Assembly (NCBI GenBank): GCA_017858255.1
Contig: JAFMBV010000001.1
Location: 1-64,000, forward strand
Source: Bacteriovoracaceae bacterium
GTDB taxonomy: Bacteria > Bdellovibrionota > Bacteriovoracia > Bacteriovoracales > Bacteriovoracaceae
Reading direction: 5' to 3'
Length of the DNA: 64,000 nt
The notes under the pieces: model-generated
What the model saw: only the letters and a program-made list of their open reading frames with translations
What the model was told of the DNA's origin: nothing
Databases searched by the model: none
Shown here: positions 1 through 64,000 of the stretch, piece after piece
Layout of the letters: the number at the start of each line of letters is the position of its first letter
How positions within the stretch are numbered: the stretch's first letter is position 1
Made by a program: the position numbers and the translations under genes

Positions 1-1076
1 GTGCTATGTCAGTTGGTGTTCCAGACAAAGATGAAACCTATACCGGCGTAGGCTATGTTGAATATATTAAGGCAGATGGAGAAGAGCAAAAGATTTACGT
101 TGGCCCTGAAGATGCCAGCCTTAATGGTATTGCTAAGCTCATAAATCAAGATTCTAAAAATGGTATGCACGCAACTGTCGTAAATGATGGTTCTGACTCA
201 GACACACCATGGCGTCTCCTTATCAGTCTTGAAAGTACAGGCGATAGTAATAAGGCGGAGTTTCCCTACTTTTACTTTGTCGATGGTGAATATGACCTTT
301 ACCTAGATAAAGAAAGACCTGCTCAAGATGCAAAGATCAAATTAGATGGATTCGAGATAGAGGTTCCAGAAAACAAGGTTAAAGATATTATTCCTGGAGT
401 CACCATTGATCTTAAAAAAGCTCGTCCAGGCGAAGAGTTTGGTCTGAATATCGGTGATGATAAAGAAGCCGTGACAGGAAAGATTGGTGATTTTGTTGAT
501 TCTATTAATAGTGTTCTAGGATTTATAAAGAATCAAAATAATCTAGATAAGAATACTGACACCTCGAGAACTCTTGGTGGTGACATTTTACTTCAGACAA
601 TTGAAGGTAGAATCAGGGGTATTGTTTTTAACGATGTCGAAACAAGCTCTGGCTACAAAAGAGTTGGTGACATTGGTCTTGCCTTTCAAAGAGACGGTAC
701 ACTTAAGCTTGATCAAGATCGTTTCGATAAAGTACTAGCTGAAGATTATAATGTCGTTTCGGAAGTCCTGACCGGCTTTTTTAAGCCTGATGGAACTAAG
801 AGTAAGGGGTTCATTGATAATTTAAGCGAATTTGTTAATTCCACAATACGATTTCCCAATGGAATGCTGGTCAACCGCTCAAAAGGCCTTGATAACAAAA
901 TCGAACAGATTGATCGCAGAATTGAGCAAAGACAAAGAAACCTCAATGAAAAAGAAAAAAACCTAAAAAATAAATTTGCCCGCTTAGAGGGCACAATATC
1001 TAAAATTCAATCACAGGGTGCCGGTATATCGGCACTTGGTGCCGCCCCTGTTAATGCAGTAACTCAACTGGGATAA
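1..1076 (+). CDS. fliD: Flagellar hook-associated protein 2 (filament cap), C-terminal part; 5' end outside window
   Basis: FliD caps the growing flagellar filament and helps flagellin subunits fold as they leave the export channel. The reading frame is open to the first base of the window, so this is a partial gene; about 357 residues are visible. The typical FliD body is seen (phrases such as LDGFEIEVPENKV and GVTIDLKKARPGEEF), followed by a long C-terminal coiled coil (about residues 295-335 of the visible part, rich in Glu, Lys, Arg) that normally forms the leg domain of the cap. It is followed 23 bases later by fliS, the usual fliD-fliS order. The ATG at base 6 is internal, not the start. 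Confidence 0.9.
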   Translation, partial: AMSVGVPDKDETYTGVGYVEYIKADGEEQKIYVGPEDASLNGIAKLINQDSKNGMHATVVNDGSDSDTPWRLLISLESTGDSNKAEFPYFYFVDGEYDLYLDKERPAQDAKIKLDGFEIEVPENKVKDIIPGVTIDLKKARPGEEFGLNIGDDKEAVTGKIGDFVDSINSVLGFIKNQNNLDKNTDTSRTLGGDILLQTIEGRIRGIVFNDVETSSGYKRVGDIGLAFQRDGTLKLDQDRFDKVLAEDYNVVSEVLTGFFKPDGTKSKGFIDNLSEFVNSTIRFPNGMLVNRSKGLDNKIEQIDRRIEQRQRNLNEKEKNLKNKFARLEGTISKIQSQGAGISALGAAPVNAVTQLG

Positions 1077-1099
1077 TGGGGAGTAATTAGGAGGATGCC

Positions 1100-1504
1100 A
1101 TGAGCTATGGATTAGGTGCATACAAGAAAACCTCAATTCACACTGCAAGCAAAGAACAAATACTTCTTATGCTTTACCAGGCTGCTATAAAAAACTGTAA
1201 AAAGGCAATGGAGTCTATCGAAAGAAACGATATTGCTAAAAAAGGTGAACATATCGGCAAGCTTCAGGACATTATTATTGAACTCAATAATAGTCTTGAT
1301 TTTGAAATTGGTGGGACAGTCGCAGAGGAGCTCTCTTCTCTTTATGACTACATGCTTTTTTCTTCAACTCAGGCGAATATTAAAATCGACAAGGAACCCC
1401 TAGAAGGCTGCCTAAAAGTCCTCAACATCCTTTATGAAGGCTGGACCGAAGCTGTAAAGCAGCTACGTAGAGAGAAGACTGACCTCAAAGAACCTGAACT
1501 TTAG
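1100..1504 (+). CDS. fliS: Flagellin export chaperone FliS
   Basis: FliS binds the C-terminus of flagellin in the cytoplasm, prevents early polymerisation and delivers it to the export gate. The 134-residue protein has the family length and start: a YGLGAYKKTSIHTASKEQIL stretch matching the conserved 'Y....v.ta.p..li.mLYdgal' pattern, with LLMLYQAAI at residues 22-30. All-helical with a Gly-rich turn. A strong ribosome binding site (TAGGAGG) precedes the ATG. It lies directly after fliD. The likely clients are the two flagellins encoded near 12.4-14.4 kb on the other strand. Confidence 0.92.
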   Translation: MSYGLGAYKKTSIHTASKEQILLMLYQAAIKNCKKAMESIERNDIAKKGEHIGKLQDIIIELNNSLDFEIGGTVAEELSSLYDYMLFSSTQANIKIDKEPLEGCLKVLNILYEGWTEAVKQLRREKTDLKEPEL

Positions 1505-1516
1505 TAGGAGTAACAA

Positions 1517-1924
1517 ATGATAGAGCGACTGATTGAAAAGTTACAAATGTTTACCGATAGACTTGATCAAGGTAGGAAGTGTACGGAAGATATTTTTAAA
1601 GCTGTCGCTGATGAGCAATGGGAGCGTGTTGAGTTCTCAACAAGCAATCGGGAGAGGATTCTTGGAATTATTGCCATGGAACAAGAAAAAATTGAAGGTA
1701 TTATTAATAATATTTTCAGTGAAGAACTTACCCCGGAAAATATCAACATAATTAAGAGCTGGGCCTTTGATACTCAAAATTGGATAAATCATACGGCGTC
1801 TCGTGATGAAGATATTTTAGAAGCTTTAAATGAATCAAAAGACGGAATTACTCAAGAAATAGCGACTGTTTTTAAATCAAAAGCAGCTTTCAGGGGCTAC
1901 AACCTCAATGATGTCCGTAAATAA
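1517..1924 (+). CDS. Probable FliT/FlgN-like flagellar export chaperone (135 aa, tentative)
   Basis: A small, soluble, all-helical acidic protein of 135 residues without a membrane segment or catalytic motif. I do not recognise a family from the sequence itself. Position is the main clue: fliD-fliS-fliT is a common order, and FliT/FlgN chaperones are short helical bundles of this size. It starts 12 bases after fliS with a TAGGAG ribosome binding site. An alternative is an unrelated flagellar hypothetical protein. The function is therefore inferred from context only. Confidence 0.55.
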   Translation: MIERLIEKLQMFTDRLDQGRKCTEDIFKAVADEQWERVEFSTSNRERILGIIAMEQEKIEGIINNIFSEELTPENINIIKSWAFDTQNWINHTASRDEDILEALNESKDGITQEIATVFKSKAAFRGYNLNDVRK

Positions 1925-1936
1925 ATCAAACATTTA

Positions 1937-1961
1937 ACCTACTGATCATGTAGGTCTTTCT
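1937..1961 (+). terminator. Weak hairpin with T-rich tail after the fliD-fliS operon
   Basis: ACCTAC and GTAGGT (6 bp arms, 7-base loop) are followed by CTTTCTT. This is a modest Rho-independent terminator candidate at the end of the fliD-fliS block. The rest of the 223-base gap (1925-2147) shows no ORF with a ribosome binding site; a TTGACA at 1991 has no convincing -10 partner. Confidence 0.35.
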
Positions 1962-2147
1962 TGGTGCCAAAAAGGGACTAAACCAGTTTATTGACACGCT
2001 TCTGGAACTATGAGGAAATAGTAGTAGCAGCTTATCCAACCAATGAATGGTTTGGTCCTGCAACTATGGTGACTTCAAGGAAGAGGCAGCACATGGTTAC
2101 CTACGAGTTTCATTAATTAAAGTTTTTATATGTACCAAGGATCGGTC

Positions 2148-2807
2148 ATGGATAATTCCCATTTTACAAACAGCACTATTGTTGAAGTCAAAAGTTCGAA
2201 AACAGACTTACCTGTACCAGTTGTTAACAACGTCCACCTTCACTCTATTTACAACCCTGAGAGAGAAGCGGAAGGCTTTGTTGGTGCCAGCGAAAAAACA
2301 CTGAGTAAGAGTTCTAAGATTTTAGTTTTTGGACTTGGTTTTGGTTATCACATCGCGAAGATGGAACAAAGACTTAAAGCCCTTTACCCAAATGGGTATC
2401 AAGTTTTTGTCATCGAACCAAATCAAGAACTCTATCGTAAATGGAAAGATCTTCGTCCCAATATATTTAGCCCTAACATTAAAGTTATTTCTTACTCAGA
2501 GGTAAAGGATTTCTACAAAGATAAAGAACTCGTTGAGTTTTTAAGTGAGAAACCGGGAATACTTCCTCACCCAGCCTCTTTCCAGCTAAATGATAAATTT
2601 TTTAAAACCTTTATGAGTTTCCACTATCCAACATCAATCATGGAATCGCTTTATTTTATAGAAGACGAAAAGCTTATAAGTTATCTACAAAATGAAGATA
2701 CGAGCCAAAGCACAAGCGAATTGATTGAGCGGGTTAAGAACAAAGGGTTTTTACAAGGCTATGACTTTTTAACACTTGCTTTAGATGAAATGGTCGAAGG
2801 AAGATAG
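2148..2807 (+). CDS. Stand-alone Maf N-terminal-like domain protein (motility accessory factor family)
   Basis: Residues about 27-75 carry a pattern I recognise from the N-terminal domain of Maf/DUF115 motility accessory factors that modify flagellin with nonulosonic acids: an 'HSIYNPEREAEGF' segment, then ILVFGLGFGYHI (Rossmann-like strand and glycine loop) and VFVIEPNQELYRKW. Only about 220 residues are present, so the catalytic central Maf domain is absent. I chose ATG 2148 rather than 2130 because AAGGA lies 6 bases upstream of it, while the earlier ATG has no binding site. It is followed 8 bases later by two GT9-like genes, which suggests a role in glycan transfer to flagellin or another surface protein. 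The assignment is by motif only. Confidence 0.55.
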   Translation: MDNSHFTNSTIVEVKSSKTDLPVPVVNNVHLHSIYNPEREAEGFVGASEKTLSKSSKILVFGLGFGYHIAKMEQRLKALYPNGYQVFVIEPNQELYRKWKDLRPNIFSPNIKVISYSEVKDFYKDKELVEFLSEKPGILPHPASFQLNDKFFKTFMSFHYPTSIMESLYFIEDEKLISYLQNEDTSQSTSELIERVKNKGFLQGYDFLTLALDEMVEGR

Positions 2808-2815
2808 GGAATTAC

Positions 2816-4504
2816 ATGAAAAAAACACTAATAATTAACTTAAAACGTTTTGGCGACATCTTTCAAACGGGTCATCTTGTAAGCACATTAAGGAAAAATC
2901 AACCCAACCACGAGATTCATCTCCTTTGCTATGAAGAGTGTGCTACCTCAACAAAAATCCTAAAAGGAATTACAAAGGTCCATACTTTAGATCGTAAGAA
3001 AATCACCTCATACTATAAGAACAATATTTATAGTGATGGATTGGCCATTAACGATCTTCAACAAAAGATGGAAGAAGTTAACCGTGAAAGTTTTGATAGA
3101 GTCATTAATTATTCAAATGATAAAACGAGCACTTACCTAAGCTCTTTTCTCGCAAACTCTACAACAGAAATAGCAGGTATCTCTTTCACACCGAAACAAA
3201 CTATTAATTATTCAAACAATAGCGCCATTATATTAAACGACATCGTTACTCAAACAGACTTTACACCATTTAACTTTAACGACCTATATCACCAGCTTGT
3301 TGAAGAAACTTATACAGAGTTAAGTGTAGAAAAAGTAAAAAGTAACAAAATGCACGACAAGACAGCACTTAACAATCTAGATCGCTTAAGGGCGATTAAA
3401 AATGATGACTCGAGTAGTGTCTCAATTGTTGGTTTTCAGATCTGCAGTTCCTCAGTCTTAAAGGATATTCCCTTTGACACACTTACTAAAGTTATCAAGT
3501 CCGTATTTGATCATCCCAATATGGTTCCAATCATTATCATTGCACCCACTGCTAAAGAGCGCGCCTTCTCAAACAAAGTTAATGATGTTTTTGATAATAA
3601 GCTTGTCTCGGTTGAATCTGACTTTATTGCTCTTCCCAGCGTTTTGAAAAACATTGACCTACTTGTGACTCCCGATACTTCCGTTAAACATCTTGCAGAC
3701 CTTGTGGATACACCAGTTCTAGAGGTATCACTCGGTCATGCACCTTTCATGAAGCAGGGAACTATTAATACACGAAGTGCAATTATTACAGCGCCCCCTC
3801 ACCTTAGAATATTCAAAGAAGGTGGAGAGCCGGAAGAGAAGATTAGGGAAACCAATTCTCGCTTAAGCGAAACTCTTATTTTTCATACAATACTTTCTTT
3901 ACTCGGTACTGAAGGTGGAAGTGTTGAAAACGAAATCTCTGATTTTTGTGTTTACCGGCCGGTTAAAGTTGTGGATGGAATATATCACATGCCAGTCTCC
4001 GGTCCCATTAGTGGATTATTTGAGGCGAAACGTGTTCTAGGTCGGGCCATAATACAAAAAATCTTTAAGGGTGTTGTCGACGAAAACTTAATAGAGTCTT
4101 CTTATACTAAAATCGACCGTAGAGACTTTCAAAAAGCAATCGAAGAAGAGAAAGAAGCCTTATCTATGCTCACAAAAGAGTTATTAAGTACCTTAAGAGG
4201 ACTTATTCAAACTCAAGAAAGTAAAACCAAGGCCCCTGCATTTATTGAAGCTCTGGAAAAATTATTATCTAGATGTTTTGACAGGAATCTCGCAGCTCTT
4301 CCAGCTCTCGTCTTTAGGGCCCAAATTGAATCACTCAACTCGGACTCACTAGAGTCGAACTTTAAAGAAGTTGAAGCTCTACTCTATACACTAAAAGATA
4401 ATCTTCAAAAATCATTATCCGTATACAAAACTTGCGAAGAGATCGGCTATGGTGTCAAAAGCATCCAAAGAAGATCAGAAATCAGAAATGAAGGTCAACT
4501 ATGA
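2816..4504 (+). CDS. GT9 heptosyltransferase-like protein with C-terminal extension (562 aa)
   Basis: The N-terminus (INLKRFGDIFQTGHLVSTLR) is the GT9 ADP-heptose:acceptor heptosyltransferase signature, and 'LPSVLKNIDLLVTPDTSVKHLADLVDTPVLEV' near residues 270-305 is the second GT-B half, with the 'DTs..HlA' motif that contacts the donor sugar nucleotide. Typical GT9 enzymes are about 350 residues; here about 200 more form a helical, charged C-terminal part. No membrane segment or signal. It stands in a flagellar neighbourhood, next to a Maf-like domain and a second GT9, so the acceptor may be flagellin rather than LPS core; this is inference. It ends in an ATGA overlap with a small ORF. Confidence 0.75.
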   Translation: MKKTLIINLKRFGDIFQTGHLVSTLRKNQPNHEIHLLCYEECATSTKILKGITKVHTLDRKKITSYYKNNIYSDGLAINDLQQKMEEVNRESFDRVINYSNDKTSTYLSSFLANSTTEIAGISFTPKQTINYSNNSAIILNDIVTQTDFTPFNFNDLYHQLVEETYTELSVEKVKSNKMHDKTALNNLDRLRAIKNDDSSSVSIVGFQICSSSVLKDIPFDTLTKVIKSVFDHPNMVPIIIIAPTAKERAFSNKVNDVFDNKLVSVESDFIALPSVLKNIDLLVTPDTSVKHLADLVDTPVLEVSLGHAPFMKQGTINTRSAIITAPPHLRIFKEGGEPEEKIRETNSRLSETLIFHTILSLLGTEGGSVENEISDFCVYRPVKVVDGIYHMPVSGPISGLFEAKRVLGRAIIQKIFKGVVDENLIESSYTKIDRRDFQKAIEEEKEALSMLTKELLSTLRGLIQTQESKTKAPAFIEALEKLLSRCFDRNLAALPALVFRAQIESLNSDSLESNFKEVEALLYTLKDNLQKSLSVYKTCEEIGYGVKSIQRRSEIRNEGQL

Positions 4505-4632
4505 AAGACGATGTAGTTAAAAGACTAAAAGAAGTTGAAGAGAAGCTTCAAAATCAGGTTCAAATTCCTCCAGAGGATCTTGTTTTTTTATTTGGACTAA
4601 GTTTAATAAAGGATAAGTCTGGTGAAAACTGA
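4501..4632 (+). CDS. Small protein, 43 aa, translationally coupled between two GT9 genes
   Basis: An ORF of 43 codons plus stop starts at an ATG that overlaps the upstream stop in an ATGA junction, and its end overlaps the GTG start of the next GT9 gene by 11 bases. The product begins MKDDVVKRLKEVEEKLQNQ, a strongly amphipathic, charged helix, and ends with a hydrophobic helix (DLVFLFGLSLIKDKS). The tight overlap at both ends favours a real gene over chance. It may be a small partner of the flanking transferases. No family recognised. Confidence 0.55.
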   Translation: MKDDVVKRLKEVEEKLQNQVQIPPEDLVFLFGLSLIKDKSGEN

Positions 4633-6292
4633 GGGAACATTTGGAGTAGTACAACTAACAAGGCTAGGTGACTTAATACAAACTCATCAAGCCGTAACCG
4701 ATCTAAAACTACAGCACCCTGACGTTAAGGTTAAGTTAATAGCTAGATCAGACTTTGCCACACCGCTATTGTTTTTATTAGAGAAATCATTTGATGAGAT
4801 CATTCTAATTAATCGTGATGAGTTACTACAGGCCAGTGACGACAATTTGGGGAAGTATTTAGAGGGACTTAACGACTGGCTTAATCAGCCTCAACTGCAG
4901 GGGATAGATGTACTTATAAATTTATCATTCTGTGAGACTTCCAATTATTTAATGAGTCTAATTAAAGCAAAAAATATTCTTGGCACACATATCGATGAGC
5001 ACAATCAAACGCGAGTAAATGATCAATGGAGCCAGTTAGTCTACTCTATGGTGATGGGAGGACCGAATTGTCCATTCCATCTAGTAGATATTTCTAAGAA
5101 CATCTTAGGGCTTAAGCATCGCCAAAACTGGGAACATGCAGAGAGAGTTGTTGGGTCACCAGAGACCATAGCTCTCCATCCCTTTGCTAGCCAAGAAAAG
5201 AAATACTGGAAGCCACAAAAATGGAGCGAGGTTCTTTATAAACTTTTGAAAGAATCAGAAGGTGTTTCCATAAAGATTTTTGGAAGCCAAAAAGAAGCTG
5301 AAATGGCCGCTGAAATTCTCAAAAATCCTTCCATGAAAAGATACCAAGACAGAATTCAAAACTTAGTAGGTAAGCTATCTATTGAGGAGGTTTTTCATGA
5401 GTTTAAGAGTTGTTCTCACTTTGTTGGTCATGACTCAGCGTTAGGCCATCTTGCAAAAGAAGCTGGCCTCGCAACACTAACAATTTCTATGGGGACTGTT
5501 AGACCAATTGAAACAACTCCATATGGGCCCAACTCTTTTGTCTTAAGCCCAAAGACGAAGTGTTTTCCATGCTTTCCAAAGACTGAATGTAGTTTTTTCC
5601 AATGCCACGCAGACCTATCATACCAAGCAGTAACGGAGGTTATTCGCGGCTTCGTTACTGAGGATGATATCAATTATGAAAATTTAAAAAGTAAGGTGAG
5701 CCCCTTTCACTTGGACTCACTATCTATCCATAGATTTGGTCCATCTAATACTGGGTGGTATGCAGCACAAAACATCGGTGACCAAACAGCGACATTTAAA
5801 GAAATTATTAGAGATATTTACAAGGTCGCCCTTACTTACAAGATGGAAGAAGTGGAAGAAGTTCTCTCATTTCCCAAAATAGATCAAAAAGTATTCGATA
5901 AACTAAATCATATCAATAGTGGTATCGAGCAACTTTTTCAACTTTGTGAATTCGGTAAAAAGTATTCTAAAGATGTCATTGTCGAAATTTCAGGCAACAA
6001 CCCATCTGTCGAAAAAATCAAAGAACTTGGCAACAAGGTTCAAGAAATTGACCAGTTGATGGACCTACTAAACAATGCCTACCCTGAACTTCGGCCTATC
6101 ACCGACTTCTATAAAGTTATTAAATCCAATTTATATGGAGAAAATGTCGTCGAAATAAGTGAATCTAATTACCTTGTTCACAACGATAACTCTGTGCTTT
6201 GTTCACTCTTATATGAACTCATTAATAATACTGTTGGTTCTACAGAAGGTAGAAAAAACAAACAAGAATTTACCAAGGAAGGTAACGCATGA
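4622..6292 (+). CDS. GT9 heptosyltransferase-like protein with C-terminal extension (556 aa)
   Basis: A second GT9 protein. N-terminal FGVVQLTRLGDLIQTHQAV is the donor-half signature; ALHPFASQEKKYWKPQKWSE (residues 182-201) and FVGHDSALGHLAKEAGLATL (about 266-285) are the conserved GT9 elements around the sugar-nucleotide site. A Cys-rich stretch follows (KTKCFPCFPKTECSFFQC), which in LPS heptosyltransferases marks the end of the GT-B domain. About 200 helical residues follow, as in the neighbour, suggesting a shared scaffold. Start is GTG 4622, with AAAGGA 8 bases upstream. It overlaps the next gene by four bases. Protein-targeted heptosylation is a possibility; ordinary LPS core transfer is the alternative. 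Confidence 0.75.
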   Translation: MKTEGTFGVVQLTRLGDLIQTHQAVTDLKLQHPDVKVKLIARSDFATPLLFLLEKSFDEIILINRDELLQASDDNLGKYLEGLNDWLNQPQLQGIDVLINLSFCETSNYLMSLIKAKNILGTHIDEHNQTRVNDQWSQLVYSMVMGGPNCPFHLVDISKNILGLKHRQNWEHAERVVGSPETIALHPFASQEKKYWKPQKWSEVLYKLLKESEGVSIKIFGSQKEAEMAAEILKNPSMKRYQDRIQNLVGKLSIEEVFHEFKSCSHFVGHDSALGHLAKEAGLATLTISMGTVRPIETTPYGPNSFVLSPKTKCFPCFPKTECSFFQCHADLSYQAVTEVIRGFVTEDDINYENLKSKVSPFHLDSLSIHRFGPSNTGWYAAQNIGDQTATFKEIIRDIYKVALTYKMEEVEEVLSFPKIDQKVFDKLNHINSGIEQLFQLCEFGKKYSKDVIVEISGNNPSVEKIKELGNKVQEIDQLMDLLNNAYPELRPITDFYKVIKSNLYGENVVEISESNYLVHNDNSVLCSLLYELINNTVGSTEGRKNKQEFTKEGNA

Positions 6293-6906
6293 CAGACCTA
6301 ACTCTTAATAACTGCCCAATCAAAAGAAAGTTTGATAACAACGAAAGTCTTGGTGAAGTTATTGACCATTTATTTGATCAAGAAATGGAAAGAGAAACTG
6401 TTCTCATTAATTTGGAAGTCGACAATCAAACAATTCCCTTCGAAGATGGCCTAGATATCTCAAAAGAGAACGTTAACAAATTTGATAAAATTAACTTTCA
6501 AACGCAAACTTCAGTTGAGCTTGCCTTTGACGCTGTTGACTCATGTAATGATTACATAGACATTCTTACTGATAAAGTTAAAGAAATGGTTACGTTTTAC
6601 CAAGGCAATGAGACCGAAAAGGCCAATTTCGAATTTGGTGAGATGATTGATATATTAGATCTTTACGTGCAACTCTTTTCTAAAATTCACTCTACTCTTA
6701 AAAGAAAATACGGTGGTAAATTAGATGTCTCCGAGGATATTCAAAAACTAGATATTCACCTCTTATCAGTCCTTAAGGCTCTTATACCGGCAAGAGAGAA
6801 AAATGATATCATCATGCTTTGTGACTTGCTCGAGTATGAATTAATAGATAATCTCACTCAGTGGAAGATCAAGATTATCCCAAGCATAAAGAAGTTAAAA
6901 GTTTAG
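6289..6906 (+). CDS. Hypothetical soluble helical protein (205 aa)
   Basis: The ATG sits in an ATGA overlap with the upstream GT9 stop. The protein is acidic, without membrane segments or signal peptide, and appears mostly helical after residue 70 (long DxV/DxL heptad-like stretches). I recognise no family. Its stop lies 46 bases inside the histidine kinase gene, so it is translated as part of the same unit. It may link the glycosyltransferases and the kinase; nothing in the sequence defines a function. Confidence 0.6.
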   Translation: MTDLTLNNCPIKRKFDNNESLGEVIDHLFDQEMERETVLINLEVDNQTIPFEDGLDISKENVNKFDKINFQTQTSVELAFDAVDSCNDYIDILTDKVKEMVTFYQGNETEKANFEFGEMIDILDLYVQLFSKIHSTLKRKYGGKLDVSEDIQKLDIHLLSVLKALIPAREKNDIIMLCDLLEYELIDNLTQWKIKIIPSIKKLKV

Positions 6907-8582
6907 CTTCTAGACGCTTTGAAAAGTTCTCCAAGGAATTATCTAGTCTTAACAATAGACTTGGTAAGATCATTGATCTTGAACTAGACCTTACCAAATC
7001 CGAAAAAATCAAACTTACTTCAAAAAACCAGGCTATCGAAATAGCCCCAGAACAACTGGCCTGTTTCGCATCCTGGTCCAGCCCAATACTGGATCGCTAT
7101 CAGACCATATTAGATAAGAACCTGGATCACCTAGATAAGAGTCGAAAAAGCTATTCTCAATTTAGAAAGAAGTTTTTAGGCCATCTAAAAGGTATTGATC
7201 GACTCGAAAAAAAGAACAGTCTCCTTAGAAGGTATTTTGAAGAAGACCAGGTCAGAGAACTTTATAACGTTATTCACAATCTCCAAAGTCTTCCTAGCTT
7301 TTTACTGACCCTCCAAGTTTTTAAAAGCTATACAGTCTGCCAGATTCTAGCTCATGAGAAAGGGCAGGCTTTTGCAAATAGTAATTTTTCTTCCGCTGGA
7401 AACAAGTCGACAAGCAAGCGCTTCAATGTTGAAGAGTTCAATAAAGCATTTCAAAGTATTAAAAAATCCAAAAGCAAGGTCTTCACAAATCAAAGTTTAA
7501 ACAACCCACAGGTCGAAGCAATTGGTAGCTTTCTCGCAAAATCTTTTAGTGGTAGTCGCTATAACATTATCTTAATTCTCGGTCGGAATGACTTTCTCCC
7601 CCCTTCTGTTGAAGAGCTAAAGGTTTTCAATGAAGTCACCTTACATCTTGATCCTGTATTAAATGCTATTTTAAGACGATCTTCACAAGATGATAAAATC
7701 TCCAATCTTATCGATGTCTTAGAAAATATTAATTTCCCAATAAGTATTAAAAACAGAAGTGATAGCTTCCTCTTTAAAAATGAGACCTTCGAAACATTTA
7801 AAGAAAGTGGTTTAAAGGACTTTCAATATTTAGAACGAGAGCTTTTTGGTAAAAACATCCTCCGCTTCTATTTTAACAGAGAGGCTCGCGAGGACACTGA
7901 CTTATACCACTTCTATAGAGTTTCTCTTCTTGGAGAACTTCTAAATACTCTTAGGCATGAACTAAGTAATCCTTTATTTGGACTCTCTCTTGCCGCCGAT
8001 ATTTTTAACAATGAAAGTTTAGATTTAGAAATTCAAGAAACAATACAGGATATTAAAACCAATAGTGATCGCTGCCAAACAATCATTAAAAACTTCAGTA
8101 ACTTATATCAAGAAGAAGATAATTTTAAAGAGTTTGACCTAATTAACCTGCTTAAAGAAACAATCATTCTCACCAAGTCGGAGACCAAAGGTATCAGGAA
8201 ATTGATTGAGTCTGAGGAGGACCCACTCATTCTTTATTCAAATCCAACCTGGATATCTCAAGTTTTCTTTAACCTTATAATAAATGCAGCACAGGCACTC
8301 ACTGATCATTTCACTCCTGAGAAAATGCGTAACGGACTAATTTCAATATTGGTCAAAAAAGAAAATGGAGCTATTAAAATAAGTGTTTCTGACAATGGTG
8401 CCGGAATACCCGATCAGCTCAAAGATCGTCTATTTGAAGCCTTCATTACAACCAAGGATGCTGGTACAGGCCTAGGCCTTGCTATCTGCAAAAGCTTATT
8501 AAAGAAGCTAGATGGTGAAATTTATTTCAAAGACAATATTGATGCTGGAACAACCTTTACAATAAGCTTACCCTTAGAATAG
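6861..8582 (+). CDS. Soluble sensor histidine kinase
   Basis: The C-terminal 230 residues form a complete kinase core: H-box LRHELSNPLFGL with His366 as the phospho-acceptor, N-box FFNLIINAAQAL, G1 box DNGAGIPD (from Asp511), F-box and G2 box GTGLGLAI. The first 350 residues are helical and charged with no membrane segment, so it senses a cytoplasmic signal or partner. The frame opens only at 6852, and the GTG at 6861 is the first possible start; no later start occurs near, so the 46-base overlap with the previous gene appears real. It is followed 2 bases later by a receiver-only response regulator, its likely target. Location in a flagellar cluster suggests motility control, by inference. 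Confidence 0.85.
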   Translation: MEDQDYPKHKEVKSLASRRFEKFSKELSSLNNRLGKIIDLELDLTKSEKIKLTSKNQAIEIAPEQLACFASWSSPILDRYQTILDKNLDHLDKSRKSYSQFRKKFLGHLKGIDRLEKKNSLLRRYFEEDQVRELYNVIHNLQSLPSFLLTLQVFKSYTVCQILAHEKGQAFANSNFSSAGNKSTSKRFNVEEFNKAFQSIKKSKSKVFTNQSLNNPQVEAIGSFLAKSFSGSRYNIILILGRNDFLPPSVEELKVFNEVTLHLDPVLNAILRRSSQDDKISNLIDVLENINFPISIKNRSDSFLFKNETFETFKESGLKDFQYLERELFGKNILRFYFNREAREDTDLYHFYRVSLLGELLNTLRHELSNPLFGLSLAADIFNNESLDLEIQETIQDIKTNSDRCQTIIKNFSNLYQEEDNFKEFDLINLLKETIILTKSETKGIRKLIESEEDPLILYSNPTWISQVFFNLIINAAQALTDHFTPEKMRNGLISILVKKENGAIKISVSDNGAGIPDQLKDRLFEAFITTKDAGTGLGLAICKSLLKKLDGEIYFKDNIDAGTTFTISLPLE

Positions 8583-8584
8583 TT

Positions 8585-8980
8585 ATGAAAATTTTAATTG
8601 TGGAAGACGAGCCCTTAATTGCAAGATCACTTAAAAAGCTTTTGGAAAAAAAAGGCTGTCTTGTAGTTTGGGAACCAACGGGCAACAAAGCTGTTGAAAT
8701 TATTAAGAAAGAGTCATTCGATAGAATTATTTGCGACCTCATGCTGCAAGACGTTAGTGGGTTTGACGTTATTGAAGACAGCAAAGAGCGCTATAGCATT
8801 AGCGAAATCGGTCAAAAGTTTATTATAATAACAGCCTACAGCTCTCCTCAGGTACTTCAGCGCGCAGCCAAGTATGGTTGCACTGTTTTAAGCAAACCGT
8901 TTGAAGATTTGAATGAGGCCATAGAAGTTTTTATTAGAGGAAAGGATCTTGGCACAAAAAAAGAAACAGACGAAAGTTAA
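8585..8980 (+). CDS. Receiver-only response regulator
   Basis: A 131-residue CheY-like receiver domain without an output domain. The conserved features are all visible: acidic pair in VEDEP near residue 7, phospho-acceptor Asp in ICDLML (about residue 51), Thr in IIITAYS (about 84) and Lys in LSKPF (about 105). Two bases separate it from the histidine kinase stop. With no DNA-binding part it must signal by protein contact, for example to a motor switch, a phosphorelay or a polar protein. Its 3' end overlaps the nadK start by 32 bases. Confidence 0.88.
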   Translation: MKILIVEDEPLIARSLKKLLEKKGCLVVWEPTGNKAVEIIKKESFDRIICDLMLQDVSGFDVIEDSKERYSISEIGQKFIIITAYSSPQVLQRAAKYGCTVLSKPFEDLNEAIEVFIRGKDLGTKKETDES

Positions 8981-9872
8981 TATCTCTAAAGCCGGTATTA
9001 TCCTTAAGCCCCAAATTATTACAGAGTACACTAGTGTGCTTCCTAATCTATGTAGTTGGCTTAAAAGAAGAAAAATCTCCATTTACTTTTCTGAACTTGA
9101 AGAGGAAAGGATTAAGAAGATTTTCAAAAGCCCCCTTAAGGGTATTCAATTTCTTCCCTTAAATAAACTTCACAAGGAAATGGATATAAATATTACCCTC
9201 GGCGGGGATGGAACTCTATTGGGCTTTGGTCGACTATCTGAGAAAAATTCCGCGCCTATTTTCGGCGTTAACATGGGTAACCTAGGTTTTATTACAGAGT
9301 TTTCTAAATCAGAGTTCTTTGAAGGTCTTTCTTCAATTATAAATGGAAATTGTGTCATTAACAAAGTACCGCTTTTCAAAGTTCAGATTCATAAGGGAAA
9401 GAAGAAGGTTTTTGAGACCCACTTTTTAAATGACTTAGTTATTAGTAAAAATGATATCAGTAGAATGTTTTCTTTTGCTGTAGAAAATACTCAGGAACAT
9501 ATTTATAACTTAAGTGGTGATGGGCTTATTGTTTCTAGCCCCACAGGAAGTACGGCCTATTCGCTTGCGGCAGGTGGCCCAATTATTAATCCAGAAGTAA
9601 GTGCACTTGTGTTAACGCCTATATGCCCACACAGTCTGACTCATAGACCAATCGTTGTTAATGACAAAGAAACCTTACTGATAAGAATCCCCTCTAAAAC
9701 AGATGCAGTAACTGTTACGCTTGATGGACAGGAATTGAAAGAGGCCGAACAGAGAAGCGTTATTACGATATCCAAAAGTACGACTCGATATGTAAAAATT
9801 ATTGCAAATCCACAAAGAACATATTTTCAAACATTAAAAGAAAAATTCACCTATGGTGGAAGGTCATTATGA
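8949..9872 (+). CDS. nadK: NAD kinase
   Basis: NadK phosphorylates NAD to NADP. The 307-residue protein has the family signature LGGDGTLLGFGR (GGDGT at 85-89), then NMGNLGFITEF, the NDLVI segment, and DGLIVSSPTGSTAYSLAAGG. The start is TTG 8949: AGAGG ends 8 bases before it, and the next Met lies just before the GGDG loop, too late. The gene begins inside the response regulator gene and overlaps recN by four bases, so it is translated as part of this unit; the nadK-recN pairing is common in bacteria. Confidence 0.93.
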   Translation: MAQKKKQTKVNISKAGIILKPQIITEYTSVLPNLCSWLKRRKISIYFSELEEERIKKIFKSPLKGIQFLPLNKLHKEMDINITLGGDGTLLGFGRLSEKNSAPIFGVNMGNLGFITEFSKSEFFEGLSSIINGNCVINKVPLFKVQIHKGKKKVFETHFLNDLVISKNDISRMFSFAVENTQEHIYNLSGDGLIVSSPTGSTAYSLAAGGPIINPEVSALVLTPICPHSLTHRPIVVNDKETLLIRIPSKTDAVTVTLDGQELKEAEQRSVITISKSTTRYVKIIANPQRTYFQTLKEKFTYGGRSL

Positions 9873-11497
9873 TGGATTCAGGACTTTTTCTAAAAACAAT
9901 TACCCTTAGAAACTTTGCTACCTTTGAAAATCAAAACATAGATTTCCATCCCCAATTTAATGGAATTGTCGGAGAAACTGGTAGTGGAAAAAGCTTAATC
10001 CTTGATGCCTTTCAACTTCTACTAGGAGCTCGTTCTGATAAGAAACTTATTCGAAAAGATACTGAATGTGCCGTTATTGAAGGTGTCTTTAAGGTAAGCA
10101 ACCAAAGTATTCGAAAATATTTTGATCAGCAGGGTTTTCCGATAGATGAAAATAATGAAGTTGTTATCAAGAGAGTTCTTTATCAAAATGGTAAATCAAA
10201 AGCATTTTTGAATCACATGAGTTGTCCAGTCAGTGTACTCACCACCTTTTCTAAGACCTTTGTGGACCTTGTTGGGCAATTTGAAAATCAAAAGCTGGGA
10301 AACCCTGACTATCAACTATATTTAGTAGATCAATTCGCAAATAATCGAGAGAAGCTAGAAGAATACGATAAACAATTTAATTACTATCAAAAATTAATCC
10401 AAGATACTCAGCTTCTAGAACTTAAAATTAAAGAAAAACAACAACGTGAAGATTATCTGAATTTTCAATTAAAAGAGCTTCAGGATCTTTCCCCATCTAT
10501 GGAAAGAGAAAAGGAGCTTATTACGCTCAAGGTCCAACTATTAAATAAAGAAGAGCATTCAAAAACTCTTTCTAATATACAGCAAGCCCTTTCAAATGGA
10601 GATAACAACGCACTTGACTGCTTGAAGAGTGTAGAAAAATCTTTAAATTCTGGTAATGGACTTTTTGAAGATAAGCTTATTGAAGAATTTTCTAATTTAC
10701 TTTCTGCTGTTGAAGATTTTGCTTATGAGATTTCTCGAAAAGAAGTGTCATCTGAAGATGAACTTGTATTAGACACGATACTCGAAGAACTAGACTCTTA
10801 TCAAAAACTAAAGAGAAAATTTAATGTTGGAACCGCAGAGTTAGCCATTCTTAAAGGCGAATTTGAAGAAGAGTTAGATGGGTTGGAAAAGCTAGAGCTA
10901 AAACTAGCTCAATTGAGAGATGAAGTATCACACCTTGAAGGGGAACTTTATAAAATCGCCAACAAGCTTCATAAGAAAAGAGTGGTTGAATCTACCAAAC
11001 TTTCAAAGTTAATCACGGAAGGACTTGACCACCTCAATATGGCAGGGGCTTCATTTAAGATTAATATCGATAAGTCTCAATCATTTAATAAAAATGGCCT
11101 TACAACCCTTACCTTTACTGCCGAAACTAATCCAGGAGAAGGTTTTTATAAGATAAAGGACATTGCAAGTGGTGGGGAGTTATCAAGAATTCTACTATGC
11201 CTTAGACAAATAGTGGCCGCAGAAGATTCTATAAGCATCTTCTTTTTTGACGAAATAGACACTGGAATTGGTGGTGAGACTGCCGTTATGATCGCCAAAG
11301 CCCTTAAAAAAGTTAGTCAAAAAAGCCAGGTATTGGCGATTACTCACCTTGCTCAGATTGCAAAATCTGTTGATGAAATCATCTTTGTCGATAAGAAGAG
11401 TTTCGAGTCTGACAATAGTGTTCGTACTATAAGCTTTGTGGAAAACAAAAGTGGCGCAGACAGAGAAAAAGTGCTTAATCAATTGGCTGGTCTATAA
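9869..11497 (+). CDS. recN: DNA repair protein RecN
   Basis: RecN is an SMC-like ATPase acting early in double-strand break repair. The 542-residue length is normal. Walker A GETGSGKS lies near residues 34-41, a long coiled coil fills the middle (about 150-370), and the C-terminal lobe has the ASGGELSRILLCLR signature and Walker B FFFDEIDTGIGG. The ATG overlaps the nadK stop (ATGATGG; either Met could serve). It converges with the lpxH-like gene, their ends overlapping by 23 bases, leaving no room for a terminator between them. Confidence 0.95.
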   Translation: MMDSGLFLKTITLRNFATFENQNIDFHPQFNGIVGETGSGKSLILDAFQLLLGARSDKKLIRKDTECAVIEGVFKVSNQSIRKYFDQQGFPIDENNEVVIKRVLYQNGKSKAFLNHMSCPVSVLTTFSKTFVDLVGQFENQKLGNPDYQLYLVDQFANNREKLEEYDKQFNYYQKLIQDTQLLELKIKEKQQREDYLNFQLKELQDLSPSMEREKELITLKVQLLNKEEHSKTLSNIQQALSNGDNNALDCLKSVEKSLNSGNGLFEDKLIEEFSNLLSAVEDFAYEISRKEVSSEDELVLDTILEELDSYQKLKRKFNVGTAELAILKGEFEEELDGLEKLELKLAQLRDEVSHLEGELYKIANKLHKKRVVESTKLSKLITEGLDHLNMAGASFKINIDKSQSFNKNGLTTLTFTAETNPGEGFYKIKDIASGGELSRILLCLRQIVAAEDSISIFFFDEIDTGIGGETAVMIAKALKKVSQKSQVLAITHLAQIAKSVDEIIFVDKKSFESDNSVRTISFVENKSGADREKVLNQLAGL

Positions 11498-12239
11498 CGA
11501 CCTGGTGATAGTTATTCCCATCATAATAAGTAAAGGTTCTAGTAGCTGGAAAAAATCCATTATTTAAATATAATCCATCTTCTCTATAGTTATCTAGGCA
11601 ATGGCTATGGCCACAAATAACATCTTTTACACCATATTTCTTTTGGGCGGTTTTAAATGATCGTCTAAATTTATCTCTCACGTACTCATTGGTTTCACTT
11701 GAATAACTCTTAACATTTCTTTCTCGAGAATTTTTTGAGGCATTTTGGCCAATACTATCAACAATTCGAAAAGGAACCACATAGTTCGCCAAAATTTTAA
11801 TTATAGAGCTTCTAATAAAGGACTTATAGATTTTATAATTTAAATTCTCAATTTCTATTTCGTCACCGTGAGCAAATAATGTCGCTGTTCCACCCACATC
11901 AAGCACCAGAGGTTTTTTCAAATACACCCATTTTTCTCTTGGTAAATCATTTCTTTTTAACAAGGCCGAAATTAGCTTCTCAAAATGAAAATCATGATTC
12001 CCCTCAAAGTGGTAGAACCTTTTTCCTTCACTTATTAAGCGAATTATTTCATCGAATATTTCCTGATGTTTCTCTATATACTCTTCGTGACCACCAACTA
12101 AAAGATCAAAGATATCACCTAACAAAAAAACAGTGTCTGATTCTTTTGTCTGAGAACTTTTTAAATATTTGAGGAAGAGGTTTGCCGGTAAATCACCCGA
12201 CAGTTTAATATGGACATCTGAGATACAAACAAACTTCAT
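11475..12239 (-). CDS. LpxH-like metallophosphoesterase (UDP-2,3-diacylglucosamine hydrolase family)
   Basis: A calcineurin-like phosphoesterase with all metal ligands: DVH at residues 8-10, GDIFD near 41-45, EGNHDF, AHGDE and CGHSH. Length (254 aa) and motif spacing fit LpxH, which removes UMP from UDP-diacylglucosamine in lipid A synthesis at the inner membrane; other UDP-sugar or nucleotide hydrolases of the same fold are possible. The start must be this ATG because DVH follows so closely, yet no ribosome binding site precedes it: a strong hairpin ends about 20 bases upstream. Leaderless or read-through expression is possible. Confidence 0.75.
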   Translation of the reverse strand: MKFVCISDVHIKLSGDLPANLFLKYLKSSQTKESDTVFLLGDIFDLLVGGHEEYIEKHQEIFDEIIRLISEGKRFYHFEGNHDFHFEKLISALLKRNDLPREKWVYLKKPLVLDVGGTATLFAHGDEIEIENLNYKIYKSFIRSSIIKILANYVVPFRIVDSIGQNASKNSRERNVKSYSSETNEYVRDKFRRSFKTAQKKYGVKDVICGHSHCLDNYREDGLYLNNGFFPATRTFTYYDGNNYHQVVIDQPID

Positions 12240-12257
12240 AATCTATATTGTATCAGA

Positions 12258-12312
12258 TAAAAAGCCCCAAGGAACCTCCCCAGCAAAGGGCCTTGCTAGG
12301 GAGGATGGGCTT
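12258..12312 (-). terminator. Long GC-rich hairpin with T run on the minus strand
   Basis: Nested arms AAGCCC/GGGCTT, CCTCCC/GGGAGG and AGCAA/TTGCT make an extended stem of about 50 bases. On the minus strand the stem is followed by a T run (TTTTTAT). It stands as a second barrier after the flagellin terminator and only about 20 bases before the lpxH-like start codon. It could be a terminator, an attenuator or a regulatory leader of that gene. Confidence 0.65.
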
Positions 12313-12400
12313 AATGGGATCAGATAGTCATTGCTCAAAACTAAAAGGTCCCAAAATATATATGTAAAACTTATTTATTTTTTATTTTAGTATTTGTTTT

Positions 12401-12434
12401 AAAAAAAAGGGGGGAGGTGATTCCACCTTCCCCC
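12401..12434 (-). terminator. Rho-independent terminator of flagellin gene 1
   Basis: Read on the minus strand, a G-rich arm containing AGGTG pairs with CACCT followed by C6, and then comes T8. It begins about 10 bases after the flagellin stop codon. A very strong intrinsic terminator, as expected for a highly expressed filament gene. Confidence 0.88.
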
Positions 12435-12444
12435 AGTTCTCTCA

Positions 12445-13278
12445 TTACCCAATTAATCTAAGGGCGCTATTTGGAAGTGCATTCGCTTGACTTAAAGTTG
12501 CAATACCTGCCTGCTTAACCACTGTGTTCGAAGCTAGTTTTGCAGATTCTTCAGCTACATCCACATCTTGGATAACTGATCTGGCACTATCTTGATTTAT
12601 TGTTTGTACTTCTAGGTTAGATACCGTTGAACTAAGTCTCGATTGAATTGAACCAAGGTTTGCTCTTTGGCCTGATACCGTATTGATGGCTTCATCTAAC
12701 ACTGAAATTGAATCAAGTGCATCACTCTTATCGGCAACCCCTGAGCCAGAAACCCCAATGGAACTTGTCGATGCATTTGTCTCTGCAGAATCAAATGTAA
12801 TTCTGTTTTGCTCGCCTGCAAAAGCGCCTACTTGGAAGTCCATTTGTCCTGAACCTTCACCATTTAAAAGCTGTGAGCCGTTAAATGTGGTTGAGTTACT
12901 TATTCTATCTATTTCAGTCGATAACTGTTGGTATTCTTTGTCGAGGAAGCCTCGCTCATTTTCACCAACCGTGTCTGATGAAGATTGAATCGTAAGCTCT
13001 CTCATCCTCACTAGGATGTTTGAAACCTCGTTTAAGCCACCTTCAGCAGTTTGAATCAGTGAAATACCGTCGTTAGCGTTTCTTGTCGCCTGACGTAGAC
13101 CCTTTGTTTGTGCTTCTAAGTTAGTGGCAATCGCAAGCCCAGCAGCATCGTCTGACGCCTTGGTGATTCTTTTTCCACTAGAGAGTTTTTCTAGTGATGC
13201 GTTTGCTTTGTTAGAAACTTCTTTCAGGTTTTTCTGAACGCTCTGTGAAGCTACGTTCGTTGAAATTCTTAAGCCCAT
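12445..13278 (-). CDS. fliC: Flagellin (filament protein), copy 1
   Basis: A 277-residue flagellin. The N-terminal D0/D1 region (MGLRISTNVASQSVQKNL, then SSGKRITKASDDAAGLAIA) and the C-terminal D1/D0 region (LGSIQSRLSSTVSNLE to NALPNSALRLIG) are complete; the variable surface domain is very short, about 60 residues. The arginine-bearing QSSSDTVGENERGFLD segment, part of the TLR5-recognised region in other flagellins, is present. A good ribosome binding site (AAGGAG) lies 6 bases before the ATG. It is expressed from its own sigma-28-type promoter and ends at a strong terminator, so the two flagellins can be dosed independently. Confidence 0.95.
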   Translation of the reverse strand: MGLRISTNVASQSVQKNLKEVSNKANASLEKLSSGKRITKASDDAAGLAIATNLEAQTKGLRQATRNANDGISLIQTAEGGLNEVSNILVRMRELTIQSSSDTVGENERGFLDKEYQQLSTEIDRISNSTTFNGSQLLNGEGSGQMDFQVGAFAGEQNRITFDSAETNASTSSIGVSGSGVADKSDALDSISVLDEAINTVSGQRANLGSIQSRLSSTVSNLEVQTINQDSARSVIQDVDVAEESAKLASNTVVKQAGIATLSQANALPNSALRLIG

Positions 13279-13356
13279 TTTTTACTCCTTAATATGCCCC
13301 AAGTACCCTAGAGGCTGTTTTTATAAATGCCTGAGCAGTTGTGTCAGACAAATAAC

Positions 13357-13383
13357 CTATCGACGCAGTCGGTTATTTCTTTA
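13357..13383 (-). promoter_or_regulatory. Sigma-28 (FliA)-type promoter of flagellin 1
   Basis: On the minus strand TAAA, exactly 15 bases, then GTCGATAG; the family consensus is TAAA-N15-GCCGATAA, so six of eight -10 positions match. Transcription would start near 13350, giving a leader of about 70 bases. An inverted repeat AATAACC/GGTTATT straddles the -10 element. Confidence 0.75.
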
Positions 13384-13417
13384 GTTTCCGAGTCAAGTAA
13401 TTGATGAAAAAAATCAA

Positions 13418-13438
13418 CTATTGAAATAATTTCAATAG
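13418..13438. promoter_or_regulatory. Perfect 10-bp-arm palindrome upstream of the flagellin 1 promoter
   Basis: Arms CTATTGAAAT and ATTTCAATAG around a single central A, 35 bases upstream of the sigma-28 -35 element. A second smaller repeat, TTGAT/ATCAA, adjoins it. Form and position suit a binding site for a dimeric regulator; a hairpin without a T run is the alternative. The rest of this 336-base intergenic region (13279-13614) holds only the promoter and the terminator of flagellin 2. Confidence 0.5.
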
Positions 13439-13549
13439 GTTAAGGGCTATAAAAAGTTGGCTTCATTTTTGATTCTGGAGCTTAATTTAGAAATAGGGGC
13501 TAGTTTTCGGAGCTTTTGTATGAAAAATGTCTATAAGGATATGCTTAAA

Positions 13550-13580
13550 AATAAAAAAGGCCCCTAATTCTAGGGGCCTT
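13550..13580 (-). terminator. Rho-independent terminator of flagellin gene 2
   Basis: On the minus strand AAGGCCCCTA and TAGGGGCCTT form a perfect 10-bp stem with a four-base loop, followed by TTTTTATTTTT. It lies about 35 bases after the stop codon of flagellin 2. Confidence 0.92.
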
Positions 13581-13614
13581 CTGTGTGTTTTAGTATTTTT
13601 GAATTTTAAACGTA

Positions 13615-14448
13615 TTAGCCAATTAGCTGCAATGCTCCAGCGTTTGAGTTGTTTGCCTGAGCGAGAACAGAAGTACTTGAAGCTGCCAAGATGTTCGCCT
13701 TTGCCAGATTCGCTGACTCTTCTGCAATATCAGTATCTCTAATTCTAGAATTCGCTCCAGATAGATTCTCAGACTTTACTTCTAAGTTTCTAACTGTCGA
13801 CTGAAGTCTATTTTGTAGAGCACCTAATGTTGCTCGGCTTGTATTCACTTTGGTAATTGCTCCATCTAACACTTCAAGGTTTTCTTGAGATGATACTTTT
13901 GATGAAACACTCAAACTATCAATTCCTAAATCACCTGCTTTTACCGAAGTATCACCAGGTTGATATTTAATTCGATCATTTGCTTCAACATTGTGAATCC
14001 CAATTTGAAACTCCATAGAGTCGCCCTCACCTGAAAGCAACTGCTTTTCGTTAAAAGTCGTAGATGTCGCAATTCTTTCTACTTCTGTAACGAGTTGTTG
14101 AAATTCCATATCAGAGTAAACCCTCTCCTTATCAGTAATAGTATCTGACGCAGATTGTACTGAAAGCTCTCTTAGACGAATAAGGATATTGTTAACCTCA
14201 TTCATTCCACCTTCAGCTGTCTGAATCAAAGAGATACCATCTCCTGCATTTCTTGTGGCCTGTTTTACACCGCGGATATTAGATTTCATCTTTTCTGAAA
14301 TCGCCAATCCAGCCGCATCGTCTCCGGCCTTGTTAATTCTGGAACCAGAAGCTAATTTTTCTAAAGAAGAAGATTGCTCCCTCTTAACTTGATTTAAACT
14401 TCTTTGGCCAGCTAATGACTGAATGTTTGTTGCAATTCGTAAACCCAT
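13615..14448 (-). CDS. Flagellin (filament protein), copy 2
   Basis: Also 277 residues, with the full flagellin D0/D1 ends (MGLRIATNIQSLAGQRSLNQ; LASGSRINKAGDDAAGLAIS; C-terminal NILAASSTSVLAQANNSNAGALQLIG). It is clearly divergent from copy 1 in the middle and near the C-terminus, so this is an old paralogue and not a recent duplication. The start has a GAGGAG ribosome binding site. It has its own sigma-28-like promoter, two leader hairpins and terminator. In a filament of several flagellins the two copies may occupy different zones. Confidence 0.95.
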   Translation of the reverse strand: MGLRIATNIQSLAGQRSLNQVKREQSSSLEKLASGSRINKAGDDAAGLAISEKMKSNIRGVKQATRNAGDGISLIQTAEGGMNEVNNILIRLRELSVQSASDTITDKERVYSDMEFQQLVTEVERIATSTTFNEKQLLSGEGDSMEFQIGIHNVEANDRIKYQPGDTSVKAGDLGIDSLSVSSKVSSQENLEVLDGAITKVNTSRATLGALQNRLQSTVRNLEVKSENLSGANSRIRDTDIAEESANLAKANILAASSTSVLAQANNSNAGALQLIG

Positions 14449-14490
14449 ACTAATCTCCTCGTAACATAGAAACCCTCCTTGTCTTGTTTA

Positions 14491-14539
14491 CTCAACGACC
14501 ATGTTGAGGTTTTAAATTGCAACTCCCCACAAGTTGCAA
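14491..14539 (-). promoter_or_regulatory. Two hairpins in the 5' leader of flagellin 2 mRNA
   Basis: TTGCAACT/AGTTGCAA (8 bp, 7-base loop, 14517-14539) lies at the expected 5' end of the transcript, and CTCAAC/GTTGAG (6 bp, 14491-14508) follows. Together they would protect the mRNA 5' end or control translation of this abundant protein. Confidence 0.55.
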
Positions 14540-14544
14540 AAGTT

Positions 14545-14571
14545 GTATCGGGAGGTCAGGAAATTTATTAA
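14545..14571 (-). promoter_or_regulatory. Sigma-28-like promoter of flagellin 2
   Basis: On the minus strand TTAA, 15 bases, CCCGATAC. Compared with TAAA-N15-GCCGATAA this keeps three of four and six of eight positions. Predicted transcription start near 14538, at the base of the first leader hairpin. Confidence 0.6.
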
Positions 14572-14667
14572 TGAAAAAAGGGAAGTATTTTCCTATTATT
14601 TTAGGTACTTAACCGTTTTAGTCGGTCGGGTAAAACGTGATTTTAATAGGTTGAGATTTTTAGACTA

Positions 14668-15126
14668 TTATTTTAAAGATAAAATTCTTTCGATGGTACC
14701 CGTAGTTGAGAACCCATCTACAAAGGTAAGGCTTTTTACTTCTCCGCCATTGGCAAGAACATGTTCATATCCAACGATCTGATCAACTGGCCAGTCTCCA
14801 CCCTTTACAAGGACGCTAGGGTTAATCGCCTTGATCAATTCTAAAGGTGTGTCTTCTTCAAATATTTCAACGCAATCGACTGGTTTGAGGTTTTCTAATA
14901 TATATTTTCTTTCTTCCTGAGAATGGATCGGTCTTTTATCACCCTTAAGTCGTTTTACTGAAGCATCAGAATTTAGGCCGACAAAGAGTAGGTCACCTTG
15001 TGCGCGAGCTTCTTTTAAGTAAGTTACATGACCCGTATGTAATATATCAAAGCAGCCATTCGTAAATACAATTTTTTTTTCTTTATTATCTTTTAAAAAA
15101 CGAAGAGTTTTATCACTTAATTTCAT
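14668..15126 (-). CDS. D-glycero-beta-D-manno-heptose 1-phosphate nucleotidyltransferase (HldE C-terminal type)
   Basis: A 152-residue cytidylyltransferase-like enzyme matching the second half of HldE (RfaE domain II), which attaches a nucleotide to heptose 1-phosphate to make ADP-heptose. [14 protein letters not shown] (residues 21-34) is the nucleotide-binding HxGH motif, VKGGDW and [11 protein letters not shown] are further family signatures. The kinase half of HldE is not fused and not adjacent. The ADP-heptose would feed LPS core and possibly the two GT9 enzymes at 2.8-6.3 kb. Its start overlaps the RDD gene by four bases. Confidence 0.88.
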
Positions 15127-15884
15127 TTTTTCTTTTTCAACACACTGGTATCAGATAGTTTTCCTTGAAAGTCCAAAATCATCGGTGCTCCCAATAACGG
15201 AAGAGAGAGGAGACTGATGGACGCTCTTAAGAAAGAGTTCTTTATAGTCGTTCTTTTGGTTGTACCTGTTAGGTAACATCCAAGACCAAATATCTTCTTC
15301 CCAACAGTTCCCACTGGCTCTAGTAACGAAAAGTAGGTTAGATAAATAAGACTCGCAATTATTCCAACATATGGCATCGATACCACTAGAAAGTTAATTA
15401 CCATTTCTCCTTGAAGCATTTTAAAAGCAAAGGCAAAAAAGCTTACGAATAGAATAAGAGTAATGAATAGAATTAAAGTTACGTCAATTAAGTAAGAACC
15501 TATCATTTCTGAAAAGTTGGCTTCTTTTAGACTTATTTTATTATTTTTCTTTTTAATGTCGCTTACTGGCTTTTGTGTCTCGGAAATAGCGCTCCCATAA
15601 AGAGCATCAATTCCACTCATTAGGCTTGGGTCACTTACAGATATTGGTGTATTTTGAAGGTGATTAACTGTCTTCTTTGAATAGCTGTTGCTACTGGCAA
15701 GGGTAGAGGTCTTTGTCTCAATTCTATTCGGTACCCTAGACACTCTTGGATTTGTTCCCTTTTCCAATGGATCATGAAAACCAAGCCCCTTAGTAACTGG
15801 CTTAAAGTCATAAGAATCAATATCAAATTCATCTAAGTTTAGAGTAATTTGAGATTTTCCAGCTTCACTATTATGGGTTTCCAT
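15123..15884 (-). CDS. RDD-family membrane protein
   Basis: The first 130 residues are polar, Ser/Lys-rich and probably disordered. The rest is an RDD domain: [20 protein letters not shown] (the Arg of the name is replaced here by Gly-Ser-Tyr), a second segment near [22 protein letters not shown], then the [14 protein letters not shown] loop typical of the family, and a third membrane segment at the end. RDD proteins have been linked to ion transport, but the role here is unknown. AGGAG lies 4 bases before the ATG. Confidence 0.75.
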
Positions 15885-15897
15885 AAGTCTCCTAAAT

Positions 15898-15931
15898 TGT
15901 GTCTATATCAATAATGACACATTTCGAAATG
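15898..15931. promoter_or_regulatory. Two overlapping-neighbour palindromes upstream of the RDD gene
   Basis: TGTGTC/GACACA (15898-15921, 12-base spacer) abuts a perfect 12-base palindrome CATTTCGAAATG (15920-15931). They fill the short gap between rsmE and the RDD gene and could be an operator or a short processing hairpin. Confidence 0.35.
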
Positions 15932-15939
15932 GCAGTAAA

Positions 15940-16641
15940 CTAACGTTGGTTAACGCTTGGCGCGAGAGAGGAAACAAAACCTGCACAATATGGCACAGCT
16001 ATCTCCGCTTTCATTATAGGTGTTGGGCAACGTACGAAACTTATATTCTTTATTTTCGCCATCTCCACCAACTCATCTTGATGGAAACCTCCCTCAGGCC
16101 CAACAAATATATAATCTGGCATACTTCCAGGAGGCTCATCATTCACGTCACTCATTTCAGTAGTAAATACCCATTTTTGTCCCTCTAAGGAATCGACATC
16201 GCTAAGGCCTTTTAATTCAACGATCTCTAGCATCCACGGGTTCTCACTCTGGGTAATGGATGAACGAATGAGCTTTTCTATGCGATCTGAGTTTTTAAAT
16301 TTATATGGAGAGAACTTTGTATTAATCAAAACTATTTTTGATATTCCTACCTGAATGGAGGATTTAATAATTGATTCAAGATATTCCTTTTTGGGAACGC
16401 CGAGAATAAGCTTAACACCTTCGTTTTTAGAGACGGCTTCTTCGCGCTCTATTAAAATCCCTAGCGACTTCTTTTCGATGTTACTCACGGTTCCGTAATA
16501 GATAACACCTTTGCCATTAAAAATTTTTACTTTTGATTGCTCTTTTCCTCTGTATACATTTTTAAAATGATGAAACTGTTCATCCTGAACTTTCCAAATG
16601 GAGTTAAGAGCAAGATTTTCGTCAGTAAAGAAATTCATCAT
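15940..16641 (-). CDS. rsmE: 16S rRNA (uracil-1498-N3) methyltransferase RsmE
   Basis: RsmE uses SAM to methylate U1498 of 16S rRNA. The SPOUT-fold C-terminal half is clear: YIFVGPEGGFHQDEL, then the knot segment ending with IMKAEIAVPYCAGFV, which replaces the more usual LRTETA variant. N-terminal PUA-like part FHHFKNVYRGKE. I place the start at the ATG overlapping the prmA stop (TGATG), because the protein then begins at the family position; the longer frame to 16671 adds ten residues inside prmA. Confidence 0.88.
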   Translation of the reverse strand: MMNFFTDENLALNSIWKVQDEQFHHFKNVYRGKEQSKVKIFNGKGVIYYGTVSNIEKKSLGILIEREEAVSKNEGVKLILGVPKKEYLESIIKSSIQVGISKIVLINTKFSPYKFKNSDRIEKLIRSSITQSENPWMLEIVELKGLSDVDSLEGQKWVFTTEMSDVNDEPPGSMPDYIFVGPEGGFHQDELVEMAKIKNISFVRCPTPIMKAEIAVPYCAGFVSSLAPSVNQR

Positions 16642-17579
16642 CAAGCCTTTTGAAATAATAAAGCGACCCAATCACCTCTAGTTTCAGTTTTAAGCAAATT
16701 AAAATCCACATAGGCTTCAATAATGGCCTTCTCTTGACCACTTAAAAGGCCTGATACAATCAAGTGGCCTTCGTTTAAGACAGAATTTTTCAAAACTGAA
16801 TACTCCTCTAACAATATATTTTCTAAGATATTTGCAAAAACTAGAGAATATGGTTTTTTAACCTGGTATCGATCCCTTAAAATTAAACCATGTCCCTCTC
16901 GATAATTTTGATAACTATTAGAGTTTAAGTTCATTAGACAGTTATCGAGTGCATCCTTATCAATATCAACAAAATCGACCCGAGCATTGGCCTGCTTCAT
17001 CGCCGCAATCCCCAGTATGCCACTGCCACAACCAAAGTCTAAGCACTCTAGGTCTTCACCCCATGTCTCTCTTAGTTCAGAAAATATTTTTAAACATAAG
17101 TAGGTGGTTTCGTGATTCCCGGTTCCAAAGCCCATTCCAGGATATATATAAACCTCTTGAGATGAATCTTCTCCCATCTCCCAGGAGGGAACAACTTTTA
17201 AGTCATTTGTAACTACTATTTCAGAGAAGCTCTTCCTCCAACTTTTATTCCAGTCACTTTTCTCTTCTTGCGTAATCTCTACCTCACAGCCAAGTTCAAC
17301 CATATGATCGCCAAAGGCATTTGCTAAGGCTTCGTCTTCCCAATAAAAGCTCGGACTAATGTTTTTGGCCATTGCTTCTTCTAATTTGAGCAAAACCTCT
17401 TCAGGGATATCACCACCACAATAAGCGTCTTTACCGAGAATTTCATCTACGGCCTCTTCATCTAAATTAAAATCTATCTTTCCAGACGACTCAAACTTCT
17501 TAAGAGCAAGCTGATCCATCGCCTCAACTCCAAGGTTTTGGCCGGTCTTTTTTACTGCCACAATATAGATGTATTCCAC
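16641..17579 (-). CDS. prmA: Ribosomal protein L11 methyltransferase PrmA
   Basis: PrmA trimethylates ribosomal protein L11. The SAM-binding motif LDFGCGSGILGIAA is preceded by PGMGFGTGNHETTYLCL, the PrmA hallmark, and followed by VFANILENILLEEY (post-motif with the N-I-L loop). 312 residues, normal length, with the N-terminal substrate-binding part. GTG start, with GGAGA five bases upstream. The prmA-rsmE pair is common and translationally coupled here. Confidence 0.92.
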   Translation of the reverse strand: MEYIYIVAVKKTGQNLGVEAMDQLALKKFESSGKIDFNLDEEAVDEILGKDAYCGGDIPEEVLLKLEEAMAKNISPSFYWEDEALANAFGDHMVELGCEVEITQEEKSDWNKSWRKSFSEIVVTNDLKVVPSWEMGEDSSQEVYIYPGMGFGTGNHETTYLCLKIFSELRETWGEDLECLDFGCGSGILGIAAMKQANARVDFVDIDKDALDNCLMNLNSNSYQNYREGHGLILRDRYQVKKPYSLVFANILENILLEEYSVLKNSVLNEGHLIVSGLLSGQEKAIIEAYVDFNLLKTETRGDWVALLFQKA

Positions 17580-17635
17580 GAGGTCTCCAATATAAAGAAT
17601 TCAACACCTTATCTAGCAAGATTAGTGTTTAAAGA

Positions 17636-17675
17636 GACGTCACTATGAAAAGTTTTTAACTTTTCATAGGTCGTC
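17636..17675. repeat. Long hairpin between prmA and udk
   Basis: Perfect 11-bp arms CTATGAAAAGT/ACTTTTCATAG around a five-base loop (17643-17669), with outer GACG/CGTC pairs. It lies between divergent genes. On the plus strand CTTTT follows. It may be a leader or operator of udk; a terminator makes little sense here because no transcript is known to end at this point. Confidence 0.5.
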
Positions 17676-17726
17676 CTTTTATTGATCAGTTATCTGTGGG
17701 ATAAGTATAAGAAATCAGGAGCATTT

Positions 17727-18383
17727 ATGATCAAGCTTATCGGTATTTCAGGCGGTTCAGGTTCAGGCAAAACAACCTTTGCAAAAAAGCTAATTAACTT
17801 AGTAGATGAGCCCATAACTCTTTTCCACATGGATAGTTATTATTTACCAGTACAACCAGAAAGACATTTCACCAAATCAAGAAAACCCAACTTTGATCAT
17901 CCCGAAGCATTTGACTGGGAATTACTAAGAAACCATCTCACCAGCCTCAAAGAAGGCTTGGATGTTAATAGTCCCGTTTATGACTTTAAAAGTTCAAGTC
18001 GAACAGGAGAGAGTGTTACAACGAAGGCCACAGGTGTTGTTCTCTTTGAAGGTATTTTTACCCTCTTCGATAACGAGATTCGCAATATGCTGGATATAAA
18101 AGTCTTTTTACATGTTGATAGTGACATTAGGTTTACGAGAAGACTCAATAGAGACGTCCAGGAAAGAGGACGTAGTCTAGAGTCTGTTATCGACCAATAC
18201 TATGAAACCGTAAGACCAATGTATCAAAAATTTTTAGAGCCACAAAAACAATTTGCAGATTTTGTGGTTGGTGAAGAAACAGATGTTGCGGCACAAATCC
18301 TTGCGGCTAAAATAAACAACGATCTTTCATATATTAACCTTGAGAGAGAAACACTATCCACCCTTTCACATGGCCCCAATTAA
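17727..18383 (+). CDS. udk: Uridine kinase
   Basis: Udk phosphorylates uridine and cytidine in pyrimidine salvage. P-loop GGSGSGKTTF at residues 9-18, LFHMDSYY (substrate Asp), FDHPEAFDW and the lid RRLNRDVQERGR are all visible. 218 residues, typical. I use ATG 17727, which has AGGAG 5 bases upstream; an upstream TTG at 17682 would add 15 unlikely residues. The next gene starts directly after the stop codon. Confidence 0.92.
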   Translation: MIKLIGISGGSGSGKTTFAKKLINLVDEPITLFHMDSYYLPVQPERHFTKSRKPNFDHPEAFDWELLRNHLTSLKEGLDVNSPVYDFKSSSRTGESVTTKATGVVLFEGIFTLFDNEIRNMLDIKVFLHVDSDIRFTRRLNRDVQERGRSLESVIDQYYETVRPMYQKFLEPQKQFADFVVGEETDVAAQILAAKINNDLSYINLERETLSTLSHGPN

Positions 18384-19991
18384 ATGAGCTTTTCGATCTG
18401 TCCCATTGGTGGCCTCGGCCAAATTGGTAGTAACATGATGGAAATTACCTGTGAGAGCGGTAGTTTCATTATAGATTGTGGCATCCTATTTCCCTATGAA
18501 GATACTTTTGAAATTAGATACCTTATTCCAAACTTTGAAAATCTTCAGCGTCCTCAAGCCATCATTATCACCCATGGTCACGAGGATCACATCGGAGCTC
18601 TCGCGCACTTGGTTGAGAAGTTTCCTGATATTCAAATCTATGCGCCCCCTTTTGCGGCTCAATTAATTAAAAACAAGTTTGAGTTCTTTCCAAGAAAGTT
18701 AAAATTTAAATTAAGCACCAAGATTTCTGAGACCATCCCTTTTGGCAACATTGAAGTTGATTACATACAGGTAAATCACAGTATTCCAGATACGTTTGGT
18801 ATTTTCTTAAAGAACAAAGACACTGGAACTTGTGTTTTTTATATTAGTGACTTTAAAGTAGATGATAAGAACAAGCACGAGCCATATTTTGACTTTAAAA
18901 AACTAGAAAAACTTAGCAGGGGGAGTCCTAAGAAAATCCTAATGGCCGACTCAACAAACATCACCAGTCGACAAACTAAAACCCATTCTGAGAACGATTT
19001 ACTCCCTTCACTTGATAAATATCTACAAAGCAATCATCAACGGGTTTTCATAACCACTTTTAGTTCAAATATACATCGCCTTAAAAACATCTACGAAAGT
19101 AGTAAAAATGCCAATAGAAAGGTCGTCTTGTATGGACGGTCCATGAAAAACTACTGGCAAACCGCATTTGACGTTGGGATAGTTGAGTCGCCTGATGTTT
19201 TTTACGACTGCGGTGATGTAGATGTTAATAAAGATCGTCTAACTATAATCGTTAGTGGCTGCCAAGGTGATTTTAGAAGTACCTTTCGAAGAGTCTCTTT
19301 TGGACAAGACTCCTTTTTTAAGCCAAACGAACGCGATATTTTTCTTCTATCAAGTAAGGCGATCCCCGGAAACGAAAAGAAAATCTCTCTTTGTTTAAAT
19401 GAGCTCAGTCGATTTGGTACAGAGGTTGTTACTTCTGGCGATGACCTTATTCACGCATCGGGACACGCAGGTAAAGAAGATCTTGAGATTGTTTTCGATA
19501 ATTTTAAACCTGATGTCTATATCCCAATTCATGGTGAAGGTTTTTTTCTCGAAAGGCATAACAAATGGATACTCACAAAAAATAAGAACATAAAATCTTT
19601 TAAGATTTTAAATTTTAATGAATTTAATTTTGAATCAAATATTACCGGTCAAAGAGAAGAACAACCACCTAAAATCATTCTCGGTAAAGCGATTGAATTC
19701 TCCAGAGATGCGATTAAAGAGCGGCGAAAAATTGCTGAAGGTGGTTATGTGGGGATTGTTGTTGTTGGTAACAAGTCCGGTTTGTTGGATTTTAAATGCC
19801 ATGTACAAGGAATTTCTTATCCTGAAACATACCCGGAAGATCATTTCCTGAAAAATATAGAAATGTTAATTCGAAAAAACTATCGGCCAAACGGTAATTT
19901 TTCAGAGGAAGTTCGTATAAAGTCGAGAAAGCTTTTTGTAGATCTAATCGGTGTTAAGCCTGTCGTGAAAGTTACGACTTCTATCGTCTAA
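18384..19991 (+). CDS. rnj: Ribonuclease J
   Basis: A beta-CASP metallo-beta-lactamase nuclease that degrades and processes RNA from 5' ends. The N-terminus GGLGQIGSNMMEI and the metal site HGHEDH (residues 64-69) are classic, with the C-terminal HASGHAGKEDL and PIHGEG metal and RNA motifs also present. 535 residues, slightly short, with a reduced C-terminal domain. The ATG follows the udk stop without a gap. Occurrence next to udk suggests shared expression in nucleotide and RNA turnover. Confidence 0.9.
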   Translation: MSFSICPIGGLGQIGSNMMEITCESGSFIIDCGILFPYEDTFEIRYLIPNFENLQRPQAIIITHGHEDHIGALAHLVEKFPDIQIYAPPFAAQLIKNKFEFFPRKLKFKLSTKISETIPFGNIEVDYIQVNHSIPDTFGIFLKNKDTGTCVFYISDFKVDDKNKHEPYFDFKKLEKLSRGSPKKILMADSTNITSRQTKTHSENDLLPSLDKYLQSNHQRVFITTFSSNIHRLKNIYESSKNANRKVVLYGRSMKNYWQTAFDVGIVESPDVFYDCGDVDVNKDRLTIIVSGCQGDFRSTFRRVSFGQDSFFKPNERDIFLLSSKAIPGNEKKISLCLNELSRFGTEVVTSGDDLIHASGHAGKEDLEIVFDNFKPDVYIPIHGEGFFLERHNKWILTKNKNIKSFKILNFNEFNFESNITGQREEQPPKIILGKAIEFSRDAIKERRKIAEGGYVGIVVVGNKSGLLDFKCHVQGISYPETYPEDHFLKNIEMLIRKNYRPNGNFSEEVRIKSRKLFVDLIGVKPVVKVTTSIV

Positions 19992-19994
19992 TCC

Positions 19995-20028
19995 CAAAAA
20001 ACAAGGCGGCCCTATAAAAGGACCGCCT
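19995..20028 (-). terminator. Rho-independent terminator of the dcw operon (after ftsZ)
   Basis: AGGCGG/CCGCCT stem extended by CC/GG, followed on the minus strand by TTGTTTTTTGGG. It stands about 20 bases after the ftsZ stop and may also stop rnj transcription from the other side, though the plus-strand T run is poor. Confidence 0.75.
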
Positions 20029-20048
20029 GTCGGGGGAATTTTAAAAAA

Positions 20049-21485
20049 TTAAATGTCCAGTGTTCTTGGACGTTCTTCTCTTCTTTGCTCTTCTTCTTCT
20101 TTGCGTAAGTAAGTTGGTGTATCTAGCTCTTCTTCATCGAAGTTTATAAAGCCCAGCTTTTCAGCAATGCTTTTCGCGCGAGAAGTTGTTTTGCTATTTT
20201 CCCAATTACTTTCTTTTCTTTCTTCTCTTTGGGGCTCACGGCCCTCTGTCGAATATTGTGTTGCCGCGTTTCTTATTGATTCCATAAGATGTGAGGGTTT
20301 TTCCTCTCTTTGCGGTTGTCTATATTCTTGAGCAGATTGTGTCTCTTGAATTTCCCGATTTAATCGAAACTCGTTTTCCTCGACCTGTTCTCTGACCGGC
20401 TCCTCATAAACTGGTGACTCAACAACACTTCTAACCTCAACCTGACTTTTCGTTTCAGTTGGAGTTGGTGTTAACTGTGGAGACATTCTTACATTATGAG
20501 TTGTTTTTACTCTTTCAAGTCCACCAAGGCCTGTAGCAACAACCGTTACCTTGATATCCTCTTCCATATCGTCATCTATTACAGTCCCAAAAATAATTTC
20601 AGCGTCTTCATCAGCAGCTTCCATAATTAAAGTAACAGCTTCATTAGTTTCATGCATGGTTAGTGAAGAGTTACCTGTAATATTAATGATAATTCCTGTC
20701 GCACCATCAATTGTTACATCTTCAAGTAGTGGTGAACTAATGGCCTCTGTCGCTGCCTTAATGGCACGATCTGGACCAGTCGCAACCCCAGTTCCCATAA
20801 GGGCAAGACCCTTACCACTCATTACTGTTTTCACATCAGCAAAGTCAGCATTAATGTGGCCAGTATAATTAATTAAGTCTGAAATACCTCTTACGGCATT
20901 TAGTAGCACTTCATCCGCTTTTTTGAATGTATCGACTAGCGATAAGCTATCTCCCGCAATATACAGAAGCCTTTGATTTGGAATTGTAATTAGAGAATCA
21001 ACATTTTCTTCTAACGTTTGTATTCCAGCTTCAGCTTGTTTAAAGCGTTTCTTTCCTTCAAAAAGAAAAGGTTTTGTTACTACACCAACTGTTAAAGCAC
21101 CGAGCTCCTTGCAGAGTTTTGCTATAACTGGTGCGGCACCTGTACCAGTACCACCGCCCATACCTGCGGTAATAAAAACCATATCGGCACCTTCAAGAAC
21201 CTCTGATAGTTTTTCATATTCATCTAATGCGGCCTTTCTACCGACTTCTGGATTAGCTCCAGCCCCAAGACCTTTCGTTATCTCAGTACCAAGTTGCACT
21301 TTTGTTGGTGCATGACTTGCCTTAAGAGCTTGAGAATCTGTATTGGCAACAATGTACTCAACACCAGATAGTCCTGACTTAATCATTGTATTAACGGCAT
21401 TACATCCGCCTCCGCCAATACCGATTACTTTAATTTTTGCGCCTTGATCAAATGTGGCTTTTTCATCATTTGAAATTTCAAACAT
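20049..21485 (-). CDS. ftsZ: Cell division protein FtsZ
   Basis: Tubulin-like GTPase that forms the Z ring. Gly-rich GGGGCNAVN near residue 24, the tubulin signature GGGTGTG at 110-116 and the T7-loop [11 protein letters not shown] are intact. 478 residues, long because of a polar, Glu/Gln/Arg-rich linker from about residue 320. The conserved C-terminal peptide that binds FtsA (LDTPTYLR, 454-461) is not at the very end; a charged 17-residue tail follows. It is the last gene of the cell wall cluster, 17 bases after ftsA. Confidence 0.97.
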
Positions 21486-21502
21486 AATTCCCCCTTGAAT
21501 TA

Positions 21503-22741
21503 TTAAAAAATTTCTTTAAAAACAGACCTTAAAGAGTCACCTAGACGACTCACGATATCCGCTTCCTTAAATTTTTGGTTATTAATCTTACTGTTATTAT
21601 TATTTTGTGTACTACAACTTTCTAAAAGTAATCCTAAAACTGTAGAATACTTTGGGTTTTGCATTATATTTGTCATACCACCAAATGGAGCTGGGTAACC
21701 AACTTTTGTCGGCTTTTCAATTATGTATTCCCCTAACTCAGGTAAACCTTTTATTAAGGCACCACCGCCCGTAAGAACGATGCCTCCGGTTATCTCATTT
21801 GTCAGTTGCTTTTCTTCAAGCTGCTCTTTTATTAAAGAAAACAACTCTTCTGCCCTAGCGCCTAAAACTTTCGCTATATAACTTGAAGGAACTTCCCTGG
21901 ACTTTGTGCCAGATATACCTTGGACCGTAATATGACTATTTTGATTTAATGTTTCGGCTAAAACAGAACCATGATTTATTTTTATTCTTTCTGCTTCAGC
22001 ATGAGGAACCTTTAGTGCCACTGCTAAATCGTTTGTAAAGTGGTTCCCACCAACAGGAATAATCTGAGAGTGTATAAGGCTGCCTTCTTTCCAAATTGCG
22101 ATATCAGTTGTTCCTCCACCAATATCAACAAGAACGACTCCCATGTCTTTTTCTTCTGAAGATAAAACCGAACGAGAGGAAGCTATTGGCTGAAGTGTTA
22201 TATTGGCTGCTTCAATACCTGTTTCTTCAACACACTTTACTAAGTTTTGAATCAAGCTAATTGATCCTGTTACGACATGGACATGAACTTCAAGTCGAAC
22301 ACCACACATACCAATAGGGTTGCGAATGCCACCTGTATTATCAACTTTAAACTCTTGTGGAATGACATGTAGTATCTCTCTATCCGAAGGAATCACAACG
22401 GCCTTTGCTGCTTCAAGAACCCTATCTACATCATGTTGTGAAATTTCTCCGTTCTTAATCGCGACAACACCTGAGCTATTGAAACTATAGATATGTGAAC
22501 CAGCGATACCAATTGTTGCTGATGAGATATTTACACCCGCCATTAGTTTTGCTTCTTCTACTGAATTTTGAATTGAGCTAACAGTTTTAGCGATATTAAC
22601 TACTGAACCTTTTTTAAGGCCATGTGATGGATGCGTTCCAATACCAATAATTTCTAATTCTGTGGAAGAATGTTGAACGCCGACAATTGTGCAGACTTTT
22701 GTCGTTCCGACATCGAGTCCTACGATGATATTTCTTTCCAT
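21503..22741 (-). CDS. ftsA: Cell division protein FtsA
   Basis: Actin-like ATPase that tethers FtsZ to the membrane. ATP-site motifs [14 protein letters not shown] at the N-terminus, [15 protein letters not shown] and [12 protein letters not shown] are clear; the SHMA region and SHV-type insertions are of normal size. The extreme C-terminus ([11 protein letters not shown]) is the expected amphipathic membrane-targeting helix. AAGGAA lies 4 bases before the ATG. ftsQ is upstream and ftsZ downstream. Confidence 0.96.
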
Positions 22742-22821
22742 GAGATTCCTTCCTCACCAAGATTGCTAGATTCATTCTAACACGTCGGCATATCCTGCAT
22801 TTAGCAGCATGCATAAAAATT

Positions 22822-23622
22822 TTAAAGATTGCTATTAAACTTGACAACCACTTTCTTTGAATTTGTAAGGTTTATAATTGCAGGGATTTTTTTGTTTGAT
22901 TCCATGTACTTAACTATTTTTTTGAGCTGTTTGGCCTTTTTTAACCATCCACCTGGACCCATAAACACACTACTTGGGTTTCCTTTAAGGCTGAGAATTA
23001 CCGTTAAGTCGCCTTTATCATCAAGAATCACCTCTGAAATCTTTCTTCTAAACTCTTCTCCAAAGCTACCAACAACCCGCGTTATTTCCTTTTGAGTCGC
23101 CGCTTCAAGCTCACCCACAGGAATGGCCAAATAGGGGAGAGGGCTTTCTAATTTTTTTTCAGTTCGTAATAAAACTTCATATGTTGGGTCAAAAAGCTCA
23201 CCGCTATCAACCAGTATTGCTTCATATGAATCAATACCGTTATCTTTATAAATTTGAACTTTCATCAGTGGAGTTGGGCAGTCTAGATTAAAAAATAACA
23301 TTTTTTTCAAAGGATCAAAGGATACCTTGTATTCACTTACAAAGTGCCTTTCATCGAGTGAGTTTTTTATGATTTTCTCTTTTACACTTCTTAAACTACC
23401 CGTTTCTTCAAAAATTCTAATCATTTTTAAAGTCATCTGACCCGCTGAACGAGATGGGCAGGAGCCAAAGTTTGTTCGATATTTAATATTTTCTTTCTGA
23501 CCTGGTCCTAAAGAAGACAAGCTTGTTTCTTGACCTGAGAAAAAGAAAAACATGAAGGCTCCAAGAATCAAAAGAGATCTTGAAAACTTTTTTGAACTAA
23601 GGAAGATGGACTTCTGTCTCAA
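22822..23622 (-). CDS. ftsQ: FtsQ-like division protein
   Basis: A bitopic protein of about 266 residues: short cytoplasmic N-terminus, one membrane segment (SLLILGAFMFFFFSG), and a periplasmic region. Sequence similarity to FtsQ is weak, and the call rests on topology, size and position between murB and ftsA, which is the FtsQ slot. I prefer the TTG at 23622 (GGAG 7 bases upstream); the longest frame starts at TTG 23646. FtsQ links the early and late divisome through FtsL/FtsB. Confidence 0.7.
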   Translation of the reverse strand: MRQKSIFLSSKKFSRSLLILGAFMFFFFSGQETSLSSLGPGQKENIKYRTNFGSCPSRSAGQMTLKMIRIFEETGSLRSVKEKIIKNSLDERHFVSEYKVSFDPLKKMLFFNLDCPTPLMKVQIYKDNGIDSYEAILVDSGELFDPTYEVLLRTEKKLESPLPYLAIPVGELEAATQKEITRVVGSFGEEFRRKISEVILDDKGDLTVILSLKGNPSSVFMGPGGWLKKAKQLKKIVKYMESNKKIPAIINLTNSKKVVVKFNSNL

Positions 23623-24523
23623 ATTTGACTCCGTAATGAAATTCAAGCTCTTCTACAGTGAAGTTAACAAGTTGTTTAACTTCCTCACTACTGCTAATCC
23701 CTCTATTTTCCATAAAGTTAGCATGTTTAGGGCTGATTCTCATATGCCCCGAGCTTAATCCCTTCAATCCTAGTATATCTATATATTGCCCCGCCCTGCA
23801 AGTGACACTGTTTCCATTTATTTCAGTTATCGTATTTTTAAACATACATCCGCATGTTTTTTCCTTTAAAGGTTGGGATTCTGTTCTTTTTTGTAAATAG
23901 GTCTTTATTGTCTCGCCAATCGTTTGGTTTATACCGTTATGGCGAACAGTGGCCTCTACTATGATGTCACCTTCGTTTAAAAAGTGATTCTTTCGGTAAC
24001 TAAATGAATTACTATCCATTAGCACTTTTTCAATATGACCATTGGAGCGCAAAATTGTAACTTCTTTAATGAGTTCACCAATTTCTCCCAAGGAGGTACC
24101 AGCATTCATAGCAATCGCACCACCTAAGCTAGCAGGGACACCTGTGAAAACTTCCCAACCACTAAGGCCTAGTTTCGCAGCGATTGAGGTTAAGACATTC
24201 AATGGTGCTGAAGCAGAAAGTGTGAATTCTTCTTTATCGATAGTTAGTGATTTTTTATCAAAGGGTAATTCAAGTTTTATTAAGGCAAAGTCTAGATTTT
24301 TGGGAAGAATAAAATTAGCACCCCAGCCGATCACCTTATATGAAATCTTTTCTTTTAAAAGTATCAATACAACATCTTTTAAAGAGCTTACTGAACGTAC
24401 TTTTATTAAGTCCCCAAAACATACCAACTTCATCGTTGAAAACTTTGAAAGATCAGCATCTATTGTAATTTCTACATCTTGATTTTGAATTTGTGATATT
24501 TGATTACTAGAGAGAAGAGACAA
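23597..24523 (-). CDS. murB: UDP-N-acetylenolpyruvoylglucosamine reductase
   Basis: MurB reduces the enolpyruvyl group to make UDP-MurNAc using NADPH and FAD. FAD-binding GWGANFIL, VPASLGGAIAMNAG and SFSYRKNHF are present, and the proton-donor position is a Cys in CGCMFKN, as in many type II enzymes. 308 residues. Start TTG 24523 lies within the end of murC with AAGG upstream. Later it overlaps ftsQ. Confidence 0.92.
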   Translation of the reverse strand: MSLLSSNQISQIQNQDVEITIDADLSKFSTMKLVCFGDLIKVRSVSSLKDVVLILLKEKISYKVIGWGANFILPKNLDFALIKLELPFDKKSLTIDKEEFTLSASAPLNVLTSIAAKLGLSGWEVFTGVPASLGGAIAMNAGTSLGEIGELIKEVTILRSNGHIEKVLMDSNSFSYRKNHFLNEGDIIVEATVRHNGINQTIGETIKTYLQKRTESQPLKEKTCGCMFKNTITEINGNSVTCRAGQYIDILGLKGLSSGHMRISPKHANFMENRGISSSEEVKQLVNFTVEELEFHYGVKFETEVHLP

Positions 24524-25889
24524 TTTCTTTTACCTTTTTTCCTACAGAACCTGCACCGAGGGCCAGTAAAAGCATATCTTTACTCTTGGCCTCTTTTACA
24601 AATGTTCTAATCGTCTCCCAACTTTCAAAATGCTCTGTCAAATTAGGATGAAGTTGGTTTATATCAGAACTTAAGCTTCTCGAGTTTATTCCATCAATTG
24701 CTTCTTCATTTGCAGGATAAATGGGAGCGATAAAAACTCTGTCCGCATTGTTAAAGCAGTGAAGAAACTGAGCCCAACAAGCCTTTGTTCTTGTGTAACG
24801 ATGTGGCTCAAAAATTACAACAATTTCTTTATTTTTTCGTGACTCTCTCGCCGTCTTTATTGTTTCAAAAATTTCCGTTGGGTGATGTCCATAATCATCA
24901 ATGACTTCAAAATTATTTTCCTCGAATACTTTTTGGAAACGTCTGCCAACACCCAAGTATTTCCCAAGGGCCTGTTGTAATCCCTTTTCTGAGAAGCCTA
25001 GCTCTATACAGATTGAAAGTGCCCCAAGTGCGTTTAAAACATTATGCTTACCAGGTACTTTAAGTTTAAAAAGTCCTTTGTCTGTGCCCCTTACAAACAA
25101 ATTAAACTCAACCCCTTCTGGAGATTGTTTAATATTATTGGCATAATAATCAGCTTCTTTATATTCCTCACTAGCTGAAAATGTGACATGAGGTTTATCC
25201 ATTTCTTTTATTATTTTTCTTAATTTTTCATCTTCGAGGTTTATCGCGCAAACACCGAAAAAGGGTATTTGATTAGCAAAGCGAAAAAAGGCTATTTCCA
25301 GTCCCTCCTCACTCCCATAGTAATCCAAATGATCATTATCAATGTTAGTAATTACAGAGGCGACTGGGTTTAACATTAAAAAGCTTCCATCTGACTCGTC
25401 AGCTTCGGCCACAATGTATTCGCCTTTTCCAACATGAGCATGTCCACCAAGGTTATGTACAATACCACCAATTATATAAGTGGGGTCGGCTCCAATTTCT
25501 TTTAGAAGGGTAGATATAAGACTTGTAGTGGTCGTCTTCCCGTGAGTACCAGCAACAGCGATTCCCTTTTTGAGTTTCATTATATCCGCTAACATTTGGG
25601 CCCTTCTCAACAAGGGTACTCCACTTGCCACGGCCTCATCGTATTCAGAGTTCCCCTCTTTCACTGCACTGGAGTGAGTGACGACTGTCGCGCCTTTAAT
25701 ATTTTCTTTTTTATGACCAATAAATACTTTGGCACCCAAGTCTCTTAGCTTTTCTACATTTGGAGAGGCGCTTTGATCCGAGCCTTGGACCTTAAAACCA
25801 AGACGAATGAGCACCTCTGCGATAGCAGACATACCAATGCCACCAATTCCAATTACGTGGACTATTACATCTGATTTTTCTTGTCTCAA
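24507..25889 (-). CDS. murC: UDP-N-acetylmuramate-L-alanine ligase
   Basis: MurC adds L-Ala to UDP-MurNAc. N-terminal nucleotide loop GIGGIGMSAIAEVL, ATP P-loop AGTHGKTTTTSL, DESDGSF, and the MurC-type HRYTRTKA motif are intact. 460 residues, normal. Start TTG 25889 preceded by AAGGAAG. It follows ftsW by only 15 bases, so murG, which usually lies here, is missing. Confidence 0.95.
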   Translation of the reverse strand: MRQEKSDVIVHVIGIGGIGMSAIAEVLIRLGFKVQGSDQSASPNVEKLRDLGAKVFIGHKKENIKGATVVTHSSAVKEGNSEYDEAVASGVPLLRRAQMLADIMKLKKGIAVAGTHGKTTTTSLISTLLKEIGADPTYIIGGIVHNLGGHAHVGKGEYIVAEADESDGSFLMLNPVASVITNIDNDHLDYYGSEEGLEIAFFRFANQIPFFGVCAINLEDEKLRKIIKEMDKPHVTFSASEEYKEADYYANNIKQSPEGVEFNLFVRGTDKGLFKLKVPGKHNVLNALGALSICIELGFSEKGLQQALGKYLGVGRRFQKVFEENNFEVIDDYGHHPTEIFETIKTARESRKNKEIVVIFEPHRYTRTKACWAQFLHCFNNADRVFIAPIYPANEEAIDGINSRSLSSDINQLHPNLTEHFESWETIRTFVKEAKSKDMLLLALGAGSVGKKVKEIVSSL

Positions 25890-25904
25890 AAGGTTCTTCC
25901 TTCT

Positions 25905-27125
25905 TTAAAAAAGCTCTCCCTGACCTGGGCCTCGGCCTGAAGGAGAATGATTAAATTCCTTATCTTCATTTATATAAGAGCTAGAGGAAGTTGAAAATTG
26001 TTCAAAGGAATTGTGTGTAATTATTGTCTTTTTGCGCTCAGTCAATGCACTTAAAAATAGTCCGACTGCAATGAAGTTGGCAATCAGCGAGGATCCACCA
26101 GCGCTTATGAAGGGCAAGTTCAAACCCTTTGTTGGTAAAAGTCCTAAAACAACTCCCATATTGAGTGTTGCCTGAAAACCTATCGTAAAAATAATTGCTG
26201 TGGACAAAATAGTCGAAGACTTCTTTTCCAACTTCGTTACTAATCGAAAACCAAAAAAGATAAGAGCTAAAAATAAGGCCACCACAGAGAAAACCCCCAC
26301 AAATCCCAGCTCTTCTCCAATTACAGAAAAAATAAAATCATTATGGGCTTCGGGTAGATAGAAAAGTTTCTCGTTACTATTGCCCAAACCAGTTCCAAAA
26401 ATAGATCCATTCGCGAAAGCAAGATAAGATTGGATGATCTGAAAGCCAGAAGTTTGTGGATTTTTCCATGGATCCAAATAAGCAAAAAGACGCCGTACAC
26501 GATAAGGTTGGGATATCAAAATTGGTATTATTCCTAAAACCCCAACAACAAAAGAAGTATAAAAATACTTTCTTGGAAAAGAACTTAGAAAGCACACAAC
26601 GGCCACTAGCCCCAAAGATATTGAGAACGAGCCAAAGTCGGGTTGAATAAGAAGTACCAACATCGGGAGAACAATAAACAGTCCCTGCGCCGTTCTTTCA
26701 CGTGGCGAAACTTTAAAAAATCCCTCGAAAAATGGTACCGCAACTAACAAGGATGTAATTTTAACAAATTCCCCAGGCTGTAATCCAAAGCCACCAAAAT
26801 AAAGCCATCGATTTGCTCCTTTTACCTCATTACCTAAACCGGGAATAAATGTTGCTATCAAAAGCAAAGTTACCATCAAGTGAAAGAACCAACTGTACTT
26901 TAGCCAAAATGATAACTTTGTTTTTGAAATGACCCAGCACAATGGTGCGCCAATCCCTATAAAGAAAAGTTGACGGTAAAAGTAGTGTGAACTGTTCCCG
27001 TAAATATCACGGGCGTAGATATAACTAGAGGAGTAAACCATTATTACGCCAAGCACAACAAGAGTGCTCAACACTCCTAAGAAATACTTTTGGTTTCTAT
27101 CGATCACTTCCAATGCGTCATCCAT
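25905..27125 (-). CDS. ftsW: FtsW, SEDS peptidoglycan glycosyltransferase of the divisome
   Basis: An integral membrane protein with about ten membrane segments. SEDS markers: PGLGNEVKGANRWLYFG in the first large loop, RRLFAYLDPWKNPQTSGFQI, HNDFIFSVIGEELGF and FISAGGSSLIANF near the end. It polymerises lipid II together with FtsI. The ATG start is clear, but I see no ribosome binding site within 15 bases upstream. It should act with the ftsI product encoded in the same cluster. Confidence 0.95.
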   Translation of the reverse strand: MDDALEVIDRNQKYFLGVLSTLVVLGVIMVYSSSYIYARDIYGNSSHYFYRQLFFIGIGAPLCWVISKTKLSFWLKYSWFFHLMVTLLLIATFIPGLGNEVKGANRWLYFGGFGLQPGEFVKITSLLVAVPFFEGFFKVSPRERTAQGLFIVLPMLVLLIQPDFGSFSISLGLVAVVCFLSSFPRKYFYTSFVVGVLGIIPILISQPYRVRRLFAYLDPWKNPQTSGFQIIQSYLAFANGSIFGTGLGNSNEKLFYLPEAHNDFIFSVIGEELGFVGVFSVVALFLALIFFGFRLVTKLEKKSSTILSTAIIFTIGFQATLNMGVVLGLLPTKGLNLPFISAGGSSLIANFIAVGLFLSALTERKKTIITHNSFEQFSTSSSSYINEDKEFNHSPSGRGPGQGELF

Positions 27126-27173
27126 GACAATATTTTAACAAAGTGAACAAAAAGGTTCTACTATAATACGAAA

Positions 27174-28556
27174 TTAAAGTTGGTAAACGAGCTTCTTGTA
27201 GTAATTTCCTCTCTCTTCATAGTCTCTGAAGAAATCTGTTGAGGGAGCACCGGGGCTCAGAAGGATAACATCACCAGTTCTCGACTTTTGATAGGCAAAA
27301 AGGATGGATTCTTCAAAACTTCCAACAATATAAGTTTGTGTATGTTCCTGAAGAGCACGATTCATTCTCTCCTTACTTTCACCAACCAAAACTAGAACTC
27401 TTGAGTTATCAATTGTATCGGGAGCGTAAGCATCATACTCCAACTCTTCAATATCTTTTCCACCTGCAATTAAGATAACTGGCTGTTTAAAAGACTTAAT
27501 ACTTCTAACCATTTCTTCCATGGTAGTGGCCTTGGAGTCATTATAAAAACACACACCATTTTTTTCCATGAGAAACTCAAGACGATGGGGAATTCCTGGA
27601 AACTTTTCTACGCACTTTTGAATCGACTTATCAGAGACTTCCAATGCCTTACATGCAGTTACTGCAGCCAATAGATTCTCTCTATTGTTTTGGCCGATGA
27701 TTCTCATTTCATTTACTTTAAATTCTGAATGGTAATTTATATTTGAATGTATTCTTCTCTCGTGAAAGTGAGTCCCTTGAATTTCATTCATAACCCCCAT
27801 TTTTACGAAAGACTTTCTTGAATACCAATAGGTCTGACAATTAGCATTTCTAAAAAATGTATTGCTTGCGAGTCTGTCAAAATTCACAACGAGCGTGTCA
27901 TCAGGAGAGAGTGACTTTATAATTGAAAGTTTCGTCTCTATATATTCACCTACCGAATTAAAGTGAGACTCGGGGTAGCGTTCTGAAATATTTGTGAAGA
28001 CAACAAGCTTTGGGTGAAAATTTTCTAGGCGACGCTGCTGAATAGCAGATACTTCAACAATGACGTAATCAACTTCATCATAATTAGGCATCATCGCGTA
28101 TTCGATAAATGGTGTTTCACTAGTCCCACCAACGAAAACATTTTTTCCTTCAAGTTTGAGTGTAAAACCAATCATGTGGGCGACAGTGGTTCGTCCATAA
28201 GAGCCACAAACTGCAATGATAGGCTTACGGCAAAGCTTATTGGCCAGGCCAAACTCTGAATAAACTTCTTTTCCATTCTGACGTGCCAACTCAAGTTGAG
28301 GAAGGTCAGGATTAACAGATGAAGAATAAACGACAACATCTGCATCTAAGAAATCTTCTTCGCGATGCTCACCAAAAGTCATGTGAATCGCGGGCTCAAT
28401 TTTCTTGAGCTTCTTAACAGCTTTATTTAGGTCAAATATCGGTTTGATATCCGTTACACGAATTTCACAATCTAGCTGATTAAAAAAGTTAATCAGAGTA
28501 AAACCAGTCTTTCCAGTACCGACAATAAGAATTTTTTTGTTTCTAAATCTTTCCAT
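27174..28556 (-). CDS. murD: MurD-like UDP-N-acetylmuramoylalanine-D-glutamate ligase with altered P-loop
   Basis: MurD adds D-Glu to UDP-MurNAc-L-Ala. Position in the cluster and overall order (N-terminal Rossmann part ILIVGTGKTG, central ATPase, C-terminal GGKDIEELEYD and NDSKATTMEEM) fit MurD, 460 residues. Unusual: the ATP P-loop is CGSYGRTT, with Arg122 (codon CGA) in place of the near-invariant Lys of GTNGKTT; and the DHLDRH-type segment is NISERYPESH. It may work with arginine, or be a weakened or re-purposed ligase. No other MurD is in the window. Confidence 0.82.
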   Translation of the reverse strand: MERFRNKKILIVGTGKTGFTLINFFNQLDCEIRVTDIKPIFDLNKAVKKLKKIEPAIHMTFGEHREEDFLDADVVVYSSSVNPDLPQLELARQNGKEVYSEFGLANKLCRKPIIAVCGSYGRTTVAHMIGFTLKLEGKNVFVGGTSETPFIEYAMMPNYDEVDYVIVEVSAIQQRRLENFHPKLVVFTNISERYPESHFNSVGEYIETKLSIIKSLSPDDTLVVNFDRLASNTFFRNANCQTYWYSRKSFVKMGVMNEIQGTHFHERRIHSNINYHSEFKVNEMRIIGQNNRENLLAAVTACKALEVSDKSIQKCVEKFPGIPHRLEFLMEKNGVCFYNDSKATTMEEMVRSIKSFKQPVILIAGGKDIEELEYDAYAPDTIDNSRVLVLVGESKERMNRALQEHTQTYIVGSFEESILFAYQKSRTGDVILLSPGAPSTDFFRDYEERGNYYKKLVYQL

Positions 28557-28558
28557 TT

Positions 28559-29635
28559 TTACCTCATTTTCAGGGTCGCTACAGAAAGAAGCGCCAAGAA
28601 AATACTAATGATCCAAAATCTTACAATTACCTTAGGCTCTGGCCATCCCTTTAACTCAAAGTGATGGTGAATAGGAGCCATTCTAAATACTCTTTTTTGT
28701 CTAAGCTTGTAACTGCCCACTTGCAAAATAACTGAGACAGCTTCAATCACAAAAATCCCTCCGATAATTACAAAGAGAAACTCATTTTTGCTTAAAACAG
28801 CGATTGTCCCTAAAACTCCGCCAAGAGATAAAGAACCAACATCGCCCATAAAAATTTGTGCAGGGTACGAGTTGTACCACAAGAACCCAACACCTGCCCC
28901 AATTATGGCCAAGCTTAAAACCGCTAATTCTCCACTTCCCTCAACGTATGGGATAAAGAGGTAATTAGCCATTTCAGTATGACCTGAGACATAAGTTAAC
29001 AGACTTAAGCTTGCAGCACTTGTCATAATTGGACCAATGGCCAGACCATCTAAACCATCAGTGAGATTAACGGCATTACTAGATCCGACGATTACAAAAG
29101 AGCCAAAAACTACATAAAACCAGCCAATATCCAAAAGGGGTTCTTTAAGAAAAGGGAGGTAAAGCTTGCTGTCAATAACGTCAAAGTGGAGCATAGCATA
29201 GGTAGCAAGTCCCGCTGTGCCAAACTGCCACAATAATTTTCCTTTAGCAGAAACCCCGTCACTATTTTTCTTAAGAACCTTATAGTAATCATCCATAAAA
29301 CCTAAGATGAAATAACTTACCATTATAAAGAGAGTTACTAGTAGTGGGGCAGAAGTGAAGTTTCCACAAAGCGCCATTGTTAGGGAAATACTCCCCAATA
29401 TAACCACGCCGCCCATTGTCGGTGTACCGGCTTTTTTCAAATGTGACTGTGGTCCATCATCACGAACAACCTGGCCAAACTGCTTCTTTTTCATAAAGTT
29501 TATGAAACGCTTGCCCCAGACGATGGAAACGAAGGCCGCTATCAGAAAAGCTATTACACTTCTAAAAGTGATATATCTAAAGAGATTGAAGGCGGAAATA
29601 CTCTGACTCAGAGGATAGAGAATATGATAGAGCAT
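28559..29635 (-). CDS. mraY: Phospho-N-acetylmuramoyl-pentapeptide transferase MraY
   Basis: MraY makes lipid I at the inner membrane. Ten-segment protein of 358 residues with the catalytic Asp motifs in order: GFMDDYYK, NLTDGLDGLA, GDVGSLSLGG, and the cytoplasmic PIHHHFELKGWPE (HHH loop). Two bases separate it from the murD start. All active-site elements look intact. Confidence 0.96.
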   Translation of the reverse strand: MLYHILYPLSQSISAFNLFRYITFRSVIAFLIAAFVSIVWGKRFINFMKKKQFGQVVRDDGPQSHLKKAGTPTMGGVVILGSISLTMALCGNFTSAPLLVTLFIMVSYFILGFMDDYYKVLKKNSDGVSAKGKLLWQFGTAGLATYAMLHFDVIDSKLYLPFLKEPLLDIGWFYVVFGSFVIVGSSNAVNLTDGLDGLAIGPIMTSAASLSLLTYVSGHTEMANYLFIPYVEGSGELAVLSLAIIGAGVGFLWYNSYPAQIFMGDVGSLSLGGVLGTIAVLSKNEFLFVIIGGIFVIEAVSVILQVGSYKLRQKRVFRMAPIHHHFELKGWPEPKVIVRFWIISIFLALLSVATLKMR

Positions 29636-29654
29636 AGAGAGCCATTTATAAGGT

Positions 29655-31037
29655 TTATAAGTCTCTTATATCTAAAATTGACTCTAGTTGTAAAGAACGG
29701 CTTCCTTTAATAAACACTTCTGATGAAGTTTCCTTGTGTTCTTCGAGATATTCTTTAAATTCTTTCACGGAAGGAAATGTTAAACACCTCGCATTAAAGC
29801 CATTTTTGTAGTGCTTCGCGTAGCGGCCAATAAAAATGGCGTCGTTGGCCCCTTTATCTGACAAAAACCTGGCGATTTCTTCATGTAAGCTAGGTGCATC
29901 CTCTCCTAACTCATTCATGTCACCTAAAATAAATAGTGCCGAATTTGTTTCTATTTTCTCTTGTTTTAAAAAGCTCAAGTAACTTTTAATGGATGCTTTC
30001 ATAGAGCTCGGATTCGCATTATATGCATCCAAATAAAAACGGCGATTATCCTTGATGACAATCTCACCACGATTTAATTCTTGAGCAGTATAACTTTTCG
30101 CTTTTTCCACAAACTTATCAACATCATTGGGAAAAATTGACGATGCCATCATTAAGCACATGGCCATATTTATTTTTTGATGATCACCTAATAAATTTTT
30201 ATTTTCAATTTTATAAACTTTTCCGTTTAACCCAATCGTTAACTCATTATCCGATATCGAAATGTTTTCTGGATCAAGATAAACTGTATTAGGCTTCTCT
30301 TTATGAGCTCTTAAATAATTGTCAAATCCATTAACGACAAACAGACCATCTTCTCTTTTATTAATTGAATAAAAGAGGGCGCTTTTCTCATTAAAAACAC
30401 CTTCAAGATTTTTCAGGAATTCAATATGAGCATAACCGATATTAGTGATAAATCCATATTGAGGATAAGCACAATTACTAAGGATTTCTATCTCACCCGG
30501 AAAGTTCGTTCCCATTTCTACAATCGCAACTTTTTGACCTTTTTCAAATCCAAAAATTGTGAGGGGCACACCTATTTGATTATTTAGATTTCCTTTTGTG
30601 GCGTATACTGCGTCCTCTCCCCATATAGTTAGGAGATGCTTCAACATTTCTTTATTGGTAGTCTTCCCATTCGAACCTGTTAAACCAATAACTATCCCAC
30701 CTTCCTTTTGGAAACGAGCTGAGCGGATAAATCCCAACTGGAGTAGAAAATCAAAAATGTTTTCAACCTCTATAAAAATAACGTCTTTATAACGAAGCTT
30801 TAAGTTTTCAATTTCATCAATATTCTGTTTTCGGTTTTCCAGAATTACATACTTACAATTTTTTTCAACTACATCAGAAATAAAGTTAATTGAGTCAAAG
30901 TTTTCACCATAGAGTGAAATAAATGTATTTTCATTTTTGAAGGAACGAGAGTCTGTAGAAATTAAAAGGTCCCCAGATAAACTGTCAATATCTGTAATGC
31001 ACCCTTTGCAATGTTTAACATCCTCTAACGTAACCAC
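29655..31037 (-). CDS. murF: UDP-N-acetylmuramoyl-tripeptide-D-alanyl-D-alanine ligase
   Basis: MurF adds D-Ala-D-Ala. The P-loop GLTGSNGKTTNKEML and IVEMGTNFPGEIE (the MurF-specific GEI segment) are intact, and YNANPSSMKASI is the usual C-terminal motif. 460 residues. It starts with GTG that shares one base with the murE stop codon (TAGTG). No D-Ala-D-Ala ligase gene accompanies it here. Confidence 0.95.
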   Translation of the reverse strand: MVTLEDVKHCKGCITDIDSLSGDLLISTDSRSFKNENTFISLYGENFDSINFISDVVEKNCKYVILENRKQNIDEIENLKLRYKDVIFIEVENIFDFLLQLGFIRSARFQKEGGIVIGLTGSNGKTTNKEMLKHLLTIWGEDAVYATKGNLNNQIGVPLTIFGFEKGQKVAIVEMGTNFPGEIEILSNCAYPQYGFITNIGYAHIEFLKNLEGVFNEKSALFYSINKREDGLFVVNGFDNYLRAHKEKPNTVYLDPENISISDNELTIGLNGKVYKIENKNLLGDHQKINMAMCLMMASSIFPNDVDKFVEKAKSYTAQELNRGEIVIKDNRRFYLDAYNANPSSMKASIKSYLSFLKQEKIETNSALFILGDMNELGEDAPSLHEEIARFLSDKGANDAIFIGRYAKHYKNGFNARCLTFPSVKEFKEYLEEHKETSSEVFIKGSRSLQLESILDIRDL

Positions 31038-32386
31038 TAGCTTAATCCCTTTATCACTTGAACATCATCAAAATCATAACGCCTACCTTCAATTTCTTGA
31101 TAGGCCTCGTGACCTTTTCCCGCAATCAAAACAACCCAACTACTATCTGTTAAAGAGTTGGCAAGTGTTATCGCCTTCTCTCTATCCACCTCTATCTCAA
31201 AATTTATTGGGTCAAGATTTCCCGTAATATCTCTGATGATATCCATAGGCTTTTCATTTCTAGGGTTATCCGAAGTCACCACGACCTTATCACTCATTTC
31301 AATGGCCACTTCTCCCATCATTGGTCTTTTAGAGCTATCTCTATTTCCTCCACAACCAAATACGGTCATCACTTTTTTATCAGGATAGCTTTCTCGAACT
31401 TGCTTTATAACACTCTCTAAAGCATCAGGTGTATGTGCATAATCTACGATAAATACTTTTTCAAATTGATTTATAATTTGAAAACGACCTGGTGGTAATG
31501 TTAATTCTGTTAATTTTTTATTCTCTAAGTCACCGAAGCTTTGACAATAGAGTGCAAGAGCTAACTCTAAATTATTCTTTGGGAATCCACTTTTAAAAAC
31601 TTCTGGAATAATTAAGTCCTCATAAGTCCCAATAGTTTTTGCCTTAATTGCACCGTCGTTCTTAAGTTTAGCCAATAACTCAGATGAATCCTCTGGAACA
31701 TAAACCAATTCATTCCTAACGATTTTAAATATCTTCTTCTTTGCTTCGAAATAATTCGTCATACTTTCATGATAGTCCAGGTGGTCCTGAGTAAAATTGG
31801 TCCACCCTCCGACATCTAACTTCAGCTCGCTTAATCTATTTTGATCTAAAGCGTGTGAACTTACTTCAATGGCAACTAAGTCAACATCTTCACCATATTT
31901 GAATAACAGTTTTCTTAGGCTCATGTAAGAAGGAGTCGTTGTTAAAACCTGCTCGCTCATTTTACGCCCATCAACAAACACCCCTGGCGTTCCAGCATAA
32001 AGCGCGCTCTTTCCATTTAAACGACATATCTCTGCAACGATCCATGAGACACTTGTTTTACCATTTGTTCCTGTCACCCCCACAACCTTAGGCGTTTGTT
32101 TTCCTTTTAATGGGTAAAAATAATCTATCAGTTTATTTTCCAGATCCTTGATCTCATCCTTACTTTTAATGAGATAGTTAACATCCATTTTAGGAATATA
32201 TGGGCTAATAAGAAGACCACGAAAACCCTTTGGTAAATTCTCATTCAATAGAGAGTTTAATTGGTCTTCACTTCTACAGGGCATGAGCAAGACATCGTTC
32301 AGACCACACTCTTGAATGACATTCGTCAGACCTTGTAGATCAACTGACTTGTTAATTTTGGCTTCTTTAAGTAATGAATTAATCAT
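31037..32386 (-). CDS. murE: UDP-MurNAc-tripeptide synthetase, meso-diaminopimelate adding
   Basis: MurE adds the third residue of the stem peptide. P-loop GVTGTNGKTSVSW, TTTPS and VSSHALDQNR are conserved. The DNPRNE motif (about residue 373) is the mark of enzymes that add meso-DAP, which tells the peptidoglycan type. 449 residues. It overlaps the ftsI stop by four bases (ATGA). Confidence 0.95.
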   Translation of the reverse strand: MINSLLKEAKINKSVDLQGLTNVIQECGLNDVLLMPCRSEDQLNSLLNENLPKGFRGLLISPYIPKMDVNYLIKSKDEIKDLENKLIDYFYPLKGKQTPKVVGVTGTNGKTSVSWIVAEICRLNGKSALYAGTPGVFVDGRKMSEQVLTTTPSYMSLRKLLFKYGEDVDLVAIEVSSHALDQNRLSELKLDVGGWTNFTQDHLDYHESMTNYFEAKKKIFKIVRNELVYVPEDSSELLAKLKNDGAIKAKTIGTYEDLIIPEVFKSGFPKNNLELALALYCQSFGDLENKKLTELTLPPGRFQIINQFEKVFIVDYAHTPDALESVIKQVRESYPDKKVMTVFGCGGNRDSSKRPMMGEVAIEMSDKVVVTSDNPRNEKPMDIIRDITGNLDPINFEIEVDREKAITLANSLTDSSWVVLIAGKGHEAYQEIEGRRYDFDDVQVIKGLS

Positions 32387-34290
32387 AGCGATGGAGGACG
32401 GTAATTTAGAATGATCTTTTGTCCGCTTTTTAGGTGTGACCCTTGAGCTGGTGTTTGTTCAAACACAACACCAATTCCCCGATGAATCACACTAATATCT
32501 AGCTTTTGACCCAATAATGAGCTCGACCTTTTATCTAGCCCTAAAAAGTTTGGAACTTTGTCTTTTGAAAATACTCTAGTTGAGGAATGCTTAACCTTAA
32601 CCGTATCAATCTTATTCATGTTTTCTTCGTCTTCATAGGCCAGATTGCTAAAGTCTTTATTTTTAAATAGTAAATATTCCGTAATTTTTCTAAAGACAGG
32701 ACCTGCCACCAAGTTTCCATAGTAGTAACGTCCCTTAGGGTTTTCGACATAAGCATAAACCACAAAGGGTCTTTTTACATTGGCAGGATAACCGATAAAG
32801 CCTGAAACATAACCTCTATAACCACCCTCTGGTGCAACCCTTTGGGCAGTTGATGTTTTTCCCGCTATTGTAAACATAGGAACTTTGGCATGACTTCCAG
32901 TCCCATCAACTACAGCTTCAATTAAGATTCGCTCCACTTCTTTAGCTATTTTTTCACTTATTAGTGGCCGAGGTTTTTCCGTACCATTGCCACCCTTAAT
33001 CAATGTGGGTTTTATATAAAGGCCTTTGTTTGCAATGACGGAATACCCTGCAAGCATTTGTACGCCAGTAGTTGCCACCCCTTGGCCAAAACTTATATTT
33101 GAAAGGCTTAGTGGGGAAACATTTTCTTTATCTGTAAAAATACCTCTAGATTCTCCAGGAACCTCTATTCCAGTTTTTTCACCGAACCCAAATTTAGAAA
33201 TTGTTTTCTTTAATTTTGGAAATGTTAAATCAAAGGCGAGTTTCGTTGTTCCAATATTTGAACTATATTTCAATATCTCTTCTACTGTTAACCATTCATA
33301 AGTCTTTTTTGATTCAGCTTCCGATATTATATGATCTTCCACCTTTAAGCGGCCGCGCTCACAATAAAAACTTGTATCTGCTGTTGCGATTTTGTTTTCA
33401 AAAGCGGATATCACTGTAAATGTTTTAAAGGTTGATCCTGGCTCAAAAGGGTCTGTCGCGAAAGATAACCTTCGTGACTTTTCAGGTGTATTTCTCCATT
33501 TATTTGGATCAAAGTTAGGGTAGTTACCGATGGCCAAAATTTCTCCAGTCTGGCTATCCATTACACCAAAGCCACCACTGTCAGCTTCATGCTCCTCTAT
33601 GGCTTCTTTTAAAAACCTCTCTGCGGCTGCCTGTAAATCCTTATCAATAGAAAGGGTGATATCTTTTGCACTCGGCCCAAGGTCTTGAGACTCAAATTTT
33701 ATTGGACGTCCCTTTGCATCTTTTACATATTTAACAACTTTTGGTTTGCCCTTTAACTCTTCATTAAATAAGTGTTCTGTTCCGGCCAAACCAACATTAT
33801 CAACACCAACAAAACCTAATATTTGAGACGCGACTTCATGGTTTGGATAAAGCCTTTTTGGAACGGAATCAATATAAATACCTTTAATGCTTTTTACTTT
33901 TTCTACTTGGTCTTTTGTTAAACGTATTTTCCTCGCCAACCAAGTATACCGATCTCTTCCTTTTGTTTTCTTAAGAAGGTCGTTCATTTTAATTTGGGGT
34001 ATTGCCTGGGCCAACTCTTTAAGGGATTTCTTTAAATGCTTAAGATTTTTTGGGATAGTAAAAATACTGTACGTTTGGATATTTATAGCAAGCGGGTTTC
34101 CATTACGATCATAAATATTTCCTCTCTTTGGGTATACGGTCAACTCCCTGAGGACTTGGTTCCGAGAACGAGATATTAGTTCGGAACGATCATAAACTTG
34201 AACTTTCAAAGCTTTCCCAAGGACCAAAGAGAAACCTAATAGGAAAAAACAAAATAAGAATATGACTTTATTACGTAAGTTTTTTTCCAT
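32383..34290 (-). CDS. ftsI: Division-specific transpeptidase FtsI (PBP3) with C-terminal PASTA domain
   Basis: A class B penicillin-binding protein. One N-terminal membrane segment (VIFLFCFFLLGFSLVLG), the dimerisation domain (RGNIYDRNGNPLA), then the transpeptidase with SxxK at Ser286-Lys289 (GSTFK), SxN (YSSN) and KTS(T) (AGKTSTAQ). A PASTA domain occupies about residues 575-635 (VPNFLGLDKRSS...). PASTA tails are typical of Gram-positive and some delta-type FtsI/SpoVD proteins, not of gamma-proteobacterial ones. It starts directly after the ftsL stop. Confidence 0.95.
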   Translation of the reverse strand: MEKNLRNKVIFLFCFFLLGFSLVLGKALKVQVYDRSELISRSRNQVLRELTVYPKRGNIYDRNGNPLAINIQTYSIFTIPKNLKHLKKSLKELAQAIPQIKMNDLLKKTKGRDRYTWLARKIRLTKDQVEKVKSIKGIYIDSVPKRLYPNHEVASQILGFVGVDNVGLAGTEHLFNEELKGKPKVVKYVKDAKGRPIKFESQDLGPSAKDITLSIDKDLQAAAERFLKEAIEEHEADSGGFGVMDSQTGEILAIGNYPNFDPNKWRNTPEKSRRLSFATDPFEPGSTFKTFTVISAFENKIATADTSFYCERGRLKVEDHIISEAESKKTYEWLTVEEILKYSSNIGTTKLAFDLTFPKLKKTISKFGFGEKTGIEVPGESRGIFTDKENVSPLSLSNISFGQGVATTGVQMLAGYSVIANKGLYIKPTLIKGGNGTEKPRPLISEKIAKEVERILIEAVVDGTGSHAKVPMFTIAGKTSTAQRVAPEGGYRGYVSGFIGYPANVKRPFVVYAYVENPKGRYYYGNLVAGPVFRKITEYLLFKNKDFSNLAYEDEENMNKIDTVKVKHSSTRVFSKDKVPNFLGLDKRSSSLLGQKLDISVIHRGIGVVFEQTPAQGSHLKSGQKIILNYRPPSL

Positions 34291-34611
34291 TTATTCCGGA
34301 AGGACAATAATTTGTTTCTGCTTAGGCTGCTTAAGTTCGTACTTTGACGCCATTTTTCGGAGCCTCTTTACGCTTAAGAGTCTTGCCTTCTTAGCTTTTA
34401 GTTCCTTATTATCTAACAAAACCTTTTCAATGTCTTTGTTTACACTTGTGATTTTATAATCAAGTTCGACACCCTTCATTCTAAACAAGACGAAAAGTAA
34501 GCCTAAAACGAAAAAGGTTAATACAAACGGAAAGACCTGATTTGAAAAAAGCGTATGTTTAATGGTTTGTAGAGGGTTAATGTTTTTTGACCTTCGTGCG
34601 GTAGTGGCCAA
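34291..34611 (-). CDS. ftsL: FtsL-like division protein
   Basis: A 106-residue bitopic protein with a basic N-terminus, one membrane segment (FPFVLTFFVLGLLFVLF) and a periplasmic coiled coil with regular Leu/Lys heptads. No strong sequence signature, as usual for FtsL, but its place between rsmH and ftsI is diagnostic. Start TTG with AAAGGAG 6 bases upstream, inside the rsmH stop region. Confidence 0.82.
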   Translation of the reverse strand: MATTARRSKNINPLQTIKHTLFSNQVFPFVLTFFVLGLLFVLFRMKGVELDYKITSVNKDIEKVLLDNKELKAKKARLLSVKRLRKMASKYELKQPKQKQIIVLPE

Positions 34612-34614
34612 GCC

Positions 34615-35559
34615 TTACTCCTTTTTTGGGTATTTATTTTTAGACGGCCAATCTTTTACTCGTCTTATTACTCTTAGTTTAGCACTTCTTGAGCGGGAGT
34701 TTTCAAAAATTTCTTCTGCTGAGGGAAGCAAAGGCTTTTTTGTTAAAATTTCGATTGGAAAACTCTCATTCTTCCATTCCTTAAAGGCATGCTTTACGAT
34801 TCGATCCTCTAAAGAATGAAAGGTTATAATCATAAGCAGACCGTTAACTTTTAGGCGAGGAATTACCTGTCTTATCACATCGCCTAATACACCGAGCTCG
34901 TCGTTAACCATTATCCTTAGCGCCTGGAAGACCTTAGTCGCAGGATGAATTTTTCCATGGCGCAATTTTTTTGGATAAGCGTGAAAGCAAGTATCCTCTA
35001 ATTGTTTTGTTGTAGTAAAAGGCTCAACTTCTCTACGCTCGACTATTGACTTAGCAATTTGTCTTGAAAATTTCTCTTCACCATAGCTTTGAAAAATGCC
35101 CCTTAGCTCTTCCTCACTCATTCCATTTAAAAGATCTGCGGCCGGAACGCCTGCATTTGGATTCATTCGCATATCCAATGGACCATCAAATCTAAACGAA
35201 AATCCTCTCTCGCCCGTGTCGAACTGATGAGAGCTAACACCAGCATCAAGAAGAACCCCGTCAAAACGAAGTTCTGCCGCCAACATATTTGAAAAATTAT
35301 TAAAGTTAGAATCAATTAGTTTTACTTGGTCTAGAAGGCCTTCTTTCTCAAGAAACTTTTCACCATTTGATATTGCATCTGGATCTTGGTCAAAGGAATA
35401 GACAGAAGAATCCTTAAATAATTCAGCAATCGCACGAGTATGTCCTCCCGCACCAAAAGTTAGGTCTGCAAAAGTTAAAGATTCTTGGTCAGAAAAATCT
35501 CGAGAGAGAACATCTAATATGTCCTTTTTCATCACGCTATAGTGTGATCCGTATTTCAT
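34615..35559 (-). CDS. rsmH: 16S rRNA (cytosine-1402-N4) methyltransferase RsmH
   Basis: The first canonical cell-wall-cluster gene. HYSVMKKDILDVL, the SAM motif FADLTFGAGGHTRAI, VLLDAGVSSHQFD, FSFRFDGPLDMRM and ITFHSLEDRIVKHAF are the family hallmarks. 314 residues. It follows mtnP by three bases, and the mraZ regulator gene that normally heads the cluster is absent. Confidence 0.96.
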   Translation of the reverse strand: MKYGSHYSVMKKDILDVLSRDFSDQESLTFADLTFGAGGHTRAIAELFKDSSVYSFDQDPDAISNGEKFLEKEGLLDQVKLIDSNFNNFSNMLAAELRFDGVLLDAGVSSHQFDTGERGFSFRFDGPLDMRMNPNAGVPAADLLNGMSEEELRGIFQSYGEEKFSRQIAKSIVERREVEPFTTTKQLEDTCFHAYPKKLRHGKIHPATKVFQALRIMVNDELGVLGDVIRQVIPRLKVNGLLMIITFHSLEDRIVKHAFKEWKNESFPIEILTKKPLLPSAEEIFENSRSRSAKLRVIRRVKDWPSKNKYPKKE

Positions 35560-35562
35560 CAG

Positions 35563-36408
35563 CTATCTCAACAAAACATCTAGAACTTCTCTGTGCTCAC
35601 TCGTCCAACTAGTTTCTGGAGTCATGACACCAATTCTATTTTGCTTATCAAATTCAAATTTATTATCTCTCAACCTTGGCAAGGCATCCAACAATAGCTC
35701 TTGCGCGTTTTGATTATTGGTTTTCATAACGGCCATAATCTCATCAACAGTACAATGTTCATCTTTCCAAGCATCAAAATCTGTAACCATAGCAATAGTT
35801 GCGTATGCGATTCCAGCCTCTTTTGCCAAGTAAGACTCTGGAACATTTGTCATACCGATCACAGAAGCACCAAAATTTTTATATAGTTGAGACTCAGCTC
35901 TTGTGGAAAACTGTGGTCCTTCAATGCAAATATAGGTTCCATTTATTGCATGTGGCAGCTCACACTTTTTACAAGACTCTGCTAACAGGCTTTGAAGTTT
36001 TTTCTCAATTGGGTCAGCACAACTTACATGCCCGATCACACCATTTTCAAAAAAGGAACGATCTCTTTTTCCTTTCGTCCAATCTATAAATTGATCAACA
36101 AGTACAAGTGTATTTGGGGGTAACTCTTCTTTCAGACTTCCAACTGCAGATATTGAAATTATATACTCAACCCCTAGGCTCTTAAGAGCGAAGATATTCG
36201 CCCTATAATTAACTTCACTTGGCAAAAGAGAGTGAGTTTTGCCATGGCGAGGTATAAAGAAAAACTCTGTATCCGCTAAATTTGCTTCAATGACAGGAGA
36301 GCTCGGTTTTCCATAAGGAGTTTTAACTTCATGCTCTTTAACTAATTGTATTCCTTCAATATTGTAGACTCCGCTACCACCAATTATTCCAATCTTCCCA
36401 TTTCCCAT
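35563..36408 (-). CDS. mtnP: S-methyl-5'-thioadenosine phosphorylase
   Basis: MTAP cleaves methylthioadenosine, the by-product of polyamine synthesis, into adenine and methylthioribose 1-phosphate. GIIGGSGVY, FFIPRHGKTHSLLPSEVNYRANI, and ICIEGPQFSTRAES with VIGMTNVPE are the purine phosphorylase family II signatures. 281 residues. It begins the minus-strand operon that runs into the dcw genes, an unusual partner; a shared promoter probably lies in the 43-base gap upstream. Confidence 0.9.
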   Translation of the reverse strand: MGNGKIGIIGGSGVYNIEGIQLVKEHEVKTPYGKPSSPVIEANLADTEFFFIPRHGKTHSLLPSEVNYRANIFALKSLGVEYIISISAVGSLKEELPPNTLVLVDQFIDWTKGKRDRSFFENGVIGHVSCADPIEKKLQSLLAESCKKCELPHAINGTYICIEGPQFSTRAESQLYKNFGASVIGMTNVPESYLAKEAGIAYATIAMVTDFDAWKDEHCTVDEIMAVMKTNNQNAQELLLDALPRLRDNKFEFDKQNRIGVMTPETSWTSEHREVLDVLLR

Positions 36409-36451
36409 GCTATTCTCTACCTTATATATTAAACCCTAACACCACGCGTTC

Positions 36452-37660
36452 ATGAGTATAACATACGGTGATTATAATTTGAGCAAAAAAACGAAACTCA
36501 AAGACTTTCTCAATCGCAAAATAAAACGCTTAAGAGTTTTAGAAAATGCGACACATTCTTCGGCTGAGGATATCAAAAAACAGTTCTCAAAATTCGCCAC
36601 TCAACCTTCGCTCAAGCATTATGCAAAACTATCTAGAAGTTTTTTTAATAGCTCTACCTGGATTGCCAAATCAACCTTTCGCCTTATAAGGCCTTTTGAA
36701 CCAACATTTTCAGACAAGGTGGCATTTTTAAAGTCCGAACAATCTCAATACATTCTTTCACGCGTAAGGGAGAAAAAATCAATTAGTTATAAGAGGGCCA
36801 CTTATAATGAGATATTTAAAACAATCTTTTTAGATTTTGAAGTTTCGCACCTTGATAATACTTATAAAAATATTTCTAAAGTTCCAAAAATCGAATCTTC
36901 TGTCTTGCTCGTTTCTGGCATTTTAAATGAAATTTTCACAACACCAGCTTTTGAAAGAGGTGCTCAATATATAAAAGAAAACTACGACATTAACTTTGAC
37001 TATTGTCCTACCTCTGGCATTCAAAACAACAAAGAAAACTCTTTAATGATTAAAAATCATATTGAAAAACTATTAGAAGAGAATTCTCCTGTTTGGTTTT
37101 TCACGTTCTCAAAAGGGGGAGTCGACACACTCCACTTCCTAAAAGAGTACGGTCAAGACTTTGGTGAAAATATTTGTGGTCTATCTACCGTAGCAAGCCC
37201 AATACTTGGTAGTGAAAGAGTTAACCATAAAATTTTTCAGCTCATCAATAAAATTCACACTCTTGAAAAGAGTAAAGCCTATAAATTCTTAGATCAACAC
37301 TTTGACGTACTCTTTAAAGACTTTCAAAAAAGTCTTAGCAGCGATTTCCAAGAAAGCTGGTTCCAGGAAAACTTTTCTTTTTTACCAAGGAATATGTTTT
37401 ACACAGCACTGGCATTGGAGTCCCACTGGTATGAAAGTCATATCTGGATGGTTTTAACGAAGCTCTTTTTTCAATCTCAATCTATAAATGACGGTATTGT
37501 TGATGCTGAGAGGGCCTTATACCCCGATTATTTCCAAGGTATAAACCTGGGAATCCTAAAGGGACATCATCTTATTGGTACGAGAAGTTCGGACTATATT
37601 CAAGAAGCGCTTATCGAAGCACACATAGTCTTCCTGAATTACTTAGGGCTTTTAAGATAG
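36452..37660 (+). CDS. Hypothetical protein with alpha/beta-hydrolase-like core (402 aa)
   Basis: No clear family. Residues about 195-245 contain VWFFTFSKGGVDTLHFLKEYG, where FSKGG resembles a nucleophile elbow (G-x-S-x-G with the first Gly lost), followed by CGLSTVASPILGS as in lipase-like hydrolases. His residues late in the protein (GHHLIG) could complete a triad. No signal peptide; the N-terminal 110 residues are basic. It is divergent from mtnP and its 3' end overlaps mglA by nine bases. A lipase or esterase role is only a guess. Confidence 0.55.
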   Translation: MSITYGDYNLSKKTKLKDFLNRKIKRLRVLENATHSSAEDIKKQFSKFATQPSLKHYAKLSRSFFNSSTWIAKSTFRLIRPFEPTFSDKVAFLKSEQSQYILSRVREKKSISYKRATYNEIFKTIFLDFEVSHLDNTYKNISKVPKIESSVLLVSGILNEIFTTPAFERGAQYIKENYDINFDYCPTSGIQNNKENSLMIKNHIEKLLEENSPVWFFTFSKGGVDTLHFLKEYGQDFGENICGLSTVASPILGSERVNHKIFQLINKIHTLEKSKAYKFLDQHFDVLFKDFQKSLSSDFQESWFQENFSFLPRNMFYTALALESHWYESHIWMVLTKLFFQSQSINDGIVDAERALYPDYFQGINLGILKGHHLIGTRSSDYIQEALIEAHIVFLNYLGLLR

Positions 37661-38242
37661 CCCACCTTTTAAATTCATCAAAACTAATTTTGATACTTCC
37701 TTTAAAGTTTCAAACACACCTTCGCCACTAACAGCTGACGCTTCAAATGAAGGGGAGCCCCATTTATTTAACTTGGCTTCCAGATCCTCATTTGAAGTAA
37801 CGTTTGGCAAGTCTCTCTTATTCCACTGAAACACTAATGGTACTTTTTCAATATCATAGCCTTGTTCTGTTAGGTTTTTTTCTAGACCTTCAAGACTCTC
37901 TAGATTTGCTTCCATTTTTTCAAGTTGTGAGTCTGCTACAAAGATTAGACCATCGACGGCCCTCAAAATAAGCTTTCTGCTTGCCTCGTAAAAGACCTGA
38001 CCAGGAACTGTATAGAGGTGAAACCTTGTTTTATATCCACGTATTTCACCAAGCTCAAGTGGCAAGAAATCAAAGAAAAGTGTTCTCTCATTCTCGGTAT
38101 TTAACTTTATAATATTTCCCCGATTATCTCCCGAGGTCTTCTTATAAACGTGCTGAATATTTGTAGTCTTACCTCCGAGCCCCGGTCCGTAATAAACAAT
38201 TTTACAGTTAACTTCTTTTTTATTGTGATTAACAAATGACAT
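37652..38242 (-). CDS. mglA: MglA-like Ras-family GTPase (polarity and motility)
   Basis: Small GTPase that marks the leading pole and directs motility in myxobacteria and relatives. P-loop YYGPGLGGKTTNI (from about residue 18), switch regions with the bulky insertion around FDFLPLELGEI, G3 region TVPGQ (Gly-Gln instead of D-x-x-G, as in MglA), QWNKRDL as the guanine motif. ATG 38242 is the start; a TTG at 38257 would extend it into the upstream gene. It is partnered with a roadblock protein (upstream), its likely GAP. Confidence 0.92.
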   Translation of the reverse strand: MSFVNHNKKEVNCKIVYYGPGLGGKTTNIQHVYKKTSGDNRGNIIKLNTENERTLFFDFLPLELGEIRGYKTRFHLYTVPGQVFYEASRKLILRAVDGLIFVADSQLEKMEANLESLEGLEKNLTEQGYDIEKVPLVFQWNKRDLPNVTSNEDLEAKLNKWGSPSFEASAVSGEGVFETLKEVSKLVLMNLKGGLS

Positions 38243-38243
38243 C

Positions 38244-38735
38244 TTATAACCCCGCAAAGGAAAAAAGTTTATCTACTTCATCCTCTGTAATATTTTGGAA
38301 TAAAAACTCACCGTCTTGAGTGTTGTTCATATCTTTTGACTCTATTATTTTAATCTCATCATAAAATGATCTCATTTTCTTAGCGTATAATTTAATTTTC
38401 CCTGGATTAACTTCCGATTCAAAAAGAACCCCCCAAAAGACCTCTTTGTTTTTCTCGGTAGGCCTTAATAAGAAAAAGCCCTTGTTACTGCTTTGGAAAC
38501 TTAGTGTTAAATCTTTTTCTTCACTGCCCGAGAGGAACTCACCAACAGCTTCAGATGCCTGCCACATACCTACAAGAAGTGCACCCAAGGACTGGATATC
38601 CTTTTCACTTTTAATTTTACCCAGTTGCCCAAAAACCTGTCCATCTCGAGACAGGGCAAGAATAGTCGTCTTCTCTAAGACTTCTTTTCCGTTAAACTTT
38701 TTGAAATGTTCTTCAATCTTTTTGGTTAACGACAT
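38244..38735 (-). CDS. mglB: MglB-like roadblock/LC7 protein, GAP candidate for MglA
   Basis: A 163-residue protein with a roadblock-like pattern: ILALSRDGQVFGQLG, then SLGALLVGMWQASEAVGEFL, a strand LTLSFQSSNKGFFLLRP and a C-terminal acidic tail. MglB dimers stimulate MglA GTP hydrolysis and sit at the lagging pole. The stop is two bases from the mglA ATG, so the two are one unit. Weak primary sequence match, context strong. Confidence 0.75.
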   Translation of the reverse strand: MSLTKKIEEHFKKFNGKEVLEKTTILALSRDGQVFGQLGKIKSEKDIQSLGALLVGMWQASEAVGEFLSGSEEKDLTLSFQSSNKGFFLLRPTEKNKEVFWGVLFESEVNPGKIKLYAKKMRSFYDEIKIIESKDMNNTQDGEFLFQNITEDEVDKLFSFAGL

Positions 38736-38736
38736 A

Positions 38737-39333
38737 CTAATCGAGCCTCTTACGGTTCTCTAATGCTTTAGATATAGTTAAGGAATCTAAATACTCCAAA
38801 TTACCACCCATAGGTATACCAAATCCTATCCTTTCAACTTTTACTTCATCAGGAATCTCTTGCTTTATATAGGAGCAAGTTGCGTCGCCCTCAACAGATG
38901 GATTTACGGCGAGTATTATCTCCGTCTTTTTCTCACTCATAATCCGTTTAACTAGTTCTGGAATCCTTAAACTATCAGGACCTATACCAAGAAGGGGATT
39001 CAATACTCCGCCAAGAATATGATAGGTCCCCTTAAACGTATTACTATTTTCAATCGCTATAAAGTCCGAAATTGTTTCAACAACACAAACAGAACCCAGA
39101 TCTCGCCGTGAATCTTGCTGACAAACCTGACAGCGCGTTTCATCAGTATAAAAACCACAGTCGACACAACAATTAAGGTCACCAAGATTAATCAGACTTC
39201 TTCCTAGTGCACTTAACTGATCTCTATCCCAACGACAAATCGTCAATATTTGCCTTAGTGCCGTTTTTTCTCCGACACCCGGAATTTTGGTCATTTGAGT
39301 AACCGCGAAATTTAGTGTTTCAGGTAATTCCAT
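38737..39333 (-). CDS. recR: Recombination protein RecR
   Basis: RecR clamps DNA with RecO and RecF in gap repair. Helix-hairpin-helix region MTKIPGVGEKTALRQIL, the C4 zinc finger CCVDCGFYTDETRCQVC, and the Toprim segment VCVVETISDFIAIE with HILGGVLNPLLGIGPDSL are diagnostic. 198 residues. It stands in the dnaX-ebfC-recR order found in many bacteria, with the mgl genes after it. Confidence 0.96.
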   Translation of the reverse strand: MELPETLNFAVTQMTKIPGVGEKTALRQILTICRWDRDQLSALGRSLINLGDLNCCVDCGFYTDETRCQVCQQDSRRDLGSVCVVETISDFIAIENSNTFKGTYHILGGVLNPLLGIGPDSLRIPELVKRIMSEKKTEIILAVNPSVEGDATCSYIKQEIPDEVKVERIGFGIPMGGNLEYLDSLTISKALENRKRLD

Positions 39334-39340
39334 TTTGTTC

Positions 39341-39655
39341 CTAGAATAGGCCCGGGATATTTATGCCACCAGTTACTTTCGACATGGCCTTACTAACCAT
39401 ATCTTGTGACTCTTTAACCGCCTGGTTAATCCCCGTTAAGACAAGCTCTTCAAGTGTTTCAACATCATTGGGGTCAACACATTCTTGATTAATTGCAATA
39501 GATATTATTTCTTGCTTACCGTTTATTTTAATTTTAATCATTCCACCACCACTTGAAGTCTCAAGCTCACGAGACTCAAGTTCTTTTTGCAGTGTTGCCA
39601 TCTTTTGCTGCATTTGTTGTGCCTGCTTCATAAGAGCATTCATATTTTTTGCCAT
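39341..39655 (-). CDS. ebfC: YbaB/EbfC nucleoid-associated protein
   Basis: A 104-residue DNA-binding protein of the YbaB/EbfC family: N-terminal coiled coil (KQAQQMQQKMATLQKEL), central KIKINGKQEIISI strand, and ELVLTGINQAVKESQ helix. It nearly touches dnaX (2 bases) and recR (7 bases), the standard order. Confidence 0.92.
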   Translation of the reverse strand: MAKNMNALMKQAQQMQQKMATLQKELESRELETSSGGGMIKIKINGKQEIISIAINQECVDPNDVETLEELVLTGINQAVKESQDMVSKAMSKVTGGINIPGLF

Positions 39656-39657
39656 AA

Positions 39658-41448
39658 TTACTCCTCTTTTACCTTTACTCTATCTATAGGTTTACCAAAT
39701 AGTTTTTCTGCTTCTTGAATTACTGGGTGTTTCCTCAATCTCTTTTCTTTATTTTCTATACTAATTTGTCTTTCTTTTTCTCTTATATCTGATTTCGATA
39801 AAAACTTCTCTTCTTCAGCAGCTTCAGTATCTAAGTACGTTAGGTTTATCTGTGCCTCTGATACCTTAAAAAAGGTACGCATTAAGCCTTCTATCTTTTC
39901 TTTTCCTTCACCAGTGACCAGGTGTTCATAAAAAAGCTTAGCCTCTTCCGAAAATCCATATTTCATTACCGCCTTTTCGCTTCCAAGAACCAAGCTATCA
40001 AGGGCATTGCCTTGCTCTAACTCAGCAAAAATCGCAGGTATTTCTTTTTTTAAAAAACTTTCAAAGGCCGGCCAAGTTTTTTCTAATAATGCCTCTGGCT
40101 CCGCTTTTATCTCAACTTTAATTTCTTCTACCGCTGCTTCTTCTTTATTTTCTTTTTTTTGTGAGTTGATTTCCTCATCAATGGTTGTAGATTCTTTAGT
40201 TTTGTTTTTGACAGGTTCTTTTGCCTGAATCTCTTGAAAACCATTTTCTTCTTGGTCACTAGTTGGCGTTACTTTTTTTTTTAAGGATTCTTTGTTGTCT
40301 TCCTCTTCTATTGATAAAGGCAAAGGGGAGGTCGAAGGTATAGATAAAGATAGACCCGTGCCTTTTAAGACCTGAGCTCTTCTAGCATGTTTTTGGAGAA
40401 TGATATTTATTGTCTTCTCAGGAATTAGAGATCCGATTGCCCAGGAGAAATCTTTTGATAATGATTCAAAAATCCAAAAGACTTCATCAATTGTTGCATT
40501 GGCCAAGTAAGCCTTTGCTTCTTTATTTAAATTTAAACTTTCAAGATTATCAATTTCAGTTATTAAATCGTAAATAAAATCCAATACATCATGAGTTATA
40601 TTTTCAATGCTAACATTTTCATAAAGCATGGTTTTTAGTGTATCAGAGCATCCCTTCGCATTACCTAATAATAAATATTCACAGAGGTTTCGAATTGATG
40701 AGATCTTCGCCAAACCTAGTGCCAGAGACATTACCTCTTCAGTAATCATATTATCTTCTGAAAAACTTAACACTTGATCCATTAATGAAAGCGTATCCCT
40801 AAAAGATCCTTGGCCTTGATTTGCCAAGATTGAGATTAGTTTTTCATCTTCAAATGTTATGCCTTCTTTAGCGGCCACTTTTTTTATATGAGAGGTTAAC
40901 GTTTCAACTGATGCATTTCTAAAGTCGAACCTTATACACCTTGAAAGTACTGTATCTAAAAGTTTATGAGGTTCTGTAGTCGCGAGTAAAAATAAAGAGT
41001 GCGCAGGTGGCTCCTCTAAAGTTTTTAATAATGCATTAAAAGCGCTCGTTGAGAGCATATGGACTTCATCGATAATGTAGATTTTGTATTTACCAAAAGT
41101 TGGCAAAGTTTGAACGTTATTTACTAGGTCTCTAATATCATCAACACTATTATTAGAAGCTCCATCAATTTCCAAAACGTTCATTGAGCTACCGGACTCA
41201 AATTCTTTGCAACCTTCACAATTGTTGCATGGGTTTGCGTCTTGTTCTCTATTTATACACCGTAAACTTTTTGCAAAAATTCTCGCTACAGAAGTCTTAC
41301 CAATTCCCCTGGTACCCGTAAGTACATAGGCATGCCCGGGCTTATCTTTTAAGATTACATTTTGAAAAGAGCGAGTTACATGCTCCTGACCTACTACATC
41401 TTGAAATTTTTTTGGACGCCATTTGCGCGACAAAACCTGATACGCCAC
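39658..41448 (-). CDS. dnaX: DNA polymerase III subunits gamma and tau
   Basis: Clamp-loader ATPase. Walker A GTRGIGKTS (45-53), zinc cluster Cys residues in CINREQDANPCNNCEGC, DEVHMLS (Walker B), sensor SRCIRFDF. Domains I-III end near residue 370; then a Lys/Glu-rich linker and a C-terminal tau region. The linker holds an A10 run at codons 389-392, a candidate site for making the short gamma form. 596 residues. The SRP RNA gene lies just upstream. Confidence 0.95.
   Translation of the reverse strand: MAYQVLSRKWRPKKFQDVVGQEHVTRSFQNVILKDKPGHAYVLTGTRGIGKTSVARIFAKSLRCINREQDANPCNNCEGCKEFESGSSMNVLEIDGASNNSVDDIRDLVNNVQTLPTFGKYKIYIIDEVHMLSTSAFNALLKTLEEPPAHSLFLLATTEPHKLLDTVLSRCIRFDFRNASVETLTSHIKKVAAKEGITFEDEKLISILANQGQGSFRDTLSLMDQVLSFSEDNMITEEVMSLALGLAKISSIRNLCEYLLLGNAKGCSDTLKTMLYENVSIENITHDVLDFIYDLITEIDNLESLNLNKEAKAYLANATIDEVFWIFESLSKDFSWAIGSLIPEKTINIILQKHARRAQVLKGTGLSLSIPSTSPLPLSIEEEDNKESLKKKVTPTSDQEENGFQEIQAKEPVKNKTKESTTIDEEINSQKKENKEEAAVEEIKVEIKAEPEALLEKTWPAFESFLKKEIPAIFAELEQGNALDSLVLGSEKAVMKYGFSEEAKLFYEHLVTGEGKEKIEGLMRTFFKVSEAQINLTYLDTEAAEEEKFLSKSDIREKERQISIENKEKRLRKHPVIQEAEKLFGKPIDRVKVKEE
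40273..40282 (-). promoter_or_regulatory. A10 slippery run in dnaX, probable gamma/tau switch
   Basis: On the minus strand codons 389-392 read TTA AAA AAA AAA, ten A in a row, then GTA ACG. A +1 shift meets TAA at once; a -1 shift reads AGT AAC GCC AAC TAG. Both give a product of about 392-396 residues, the size of a gamma subunit with domains I-III. Transcript slippage or ribosomal shifting are both possible; no clear stimulatory hairpin seen. Confidence 0.6.
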
Positions 41449-41535
41449 GTTATAAACCTATTTTTTTAGCAATAAAACTTAAGAACATTAAGGGCTTATA
41501 CTACCGATGAATAATGGGGGTTGGCAAAGTTTTTG

Positions 41536-41637
41536 GGTGGCAGCCAGACCTTCAACACATTGCCTCTTTGGCTGCCGTTGCTTCCTTCCGGACCTGGCGG
41601 AGTTCACCCAGAAAACAATTGCTGGGGTCTGACTACC
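41536..41637 (-). ncRNA. ffs: Signal recognition particle 4.5S RNA
   Basis: The conserved apical loop is clear on the minus strand: GGTCCGGAAGGAAGCA, the Ffh-binding domain. The flanks close the helix: GGTAGTCAGACC at the 5' end pairs (with G-U) to GGTCTGGCTGCC at the 3' end. Length about 100 bases, the small bacterial type without an Alu domain. 5' end set by the promoter distance. Upstream of dnaX, as in many bacteria. Confidence 0.92.
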
Positions 41638-41644
41638 GGAGCCA

Positions 41645-41674
41645 AATATAGGTGAAAGGGGAGTTCGCTGTCAA
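41645..41674 (-). promoter_or_regulatory. Strong sigma-70 promoter of ffs
   Basis: TTGACA (41669-41674), 18 bases, TATATT (41645-41650) on the minus strand, giving a transcription start 7-8 bases before the SRP RNA 5' end. Near consensus, as expected for a stable RNA. Confidence 0.8.
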
Positions 41675-41677
41675 TAT

Positions 41678-42181
41678 TTAAGGTCTGTGTCGAAACTGAG
41701 ACACGCCATGAAAGCTCTTATTATTGCACTTTTCGTTGAAATTAGATTCTCTTAACCATGTAATCGCAACGTTGAACCTTTCCTCTAAAAGAGTTTTTGA
41801 CCCACCGCAACCTTCCAACCGATAGACACGAAAGTCCCCGTATTCCTCTAGAGGAAAACTTCCGTCATTTGAAAAGTAATAATCCTCATCTTCCCCAGTT
41901 AAATTAAACAAGACCACGGCCTCACGCCTATCGGCCGATAGTGACACTCGAGAAGGCGCCGCACAGGACTCATAGGCAATAGAGTTTTCTGAGTTTAGGG
42001 ATATTGCGAGATCATTGGGTAGTGGAGCTTCCGAAGAAATTTTTAGAGTTAAAGTGTTTCCAACAGATACCATTGGGCATTTTATCAACTGACCAGTTTC
42101 TGAATCAATAATCTCCGGAACGCATGATGACGCAAAAATCACAAAGACCAATATGGGAAACAAGGACAAGTTAAAGCTCAT
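41678..42181 (-). CDS. Putative lipoprotein (167 aa)
   Basis: Starts with a signal peptide (SLFPILVFVIFASSC) ending in a lipobox Ala-Ser-Ser-Cys at Cys20, so it should be lipidated and held in the inner or outer membrane. The mature part is short, Cys-containing, with no recognised domain; phrases such as FSNDGSFPLEEYG suggest a beta-rich fold. Function unknown. It ends about 40 bases before the ffs gene starts. Confidence 0.7.
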   Translation of the reverse strand: MSFNLSLFPILVFVIFASSCVPEIIDSETGQLIKCPMVSVGNTLTLKISSEAPLPNDLAISLNSENSIAYESCAAPSRVSLSADRREAVVLFNLTGEDEDYYFSNDGSFPLEEYGDFRVYRLEGCGGSKTLLEERFNVAITWLRESNFNEKCNNKSFHGVSQFRHRP

Positions 42182-42323
42182 TTAGGCTTATCGACCTGAT
42201 GCTATTTCTCTTAAATAATTTCTATTATTTAGTAGATTATCCGTCTATCACTGTCAGGTAATGTCTTAATAGAATGGCTGAGCTTGCCAACTTTGAGCTA
42301 AGTGAACGCAGTAAAGTAAAATA

Positions 42324-42411
42324 TGGCGGAGAACATGGGATTCGAACCCACGAAACATTGCTGTTTACACGCTTTCCAAGCGTGCGCCTTCGACCGCTCG
42401 GCCAATTCTCC
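42324..42411 (-). tRNA. tRNA-Ser (anticodon GGA)
   Basis: Class II tRNA of 88 bases. Acceptor GGAGAAT/GTTCTCC, D arm with GGCCGAGCGGTCGAAGGC, anticodon loop CTTGGAAAG, long variable arm, T arm GTTCGAATCCC, discriminator G and an encoded CCA. Reads UCC and UCU. Confidence 0.95.
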
Positions 42412-42463
42412 GCATATTGATGAAAGGAAAATTTTTAACACAGGGTGATTTAGGTGTCTAATA

Positions 42464-42955
42464 TTATGAGTTTTTATAGCTGTATTTACCACGTTTTTGC
42501 CTAAAGAACTGACTCAAGAGTCTTGAGCTCTCATAGTGGCGCACCCCGCCAACAACAGAGAAAGAGTGGTTTAATCTCGAGTCCCTGTGAAAGTTGTAGT
42601 TAAGAGAGAGCGCCCCTCCCTTCGGATCGTAAGCTCCAAAAACGAGAGAGCCAATTCTTGCTTGCCACAAAGCTCCCATACACATCAAACAAGGCTCAAG
42701 TGTAACAACAAGCGTACAAGAGTTCAGTCGCCAATCACCCAAATGTTGAGCCGCTTTTTCCAAAACAATAATTTCGGCATGCCCTGTAGGATTTTTGGAT
42801 GACTCTTTTTTATTGCCAGCAGAGGCAATTACTTTGCCTTGAGAATCTAAGATACAAGCCCCAATCGGAACTTCATCATTGCGGCCGGCTTCCTCCGCTT
42901 CTTGCAAAGCTTCACCCATGGCCCATTCTAAATCTTGAAATTTATGTGGGCTCAT
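42464..42955 (-). CDS. tadA: tRNA-specific adenosine deaminase
   Basis: TadA converts A34 to inosine in tRNA-Arg(ACG). Zinc site HAE (59-61) and PCLMC (88-92), with the proton-shuttle Glu in HAE; N-terminal dimer region EVPIGACILDSQGKVIA and the family-typical C-terminal LNHSFSVVGGV are present. 163 residues. It overlaps the PilZ gene upstream, and the substrate tRNA-Arg(ACG) is encoded about 0.9 kb upstream. Confidence 0.95.
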   Translation of the reverse strand: MSPHKFQDLEWAMGEALQEAEEAGRNDEVPIGACILDSQGKVIASAGNKKESSKNPTGHAEIIVLEKAAQHLGDWRLNSCTLVVTLEPCLMCMGALWQARIGSLVFGAYDPKGGALSLNYNFHRDSRLNHSFSVVGGVRHYESSRLLSQFFRQKRGKYSYKNS

Positions 42956-43784
42956 TTTTGAACTTCTTTTTTTGTTTTAATTTTCGCTCGCTCTTCCAAA
43001 ACTTTACAAAATTGCTAAAAACACTCACATCACTTGGGTCATCGAGAATAAATCGAACACCGTAATTATAGGGACGACCAACACTATATTTTCTCTTACT
43101 CATTACTTCTACTTTGAACTTCATACTCTCTAAATCATCAAAAGGTTCAATTTTTAAGGTTTCACCTAATTTGAAATCTTTAAAAGAAGCAATACAACCA
43201 GCACCTCTTCTTAAGTCCGTAAGACGACCATCTGACTTCTCATCTTTGATAAGTACATTGATTTTTAAATCGTCTCTATAGCGAAAATCGTATTCCCACC
43301 AGCTAACAATAGGGTAAAAAATTGGCGTCCAAAGAGAATAGGCTTGAACAACTAAAAGAAACAAAGCTGCCGAATAAGCGACAAAACTCATTGAAAAGAA
43401 CGGTTGGTTAAAAATTTTTAATATTAAAAATAAGGCGAGGAAACCTAAAAATGGCCAGAAGGAATAATAAAGTCTCTTTAAAAGCCGGGCCAGTAAATAA
43501 AAGTAACCAGAAGATATGAAAATTGCCAAGATAAGAGAAAGCCAAGAAGACTCTCTTACAGCTTCGTAAAAAAATGCCAGCAACAAAAAGAAGAATACAC
43601 CCCAGTTAAGAATCTCGGACCGATCAATTTCTTGCTTTAATCTAAGTTTATTTATGATTAGCTTCACACGATCATTATACATCAATAGTTGCTGGCCATA
43701 AAAATCATTCGATAGATTAATAAGATGAGGCTGATCTTGATGATTGTGTCGCGTCAGTGACAGAGAAGTTCCGATGAAGGACAA
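42942..43784 (-). CDS. Membrane protein with PilZ-like domain
   Basis: The N-terminal cytoplasmic part is followed by two pairs of membrane segments (about 58-155: ILNWGVFFFLLLAFFY, LILAIFISSGYFYLLA, FLGLALFLILKIF, VAYSAALFLLVVQAYSL) and a C-terminal domain, where YRDDLKINVLI and LTDLRRGAGCIASF match the PilZ c-di-GMP fold in outline: basic motif at the start, then a D-L-x-x-x-G turn. PilZ proteins bind c-di-GMP and alter motility or envelope. The exact RxxxR is degenerate, so c-di-GMP binding is uncertain. Confidence 0.6.
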   Translation of the reverse strand: MSFIGTSLSLTRHNHQDQPHLINLSNDFYGQQLLMYNDRVKLIINKLRLKQEIDRSEILNWGVFFFLLLAFFYEAVRESSWLSLILAIFISSGYFYLLARLLKRLYYSFWPFLGFLALFLILKIFNQPFFSMSFVAYSAALFLLVVQAYSLWTPIFYPIVSWWEYDFRYRDDLKINVLIKDEKSDGRLTDLRRGAGCIASFKDFKLGETLKIEPFDDLESMKFKVEVMSKRKYSVGRPYNYGVRFILDDPSDVSVFSNFVKFWKSERKLKQKKKFKNEPT

Positions 43785-43824
43785 GAGAAGTCATTAAAGT
43801 TAAAGGATCAAAATAAGAAAATAA

Positions 43825-43901
43825 TGGCGCACCCTGAGCGATTCGAACGCCCGACCTTCTGATTCGTAGTCAGATGCTCTATCCAGCTGAGCTAAGGGTG
43901 C
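43825..43901 (-). tRNA. tRNA-Arg (anticodon ACG)
   Basis: 77 bases. GCACCCT acceptor with encoded CCA, D arm AGCTCAGCTGGATAGAGC, anticodon stem-loop CTGACTACGAATCAG, T arm GGGCGTTCGAATCG. The A34 is the substrate of TadA. Confidence 0.96.
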
Positions 43902-43913
43902 GAGTAGTGTCGT

Positions 43914-43942
43914 TTTTTACCTATTTTTGACGCATTTATCAA
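43914..43942 (-). promoter_or_regulatory. Possible promoter of tRNA-Arg
   Basis: TTGATA, 17 bases, TAAAAA on the minus strand, about 12 bases before the tRNA 5' end. The -10 element is weak. Confidence 0.35.
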
Positions 43943-43980
43943 GGATAATTATCTTGGGCCAAGCAAAACCTTAGGAAATT

Positions 43981-45366
43981 TTACGACTTAAGGCCTATTT
44001 CATAAGTTCTTTCACAAAGTTGCCAGAATTCTTTCATTTGTGGAAAGGTTTCTAAGAATGAGGTGCCCCTTCTTTCATCATGGGCCTTAAAATAGAGATA
44101 GAAGTCACTTCTCTGGTGAGACAACCAATCTTCAGATTTCTCTTGCTTCATCCAGGCCAAAATCCGTTCCATTTTTTGAATTTCTGCTTTTTTTATTCCG
44201 ATTCTCTCATCCTGTCTTTCATTCATAAAAGCTATGAGGTCATTCATTTTTTCATAAAAATCTTCAGTTAAGATTTGTGCTGAAAAAATTTCAGGCCCCT
44301 GAAGATGAGGAATATCCAACAGGATTTGTCTTTTTTCATTATTAAATCTCTTTCTAAGAGAAAGCATGTATTCCAAAAACTGCTTGAAGCCTACAACACT
44401 TAGATTATTGAAGGTACACATAAAGGCCACTGAGCCAGTTGGTATTTCATTTAAATACCACTCAAGATTTTTTTCAAAATCGTTAAGCTTCAAACCCGTT
44501 CTTATATATTCCGCTTGCTCACCCCAAGTATCCAGGCTTGTGTGGAGTATATGTCTCTTAATTTTTCCATCGGCAACGAGAGGCTTTATTAAATCCATAA
44601 AGCGTTGCATCTGTTTTTCTGGAATACCTAAATTTGAATTTATAGAAAGATCAAGTTGGTCTTGCGGGTTTTCATTTAACCACTCTAATACCTTATAAGT
44701 ATTAGGACTCAAAAGTGGTTCCCCACCAGTAATCCTAAAGTACATTAGATCTTTTACAAGGTTTGGCCACCACTCCCAAAATGCATCGAGATAGGGGTTA
44801 TTATCTTCCTCTAAGGGATTATGGCCTTTAAACTTTAGCCATTTAATACTTTGGTGATCATGCTTTGATAGTTTTATTGCTCCATGCTTTTTAATCTCTT
44901 GCATCCATGAAGTGCTGATCGTTGGGGAGCAATACATACATTTAAAGTTACAGGTTGAACTGAAGCTAACTTCAACATAGCTTGGATTAATATTTTCATC
45001 CCACTTTAAATTTTTTACCTTTTCAAAGTAGGGAAGGGTCCAGTCGTCAACTCCACGATAATGACGGTCGGAATAATTGTTTCCGGGAAGGTCTTCAATA
45101 TCCCAACAAATTTTACACTCCGCAGGTCTTTCCCCATTTTTCATTTGTTTTCTTGCGATCTTTTTAAACTTTGTATTATGGAGAGCAGAAGGATCTTTTT
45201 TTAATTCACTCAAAGGTATTTTGTGGGGAAGAGGCAGGTAGCAAGAATGAGTATGACCAGTCATTAGATGAATTGTTACGTGCATCCACTTCGCCATACA
45301 AAAGGATGATGACACCTCATTAAGCTGCTCTCTAACTACATCTAATTTTCCAATATCTCCAAACAT
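43981..45366 (-). CDS. Radical SAM protein, twitch-type (461 aa)
   Basis: The CxxxCxxC cluster motif is CNFKCMYC near residue 140 (VEVSFSSTCNFKCMYC), followed by RITGGEPLLSPNTYKVLEWL and LDLSINSNLG, the core of radical SAM enzymes that use SAM and a 4Fe-4S cluster. A Cys-containing N-terminal region (AECKICWDIEDLPGNNYS) adds a potential second cluster site. It resembles twitch-domain proteins found in peptide or cofactor modification, but no substrate is evident; the neighbours are tRNAs and a PilZ protein. It looks solitary. Confidence 0.8.
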   Translation of the reverse strand: MFGDIGKLDVVREQLNEVSSSFCMAKWMHVTIHLMTGHTHSCYLPLPHKIPLSELKKDPSALHNTKFKKIARKQMKNGERPAECKICWDIEDLPGNNYSDRHYRGVDDWTLPYFEKVKNLKWDENINPSYVEVSFSSTCNFKCMYCSPTISTSWMQEIKKHGAIKLSKHDHQSIKWLKFKGHNPLEEDNNPYLDAFWEWWPNLVKDLMYFRITGGEPLLSPNTYKVLEWLNENPQDQLDLSINSNLGIPEKQMQRFMDLIKPLVADGKIKRHILHTSLDTWGEQAEYIRTGLKLNDFEKNLEWYLNEIPTGSVAFMCTFNNLSVVGFKQFLEYMLSLRKRFNNEKRQILLDIPHLQGPEIFSAQILTEDFYEKMNDLIAFMNERQDERIGIKKAEIQKMERILAWMKQEKSEDWLSHQRSDFYLYFKAHDERRGTSFLETFPQMKEFWQLCERTYEIGLKS

Positions 45367-45440
45367 AAATCACCCTTAGTGATGATAGCACCTCTACGAC
45401 ATAGAAAAAAATTTTTCGATTTTTTGAACTAGGTTAAAAA

Positions 45441-45531
45441 TGGCGGAGATGGTGAGATTCGAACTCACGGAACGGTCAGACCGTTCGACACCTTAGCAAG
45501 GTGCTCCCTTCGGCCACTCGGGCACATCTCC
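45441..45531 (-). tRNA. tRNA-Ser (anticodon GCT)
   Basis: 91 bases with a long variable arm. GGAGATG acceptor, anticodon loop in CACCTTGCTAAGGTG, T loop GTTCGAATC, encoded CCA. Reads AGC and AGU. 13 bases downstream of tRNA-Ser(TGA), likely co-transcribed. Confidence 0.95.
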
Positions 45532-45544
45532 GCAGTTTTTTAAA

Positions 45545-45632
45545 TGGCGGAGGACACAGGATTCGAACCTGCGGACCTGTTAAGGTCAATGGTTTTCAAA
45601 ACCACCGCTTTCGACCGCTCAGCCAATCCTCC
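45545..45632 (-). tRNA. tRNA-Ser (anticodon TGA)
   Basis: 88 bases, class II. Acceptor GGAGGAT, D arm GGCTGAGCGGTCGAAAGC, anticodon loop GGTTTTGAAAACC, long variable arm, T arm GGTTCGAATCC, encoded CCA. Reads UCA and UCG. Confidence 0.95.
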
Positions 45633-45644
45633 GCGAGATCCTAG

Positions 45645-45673
45645 AATATAATCGCAGACCTATGAATTGACAA
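45645..45673 (-). promoter_or_regulatory. Sigma-70 promoter of the tRNA-Ser pair
   Basis: TTGTCA, 17 bases, TATATT on the minus strand, ending 12 bases before tRNA-Ser(TGA). Probably drives both tRNA-Ser(TGA) and tRNA-Ser(GCT). Confidence 0.75.
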
Positions 45674-45687
45674 TATGAAGTCCAAAT

Positions 45688-48600
45688 TTACCTAGAAAGT
45701 GCACGAATTTGATTCTCAACCTGACTCCGATCCGGCGCGTTAGGGTAAAGTTTTAGATAAGTTCTAAACTCTTCTATGGCCAATCCACTTTGACCAACAC
45801 CTTGGTAAATAAATCCTAGCTGTTTTCTAATCTCAGGCATGTCTGGGGCCTGCTTCTTTGCTCTTAGATACAGCTCTCTAGCGATCTCATAATTCCTCTG
45901 ATTTAACTTTATGAAGCCCAGACTCATAAGAGACTCAACATTTCTTGGATTAATTGAAATGGATTTCTCTAGGTTCTTAATGGCATCACTAAACTTACCT
46001 AGTAGACGCTGTGTTTCTCCAAGAATGTAATAACCATTGTAAATCTTAGGATTATTTTCTTTTTCCTTTTCAGCAGCAAGAAGGGCATTCTTATAGTCCT
46101 TCATTTTCAAATAAACCTTAGCTATTAAATAATAGGCGCCTGGGTAAGTTGATAACCTCTTTGTCACGCCTAATAAAACCTCTAAAGACTTTTGGTAGCG
46201 GCCAAGGGAGGCATATGTTTTTCCAAGAAGCATTCTCGTCGTAACATCTCCCGGATTAATTTCTAGCAACAACTCAGCATTAGTAATGACATTATCCATA
46301 TTTTCTTCAATTTGAGCTGCCTTAATTAAGAAAGAGTAAAAGGCTGGATCTTCAGTATTCAAGTTTTGAATTTTTTCTTTCATTTCTTTAAATTGAGCAA
46401 GTTGTCCATTTCGGTAATAAAAGGTGGCAATATCACCCATAAGGCGTGGGTTGTCTTTATTGTCCGTATCGAGTGCAGTCTGAAGGTAACCAATTGCTGT
46501 ATCAGCTCCCTCTAACTCAAAAAGTATTTCTCCATATAGTGATTTATATTCGATATTCAGTGGATCAAGGGTAATGGCCTCAGCAAGCTTGGCCTTACTC
46601 AGATTATACTGTCTGCTTCGGGAATATATTTTGGCCATCAAATAATAATCCTCATCTCGAAGTGGATTCCTTGCAACAGATTGGCTTAAAAACTTAATCG
46701 CGAGAGGATACCTCTTTGCTCTTTCATAGTAGTGGCCAACGACTGACTCATATAAGGGATGCTGCCGCAGCTTAGAATTGGAGATGGCCCCCACCTCTAG
46801 TTGTGCTTCATCGATTTTATTCGCTTCGTACAAGGCCCTAACCAATGCAAAGCTAACGTGTGGATTTCTTGGATATTCTCTTCTTAGAAATGTTAATGTA
46901 TCTATGGCTGATTCAAAGTAGCCTCTTTGAATCTGTAATTCTGCTAAGTTTAAATCTGCAGGTAAAAAGCTTATCTCGAGATCCACAGCTTCAATTGCTA
47001 CTCGAAAGGCATCTTCCCACCGTCTTTCTTTACTAAGTTTTTTCGATTTTCTCATTAAATCGAGGGCCTTTGACTCGAGAATTAATTTTTCAGCGACTTT
47101 TCCACCACCAACTTCAAGACTGGCCAATTTAGAACGAAGTCGATTCGTATCATTAATCTTTAAGGCGAGTTTAAATAGTATTGCAGCCGTTTTCACATCT
47201 TTACCGTAAGCTGAAAGGATACCTAGGTTCTCCAAGTAATTAGCGTAATAAATGGGAGAACCTTCAAAGGATAATTTTTCGATTTGTTTTAAAATTGAGG
47301 AATACCTTTTAAAGTTTTCCTCTCTTAATAAATATTCAGAATAGTTCAAAAGTAGCGCTACAGAAGAGGGGTATTTCTGAAGACCTTCCTCTACAACTTT
47401 TTTTCCTAAATCATACCTTTCATCGAGCGTATGAAAATTACTCATAGCAAGATAGGCTTCAAAGGGTAAGTTTGGATACTCTCTTATTTTTGTTAAAATC
47501 TTTTTTGCTTTTGTTAAGTCGCCTACTTTTATGGCCAAGTCGAGGTAAAGAGAATGTAGCTTTAATGTTGGTTTCCCAACCCTTAGGAAGTTCTCAAGTA
47601 AATTAATCGCACTATTATGTTTGCCATTATTTGCATAGAAAAGAGTAGTCCCTATCGCAATATTAATATCTGTAAGCACCTTTGATCTTGTGATCTTAAT
47701 TAAATTAAAAATTATCGCCGCCCCCTTACTTTTATTCGAGACGTTATTAAAAAGCTCACCATAGGTGAGGATAAGAAAACCAAGGGCGGGGTTATTTTTA
47801 AATTTAAACTCAATACTCTGCTTAAAATAAGTGCTTGCCTCTACTTTACTTAAGTAGCTGCTTCTTCGATAAGCTTCTAGGCCCTTTCTGAAGTTTAGAT
47901 CGGCCTTCTCTTTATCTTCAACTTCGTATGTTATTGGAGCGCTAACCTTTAAATATTTCGGCTCGAATTCTTTTTCCTTTGGATCTTCATCTAAAAGGAA
48001 CCAAATGATAGCGATAAAGGCGATAGCTACTATTGGTGATATTCCCTTCTTTTTCTTCGGCTCTTCTACTTCCTCAAAATCATCATCAGCTTCAACTTCT
48101 TTATTTTTCTCTTTAAGGTCTCTTTTTTTCTCATCCTCAATTTCTCGCTCTAAGCTTTTTGCTTCTCTTTTCAAACTAACTAGTGCATTTCTATCAATAA
48201 ACTGAGTGCTCTCATCAAAACCTACTTCTTCCTCCCGTGCTTCCTCTGCTGCCTCTTCCAGCTCCTTTTCTTTTTCACGCTTATTAATTTCAAGTTTTTT
48301 CTTTTGCTCTTCTTGTTCTTTAAACCACTTCATTGCCTCAGGGTTTACTTGGGTCTTATCAACATCATTAACTTGCTTTCTTTTTAGAACCACCGTTTTT
48401 TCAAAAGAATCCTCTTCCTCTGGTGTCTCTTCTTCAATTTCTTCTTGGATTGATGGTTCTGGAACCTCATCTACAGTTTTTTCATTATACTTTTTCTCCA
48501 AAGCTTCATAATCAAACAATTGACTGGGGTCCTCTCTAGTAAACCTAAATTCTTGATGTTCACTCTTTTGTACACTTTCTTGTAGCTCTTCTACTTTTTT

Positions 48601-48915
48601 TATTTTTTCACTCTGACTCTCTTCTTTTTCTTTTTTCCTTTGAGCTTCTTTTTGTTTTGCCAAAGAGATTCTAGCGATTGTTGAATCATTATCCCCTTCC
48701 TGATCAGAGGCAACCACTTCGCCTTTAGCTAAAGAACTTAACAAATTATTTATCTCTGGAATCATAGAAATACTTTCCCAATCACCTGTTGGAAAAATTT
48801 GAGCAGTCTCGTCGCCACCAATATGTCCTTTGCTATATAATTCCCCAACTTGGGAAATTGCAAAAGGACCGACAATCCGACCATTAGAAAGTTTTATTCG
48901 ATATTTTTTGGCCAT
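45688..48915 (-). CDS. Large TPR membrane protein with N-terminal GYF_2-like domain (1075 aa)
   Basis: N-terminal 55 residues (YRIKLSNGRIVGPFAISQVGELYSKG, PTGDWESIS) match a GYF_2/DUF4339-type sensor domain. A long acidic, Glu/Lys-rich, disordered segment with KTVVLKRK-like and DKTQVN-like tracts follows to about residue 285, then one membrane helix (ISPIVAIAFIAIIWFLL) and about 700 residues of TPR repeats (for example LGKTYASLGRYQKSLEVLLG, LGETQRLLGKFSDAIKNLEK). The N-terminus is thus cytoplasmic and the TPRs probably periplasmic. The ATG overlaps the stop of the seven-gene Nuo-like block, so it is the last gene of that operon. A scaffold or assembly factor is likely. Confidence 0.8.
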   Translation of the reverse strand: MAKKYRIKLSNGRIVGPFAISQVGELYSKGHIGGDETAQIFPTGDWESISMIPEINNLLSSLAKGEVVASDQEGDNDSTIARISLAKQKEAQRKKEKEESQSEKIKKVEELQESVQKSEHQEFRFTREDPSQLFDYEALEKKYNEKTVDEVPEPSIQEEIEEETPEEEDSFEKTVVLKRKQVNDVDKTQVNPEAMKWFKEQEEQKKKLEINKREKEKELEEAAEEAREEEVGFDESTQFIDRNALVSLKREAKSLEREIEDEKKRDLKEKNKEVEADDDFEEVEEPKKKKGISPIVAIAFIAIIWFLLDEDPKEKEFEPKYLKVSAPITYEVEDKEKADLNFRKGLEAYRRSSYLSKVEASTYFKQSIEFKFKNNPALGFLILTYGELFNNVSNKSKGAAIIFNLIKITRSKVLTDINIAIGTTLFYANNGKHNSAINLLENFLRVGKPTLKLHSLYLDLAIKVGDLTKAKKILTKIREYPNLPFEAYLAMSNFHTLDERYDLGKKVVEEGLQKYPSSVALLLNYSEYLLREENFKRYSSILKQIEKLSFEGSPIYYANYLENLGILSAYGKDVKTAAILFKLALKINDTNRLRSKLASLEVGGGKVAEKLILESKALDLMRKSKKLSKERRWEDAFRVAIEAVDLEISFLPADLNLAELQIQRGYFESAIDTLTFLRREYPRNPHVSFALVRALYEANKIDEAQLEVGAISNSKLRQHPLYESVVGHYYERAKRYPLAIKFLSQSVARNPLRDEDYYLMAKIYSRSRQYNLSKAKLAEAITLDPLNIEYKSLYGEILFELEGADTAIGYLQTALDTDNKDNPRLMGDIATFYYRNGQLAQFKEMKEKIQNLNTEDPAFYSFLIKAAQIEENMDNVITNAELLLEINPGDVTTRMLLGKTYASLGRYQKSLEVLLGVTKRLSTYPGAYYLIAKVYLKMKDYKNALLAAEKEKENNPKIYNGYYILGETQRLLGKFSDAIKNLEKSISINPRNVESLMSLGFIKLNQRNYEIARELYLRAKKQAPDMPEIRKQLGFIYQGVGQSGLAIEEFRTYLKLYPNAPDRSQVENQIRALSR

Positions 48916-50057
48916 TATCTAATACTTATAAGTACACCGATAATTATAGCCGATAGTGTGAGGGGATTTGCTAAATGGTCAATTTTTCTCTCTTTTTGAA
49001 AGGAACTCTTAAATTCAATCCAAAAAATTAAATTTAGAAACCAAAATAGTCCAATAAAGTAAAATACACTTAAACCCATCCCCTCTAAAGAAGAGGTTTT
49101 TATTGCCTGATCTAAGAATTGACTGATATTTCCCCAAAACAATCCAGACATTCCGAGGAAACTAAATAAATATAGGTAGGGCCTTACCTTTTCTGAGCAT
49201 TTTAAAGAACGACTAATATAAGGTAGGTAAGAATATATATTGAAACACAAAATTACTTTCAATATATCTTCATTAAAAACATTATTTTGACTGAAGTAAA
49301 TTATTATCAAAAACAGTTCTCCAGACCTTTTAAATACCTTCCATAACTCAAGGCTTGATCGTGAAGAAAAAATAGTTAATATGGCCAAGCAAAATATTGC
49401 GACCTGACTTCCGAGAAGTACCTCATGTGGAATAATAAAATTTGTTTTTAAAATTACAGCTACGAATAAAATTGCTCTATTTGCCAGTGGATAAGAGTAA
49501 TCTTTTAAGGCGTCCTTATCTAGACCTAATGGAATTAACTCATTTGATAGCCAATACAAAAATACCAACATCCCCATACCAACAACTTGTGAATTTATTT
49601 GAGCCATTAAAAACGCTAAAGAAATTACTGTTATGGTAATAAATGTCTTCTTTATCGTATAAATCCAATTACCTGGACCCATATTTAAAAAAAGTTGGAG
49701 TATAAAGAAGAAAAACAATATGCCCCAATAGTTTTCAACATTAAGAAATTTAATAATTAGATGGATCGAGAGTATAAGTATCAAGGGAACAGAAAAGTGT
49801 GGCACTAAGGTACGATTGGCCAAGTCCGCAGGTCTAGTAAATTGAAATAATATAATTTCCACAGCAACAAGATAGAAGAAACTAGAATGTGGACCACTAA
49901 CCAAAACACCTCTACTTAAAAAGAGGTCTAACATTATGTCTATTAATAAAGCTACAATGACAATGACTGTAACTAATTGCCCTGCTCTTTGAGCTTTAGG
50001 CTTACCAGCCCCCAACAACATGCTAATAAAAGTTATCACTGACATTGCTATAGTCAT
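48915..50057 (-). CDS. Divergent NuoN/HyfB-like membrane protein, module gene 7 (380 aa)
   Basis: About 10-11 membrane segments. By eye it lines up with NuoN from this window: YPLANRAILFVAVILKTNFI with the TM segment containing the conserved Lys (NuoN SPLPVTAFFSIVPKVAGL), ELWKVFKRSGELFLIII with the VKRMLAYSSISHAGMML helix, and FSFLGMSGLFWGNISQF with FSLAGIPPFSGFVAKF. The first membrane helices of NuoN appear shortened. I use ATG 50057, which overlaps the previous stop (AAAATGA) and follows GAGGGA; a TTG at 50084 is possible. Probable antiporter-type subunit, possibly inactive. Confidence 0.6.
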   Translation of the reverse strand: MTIAMSVITFISMLLGAGKPKAQRAGQLVTVIVIVALLIDIMLDLFLSRGVLVSGPHSSFFYLVAVEIILFQFTRPADLANRTLVPHFSVPLILILSIHLIIKFLNVENYWGILFFFFILQLFLNMGPGNWIYTIKKTFITITVISLAFLMAQINSQVVGMGMLVFLYWLSNELIPLGLDKDALKDYSYPLANRAILFVAVILKTNFIIPHEVLLGSQVAIFCLAILTIFSSRSSLELWKVFKRSGELFLIIIYFSQNNVFNEDILKVILCFNIYSYLPYISRSLKCSEKVRPYLYLFSFLGMSGLFWGNISQFLDQAIKTSSLEGMGLSVFYFIGLFWFLNLIFWIEFKSSFQKERKIDHLANPLTLSAIIIGVLISIR

Positions 50058-51124
50058 TTTATTCCCTCTACTCTTCGTGCCCAAACAGCACGAGTAAAGT
50101 TATTTTCAAAGAGAATATACAGAAGGACAAAAACACTAAACAACTGCGGAGCTGAAGCCTTATATTTGATAAAAACCATTATTAAGACTGGTATTAAGAA
50201 AATTAACAAAACCCCCAACTCAACCTTAACACGAGAAATAACCTTTTTTAAATTACCCCAGTACATCCATGGAGAACATAGCGGTATCAGGATTATCATA
50301 AAAGAGTATTCGTTCGGTAAGTTTAGGGAAAGCAAAAGAATTGCTGGTAATATTAAATTTCTACCACTGTTTCTTTTAAGCAGGTACCAACCGATTACAA
50401 ATATTGCCGTTAATAAGTCTGAGTTAGTTGAAGAGAAGGGCAGGTGTGTCTTCAGTAATATTAAATAAAAATAAAGAGATAATGTCTCTAACCAGAATGC
50501 TCGTTGCCCAGTCTTAGTAAAAGACTCCATACCACGAGTAAAGCTTATCAAAACAACAAAATATAAAATTAAAAACAAAGATTTTAACGTTAAAACGACG
50601 TTTATATTTGAAGTGATCTGATAAATATTTTCGTAATATTCGGCTCCCCCCAAATACACTTCAGATATCTTAATTATTAAGTAAACGATAATTGCGCCAA
50701 AGTAATTAATCATGCTACGAAATGGATTTGAAATAGAGTCATGTAATCTAATTAATAGAACGAAGTAAAAGAGATGCAAAAAACTTATATAGTTACCATT
50801 AAATAACAATAATCCTATTTGGATAATTAAAATATTTACCGGCTTACCAACCAAGGGTCTCTTGTTAAAAAGAGTAAGTAGGTACCATACCCACAAGGAC
50901 ATCACGAAAGTATTAGTGTAAGACAACAACATGTGCTGTGTTGTTAAAACGCCAACATATACGGCCCAGCCCCATGTTATGAGAGAAATTGATACTGGTA
51001 AGTACCTTAAGCTCTTACCTTTAAAAAGATTGAAATTATAAAGGAATAAAGCGGTCGTCCCGATTAATGCAATCACTTCAAGACCCCGATTATGTAGGTA
51101 AACCATAACAAGAATATTAAACAA
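50054..51124 (-). CDS. Divergent NuoM/N-like membrane protein, module gene 6 (356 aa)
   Basis: About ten membrane segments, no signal peptide. Weaker likeness to antiporter-type Nuo subunits: LSLYFYLILLKTHLPF resembles the Lys-bearing helix of module gene 7 (VAVILKTNFI), followed at the same distance by a polar break and another helix (LILPAILLLSLNLPNE). The longest frame begins at TTG 51124, overlapping the previous gene by 52 bases; ATG 51106 is the alternative. Neither has a clear binding site, suggesting translation by coupling. Confidence 0.5.
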   Translation of the reverse strand: MFNILVMVYLHNRGLEVIALIGTTALFLYNFNLFKGKSLRYLPVSISLITWGWAVYVGVLTTQHMLLSYTNTFVMSLWVWYLLTLFNKRPLVGKPVNILIIQIGLLLFNGNYISFLHLFYFVLLIRLHDSISNPFRSMINYFGAIIVYLIIKISEVYLGGAEYYENIYQITSNINVVLTLKSLFLILYFVVLISFTRGMESFTKTGQRAFWLETLSLYFYLILLKTHLPFSSTNSDLLTAIFVIGWYLLKRNSGRNLILPAILLLSLNLPNEYSFMIILIPLCSPWMYWGNLKKVISRVKVELGVLLIFLIPVLIMVFIKYKASAPQLFSVFVLLYILFENNFTRAVWARRVEGIK

Positions 51125-52416
51125 ACAGTTATTGAGTAAGAAAAGTTTGGTAGCTTAAAATGCTTCGAATTATGATAAGTTTTTGGCATGCTTCTATTAT
51201 AGGCAATTTTTATATTATTACTTTTGGAGACTCTACGAGGAGCATCCCATTCTACAGAATGAGAAACCCTAATTACTCTATTAAATACAACCCTTTTTTT
51301 GTTCGCTATATAGACCATACCCACTGTTATAACTAAAAATAGTACTGAGAAAGGATTAATGGCCACATAAGTGGATGCTGTTGCATAAAGTAATAAAGAA
51401 GCGAGTAAGATCCATGATGAAAGTTCAAAATATTTCATCTCATTCTTTTGAGCCGGTTTATCTACCTGATAAATCTGCTTTAACAATAATATCAAGTACC
51501 CAAAACCAATAGATAAATAGGCAAGGGGAGATGTATATATCTTCTCATAGGCCCATGCGAGTGGAGTTCCATAAACACCTACCACCATTAATGAAGCCAA
51601 TAGTATGTAAAAAATTTGAGAATAGCTTAGTAGCAACTTTCCTTTTTCGACTTCTATATTTTTCAACTCTACGAAGAGAGTATTTAAAATCACAATCGAT
51701 GAGGTAAATATATTAAAGATGACCAAACTTGTTAGGTAGATATTTTCTGATTTTACGAAGGCCATAGTTAATATGGCCAACCACATAACTTTATACTCAA
51801 TATTCTTCCTTACTATTAAGATAAAAATTATCGTTAATGCCGATAGGCAGGATAAAACGAGTAAAGATTGCTCCCTTAATTGTGGTGCTATAAAAAAAGC
51901 TCCCATAACCATAAGGTAAGAGATATCGCTATTCTTTTTAGACAGAGTTAAATAATTCACCAAATTGCCTATAAAAAATAATGGTAAGAATATTTCAGCG
52001 AGCTCAACTCTAAAGTAACTTGTATAAAAGCCTAAAGTAGTCCCAAGAAGGCCCAGGAGGGTAGTTGGAAAGTCTTGTTTCCATAATCCTTGTAAAAATA
52101 TTAAAAGATAGCAATAAGGTAAAAACTTTGAATAATCACCTTCTAGCTGGCTAAACACTAAAGCAAACATGGGAAACATTAAAGTTACATGGTTTTCTAA
52201 ACTACCTTTAGTGAAGTAAAATAAAAAGAAAGTAGCTAAAAGGGAATATTGATATATAGGCTCTATTCCGCTACTTAGTCCCAACAAAACAACAAAAAAC
52301 ATCATCAAGAGACTTTTAAAGAGAGTGGCGGCCGTAATATTACGATAACTATAATTTAAAGTTTTTGTGTAATACAAAATCAAAAATAATAACCATGCTA
52401 CTAGTGTAAGTATCAT
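51073..52416 (-). CDS. Divergent NuoM/N-like membrane protein, module gene 5 (447 aa)
   Basis: About eleven membrane segments and a polar, basic C-terminal loop before a last helix. Near residues 260-290 SYSQIFYILLASLMVVGVYG is followed by GTPLAWAYEKIY, which resembles the G-x-P-x-x-x-x-F-x-x-K signature of Nuo/Mrp antiporter subunits (compare AGIPPFSGFVAKF in NuoN). The start codon overlaps the preceding stop (ATGA). Charged membrane residues needed for proton pumping are not evident. Function inferred only. Confidence 0.55.
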   Translation of the reverse strand: MILTLVAWLLFLILYYTKTLNYSYRNITAATLFKSLLMMFFVVLLGLSSGIEPIYQYSLLATFFLFYFTKGSLENHVTLMFPMFALVFSQLEGDYSKFLPYCYLLIFLQGLWKQDFPTTLLGLLGTTLGFYTSYFRVELAEIFLPLFFIGNLVNYLTLSKKNSDISYLMVMGAFFIAPQLREQSLLVLSCLSALTIIFILIVRKNIEYKVMWLAILTMAFVKSENIYLTSLVIFNIFTSSIVILNTLFVELKNIEVEKGKLLLSYSQIFYILLASLMVVGVYGTPLAWAYEKIYTSPLAYLSIGFGYLILLLKQIYQVDKPAQKNEMKYFELSSWILLASLLLYATASTYVAINPFSVLFLVITVGMVYIANKKRVVFNRVIRVSHSVEWDAPRRVSKSNNIKIAYNRSMPKTYHNSKHFKLPNFSYSITVCLIFLLWFTYIIGVLK

Positions 52417-52658
52417 CTTATTACCTTACTTTCTCTTTTAGATTTTCTTGGGTAAAAGACAATAGTAAGAGACATGGATATTATCATCAGTAGGGGCACA
52501 AAATTATCAAGATTATCCCTCTTTAAAACAATAAAGAAATAGAGCGCCATAAACATTAAGTAATTTATCCCTGTATAAATAATGGTGCTATTATTTTTTG
52601 ATAACAGGAGCTTGATCATTAGAGACATACAAAAGAACATTATTAGTGCACCAGTCAT
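52413..52658 (-). CDS. Small NuoK/HyfE C-terminal-like membrane protein, module gene 4 (81 aa)
   Basis: Three membrane helices. LLLSKNNSTIIYTGINYLMFMALYF has the shape of the 'L..rN.i.iL.giElm.Na' loop and helix of NuoK/HyfE, but the helix Glu that is conserved in proton transfer is replaced by Asn/Thr. Overlaps neighbours by four bases at each end. With module gene 3 it may form the two halves of a split HyfE. Confidence 0.55.
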   Translation of the reverse strand: MTGALIMFFCMSLMIKLLLSKNNSTIIYTGINYLMFMALYFFIVLKRDNLDNFVPLLMIISMSLTIVFYPRKSKRESKVIR

Positions 52659-53083
52659 AATCTGTTTCTCCCTCTTTGGAAGGCATAAATCGAAAGTGCT
52701 GTTATTATAATTAAGATTATTTCAAACATAATAAGAACTTCTGGTCCTATAACTAAACCTAAAAAGCCTGCCTCTATCTTCTCTCTATTTAAAAAATAAA
52801 TACCGAAACTAGGCAGAAAGGCTAAATATGTGACAACCTTTTCATGAATAGTTGAGTGTTCTTTTGTCTTTGTAAAAACTAATGACTTTTTGGCGACGAA
52901 TACGACCGGTAACACGATGCTCACGAAAAGCATCATTTCTATCGGGCCTTTTATAATCCAAACAACAAGTGATGTTATTAGTAAGTTTATCATTATGGTC
53001 GCCATCGGTCTCTTTTCACCACCAATGAGAGTGATCAAGCCTAATACCAAAATAAAAGTGAGGACCATATTTTCTTTAATCAT
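52655..53083 (-). CDS. HyfE N-terminal-like membrane protein, module gene 3 (142 aa)
   Basis: Five hydrophobic segments. The first three (LTFILVLGLITLIGG, IMINLLITSLVVWIIKG, MMLFVSIVLPVVFVAKK) match HyfE in order and spacing, including the third helix ending in a K/P-containing turn. Overlaps module genes 2 and 4. Likeness is by pattern; a different small membrane protein cannot be excluded. Confidence 0.5.
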   Translation of the reverse strand: MIKENMVLTFILVLGLITLIGGEKRPMATIMINLLITSLVVWIIKGPIEMMLFVSIVLPVVFVAKKSLVFTKTKEHSTIHEKVVTYLAFLPSFGIYFLNREKIEAGFLGLVIGPEVLIMFEIILIIITALSIYAFQRGRNRL

Positions 53084-53924
53084 TTAGTCTTATTACTCGT
53101 TTTGTTTTTATTAAACTATATTTGAATACCCAAACTATAATAATACAAAAAATAAACTTGGCTATCATACTTATACTCTGAAGCAATACCGTTTCTAGAC
53201 CAGGGGAAAAGTTCTGCTTTTCCAAAATTGATGGAAGTCCATATCCTCCTAGAAATCCAAAAATAAACATGATTATATAAGTATTAAAAAACAAGTGGTT
53301 CACGAGGGTAAAGTTTGTCTTTGGATTTTCGATCTCAGTGTACAAAAGATTTAAAATCAAAATTAATCCCAATGGATTGTTAATTAAGAAGTAATTTCTT
53401 AGTCCATACTCATTAAAGCTTTTTTGATATTGTACCATTTGCTCAACGGAGAAAGATGGAGAATAGATTACAAAAGTTAGTAAAATTCCGAGTAGTAATG
53501 GCACCTTATAGAAAATTTTCTTATAAGTAGGATCATACAGACTTCTTAAAATTTCACTAATTATTAGTATGCCAAAAAAGAATAACCAAGAGTTCTCGTT
53601 GGAGATAATGCCTAGATAAACCTCAGTTCCTGCGACATCGAAACGATCTGATAGTTGTACAAAAAATAATGGTAAGATCGCAGAAAGGACTGTTCCCATG
53701 TATAGAGCTATACTGAAAAACTTCCCCCTCTTTTCCTGAATATAGAATCCATTGTTTTCATTAAAAATTCTTAACAGCAAAACCTTAAGTATTGTTAAAT
53801 TGGCTATTTTTTTACGGTTGAAGATCGTAATAAATTCTTCTCTAATCCAAAGAGAAAAGCACAGTAAGAAGAACAGCAACACTAGAAAATGAATTGCCTT
53901 TATTGACTCTAAAAATACAAGCAA
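53076..53924 (-). CDS. Degenerate NuoH/HyfC homologue, module gene 2 (282 aa)
   Basis: The clearest member of the block. It aligns end to end with this window's own NuoH: the IFNRKKIANLTILKVLLLR loop (NuoH TYAERKISADIQL...GLLQ), SIALYMGTVLSAILPLFF (NLAPLLALIGVFATLAVLPF), LINNPLGLILILNLLYTEIENPK (LHNPFTFIAFFVFFIGMLAETN), FGFLGGYGLP (AAFLGGYKVP), ISMIAKFIFCIIIVWVFKY (FLTKTLFLYYVVIWVRWTF). The NPKTNFTLV stretch is nearer to the D-N-P-x-T motif of hydrogenase-4 HyfC. Lost: the RQGPNRVGP quinone loop and ETNRAPFDLPEAE. Start TTG 53924 with AAGG 7 bases upstream. Confidence 0.65.
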   Translation of the reverse strand: MLVFLESIKAIHFLVLLFFLLCFSLWIREEFITIFNRKKIANLTILKVLLLRIFNENNGFYIQEKRGKFFSIALYMGTVLSAILPLFFVQLSDRFDVAGTEVYLGIISNENSWLFFFGILIISEILRSLYDPTYKKIFYKVPLLLGILLTFVIYSPSFSVEQMVQYQKSFNEYGLRNYFLINNPLGLILILNLLYTEIENPKTNFTLVNHLFFNTYIIMFIFGFLGGYGLPSILEKQNFSPGLETVLLQSISMIAKFIFCIIIVWVFKYSLIKTKRVIRLND

Positions 53925-53933
53925 ACCTTAACC

Positions 53934-54206
53934 TTATGTTTTTCTTTGTATAAAATTAACAAAAGCAGTCACGATTAAAAGACTCATAATTATTTTAGGA
54001 CTTTCGCTGAATAAAGAGTAATTAATGTTTCTAAATTTTATAAAAATCAACCATGTAATTAGCGGCAACAAGAAAATAATAAAGCTAAAGTTTTCGATTT
54101 GATTACTAGAAAATGCCTTATGTGAGTTTGGCTTTCTTGAGAAGTAAACTAGGGTTGTTAACAGTAAGAGTAAAACAACCCCTGTAATTATGGCGCTAAT
54201 ATACAT
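53934..54206 (-). CDS. Small membrane protein directly after nuoN, module gene 1 (90 aa)
   Basis: Three membrane helices: VVLLLLLTTLVYFS, FSFIIFLLPLITWLIFI and IIMSLLIVTAFVNFI, with a polar loop (SRKPNSHKAFSSNQIEN). The ATG immediately follows the nuoN stop (TAAATG), so it is translated with it. I recognise no family; the layout is vaguely like NuoA or the start of HyfB, without its Glu/Asp. Confidence 0.5.
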   Translation of the reverse strand: MYISAIITGVVLLLLLTTLVYFSRKPNSHKAFSSNQIENFSFIIFLLPLITWLIFIKFRNINYSLFSESPKIIMSLLIVTAFVNFIQRKT

Positions 54207-55673
54207 TTATTGGAGGAAAACCTTTGCGCCATCCGCCAATACAATGAGCTTTTCCCAGAATAAACCAAGCACAACCACCGGAATGGTCAAGGCCACAACT
54301 GCCCCCTGGTTGAATATATTAAAGCCTGAAATAGCCTCTTCACTTTCTGGATCTTTTAGCATCATTAACCGTACTATTTTTAAATAATAGTAAAGGGATA
54401 CAACTGAATTGATACCTGCGATAACGGCCAATACATAATATTTTTTGGCCAATAGAGCGGTGAAGATATGAAACTTCGCTACAAATCCACTAAACGGTGG
54501 AATACCCGCTAGACTGAACATCACAATACATAAAGCGATCGCCATGAGGGGATATCTAAATGCAAGACCGGTAAAACGCTCAAAGTGATCATTTCCATAT
54601 TTGTCAGAAACAAACGATACGACATAGAATGCCGCCAAGGTCATAAAGAGATAGGTAACTGAATAAAAAATTACGCTTCTAGTTCCCAACTCACTTATAA
54701 CCAAAACACCCATTAACATCATGCCGGCATGAGAGATCGAAGAATATGCTAACATTCTTTTTACTGACCTCTGTCCAATTGCACTGACATTACCAACCGT
54801 CATTGTTAGGGCAGCAACTATCGATAAAACACCTACCCAACCAATATTTAAAGCGCCAGGGTTTGCAAAGAATGTCTGGGACACTCGTATTAAGGCAGCT
54901 AAACCAGCTACCTTTGGTACGATGCTAAAAAATGCTGTAACTGGTAACGGTGAACCCTCATAAACATCTGGTGCCCACATATGAAATGGCACACAAGCGA
55001 TCTTGTATCCAATCCCTGCAAAGAAGAATAAGAATGAAGGCAAGAGAATCGCAATTTGTGTCGTATCTACTGTACTTAGAACCACTGCCATTTCAGTAAA
55101 ATTTATACTTCCTAGTACTCCAAAAATATGGCTCATACCAAAGAGCATAATTCCAGAACTCATTCCGCCGTAAAGAGAGTACTTCAACCCTGCCTCAGAG
55201 CTTCTTTCATCGCCCTTCTTTAAACTTGCGAGTACATAAGAGAGAATTGAGAGAGTTTCAATACCGATAAATAACACCAGCATATTGTTCGCCGACGAAA
55301 GTAGCATCCCGCCAACAAGCACGCCTGTTGCCATGATTATAAATTCAGGCTTTAGGTTTCCTTCAATGTCATTACTTGTACTAGCTAGATATACGGCTCC
55401 AATAGTTCCTAAGACCATGACCATTTTCATAAGAGAAGAAAATGAGTCAATAATTAGACTATTGGTAAAGATTGCAACAGGTTCCTTACCTAATGAAGCA
55501 AAAGAAAATACCAGTACCGATACTAAACCGATTCCGGCAGCTAGAAATAGAAAGCCTCTCCCTTTTTCCTCTTCCTTATAAGTTGCCTCGATAAGGATGA
55601 GTCCAAACATAGTAAGACAAGCCAATAGCTCAGGAATGAAATGACTTAAACTTGCTAAATAATTCTGTCCCAT
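54207..55673 (-). CDS. nuoN: NADH-quinone oxidoreductase subunit N
   Basis: Antiporter-like proton channel subunit of complex I. Fourteen membrane segments; NNMLVLFIGIETLSILSYVL (with the helix Glu), VPFHMWAPDVYEGSPLPVTAFFSIVPKVAGL (Lys), VKRMLAYSSISHAGMML and SLAGIPPFSGFVAKF are complete. 488 residues. It follows nuoM by 13 bases. Confidence 0.96.
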   Translation of the reverse strand: MGQNYLASLSHFIPELLACLTMFGLILIEATYKEEEKGRGFLFLAAGIGLVSVLVFSFASLGKEPVAIFTNSLIIDSFSSLMKMVMVLGTIGAVYLASTSNDIEGNLKPEFIIMATGVLVGGMLLSSANNMLVLFIGIETLSILSYVLASLKKGDERSSEAGLKYSLYGGMSSGIMLFGMSHIFGVLGSINFTEMAVVLSTVDTTQIAILLPSFLFFFAGIGYKIACVPFHMWAPDVYEGSPLPVTAFFSIVPKVAGLAALIRVSQTFFANPGALNIGWVGVLSIVAALTMTVGNVSAIGQRSVKRMLAYSSISHAGMMLMGVLVISELGTRSVIFYSVTYLFMTLAAFYVVSFVSDKYGNDHFERFTGLAFRYPLMAIALCIVMFSLAGIPPFSGFVAKFHIFTALLAKKYYVLAVIAGINSVVSLYYYLKIVRLMMLKDPESEEAISGFNIFNQGAVVALTIPVVVLGLFWEKLIVLADGAKVFLQ

Positions 55674-55686
55674 GAGTTATTCCTAT

Positions 55687-57219
55687 TTAGTATGTAGCGA
55701 GCATACTTACGAGTTTACCGACCGATGCTCTCATCACATTTAGTACGGGTGAGGGATAAATCCCAAATACAACTACGGCAACACAAAGTGGCACCATAAA
55801 AGCGATTTCTCGAGCATTCATATCGGTGTATGATTTACATTCCTCTATAACGTCACCAAAGAACATTCTCTTAAACATCCACAGCAGGTAAGCCGCTCCA
55901 AGCAATAAACCGATCAAGGCCAAGACTGTTATCGTCGTGTACTTCTCGTATATACCTAAGAAAATCAAAGCTTCTGATATGAAGCCAGATAGACCAGGTA
56001 GACCCATAGAGGCAAACATTGCGATGATAAAGATAATCGTAAACTTTGGAAGCTGTGTATAAAGACCTCCGAAGCCTTTGGATCCGTCTGGTCTAACAAT
56101 CCAGCGGTGATGTGATCTCTCGTAAAGTATTCCGATCAAAAGGAACATCATGGCCGTTGAAGTACCGTGATTAAACATCTGAAGAACAGCACCGTTCATA
56201 CCCGTAACAGTCATTGCAGCAAGACCTAGCATCACAAATCCCATGTGAGATACAGAAGAATAGGCCACAAGTTTTTTAACGTCGGTCTGAGCCATTGCAC
56301 AAAATGCGCCATAGATCACATTTATTAAACCTAACCAAGCTATTGCATCCGCAAAATGTACTGATGCACCTGGAAAGATTGGGAAAGCTATTCTTAAAAA
56401 GCCATAAGTACCCATTTTAAGCAGAACACCGGCAAGTATGACTGATACTGCTGTTGGAGCCTGTACGTGGGCATGCGGTAACCATGTATGGAAAGGGAAT
56501 ACTGGCACCTTAATAGCGAAACCAATGAATAGGAAAATAAAGAATAATTTTGAAAAGCTTAACGTTGTTCCGAATAGTTCTATAGTTAAGTCTGAGAACC
56601 TTCCTCCTTGTAGAGCAAGAATACTGAAACTATCAACACCCTTACCTGAAGCGTAATATAGCGCAACCATTCCAACGAGCATTAAGATTGATCCGAAAAA
56701 CGTATAAAGAAAGAATTTAACTGCAGCATACTCTCTGTTTTCTCCTCCCCAAATTCCAATCAGGAAAAACATCGGTATCAACATCACTTCCCAGTAAACG
56801 TAGAAAAGGAAGAAGTCCAAAGCAAAGAAAACACCAAACACGGTAGTCTGAAGAAATAAGAAAAGAGCAAAGTATCCTTTTATCTGTTTTGTAACAGTCC
56901 AGGAGGACAGAATACAAAGCATAAAGAGTAGCCCTGTTAGAATAATCATTGGTAATGATATTCCATCAACTCCTAAGTTATAAAAGATATTAAAGCTACT
57001 AATCCATGGGATCTTCACATTAAAGGCTTCTTGCATACCTGGAACACTGGTGTCGAACTTTGAATAAAGAACCAACGTCAACACAAAGGTAATCGCAGTA
57101 TTTACCAATGCCCACCAGCGAATTAAGTTTTCTTTTGATTTAGGTATTAATAAAACACCTATGACACCAATAAATGGTGTCCACAAAATCCAGTTTAAAA
57201 GATTTGATGATGCCTGCAC
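55687..57219 (-). CDS. nuoM: NADH-quinone oxidoreductase subunit M
   Basis: Second antiporter-like subunit, 510 residues. FYVYWEVMLIPMFFLIGIWGGENR with its Glu, KVPVFPFHTWLPHAHVQAPTAVSVILAGVLLKMGTYG, DVKKLVAYSSVSHMGFVMLG and GLPGLSGFISEALIF are all present. An intact proton channel in a full membrane arm. Confidence 0.96.
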   Translation of the reverse strand: MQASSNLLNWILWTPFIGVIGVLLIPKSKENLIRWWALVNTAITFVLTLVLYSKFDTSVPGMQEAFNVKIPWISSFNIFYNLGVDGISLPMIILTGLLFMLCILSSWTVTKQIKGYFALFLFLQTTVFGVFFALDFFLFYVYWEVMLIPMFFLIGIWGGENREYAAVKFFLYTFFGSILMLVGMVALYYASGKGVDSFSILALQGGRFSDLTIELFGTTLSFSKLFFIFLFIGFAIKVPVFPFHTWLPHAHVQAPTAVSVILAGVLLKMGTYGFLRIAFPIFPGASVHFADAIAWLGLINVIYGAFCAMAQTDVKKLVAYSSVSHMGFVMLGLAAMTVTGMNGAVLQMFNHGTSTAMMFLLIGILYERSHHRWIVRPDGSKGFGGLYTQLPKFTIIFIIAMFASMGLPGLSGFISEALIFLGIYEKYTTITVLALIGLLLGAAYLLWMFKRMFFGDVIEECKSYTDMNAREIAFMVPLCVAVVVFGIYPSPVLNVMRASVGKLVSMLATY

Positions 57220-57252
57220 GGATCTTCTCCTTTCTCTTCTATATACAACGAG

Positions 57253-59421
57253 TTAAATATTTAAAGTCCAAATGTAACCAGTCAGTACCAAAATGATCAC
57301 AATAAAATAAAATTGGATCTTTCCGGACTGAATAGTTCTTAAAATTACATTAAAAAAGCGAACACTAGCGCCCGTTCCATCAACAGCAACGGTGTCGACA
57401 ATAATATTGTCAAACCAGTTGGCCATAGTGAACAAGACTCTGTTTACCTTTTCCCAGCCATCGATAGCATAGCGGTCGTAAATTCCCATATCGATAAAGG
57501 CCAACAAGTTATTTAAAGGTAAAAGTCCTTTTTGAATAAAGCCTTTTATATAAACGTCATCAAAGTAGTACTTATTTTGAAGCGCCCTATACCATCTTGA
57601 GAATAGTGATACCCAAAAACCAGGATTCCAAGATCTCCAGAAATACATCATCGTTGCAATGAACACGCCAGAGAAAGCAATGACAATTGAGACTAAAGCT
57701 CCGATATGATGAATGTGATGAACATGGTGGGCTTTTTCGGCACTTAAGCCGTGGTTGCTGTCATATTTTGATTTAGTGAAAGTTTCAGTGCTTGAATTAT
57801 TAACAAAACTAAACGGCTGAGACTGACGGTTGTTAAAACTCGCTAGGTTTGGTTTCACAATCAATGTTTGAAACCACTCAAATTTTTCACCGGCAACTTT
57901 AATAAAGCCCTGCCCAGTTAATGAACCAGAGTAAAATAAACCTAGTGTAAATAATGAAAGAATAAGTAACGGAAGGTTTCTATTCCAACTTAAAGTTTCT
58001 TTTTTCGTATGGTCATAAAGCTCTTTATCTCTTGGCTCCCCAAAAAATGTTAAGAACATCATTCTGAACATATAAAATGCTGTCAGAAGTGCTCCGCCGA
58101 AACCGAGTAGGGCAGGACCCCAGTAAACTTTGTTATCAAGGGCCATTAATAGGGCATCACCAAGAATTCTATCCTTTGAAACAAAACCACTAAAGAATGG
58201 AATGCCTGCAATTGCCAATGTACAGAAAAGCATGGCCAAGAATGTGTAAGGCATTTTATTTTTTAATCCACCCATCCGTGGCATTTCCTGCACGTGAGCA
58301 TGAGTGTGGTGATCATGAAGTGAATGAATTACCGAGCCTGCAGATAAGAATAAACATGCTTTAAAAACTGCGTGAGTTATTAGATGCATAAAGGCTGCGT
58401 TATAAGAGCCAACCCCAACTCCCAATACCATATAACCAAGCTGAGAAATTGTAGAATAGGCCAATACGGCTTTTATATCTGTTTGGACTAGTGCAATTGT
58501 TGCTGCACCAAAAGCTGTAATCCCACCAATATAGGCAATAAGCGTAGTTAAATTTCCTGCCTCCATAAGTGGATAGCAACGCAAACTTAAGTAAACACCT
58601 GCAGCAACCATTGTCGCCGCATGAATTAGTGCTGAACAAGGAGTCGGTCCCCACATCGCATCTGGCAACCAAACCTGGAGAGGAACTTGGGCTGACTTAC
58701 CAATTGTTCCCATAAATACACTAAATCCTGCAAACGTAGCGAGCGGTATACCTAGGGCATACAAGCCGTTAAATTTTCCCATACCTATGGCCTGATAGAT
58801 ATCTACAAAAGATACGCTACCAACTACCGACCAAATGGCCAAAATACCGAGTAAGAAAAATACATCTCCCACTCGTGTTGTCATAAAAGCTTTCATTGAT
58901 GCATTACCTGCACCCTCTTTTTCATAGTAAAAGCCAATTAGAGAATAAGAACAAAAGCCCATTAGTTCCCAAAAGATAAATACTGAAATTAAGTTTTCCG
59001 AGAGAACTAGAGCAAGCATCGCACTTGTAAATAATGAGAGATAAACGAAGAACCTTCCATATCTTTTATCATCACGCATGTAATAGGTTGAAAATATATG
59101 AATTAAAGACGCAACACCCGTAACCATAAAGAGCATAGTTGCAGTCATGTTATCTATATATATTCCCATATCCATTTTAAATGGAAACGATCCATAAGAA
59201 AGATCAAACCAGGTAAATGTTTTATGAATATAGTAGTCGGCGCTAAAGACGTTTAAAAAATCAAAGAACACTCTGGCTGCGTAGAAGAAAGAACCTATTA
59301 CGGAACCACAGCTTATAATTACTGCTAATGTTGTAAAACGCTTTACAATGAAAGCATTAATCACAAAAGCAAAGAAAGGTAATAAAACTATTGGGGCAAT
59401 CGTACTAATCGTATATTCCAT
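57253..59421 (-). CDS. nuoL: NADH-quinone oxidoreductase subunit L
   Basis: Distal antiporter subunit with the lateral helix, 722 residues, longer than usual. FIFWELMGFCSYSLIGFYYEKE, VPLQVWLPDAMWGPTPCSALIHAATMV, DIKAVLAYSTISQLGYMVLG and AGIPFFSGFVSKDRIL are intact. An insert of about 60 residues near 530-590 is polar and ends in a His-rich HHVHHIHHI stretch, which may bind metal. nuoK precedes it by 17 bases. Confidence 0.95.
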   Translation of the reverse strand: MEYTISTIAPIVLLPFFAFVINAFIVKRFTTLAVIISCGSVIGSFFYAARVFFDFLNVFSADYYIHKTFTWFDLSYGSFPFKMDMGIYIDNMTATMLFMVTGVASLIHIFSTYYMRDDKRYGRFFVYLSLFTSAMLALVLSENLISVFIFWELMGFCSYSLIGFYYEKEGAGNASMKAFMTTRVGDVFFLLGILAIWSVVGSVSFVDIYQAIGMGKFNGLYALGIPLATFAGFSVFMGTIGKSAQVPLQVWLPDAMWGPTPCSALIHAATMVAAGVYLSLRCYPLMEAGNLTTLIAYIGGITAFGAATIALVQTDIKAVLAYSTISQLGYMVLGVGVGSYNAAFMHLITHAVFKACLFLSAGSVIHSLHDHHTHAHVQEMPRMGGLKNKMPYTFLAMLFCTLAIAGIPFFSGFVSKDRILGDALLMALDNKVYWGPALLGFGGALLTAFYMFRMMFLTFFGEPRDKELYDHTKKETLSWNRNLPLLILSLFTLGLFYSGSLTGQGFIKVAGEKFEWFQTLIVKPNLASFNNRQSQPFSFVNNSSTETFTKSKYDSNHGLSAEKAHHVHHIHHIGALVSIVIAFSGVFIATMMYFWRSWNPGFWVSLFSRWYRALQNKYYFDDVYIKGFIQKGLLPLNNLLAFIDMGIYDRYAIDGWEKVNRVLFTMANWFDNIIVDTVAVDGTGASVRFFNVILRTIQSGKIQFYFIVIILVLTGYIWTLNI

Positions 59422-59438
59422 CTTTTATCCCTAAACCT

Positions 59439-59744
59439 CTAGCTTTGAAGTTGAGCAGCATCATCAATATGGATTGTTTCTTTGATTTGGAAAAATCTAA
59501 TAACAATCGCAAGGCCAACGGCTGCTTCTGCGGCAGCAATTACAATAATAAACAAACTCATTAAATGCCCTTCAAGGTTATTATTTATAAACCTTGTGTA
59601 GGCGGCAAAATTTAAAGCTGCGCTATTTAGAATAAGCTCGATTCCCAACATCATCGCAATGATATTTTTTCGAGCTATCATAACAGCTATACCTGCTATA
59701 AAGAGCGTGAATGAAATAAAAAGATAAGATGATAGTGAAATCAT
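59439..59744 (-). CDS. nuoK: NADH-quinone oxidoreductase subunit K
   Basis: Three helices, 101 residues. ARKNIIAMMLGIELILNSAALNF carries the conserved Glu in the second helix, and AEAAVGLAIVIRFF is the third helix with its Glu. Normal in all key positions, unlike module gene 4 further down. Confidence 0.96.
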   Translation of the reverse strand: MISLSSYLFISFTLFIAGIAVMIARKNIIAMMLGIELILNSAALNFAAYTRFINNNLEGHLMSLFIIVIAAAEAAVGLAIVIRFFQIKETIHIDDAAQLQS

Positions 59745-59753
59745 ATTATTTCC

Positions 59754-60281
59754 TTAACCTTTTCGAGGTCTTGCAATAACAGCTGCGCCAACAAGTGCAC
59801 CCAGTAATAAAATTGATGATATTTCAAATGCAAGTACGTGATCCGTTACCAGTAAAGTTCCAATTTTTTCAACTGTTGATGAAAAAGCTGGTAATTCACC
59901 TTTTGTGTAAGATTTCATAAAGTTTGCCATGAGCTTTAATACGGTAAATGAAATTACCAAAACACTAAAACCTGCAATTACATAAGTTTTGGTGCTACCC
60001 ATAGCTGGTATTTTTTCAATACCAAACTTATTGGAATTATCAGAGCTACCACCCGTTAACATAACGGCAAAGAGCATAAGAATAACAACGCCACCAGCGT
60101 ATATTACTAACTGTGCTGCCGCGAGAAAATCAGCTCCAATAACTGCATACAGTCCAGCGATTCCAAAAAGGGAAGCCAGCAACAATACACAGGCATGCAT
60201 TAGATTTTTTGAGAAAACAACACCAGCGGCACCAATGATACAAAGGGCTGCTGATAAGAAAAATAGTATATTTTCAAACAT
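59754..60281 (-). CDS. nuoJ: NADH-quinone oxidoreductase subunit J
   Basis: Five-helix subunit of 175 residues. SKNLMHACVLLLASLFGIAGLYAVIGADFLAAAQLVIYAGGVVILMLFAVML is the family core, with the flexible pi-helix region. Nine bases separate it from nuoK. Confidence 0.95.
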   Translation of the reverse strand: MFENILFFLSAALCIIGAAGVVFSKNLMHACVLLLASLFGIAGLYAVIGADFLAAAQLVIYAGGVVILMLFAVMLTGGSSDNSNKFGIEKIPAMGSTKTYVIAGFSVLVISFTVLKLMANFMKSYTKGELPAFSSTVEKIGTLLVTDHVLAFEISSILLLGALVGAAVIARPRKG

Positions 60282-60295
60282 AACTAACTCCTACC

Positions 60296-61495
60296 TTAAT
60301 GGCCGCCGCCATGGGCTCCGCCGCCGAGATGACTTAAGACTTCCCAGATTGATTGACCATCAAAAGCAAAAACCCACAAGGTTATACCTACAAGATTAAA
60401 TAGTGCTATTGGTGTTAAGTACTTCCAACAAATTGTCATTACCTGATCTACTCTAATCCTTGGGAAGGTCCATCTAACCCAAATTACGACATAATAGAGA
60501 AATAATGTTTTTGTTAAGAAAGATCCCATTTGTAGTAATTGACCAATATTTTTACCGATGATGGCAGGTAGTCCGAGCTTTTCTACAAACACAACACCAT
60601 TTCCAAGATCAAAAGGCACTTTATAGCCACCCAAAAATGCTGCTGCCGCGACTCCGCAAAGAACAAATACTTCTATATATTCTGCGAGAGCAAAAAGACC
60701 AAATCGCATTCCAGTGTATTCAGTGTGATAACCAGAAACCAGTTCAGACTCAGCCTCAGGCAAATCGAAAGGTGCTCTATTCGTTTCGGCCAACATACCT
60801 ATGAAGAAAACAAAGAACGCTATAAAGGTGAAAGGGTTATGAAGAATATACCACTGATGGGGAAAGCCACCCTGAGTTTCTACGAAACTACCAAAACTCA
60901 TTCCACCGGAAATTAAGACGATAGATAGAATTGTTATTGTTACAGGAACTTCATAACTAATAATCTGAGAGGCACCTCTCATCCCGCCAAGCATTGACCA
61001 TTTTGAGTTAGCTGAATAGCCCCCCAAAAATACAGCAACACCAACAAGGGAAGACACACCGATTAAGTAAAAAACACCAATATTGAGATTTGTTAGCGTA
61101 AAGCCAGATGAAAAAGGCAGTACGGCCAATGTTGCAAATACTCCGATGAGTGCAAGTAGAGGAGCTAAGTTAAAAAGTGTTCTGTCTGCTTGAGCAGGAA
61201 AGATATCTTCTTTCATAAGCATTTTCACGCCGTCAGCGAGAAACTGAAGAAGACCATAAGGACCAACTCTGTTTGGTCCTTGTCTAAGCTGAATATCTGC
61301 TGAAATTTTTCTTTCAGCATAGGTACCTAAACCACCGACCAAGGCCATCACGTTTACAACGAGAAAAGAAGCTACCGCAAAAACCAAAAATGTCACTAAA
61401 CCAGAGGCATCAAATCCCAAAACTTCAGAGATGAAACCAATAGCTTTTCGATGAGCTTCGAATTGATTTAGATAATCATTAATAGAGGGACTCAT
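60296..61495 (-). CDS. nuoH: NADH-quinone oxidoreductase subunit H
   Basis: Connects the quinone chamber to the antiporter subunits. LRQGPNRVGPYGLLQFLADGVK, AETNRAPFDLPEAESELVSGYHTEY and WVRWTFPRIRVDQ are intact. 399 residues; the C-terminus carries an extra GGGAHGGGH tail. It overlaps nuoA by four bases: nuoB, C, D, E, F, G and I, normally between A and H, are missing. Confidence 0.96.
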   Translation of the reverse strand: MSPSINDYLNQFEAHRKAIGFISEVLGFDASGLVTFLVFAVASFLVVNVMALVGGLGTYAERKISADIQLRQGPNRVGPYGLLQFLADGVKMLMKEDIFPAQADRTLFNLAPLLALIGVFATLAVLPFSSGFTLTNLNIGVFYLIGVSSLVGVAVFLGGYSANSKWSMLGGMRGASQIISYEVPVTITILSIVLISGGMSFGSFVETQGGFPHQWYILHNPFTFIAFFVFFIGMLAETNRAPFDLPEAESELVSGYHTEYTGMRFGLFALAEYIEVFVLCGVAAAAFLGGYKVPFDLGNGVVFVEKLGLPAIIGKNIGQLLQMGSFLTKTLFLYYVVIWVRWTFPRIRVDQVMTICWKYLTPIALFNLVGITLWVFAFDGQSIWEVLSHLGGGAHGGGH

Positions 61496-61935
61496 GCCTT
61501 CTCCTCAATACCTTTTAATTGATTAACTTGATCTTCACTTAACTGGAAGGATCTTACCCAATCAAGGTCACCCTTGCTCCAGCAGTAAATAATTCCAAAA
61601 ACTAAAACAGATATAAATACTAATAATGAACCAACTAATACTGCACCTTCGCCAATGGCCACAAACTTTCTAAAGATTGCTGCTACTGGAAACATAAGTG
61701 CGCCTTCAACATCAAAAACGATAAAGACTAAAGAAACGACATAAAACCGTACGTTGAAGTTGGACCAAGCTGTCCCAACAGGATCCTCTCCACATTCATA
61801 AGCTTGCTCCTTAAGAGCACTGGGCTTAAAGGGTCTAAGAACTTGAGCGACAAAAACAGCTACAACTACCAAACCCACGGCCAAAGCCATAAGAATGATA
61901 ACCGGCATGTATACGTCTAAGGTATAGGACGTCAT
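61492..61935 (-). CDS. nuoA: NADH-quinone oxidoreductase subunit A
   Basis: First gene of this Nuo operon, 147 residues, three helices. The loop YECGEDPVG with its Cys, FYVVSLVFIVFDVEGALMFP (helix with Asp-x-Glu) are conserved. A GGAG element 10 bases upstream of the ATG serves as binding site. Upstream a 143-base gap separates it from divergent mfd; promoter not clear (a TTAATATAAC stretch near 61948 could be a -10 region). Confidence 0.94.
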   Translation of the reverse strand: MTSYTLDVYMPVIILMALAVGLVVVAVFVAQVLRPFKPSALKEQAYECGEDPVGTAWSNFNVRFYVVSLVFIVFDVEGALMFPVAAIFRKFVAIGEGAVLVGSLLVFISVLVFGIIYCWSKGDLDWVRSFQLSEDQVNQLKGIEEKA

Positions 61936-62078
61936 TTGCAGGAACTCCGTTATATTAAGGTGTTGAAAAACTACATGAACTTTAACATATTGGAAACATT
62001 TTGAAATGGCTTTTTTGCTCGACTTAGTCTACTGATAAAGCTTCCCTGCAATATCAATTCTCAGTTCAGGATTTTATT

Positions 62079-64000
62079 TTGACGCATCTTAGAACAATTA
62101 AAAATAAAATTAGCGAAAATCAAATCACTAATGATTTTCCCACAAAGCTTGTTGGACTAGACGCATCTAAGTATTTTTTATTTTTAAAATATAATATCGA
62201 CTTTTTAAAAGAGGGACACACAAAGAATAATATTTTTATTTTTCCAGATCAAGATTCTGCGGAAGCCGCATACGACCTGGCCAAAGCTAGCCTTCACCAA
62301 ACCAGAATTCTATTTTTCCCAGGCCTAGACCATAGTCCCTATGGCGGACACATTGCATCAGAGAGAACCGCTTTCGAAAGGTTTTTTACACTAAACAAAC
62401 TATGTGACGACGCCGAGCATCCAGGTGGAATCATAATCACAACCATGGAAGCACTACATCAAAAGCTTCCACCGGCCCAACTTTTAAAAACTAAGAATCT
62501 GTTATTACAGGTATCTGATATTGTAAGCCCCGACGAACTCAAGGGAAAACTCAGGGATCTGGGGTACCAAAACTCGATCACGGTTGAAGAACCGGCAACT
62601 TTTAGTCATAAGGGCGAGATCTTCGACATATACCCAACAAGTGGTGATCCCTTCAGGATTCATTATTTCGACGACATGATTGAGGAAATTTTTCTTATCG
62701 ATAGGGAAACACTTAAGACAAAGAGAGATTCTCCACTAGAAAAAGTTCATTGTGGAATATCACCAAGAGCATTTTGTAACCCAGAGTTTTCTACAAACCT
62801 GAGATCTGCCATTCCTATGCCTGCCGTTTCTCATAAATTAAAGTTTGAAAAACGCAAAGATGTATTGAGCAAACTTAGCGATAGTTTTTTATTTGAAAGC
62901 TATTCAACATTTATTCCACTTTTTACTGAAAAAAATGACTCATTATTTGATTACCTTGGAAATAAAGATTTTAGAGTCCATATTTTTAACAGTTTTAAGA
63001 CTCTAGAAGAGTGGTCCATATTATGGAGCGACCTTCTAGAAGAACATTCCAAATTTGAAAGTGACACTGAAAGTGACTGCATCTTATCCAGCCCTACGAA
63101 ACTATATTTTCAAACGCTAGAGGACAAACTTAATCAATCATCTACAGTCCATATAAACGAACTAGAGATTTCCGTAGATATGGAGAATGATTTTCACAAT
63201 CTTGAAATTAAGTTTGAAAACTTTAGTCATTATATTGATCTCGTATCACTGAAAAATAGAGATAAATCTGAATATCTAAAATTTGTTTTTGAAAAAATTA
63301 AAAAAGTTTTCACACACTCTGGAGAGATTTTATTCTTTCATACAAACGAGGCCAGTAAAAAGGAATTTGAATATTTATTAGATCTTTATGAATTTTCTAG
63401 AGATCAGATAAACCGTATCAGTTTTCACAGCTTTCCATTAGAAAACGGCTTCTTCTATGAAAATGAAAAAACTCTTTTTTTAACGGAAGGAGACCTTTTC
63501 TCAAGTAAGCGTAGAAAGGTTAAGGCCGTTTCTCAAAAGGAATTAGATCTCTTTGCAGAACAAATTGCGACTCTTTCTGTCGGAGACTATGTTATTCATA
63601 GTGACTACGGTGTTGGAAAATATTTAGGTCTCCAGTCTCTTGACCTTTCCGAAGACAAATCAGATTTTCTCGTTATTGAATATACGGGTAAAGATAAAGT
63701 TTACGTACCCGTTTATAAATTGAACCTCATTCAAAAGCATGCCAATAGTACTGCGACATTAAAGTTAGACAGTCTTAGGACCAATAAATTTTCAGCTCTT
63801 AAAAAGAGGGCCAGTCAGTCCATTAAGAAACTAGCGTTTGATCTTTTGAAACTTCAAGCAGAAAGAGACTCTTCCCAAGCTTTTTCTTTCTCTGAACCAG
63901 ATCATTATTTTAGAGAGTTTGAATTGGCATTTGAATTTCAAGAAACTCCAGATCAGACTATGGCCATTGAAAGAGTTTTGGAGGATATGCAAAAACCAAA
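62079..64000 (+). CDS. mfd: Transcription-repair coupling factor Mfd, N-terminal part (gene runs off window)
   Basis: Mfd removes stalled RNA polymerase and recruits UvrA. The frame is open from 62028 to the end. TTG 62079 has AGGA 7 bases upstream and is the first good start. The UvrB-like region is seen (FFPGLDHSPYGGHIASER, VITTMEALHQKLPP-like), then the RNA polymerase interaction domain near residue 500 (SVGDYVIHSDYGVGKYLGL, VIEYTGKDKVYVPVYKL), then the first translocase-domain motif FQETPDQTMAIERVLEDM. 640 codons visible, about 55% of a usual protein. Divergent from nuoA. Confidence 0.93.
   Translation, partial: MTHLRTIKNKISENQITNDFPTKLVGLDASKYFLFLKYNIDFLKEGHTKNNIFIFPDQDSAEAAYDLAKASLHQTRILFFPGLDHSPYGGHIASERTAFERFFTLNKLCDDAEHPGGIIITTMEALHQKLPPAQLLKTKNLLLQVSDIVSPDELKGKLRDLGYQNSITVEEPATFSHKGEIFDIYPTSGDPFRIHYFDDMIEEIFLIDRETLKTKRDSPLEKVHCGISPRAFCNPEFSTNLRSAIPMPAVSHKLKFEKRKDVLSKLSDSFLFESYSTFIPLFTEKNDSLFDYLGNKDFRVHIFNSFKTLEEWSILWSDLLEEHSKFESDTESDCILSSPTKLYFQTLEDKLNQSSTVHINELEISVDMENDFHNLEIKFENFSHYIDLVSLKNRDKSEYLKFVFEKIKKVFTHSGEILFFHTNEASKKEFEYLLDLYEFSRDQINRISFHSFPLENGFFYENEKTLFLTEGDLFSSKRRKVKAVSQKELDLFAEQIATLSVGDYVIHSDYGVGKYLGLQSLDLSEDKSDFLVIEYTGKDKVYVPVYKLNLIQKHANSTATLKLDSLRTNKFSALKKRASQSIKKLAFDLLKLQAERDSSQAFSFSEPDHYFREFELAFEFQETPDQTMAIERVLEDMQKP

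Follow-up and report, generated by a model that had tools for sequence, protein, structure and literature searches.

Complex I (NDH-1, NuoA-N) is among the most-studied membrane machines, and some of its parts are shared with antiporters and hydrogenases. Forms of 11 subunits that lack NuoEFG include the cyanobacterial NDH-1 and Campylobacter types. Hydrogenase-4 and other group 4 [NiFe] enzymes (Hyf, Hyc) join a NuoD/B/I-type peripheral arm to membrane subunits of the NuoH and NuoL/M/N types, and Mrp antiporters combine NuoL/M/N relatives with small membrane subunits. Pseudoenzymes, as a general concept, have lost catalytic residues while retaining their fold and remaining under selection. 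Our literature searches on complex I in Bacteriovorax and Bacteriovoracaceae and on inactive complex I paralogues returned nothing relevant, and the library searched yielded no case of complex I as a whole-complex pseudoenzyme. Bdellovibrio and degenerate copies are also absent from the main text of a recent prokaryote-wide complex I survey (PMC12361115).

The locus described here lies within a window of 64,000 nucleotides, the whole stretch of DNA analyzed. Read from gene order and homology, it codes for the membrane arm of an additional complex I (complex I-2), with its subunits in the order A2-H2-J2-K2-L2-M2-N2. With complex I it shares seven ordered membrane subunits, counterparts of NuoB, CD, F, G and I, the NuoH fold and homology to intact sets in relatives; it differs in that the NADH/FMN domain is gone, as are the residues of the quinone site, the NuoK Glu and those of the antiporters, and its weakly constrained L, M and N subunits measure 447, 356 and 380 aa, against ~675, 493 and 460 aa in complex I. 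Like the 11-subunit forms, complex I-2 is without the NADH-oxidizing module, but those forms keep the quinone-reducing and pumping residues that it does not. The window's first complex, complex I-1, appears to be of the 11-subunit, NuoEFG-less kind. Unlike hydrogenase-4, complex I-2 has NuoJ and NuoK, no HyfE match, and a NuoCD-type large subunit without NiFe CxxC pairs. Mrp antiporters lack NuoH and NuoB/CD/I, whereas H2, B2, CD2 and I2 are the best conserved parts of complex I-2. In contrast to pseudoenzymes in general, complex I-2 is a whole multi-subunit complex encoded across two operons.

Membrane subunits of the second complex

The block is a minus-strand run of seven membrane ORFs that extends from 48915, on the side of a TPR gene, to the nuoN stop at 54207 (Table 1). 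Its junctions are overlaps, one abutment (between nuoN and the first ORF) and one 9-bp gap, and these coordinates bear out the initial annotation of seven tightly packed membrane genes after nuoN. A conserved internal start near 50057 gives nuoN2 a product of 380 aa, and the conserved start of nuoM2 is probably near 51106, giving 350 aa. A promoter and terminator scan yielded promoters at chance level and 8 terminator-like sites against 4.5 expected, figures that carry no interpretable signal. The TPR gene, considered as a part of complex I-2, was rejected; it is found in most genomes of the family with or without the block.

Table 1. Features of the complex I-2 membrane block and the adjoining gene
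Feature	Coordinates	Strand	Basis of assignment
nuoA2, degenerate NuoA-like, 90 aa, ~3 TM helices	53934..54206	-	slot of intact nuoA2 in relatives; top profile match NuoA, weak, 17.6%
nuoH2, degenerate NuoH/ND1, 282 aa, TTG start	53076..53924	-	hhalign, PDB profile match, AF2 fold
nuoJ2, degenerate NuoJ, 142 aa	52655..53083	-	hhalign 94.3% to NuoJ; position
nuoK2, degenerate NuoK without the conserved Glu, 81 aa, 3 TM helices	52413..52658	-	profile, residues, position
nuoL2 (named by position), shrunken NuoL, 447 aa	51073..52416	-	synteny, graded series, intermediates
nuoM2 (named by position), shrunken NuoM, ORF 356 aa	50054..51124	-	synteny, graded series, intermediates
nuoN2 (named by position), shrunken NuoN, ORF 389 aa	48915..50084	-	synteny, graded series, intermediates
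nuoN of complex I-1	54207..55673	-	directly upstream; context, outside complex I-2

All seven proteins score below the cut-offs of Pfam and NCBIfam. By hhalign, H and J match their own Nuo family alone, and K and A score best, if weakly, with theirs. The clearest case is nuoH2, whose likeness to NuoH had been noted from the sequence and is upheld by both profile and predicted fold: hhalign (99.1%) and the PDB profile search (1.8e-5) return NuoH only, and the best 50 PDB matches to its AF2 model (pLDDT 82, pTM 0.85) are complex I entries, with NuoH/ND1-type chains rather than an unrelated fold. For nuoK2, NuoK is the best match at 58.6%, with NuoJ at 27.5%. The block had been read initially as a second, degenerate complex I/hydrogenase-4 module. 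The complex I part of this reading stands, with all seven subunits present in order, and the hydrogenase-4 part is unsupported because the 142- and 81-aa proteins, taken for the halves of HyfE, match NuoJ and NuoK by hhalign. Pfam and NCBIfam models likewise gave these small proteins no HyfE match.

When L2, M2 and N2 of the window were compared directly with profiles, no signal emerged, and the AF2 model of L2 was of low confidence (pLDDT 46) and without a significant Foldseek match. Their homology to NuoL/M/N was seen only through intermediates in other genera; those of N2 match NuoN at 95-100%. We assign these three subunits by position and through the intermediates. A recent tandem duplication of complex I-1 is not favored as the origin of the block, since the NuoCD of complex I-2 is fused, NuoEFG belongs to the intact form of that complex, and identity between intact CD2 and NuoD1 is no higher than 37-39%.

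The peripheral-arm operon and catalytic residues

The initial annotation had noted no catalytic subunit. Genome-wide this is incorrect: a separate operon (G000:C55) encodes degenerate NuoB, NuoCD, NuoF, NuoG and NuoI (B2, CD2, F2, G2 and I2). Intact relatives carry a full complex I-2 set spread over the same two loci, and one of them, G020, has B-CD-E-F-G-I in the soluble operon slot. F2 is reduced to 297 aa; the FMN/NADH-binding domain of NuoF (PF01512) was found in none of the six genomes of the genus searched, and of the Fe-S region of NuoF, F2 retains no more than a trace (PF10589, E 0.01). The best-matching models for CD2 are NuoD, and its alignment has no conserved NiFe-type CxxC pairs. 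A lipoprotein encoded in the soluble operon has outlasted complex I-2 in G024 and G012, which makes it an uncertain candidate for an obligate part.

Aligned residues confirm the reported loss of the NuoH quinone motifs and the NuoK glutamate. The quinone-site His/Tyr of NuoD and the acidic loop of NuoH are gone in all six genus members compared, and the NuoD2 quinone motifs are altered (GPSHPATHG to GPHSSPFNG; YTDRLNY to FFFERLC). Neither the NuoK Glu nor the antiporter Lys/Glu residues occur at aligned positions, where the alignment of L/M/N is itself uncertain. The three large proteins do not keep the initially noted K-helix patterns even inside the genus: its alignment rules out an antiporter-type conserved lysine in N2 and M2, and holds no conserved Lys/Glu in L2, M2 or N2.

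Distribution and constraint across relatives

Five further species of the genus, and many other genera, carry these seven ORFs in the same slot. Comparison of this slot among relatives, whose genomes are mostly draft metagenome-assembled genomes, revealed intact NuoA-H-J-K-L-M-N sets and then a graded series, with reduced stages such as G010, down to the window's state; together with synteny, this series matches the seven subunits to their Nuo order. The degenerate set persists without stops in ~20 genera. It has been lost in G101-G104 and G009, and is therefore dispensable there. At the level of genera, nqrF scored above cut-off in 17 of 20 with the degenerate set and in 0 of the 3 whose complex I-2 is intact and bears NuoEFG (p 0.011, a comparison chosen after inspection of the data and one that ignores phylogeny).

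When neutral evolution was simulated to the protein divergence observed, the 447-, 356- and 389-aa genes were predicted to carry ~20, 16 and 12 internal stops, respectively; none was seen, ruling out chance ORFs. The dN of complex I-2 is roughly ten-fold above that of complex I-1, and synonymous sites are near saturation. Frames that stay open under these conditions indicate that selection acts on the block, and the comparisons show purifying selection on the reading frames of complex I-2.

Constraint is strongest at the junction of the arms (NuoH2, A2, B2, CD2 and I2) and falls outward. Listed by physical position, identities between G000 and G002 are 84% (H), 76% (A), 58% (J), 68% (K), 57% (N), 32% (M) and 36% (L), with a rho of -0.93. 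Two further genus pairs gave a rho of -0.96 for the second copy versus -0.07 and -0.21 for complex I-1. This genus and some others show the gradient clearly; in several pairs with identities near 25% it is missing or runs the other way. Among the soluble subunits, CD, I and B (82%, 83% and 80%) contrast with G and F (59% and 55%). Fifty residues of H2, many of them polar or charged, are invariant in the genus. L2 and M2 change very fast and are the least constrained parts.

Possible roles of complex I-2

We consider it likely that complex I-2 is a gutted second complex I whose NADH oxidation has moved to Na+-NQR, and which now serves as a membrane scaffold without pumping or quinone reduction. 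Na+-NQR, or another complete complex I, would have taken over NADH oxidation, after which complex I-2 would have ceased quinone reduction and pumping. It may still assemble into a scaffold anchored in the membrane and shaped like complex I, in which the B2-CD2-I2 module on the NuoH2 heel would do the work. In this genus the ligands of clusters N2, N6a and N6b are kept, so it could accept electrons or act in sensing here; in other genera these ligands have disappeared from proteins that stay, so that a role common to all needs no electron transfer. Expression, assembly and function of the complex are what we infer from sequence. The broader proposition, that this is a whole-complex pseudoenzyme that can no longer oxidize NADH, reduce quinone or pump ions, is in many lineages devoid of Fe-S clusters, and is maintained across the Bacteriovoracaceae as a two-operon scaffold with a new function, has in our judgment an even chance of being correct.

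Other roles would be compatible with parts of the evidence. An unlikely one is that of a redox-active relic, in which only pumping and quinone reduction are gone and an Fe-S chain of NuoG2, I2 and B2 passes electrons to a non-quinone acceptor or senses redox state. In this genus NuoB2 keeps all four N2 ligands, NuoI2 both CxxCxxCxxxC motifs and NuoG2 16 Cys. The NuoI2 motifs survive in most genera, and with Fe-S ligands kept in many, redox chemistry may be alive in some. However, NuoF lacks its NADH/FMN domain, NuoG2 and NuoF2 rank with the faster-changing soluble subunits, and elsewhere the ligands disappear piecemeal while the proteins stay (NuoB2 in at least seven lineages, NuoI2 in at least four). 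Slow decay without function, the complex being redundant once Na+-NQR is present and its frames lasting only through the harm that truncated membrane proteins would do, is quite unlikely. Total loss in several lineages, the reduced stages and the pace of change in L2 and M2 would fit such decay, but the 80-84% identity of H2, CD2, I2 and B2 at near-saturated synonymous sites, the invariant residues of H2 and the stop-free frames in ~20 genera do not.

Two further roles had been raised in the initial annotation. One is partnership with complex I: the degenerate arm would dock beside complex I-1 and regulate or stabilize it, or take the place of some part of it; the block does adjoin nuoN without a gap, making co-transcription possible. 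We regard this as very unlikely: docking is disfavored because the block persists in G015 (96% complete), G017 and G021, where no canonical NuoH was found, and the intact form was a separate, full complex. That the membrane arm alone forms an independent ion channel or antiporter is highly improbable. A membrane-rich block with NuoL/M/N-type positions invites the idea, but it finds no support, because the residues typical of antiporters have gone and constraint in the genus is lowest in the pump subunits; in addition, the peripheral arm is co-retained.

As judged by sequence, then, a nearly full subunit set appears to have been retained after NADH oxidation, quinone reduction and pumping were lost. 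Family-based annotation misses such cases, with all seven membrane proteins here falling below cut-off. The living intermediates, from intact to erased, amount to a natural mutational scan of the contacts that hold complex I together without catalysis, and the locus offers a case in which Na+-NQR has possibly displaced complex I. The scaffold that we propose would be a candidate for a new, non-respiratory role of complex I in relatives of predatory bacteria.

A second membrane-arm set after nuoN

Seven closely packed ORFs separate nuoN of the canonical complex I (complex I-1) from a TPR protein gene; neighbouring genes overlap, apart from one abutting junction and a single gap of 9 bp. None of the seven products reaches a Pfam or NCBIfam cut-off, with matches no better than chance level, and single-sequence searches of 59 relatives matched the H2 product only within its own genus. 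The relatives that carry a name are MAGs from Bacteriovoracaceae, and the genomes compared are mostly draft MAGs.

Coordinates of features in the window and elsewhere in its genome (G000)
Feature	Location	Strand	Products
Seven-gene block, A2-H2-J2-K2-L2-M2-N2	window 54207 (nuoN stop) to 48915 (TPR gene)	minus	90, 282, 142, 81, 447, 356, 389 aa
GYF/TPR gene	window 45688-48915		~1060 aa, one TM helix
Complex I-1	window 54207-61935 and G000:C179 (L083)		nuoB-C-D-I together at C179
Soluble operon	G000:C55 (L082)		lipoprotein, B2 (181 aa), CD2 (543), F2 (297), G2 (449), I2 (170)
Lipoprotein gene	L082:10611-12227 (G000:C55)		~530 aa, ~10 conserved Cys
nqrF	G000:C55:34631-35842		

Complex I-1 genes in the window run nuoA-H-J-K-L-M-N. 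In two relatives (G026 and G020), a second, intact-looking set follows complex I-1 nuoN, in the order A (120 aa)-H (350)-J-K-L (626-675)-M (487-493)-N (456-460), and in G034 the A-H-J-K start of such a set runs to the contig end. The second-set copies tested in relatives are recognised by Pfam. At the same place in other genera, L2 measures 668, 608, 537, 510, 447, or 293 aa, and a reduced block (L060, G010:C5) retains A2, H2, J2, and K2, followed by one 214-aa membrane ORF replacing L2, M2, and N2 ahead of the TPR gene; in several genera the block is absent from this place. Because intact second sets and this graded series occupy the same slot, we read the window's block as nuoA2-H2-J2-K2-L2-M2-N2, the membrane arm of a second complex I (complex I-2). 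In G028 (L141, G028:C79), complex I-2 is semi-intact (L 631, M 520, N 460 aa) and is the only NuoH-bearing complex of that genome. Most family genomes encode the adjacent GYF/TPR protein at a fixed place beside the block or nuoN, and genomes lacking complex I are among them.

In a seven-by-seven comparison, a profile of each degenerate subunit was set against profiles that pool intact and intermediate sequences. H2 matched NuoH (99.1%) and nothing else, J2 matched NuoJ (94.3%), K2 matched NuoK at 58.6% versus 27.5% for NuoJ, and A2 matched NuoA at 17.6%; L2, M2, and N2 gave no signal as pooled sets. When clades are taken one at a time, intermediates match the intact subunits at 98% and 51% for L, 94% and 64% for M, and 98-100% for N; an intermediate L2 is in turn matched by the L2 from the G008 genus (75%). 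The assignment of the window's L2, M2, and N2 therefore rests on position and a chain of intermediates. Searched against the PDB, a profile of degenerate H2 alone matched three sequences, all NuoH. The predicted H2 model (pLDDT 82, pTM 0.85) has complex I entries, with NuoH/ND1-type chains, as all of its 50 best PDB fold matches (31 with E<=0.001); the L2 model (pLDDT 46) is too low in confidence to inform on fold.

A peripheral arm encoded elsewhere

Most of the 20 genomes searched with PF00346 encode a second protein of NuoD type, a fused NuoCD whose operon lies away from the block. This soluble operon is ordered lipoprotein-B-CD-E-F-G-I in G020. The G000 products B2, CD2, G2, and I2 match NuoB, NuoCD, NuoG, and NuoI, and F2 is identified solely through a faint remnant of the Fe-S region of NuoF. 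The initial annotation's statement that no catalytic subunit exists thus holds for the block and fails for the genome. Block and soluble half co-occur in about 26 genera, and both are missing from genus g60 and G009; apparent departures are G030, where CD2 occurs and the block does not, and G019, whose 66% complete genome has the block with CD2 not found.

The NuoF NADH/FMN domain (PF01512) was not found in any of six genus genomes tested. Complex I-1, whose nuoB-C-D-I genes are grouped at G000:C179, also seems to lack NuoE, NuoF, and NuoG. The conserved lipoprotein encoded first in the soluble operon belongs to no known family and can outlast complex I-2, as in G024.

Residue loss and graded constraint

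Within the genus, FLGGY and one Lys persist in NuoH2 but its acidic residues on the quinone side do not. The NuoA Asp/Glu and NuoK Glu were not found at aligned positions, nor were the L/M/N Glu/Lys, for which weak alignments limit residue-level claims. In NuoCD2 the His and Tyr motifs of the quinone site are gone. NuoB2 and NuoI2 keep all ligands of clusters N2, N6a, and N6b in the window's genus; elsewhere, seven or more lineages have lost the ligands of NuoB2 and four or more those of NuoI2, yet still encode the proteins.

Between G000 and its congener G002, dN is 0.004-0.066 for complex I-1 subunits and 0.10 (H2) to 0.73 (M2) for block genes, with synonymous sites near saturation. Neutral expectation is ~20 internal stops in L2 and ~16 in M2; none was observed. 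The physical order of complex I subunits is established, and along it, outward from the arm junction, membrane-arm percent identity for this pair falls as H 84, A 76, J 58, K 68, N 57, M 32, L 36 (rho -0.93). NuoN2 is better conserved than M2 and L2, which fits place in the complex, not operon order. Two other genus pairs gave rho -0.96 for complex I-2, where complex I-1 gave -0.07 and -0.21. The gradient is weak, absent, or reversed in several pairs of high divergence. On the soluble side, identities are CD 82, I 83, and B 80 versus G 59 and F 55. This drop in identity away from the junction suggests that complex I-2 proteins may still be assembled with the topology of complex I.

Na+-NQR and a proposed history

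The block persists in three genomes (G015, G017, G021) in which canonical NuoH was not found and so appears independent of complex I-1. Published work reports Na+-NQR from Bacteriovorax marinus (PMC4014512). In G000, nqrF lies ~9 kb from the soluble operon, and linkage within ~10-25 kb recurs in G002, G008, G011, G013, G016, and G027. No nqrF above cut-off was found where complex I-2 is intact and includes NuoEFG (G020, G063, and G072 of genus g15; G034; G105), and of the 20 genera whose complex I-2 is degenerate, 17 have one (p 0.011 by genus, in a post hoc test that ignores phylogeny). The degenerate cases without nqrF above cut-off (G029, G035, G100) all carry another NuoH-bearing complex elsewhere, G029 also a NuoF. 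In the history best supported by these genomic patterns, NADH oxidation would have been taken over by Na+-NQR or another complex I, catalysis would then have been lost from complex I-2, and a NuoB2-CD2-I2 core on NuoH2 would have been retained for a non-catalytic task.

Follow-up and report, generated by a model that had tools for sequence, protein, structure and literature searches.

The locus described here encodes a NuoH-like protein lacking the motifs of the quinone site. In the window, i.e., the whole stretch of 64,000 nucleotides analysed, an ORF on the minus strand (53076–53924, TTG start codon) encodes a protein of 282 aa, here termed H', which contains neither the quinone loop RQGPNRVGP nor the TM5-6 loop ETNRAPFDLPEAE; a canonical NuoH featuring both is encoded 7 kb upstream (60296–61495, minus strand; PF00146, 8e-110). 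The absence of both motifs had been pointed out in an earlier note on this DNA, which considered this one gene. The gene stands as described there, but the unit to which it belongs is a seven-gene membrane arm together with a peripheral cluster located elsewhere.

Results

A seven-gene tail behind canonical nuoN

All genes of the run lie on the minus strand. The canonical part, extending from 61935 to 54207, comprises nuoA (61492–61935; ORF list and homology), nuoH, nuoJ (59754–60281), nuoK (59439–59744) and nuoL (57253–59421), the latter three assigned via orthologues matching E. coli NuoJ, NuoK and NuoL, followed by nuoM (55687–57219; ORF list and locus comparison) and nuoN (54207–55673; ORF list, Pfam and NCBIfam). 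Behind it are seven ORFs, which by synteny represent the putative counterparts of NuoA (A', 53934–54206, 90 aa; compared with the intact A' of genomes G020 and G034), NuoH (H', a diverged NuoH according to profile searches and alignment), NuoJ (J', 52655–53083, 142 aa, overlapping H' by 8 nt), NuoK (K', 52413–52658, 81 aa), NuoL (L', 51073–52416, 447 aa vs. 675 aa in G020), NuoM (M', 50054–51124, at most 356 aa with an uncertain start) and NuoN (N', 48915–50084, at most 389 aa, also with an uncertain start). The ATG of A' directly follows the nuoN stop codon, most tail genes downstream of A' overlap by 1 to 52 nt, and a promoter scan inside the run yielded 27 promoters vs. 28.1 expected.

The last gene of the run (45688–48915) encodes a TPR protein (Pfam) of 1075 aa with a weak GYF-like N-terminus and one TM. 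Its gene occurs in 114 of the 129 genomes of the family, including some that are without the module, and G024 has kept the gene although both complexes are missing at the locus. In G100 it is followed by serS, and in the window a radical SAM protein is encoded beyond it (43981–45366). A link of the TPR protein to motility was rejected, its neighbours being housekeeping genes (mfd, PPIases, pdxA, uvrA, rlmB).

Standard annotation misses the module, with neither Pfam nor NCBIfam naming any of the seven tail proteins as complex I subunit. No Pfam match exceeded the cut-off for any of them, and H' gave no Pfam match at all, including NADHdh (PF00146). In NCBIfam, the only match above cut-off in the tail was on the 81-aa K' and concerned a short LPXTG-anchor domain (17.4 bits vs. 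a cut-off of 15.9; E 0.005). We regard this match as due to chance; H' yielded no NuoH match but weak unrelated ones (E ≥ 0.007, far below cut-off). NuoX profiles and iterative HMMs likewise gave no recognisable match for A', J', K', L', M' and N' of the window genus, and the first five of these are assigned, as putative counterparts, by position alone. For N', structure prediction provided an answer independent of sequence: with an AlphaFold2 model based on four sequences (pLDDT 58, pTM 0.59), all 50 matches listed by VIA were of the complex I/Mrp antiporter type (best Z 14.8 over 314 residues), and Foldseek gave a probability of 1.00 to MrpD as well as to E. coli NuoN and NuoL (E 1e-3 to 0.1). 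The predicted fold points to an antiporter-type complex I subunit.

Homology of H' to NuoH

The NuoH homology put forward in the earlier note proved to be above chance. A profile of six H' sequences from the genus matched the NuoH profile with P = 94 (score 60, 215 columns), 20 of 20 column shuffles of the same comparison scored below 18, and against six other membrane subunits the genus profile reached P ≤ 1. With canonical NuoH as the starting point, an iterative HMM search (database size fixed at 10000 for E-values) recovered the window H' at E = 2.4e-9; it matched H' in 21 of 35 genomes, including 6/6 of the window genus at the second round, and no tail ORF from another position. When the genus sequences were combined with five intermediates, 34/34 matches in the PDB were of NuoH/ND1 type, with Thermus Nqo8 as the best (2.7e-26), while the genus-only profile matched none of the PDB chains. 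An AlphaFold2 model of H', by which the helix order named in the earlier note and the eight-helix fold of NuoH were examined, was poor (mean pLDDT 46); with this model, the first six Foldseek rows were NuoH/ND1 at non-significant E-values (0.7–3.5), and VIA placed rhodopsins ahead of NuoH (Z up to 7.6). As judged from sequence, H' is a real, very diverged NuoH.

Intact relatives and repeated loss

Among named organisms, the closest to the window genome are Bacteriovoracaceae MAGs. A comparison of 25 loci downstream of nuoN revealed that most genomes of this family have these seven ORFs in the interval from nuoN to the TPR gene. The tail is full-length in G020 and G026, with BLAST matches to NuoH, NuoM and NuoN, and in G034 A' to K' are visible before the contig ends. 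GPNRVGP is present in the H' of all three genomes and RLPFDLAEGESE in that of G020 and G034, and intermediates between the intact and the window state occur in G028, G099, G109, G110, G096, G033, G106 and G016. Based on these intact relatives and intermediates, the tail corresponds to A'H'J'K'L'M'N', i.e., a second membrane arm.

An ORF is found at all seven tail positions in 32 of 35 genomes collected from many genera, the exceptions being G034 (cut by the contig end), G096 (without K') and G010 (truncated); the tail ORFs were picked as open frames, and the telling point is an ORF of fitting size at nearly every position. In the 68 genomes in which a single contig carries both nuoH and the TPR gene (split-contig genomes and those lacking a gene being left out), the locus offers room for the module in 44 (11.0–13.5 kb), for part of it in one and for none in 23 (6.2–6.7 kb); a partial module is found in G010. 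In G028, G099 and G015, the module persists at a locus devoid of a canonical nuo membrane arm, and a search for a canonical NuoH elsewhere in these three genomes found none. The module, therefore, does not serve canonical complex I.

In a NuoN phylogeny covering 37 genomes of the family, the state of the H' quinone motif needs three changes, at least two of which are forced by well-supported branches. Because the motif is ancestral, it was lost more than once, and loss within the module was independent and occurred at least twice. With regard to the origin of the tail, phylogeny does not settle duplication (AU p 0.08), and no DNA repeats of at least 25 bases remain. A simple recent tandem duplication of nuoAHJKLMN is less likely, since intact H' is about 50% identical to the NuoH of a third nuo operon vs. 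about 37% to canonical NuoH. This third operon (L068–L072), which includes E, F and G and has C and D mostly as separate genes, was observed in several genera (G030, G010, G029, G009 and G136), and locus L106 of G025 carries a compact operon A-B-CD-H-I-J-K-L-M-N without E, F and G. Searches beyond the family covered 59 genomes for the window H' and 290 genomes of the phylum for lipoprotein U (see below), the class-level set being the same 129 family genomes.

The peripheral arm and lipoprotein U

In the window genome (G000), NuoD searches revealed two NuoD-like genes. One is part of canonical B-C-D-I on contig C179; the other encodes a fused CD' and lies on contig C55 within a cluster of a 538-aa lipoprotein, B', CD', an F' remnant, G' and I'. 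The best model for CD' is of NuoD type. G020 and G105 possess an intact cluster B'-CD'-E'-F'-G'-I', which argues for a complete NADH-type complex I encoded over two loci as the ancestral state of this second complex, here termed Nuo2. NuoF (PF01512) was found in 10 of 25 genomes searched; it was not found in the window genome, whose canonical complex is likewise without NuoF. Most diverged relatives are devoid of E', F' and G', and two genomes of the window genus, G004 and G006, have lost F'/G'. CD' and I' are kept in G030 and G136 though the module has no room at the locus there. A 133-aa CBS-domain protein (L101:9272-9673) is encoded immediately after canonical nuoI.

Upstream of B'-CD'-I', the gene of lipoprotein U (L082:12111-13727, G000:C55) encodes a protein that measures about 500 aa family-wide and features a signal and a lipobox cysteine, both read by eye, as well as further invariant cysteines. 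It matched neither Pfam nor NCBIfam, and comparison with the PDB gave three weak matches (E ≥ 0.13). Lipoprotein U is present in 109 of 129 family genomes and in 83 of the 290 phylum genomes drawn, one of which lies outside the family; it stands alone in G012, and an in-frame upstream reading MCLPISPPG is common to three genomes (L087, L094, L085). With gene order alone as the basis, lipoprotein U is possibly linked to the module. Over 29 genomes, the divergence of H' correlated neither with that of CD' (Spearman 0.20, p = 0.30) nor with that of lipoprotein U, and the missing co-divergence of H' and CD' lends no support to a tight physical pair.

Residues lost and kept

In the alignment with NuoH (E. 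coli numbering), the quinone loop and the TM5-6 loop of the window H' are deleted, Glu157 is replaced by Lys, Glu216/218/220/228 are deleted and Glu241 is replaced by Asn. In CD' of G000, the quinone His and Tyr of NuoD are exchanged for Asn and Ile, respectively; both are kept in 3 of 34 genomes with CD' (G020, G105 and G034). The changes in H' and its NuoD-like partner support the earlier description of the module as quinone-free, and the residue losses would leave neither a quinone chamber nor an E-channel in H'. Glu157 of E. coli NuoH is called invariant in one published account (PMC8357420).

The picture differs for the Fe-S ligands, and the suggestion of the earlier note that the module no longer takes electrons is at most a possibility. 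In the window genome, B' keeps 4/4 Fe-S cysteines, I' 8/8 ligands and G' those cysteines seen in the alignment. The F' remnant has lost its FMN/NADH half (without GRGGAGFPTG) and retains the cysteines of cluster N3. Among 31 B' examined, 18 feature all four N2 cysteines and 13 are without one or more.

In the genus, L', M' and N' share 4, 3 and 8 invariant columns, respectively, in residue alignments of about 20% identity that are likely misaligned in places. Invariant charged residues in a membrane setting amount to none in L' and M' and one in N' (R203), compared to 15 in canonical M and 20 in canonical N. Of the charged residues of H', three that lie in a hydrophobic setting are invariant (H12, E124, K256), as are two of J'. 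A conserved charged axis across NuoL/M/N is described in one source (PMC9271201); the alignments of L', M' and N' do not show it.

Selection on the tail genes

Between G000 and G002, dN was 0.105 for H' vs. 0.041 for canonical H, 0.74 vs. 0.036 for L' and 0.75 vs. 0.033 for M'. For every tail gene with measurable dS, dN was below dS, and the measurable ratios were all below 0.6 in both species pairs; these ratios are rough, as dS was saturated for H', J' and K' (G000 vs. G002) and otherwise high. Sister species share 36% identity in L' and 32% in M' vs. 91–99% in canonical subunits, and H' and A' are the slow-changing genes of the tail. Simulated neutral drift at 0.9 substitutions per site introduced a mean of 15–24 stops into H', L', M' or N', and none of 200 runs remained stop-free. 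Broken frames as expected for pseudogenes were looked for at the tail positions and are not the case. The tail genes have kept their reading frames, their coupling and their order, and purifying selection acts on them.

Discussion

We consider it probable that H' derives from NuoH and belongs to a second complex I, Nuo2, which has been hollowed out and yet retained, does not pump, and has its genes split over two loci. The peripheral arm would be encoded as (lipoprotein U)-B'-CD'-(E'F'G')-I' at one locus and the membrane arm A'H'J'K'L'M'N' behind nuoN of canonical complex I. The ancestor would have been an ordinary 13-subunit NADH:quinone oxidoreductase, a state that a few genera still show. 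The sites for NADH/FMN and for quinone as well as the proton-channel residues were lost along the lineage of the window and independently along others. The products could still assemble into a complex I-shaped body consisting of a NuoH-like base, an antiporter-fold N' and a cytoplasmic part of CD', B' and I', and this body would have a non-pumping job as scaffold, sensor or new electron relay, maybe in concert with the conserved lipoprotein. Most likely, Nuo2 would have a role in structure or sensing, or act as a changed electron relay. The erosion of the catalytic parts, set against the persistence of gene order and predicted fold, suggests that a respiratory enzyme has turned into something else in these predatory-type bacteria. 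More tentatively, and with somewhat more doubt than confidence, we propose that complex I became a non-enzymatic envelope body, whose redox ends and proton path were lost repeatedly and in parallel and which is nevertheless kept in assembled form throughout the family, maybe in conjunction with the cysteine-rich lipoprotein; the Fe-S wire would then be dispensable and lost lineage by lineage.

An alternative option could be that Nuo2 is a relic under weak selection, which slowly decays and has no new job. The low identities of L' and M' between sister species (36% and 32% vs. 91–99% for the canonical subunits) as well as the stepwise losses, with G010 retaining part of the module and 23 of 68 genomes nothing of it, are consistent with such a decay. 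The presence of all seven ORFs in 32 of 35 genomes from many genera, the many stops which neutral drift would put into them and the slow change of H' and A' speak against it, and we regard it as unlikely. A redox enzyme with a new donor and acceptor, in which the Fe-S wire was kept while the NADH and quinone ends were swapped, would explain why the Fe-S ligands examined in B', I', G' and the F' remnant are all present in the window genome; however, this appears quite improbable given the 13 of 31 B' in which the set of four N2 cysteines is incomplete and the absence of F'/G' from G004 and G006 within the same genus.

Being part of the same gene run as canonical nuoAHJKLMN, the tail might also be an accessory to canonical complex I, e.g., as an extended membrane arm, but three genomes keep it without canonical nuo (G028, G099, G015) and it has a peripheral cluster of its own, which makes this option very unlikely. 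The suggestion of the earlier note that the module could still be a proton path, i.e., that a quinone-free base conducts protons, may draw on the invariant charged residues H12, E124 and K256 of H' and the two of J'. It is contradicted by Lys in place of Glu157, Asn in place of Glu241, the deletion of the E-channel loop with its four glutamates and the lack of any invariant membrane charge in L' and M' (N' has one, R203), leaving it a very slim chance. Finally, the same note had called NPKTNFTLV closer to the HyfC motif, and nothing beyond this favours a HyfC/HycD-type hydrogenase subunit. NPKTNFTLV aligns where the NuoH loop is deleted, and only its P201 and F205 are invariant across the genus; a two-sequence HyfC/HycD profile yielded P = 0.06, the partner is NuoD-type by best model and the intermediates are NuoH. 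We consider this kinship negligible and rejected it.

The reading of Nuo2 as a hollowed-out, retained complex I is of interest beyond this locus. Few enzymes are known to be as conserved as complex I. Here, the genomes of one family grade from an intact second complex I into a state in which redox ends and proton path are gone, with genes open throughout. This series represents a natural mutagenesis on which parts of complex I serve shape and which catalysis, and it raises the question of what use a complex I without catalysis might have. No published description of such a module was found in the open literature (most subscription journals being outside its scope).

Among known systems, respiratory complex I (NDH-1, Nuo, the 13/14-subunit NADH type) shares with Nuo2 the order A-H-J-K-L-M-N, the fused CD, B and I, and in G020 and G105 the proteins are full-length and carry the motifs. 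The window Nuo2 differs from it in the loss of NADH/FMN, quinone and proton-channel residues and in having its arms at two loci. Most diverged relatives, being without E', F' and G', resemble the 11-subunit type of complex I without NuoE/F/G, but Nuo2 additionally lacks the quinone and E-channel residues. In Nitrospira, a modified Nuo with duplicated NuoM, described in one source as a second form beside the canonical one, is considered functional (PMC7784846); there, a single pump subunit was doubled, whereas in Nuo2 a whole arm was hollowed out. The Ehr complexes are portrayed in one report as complex I relatives without such ligands, related to group 4 hydrogenases and suspected to be ion movers (PMC6349859). 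Catalytic ligands are lacking in both Ehr and Nuo2, but CD' is of NuoD type here.
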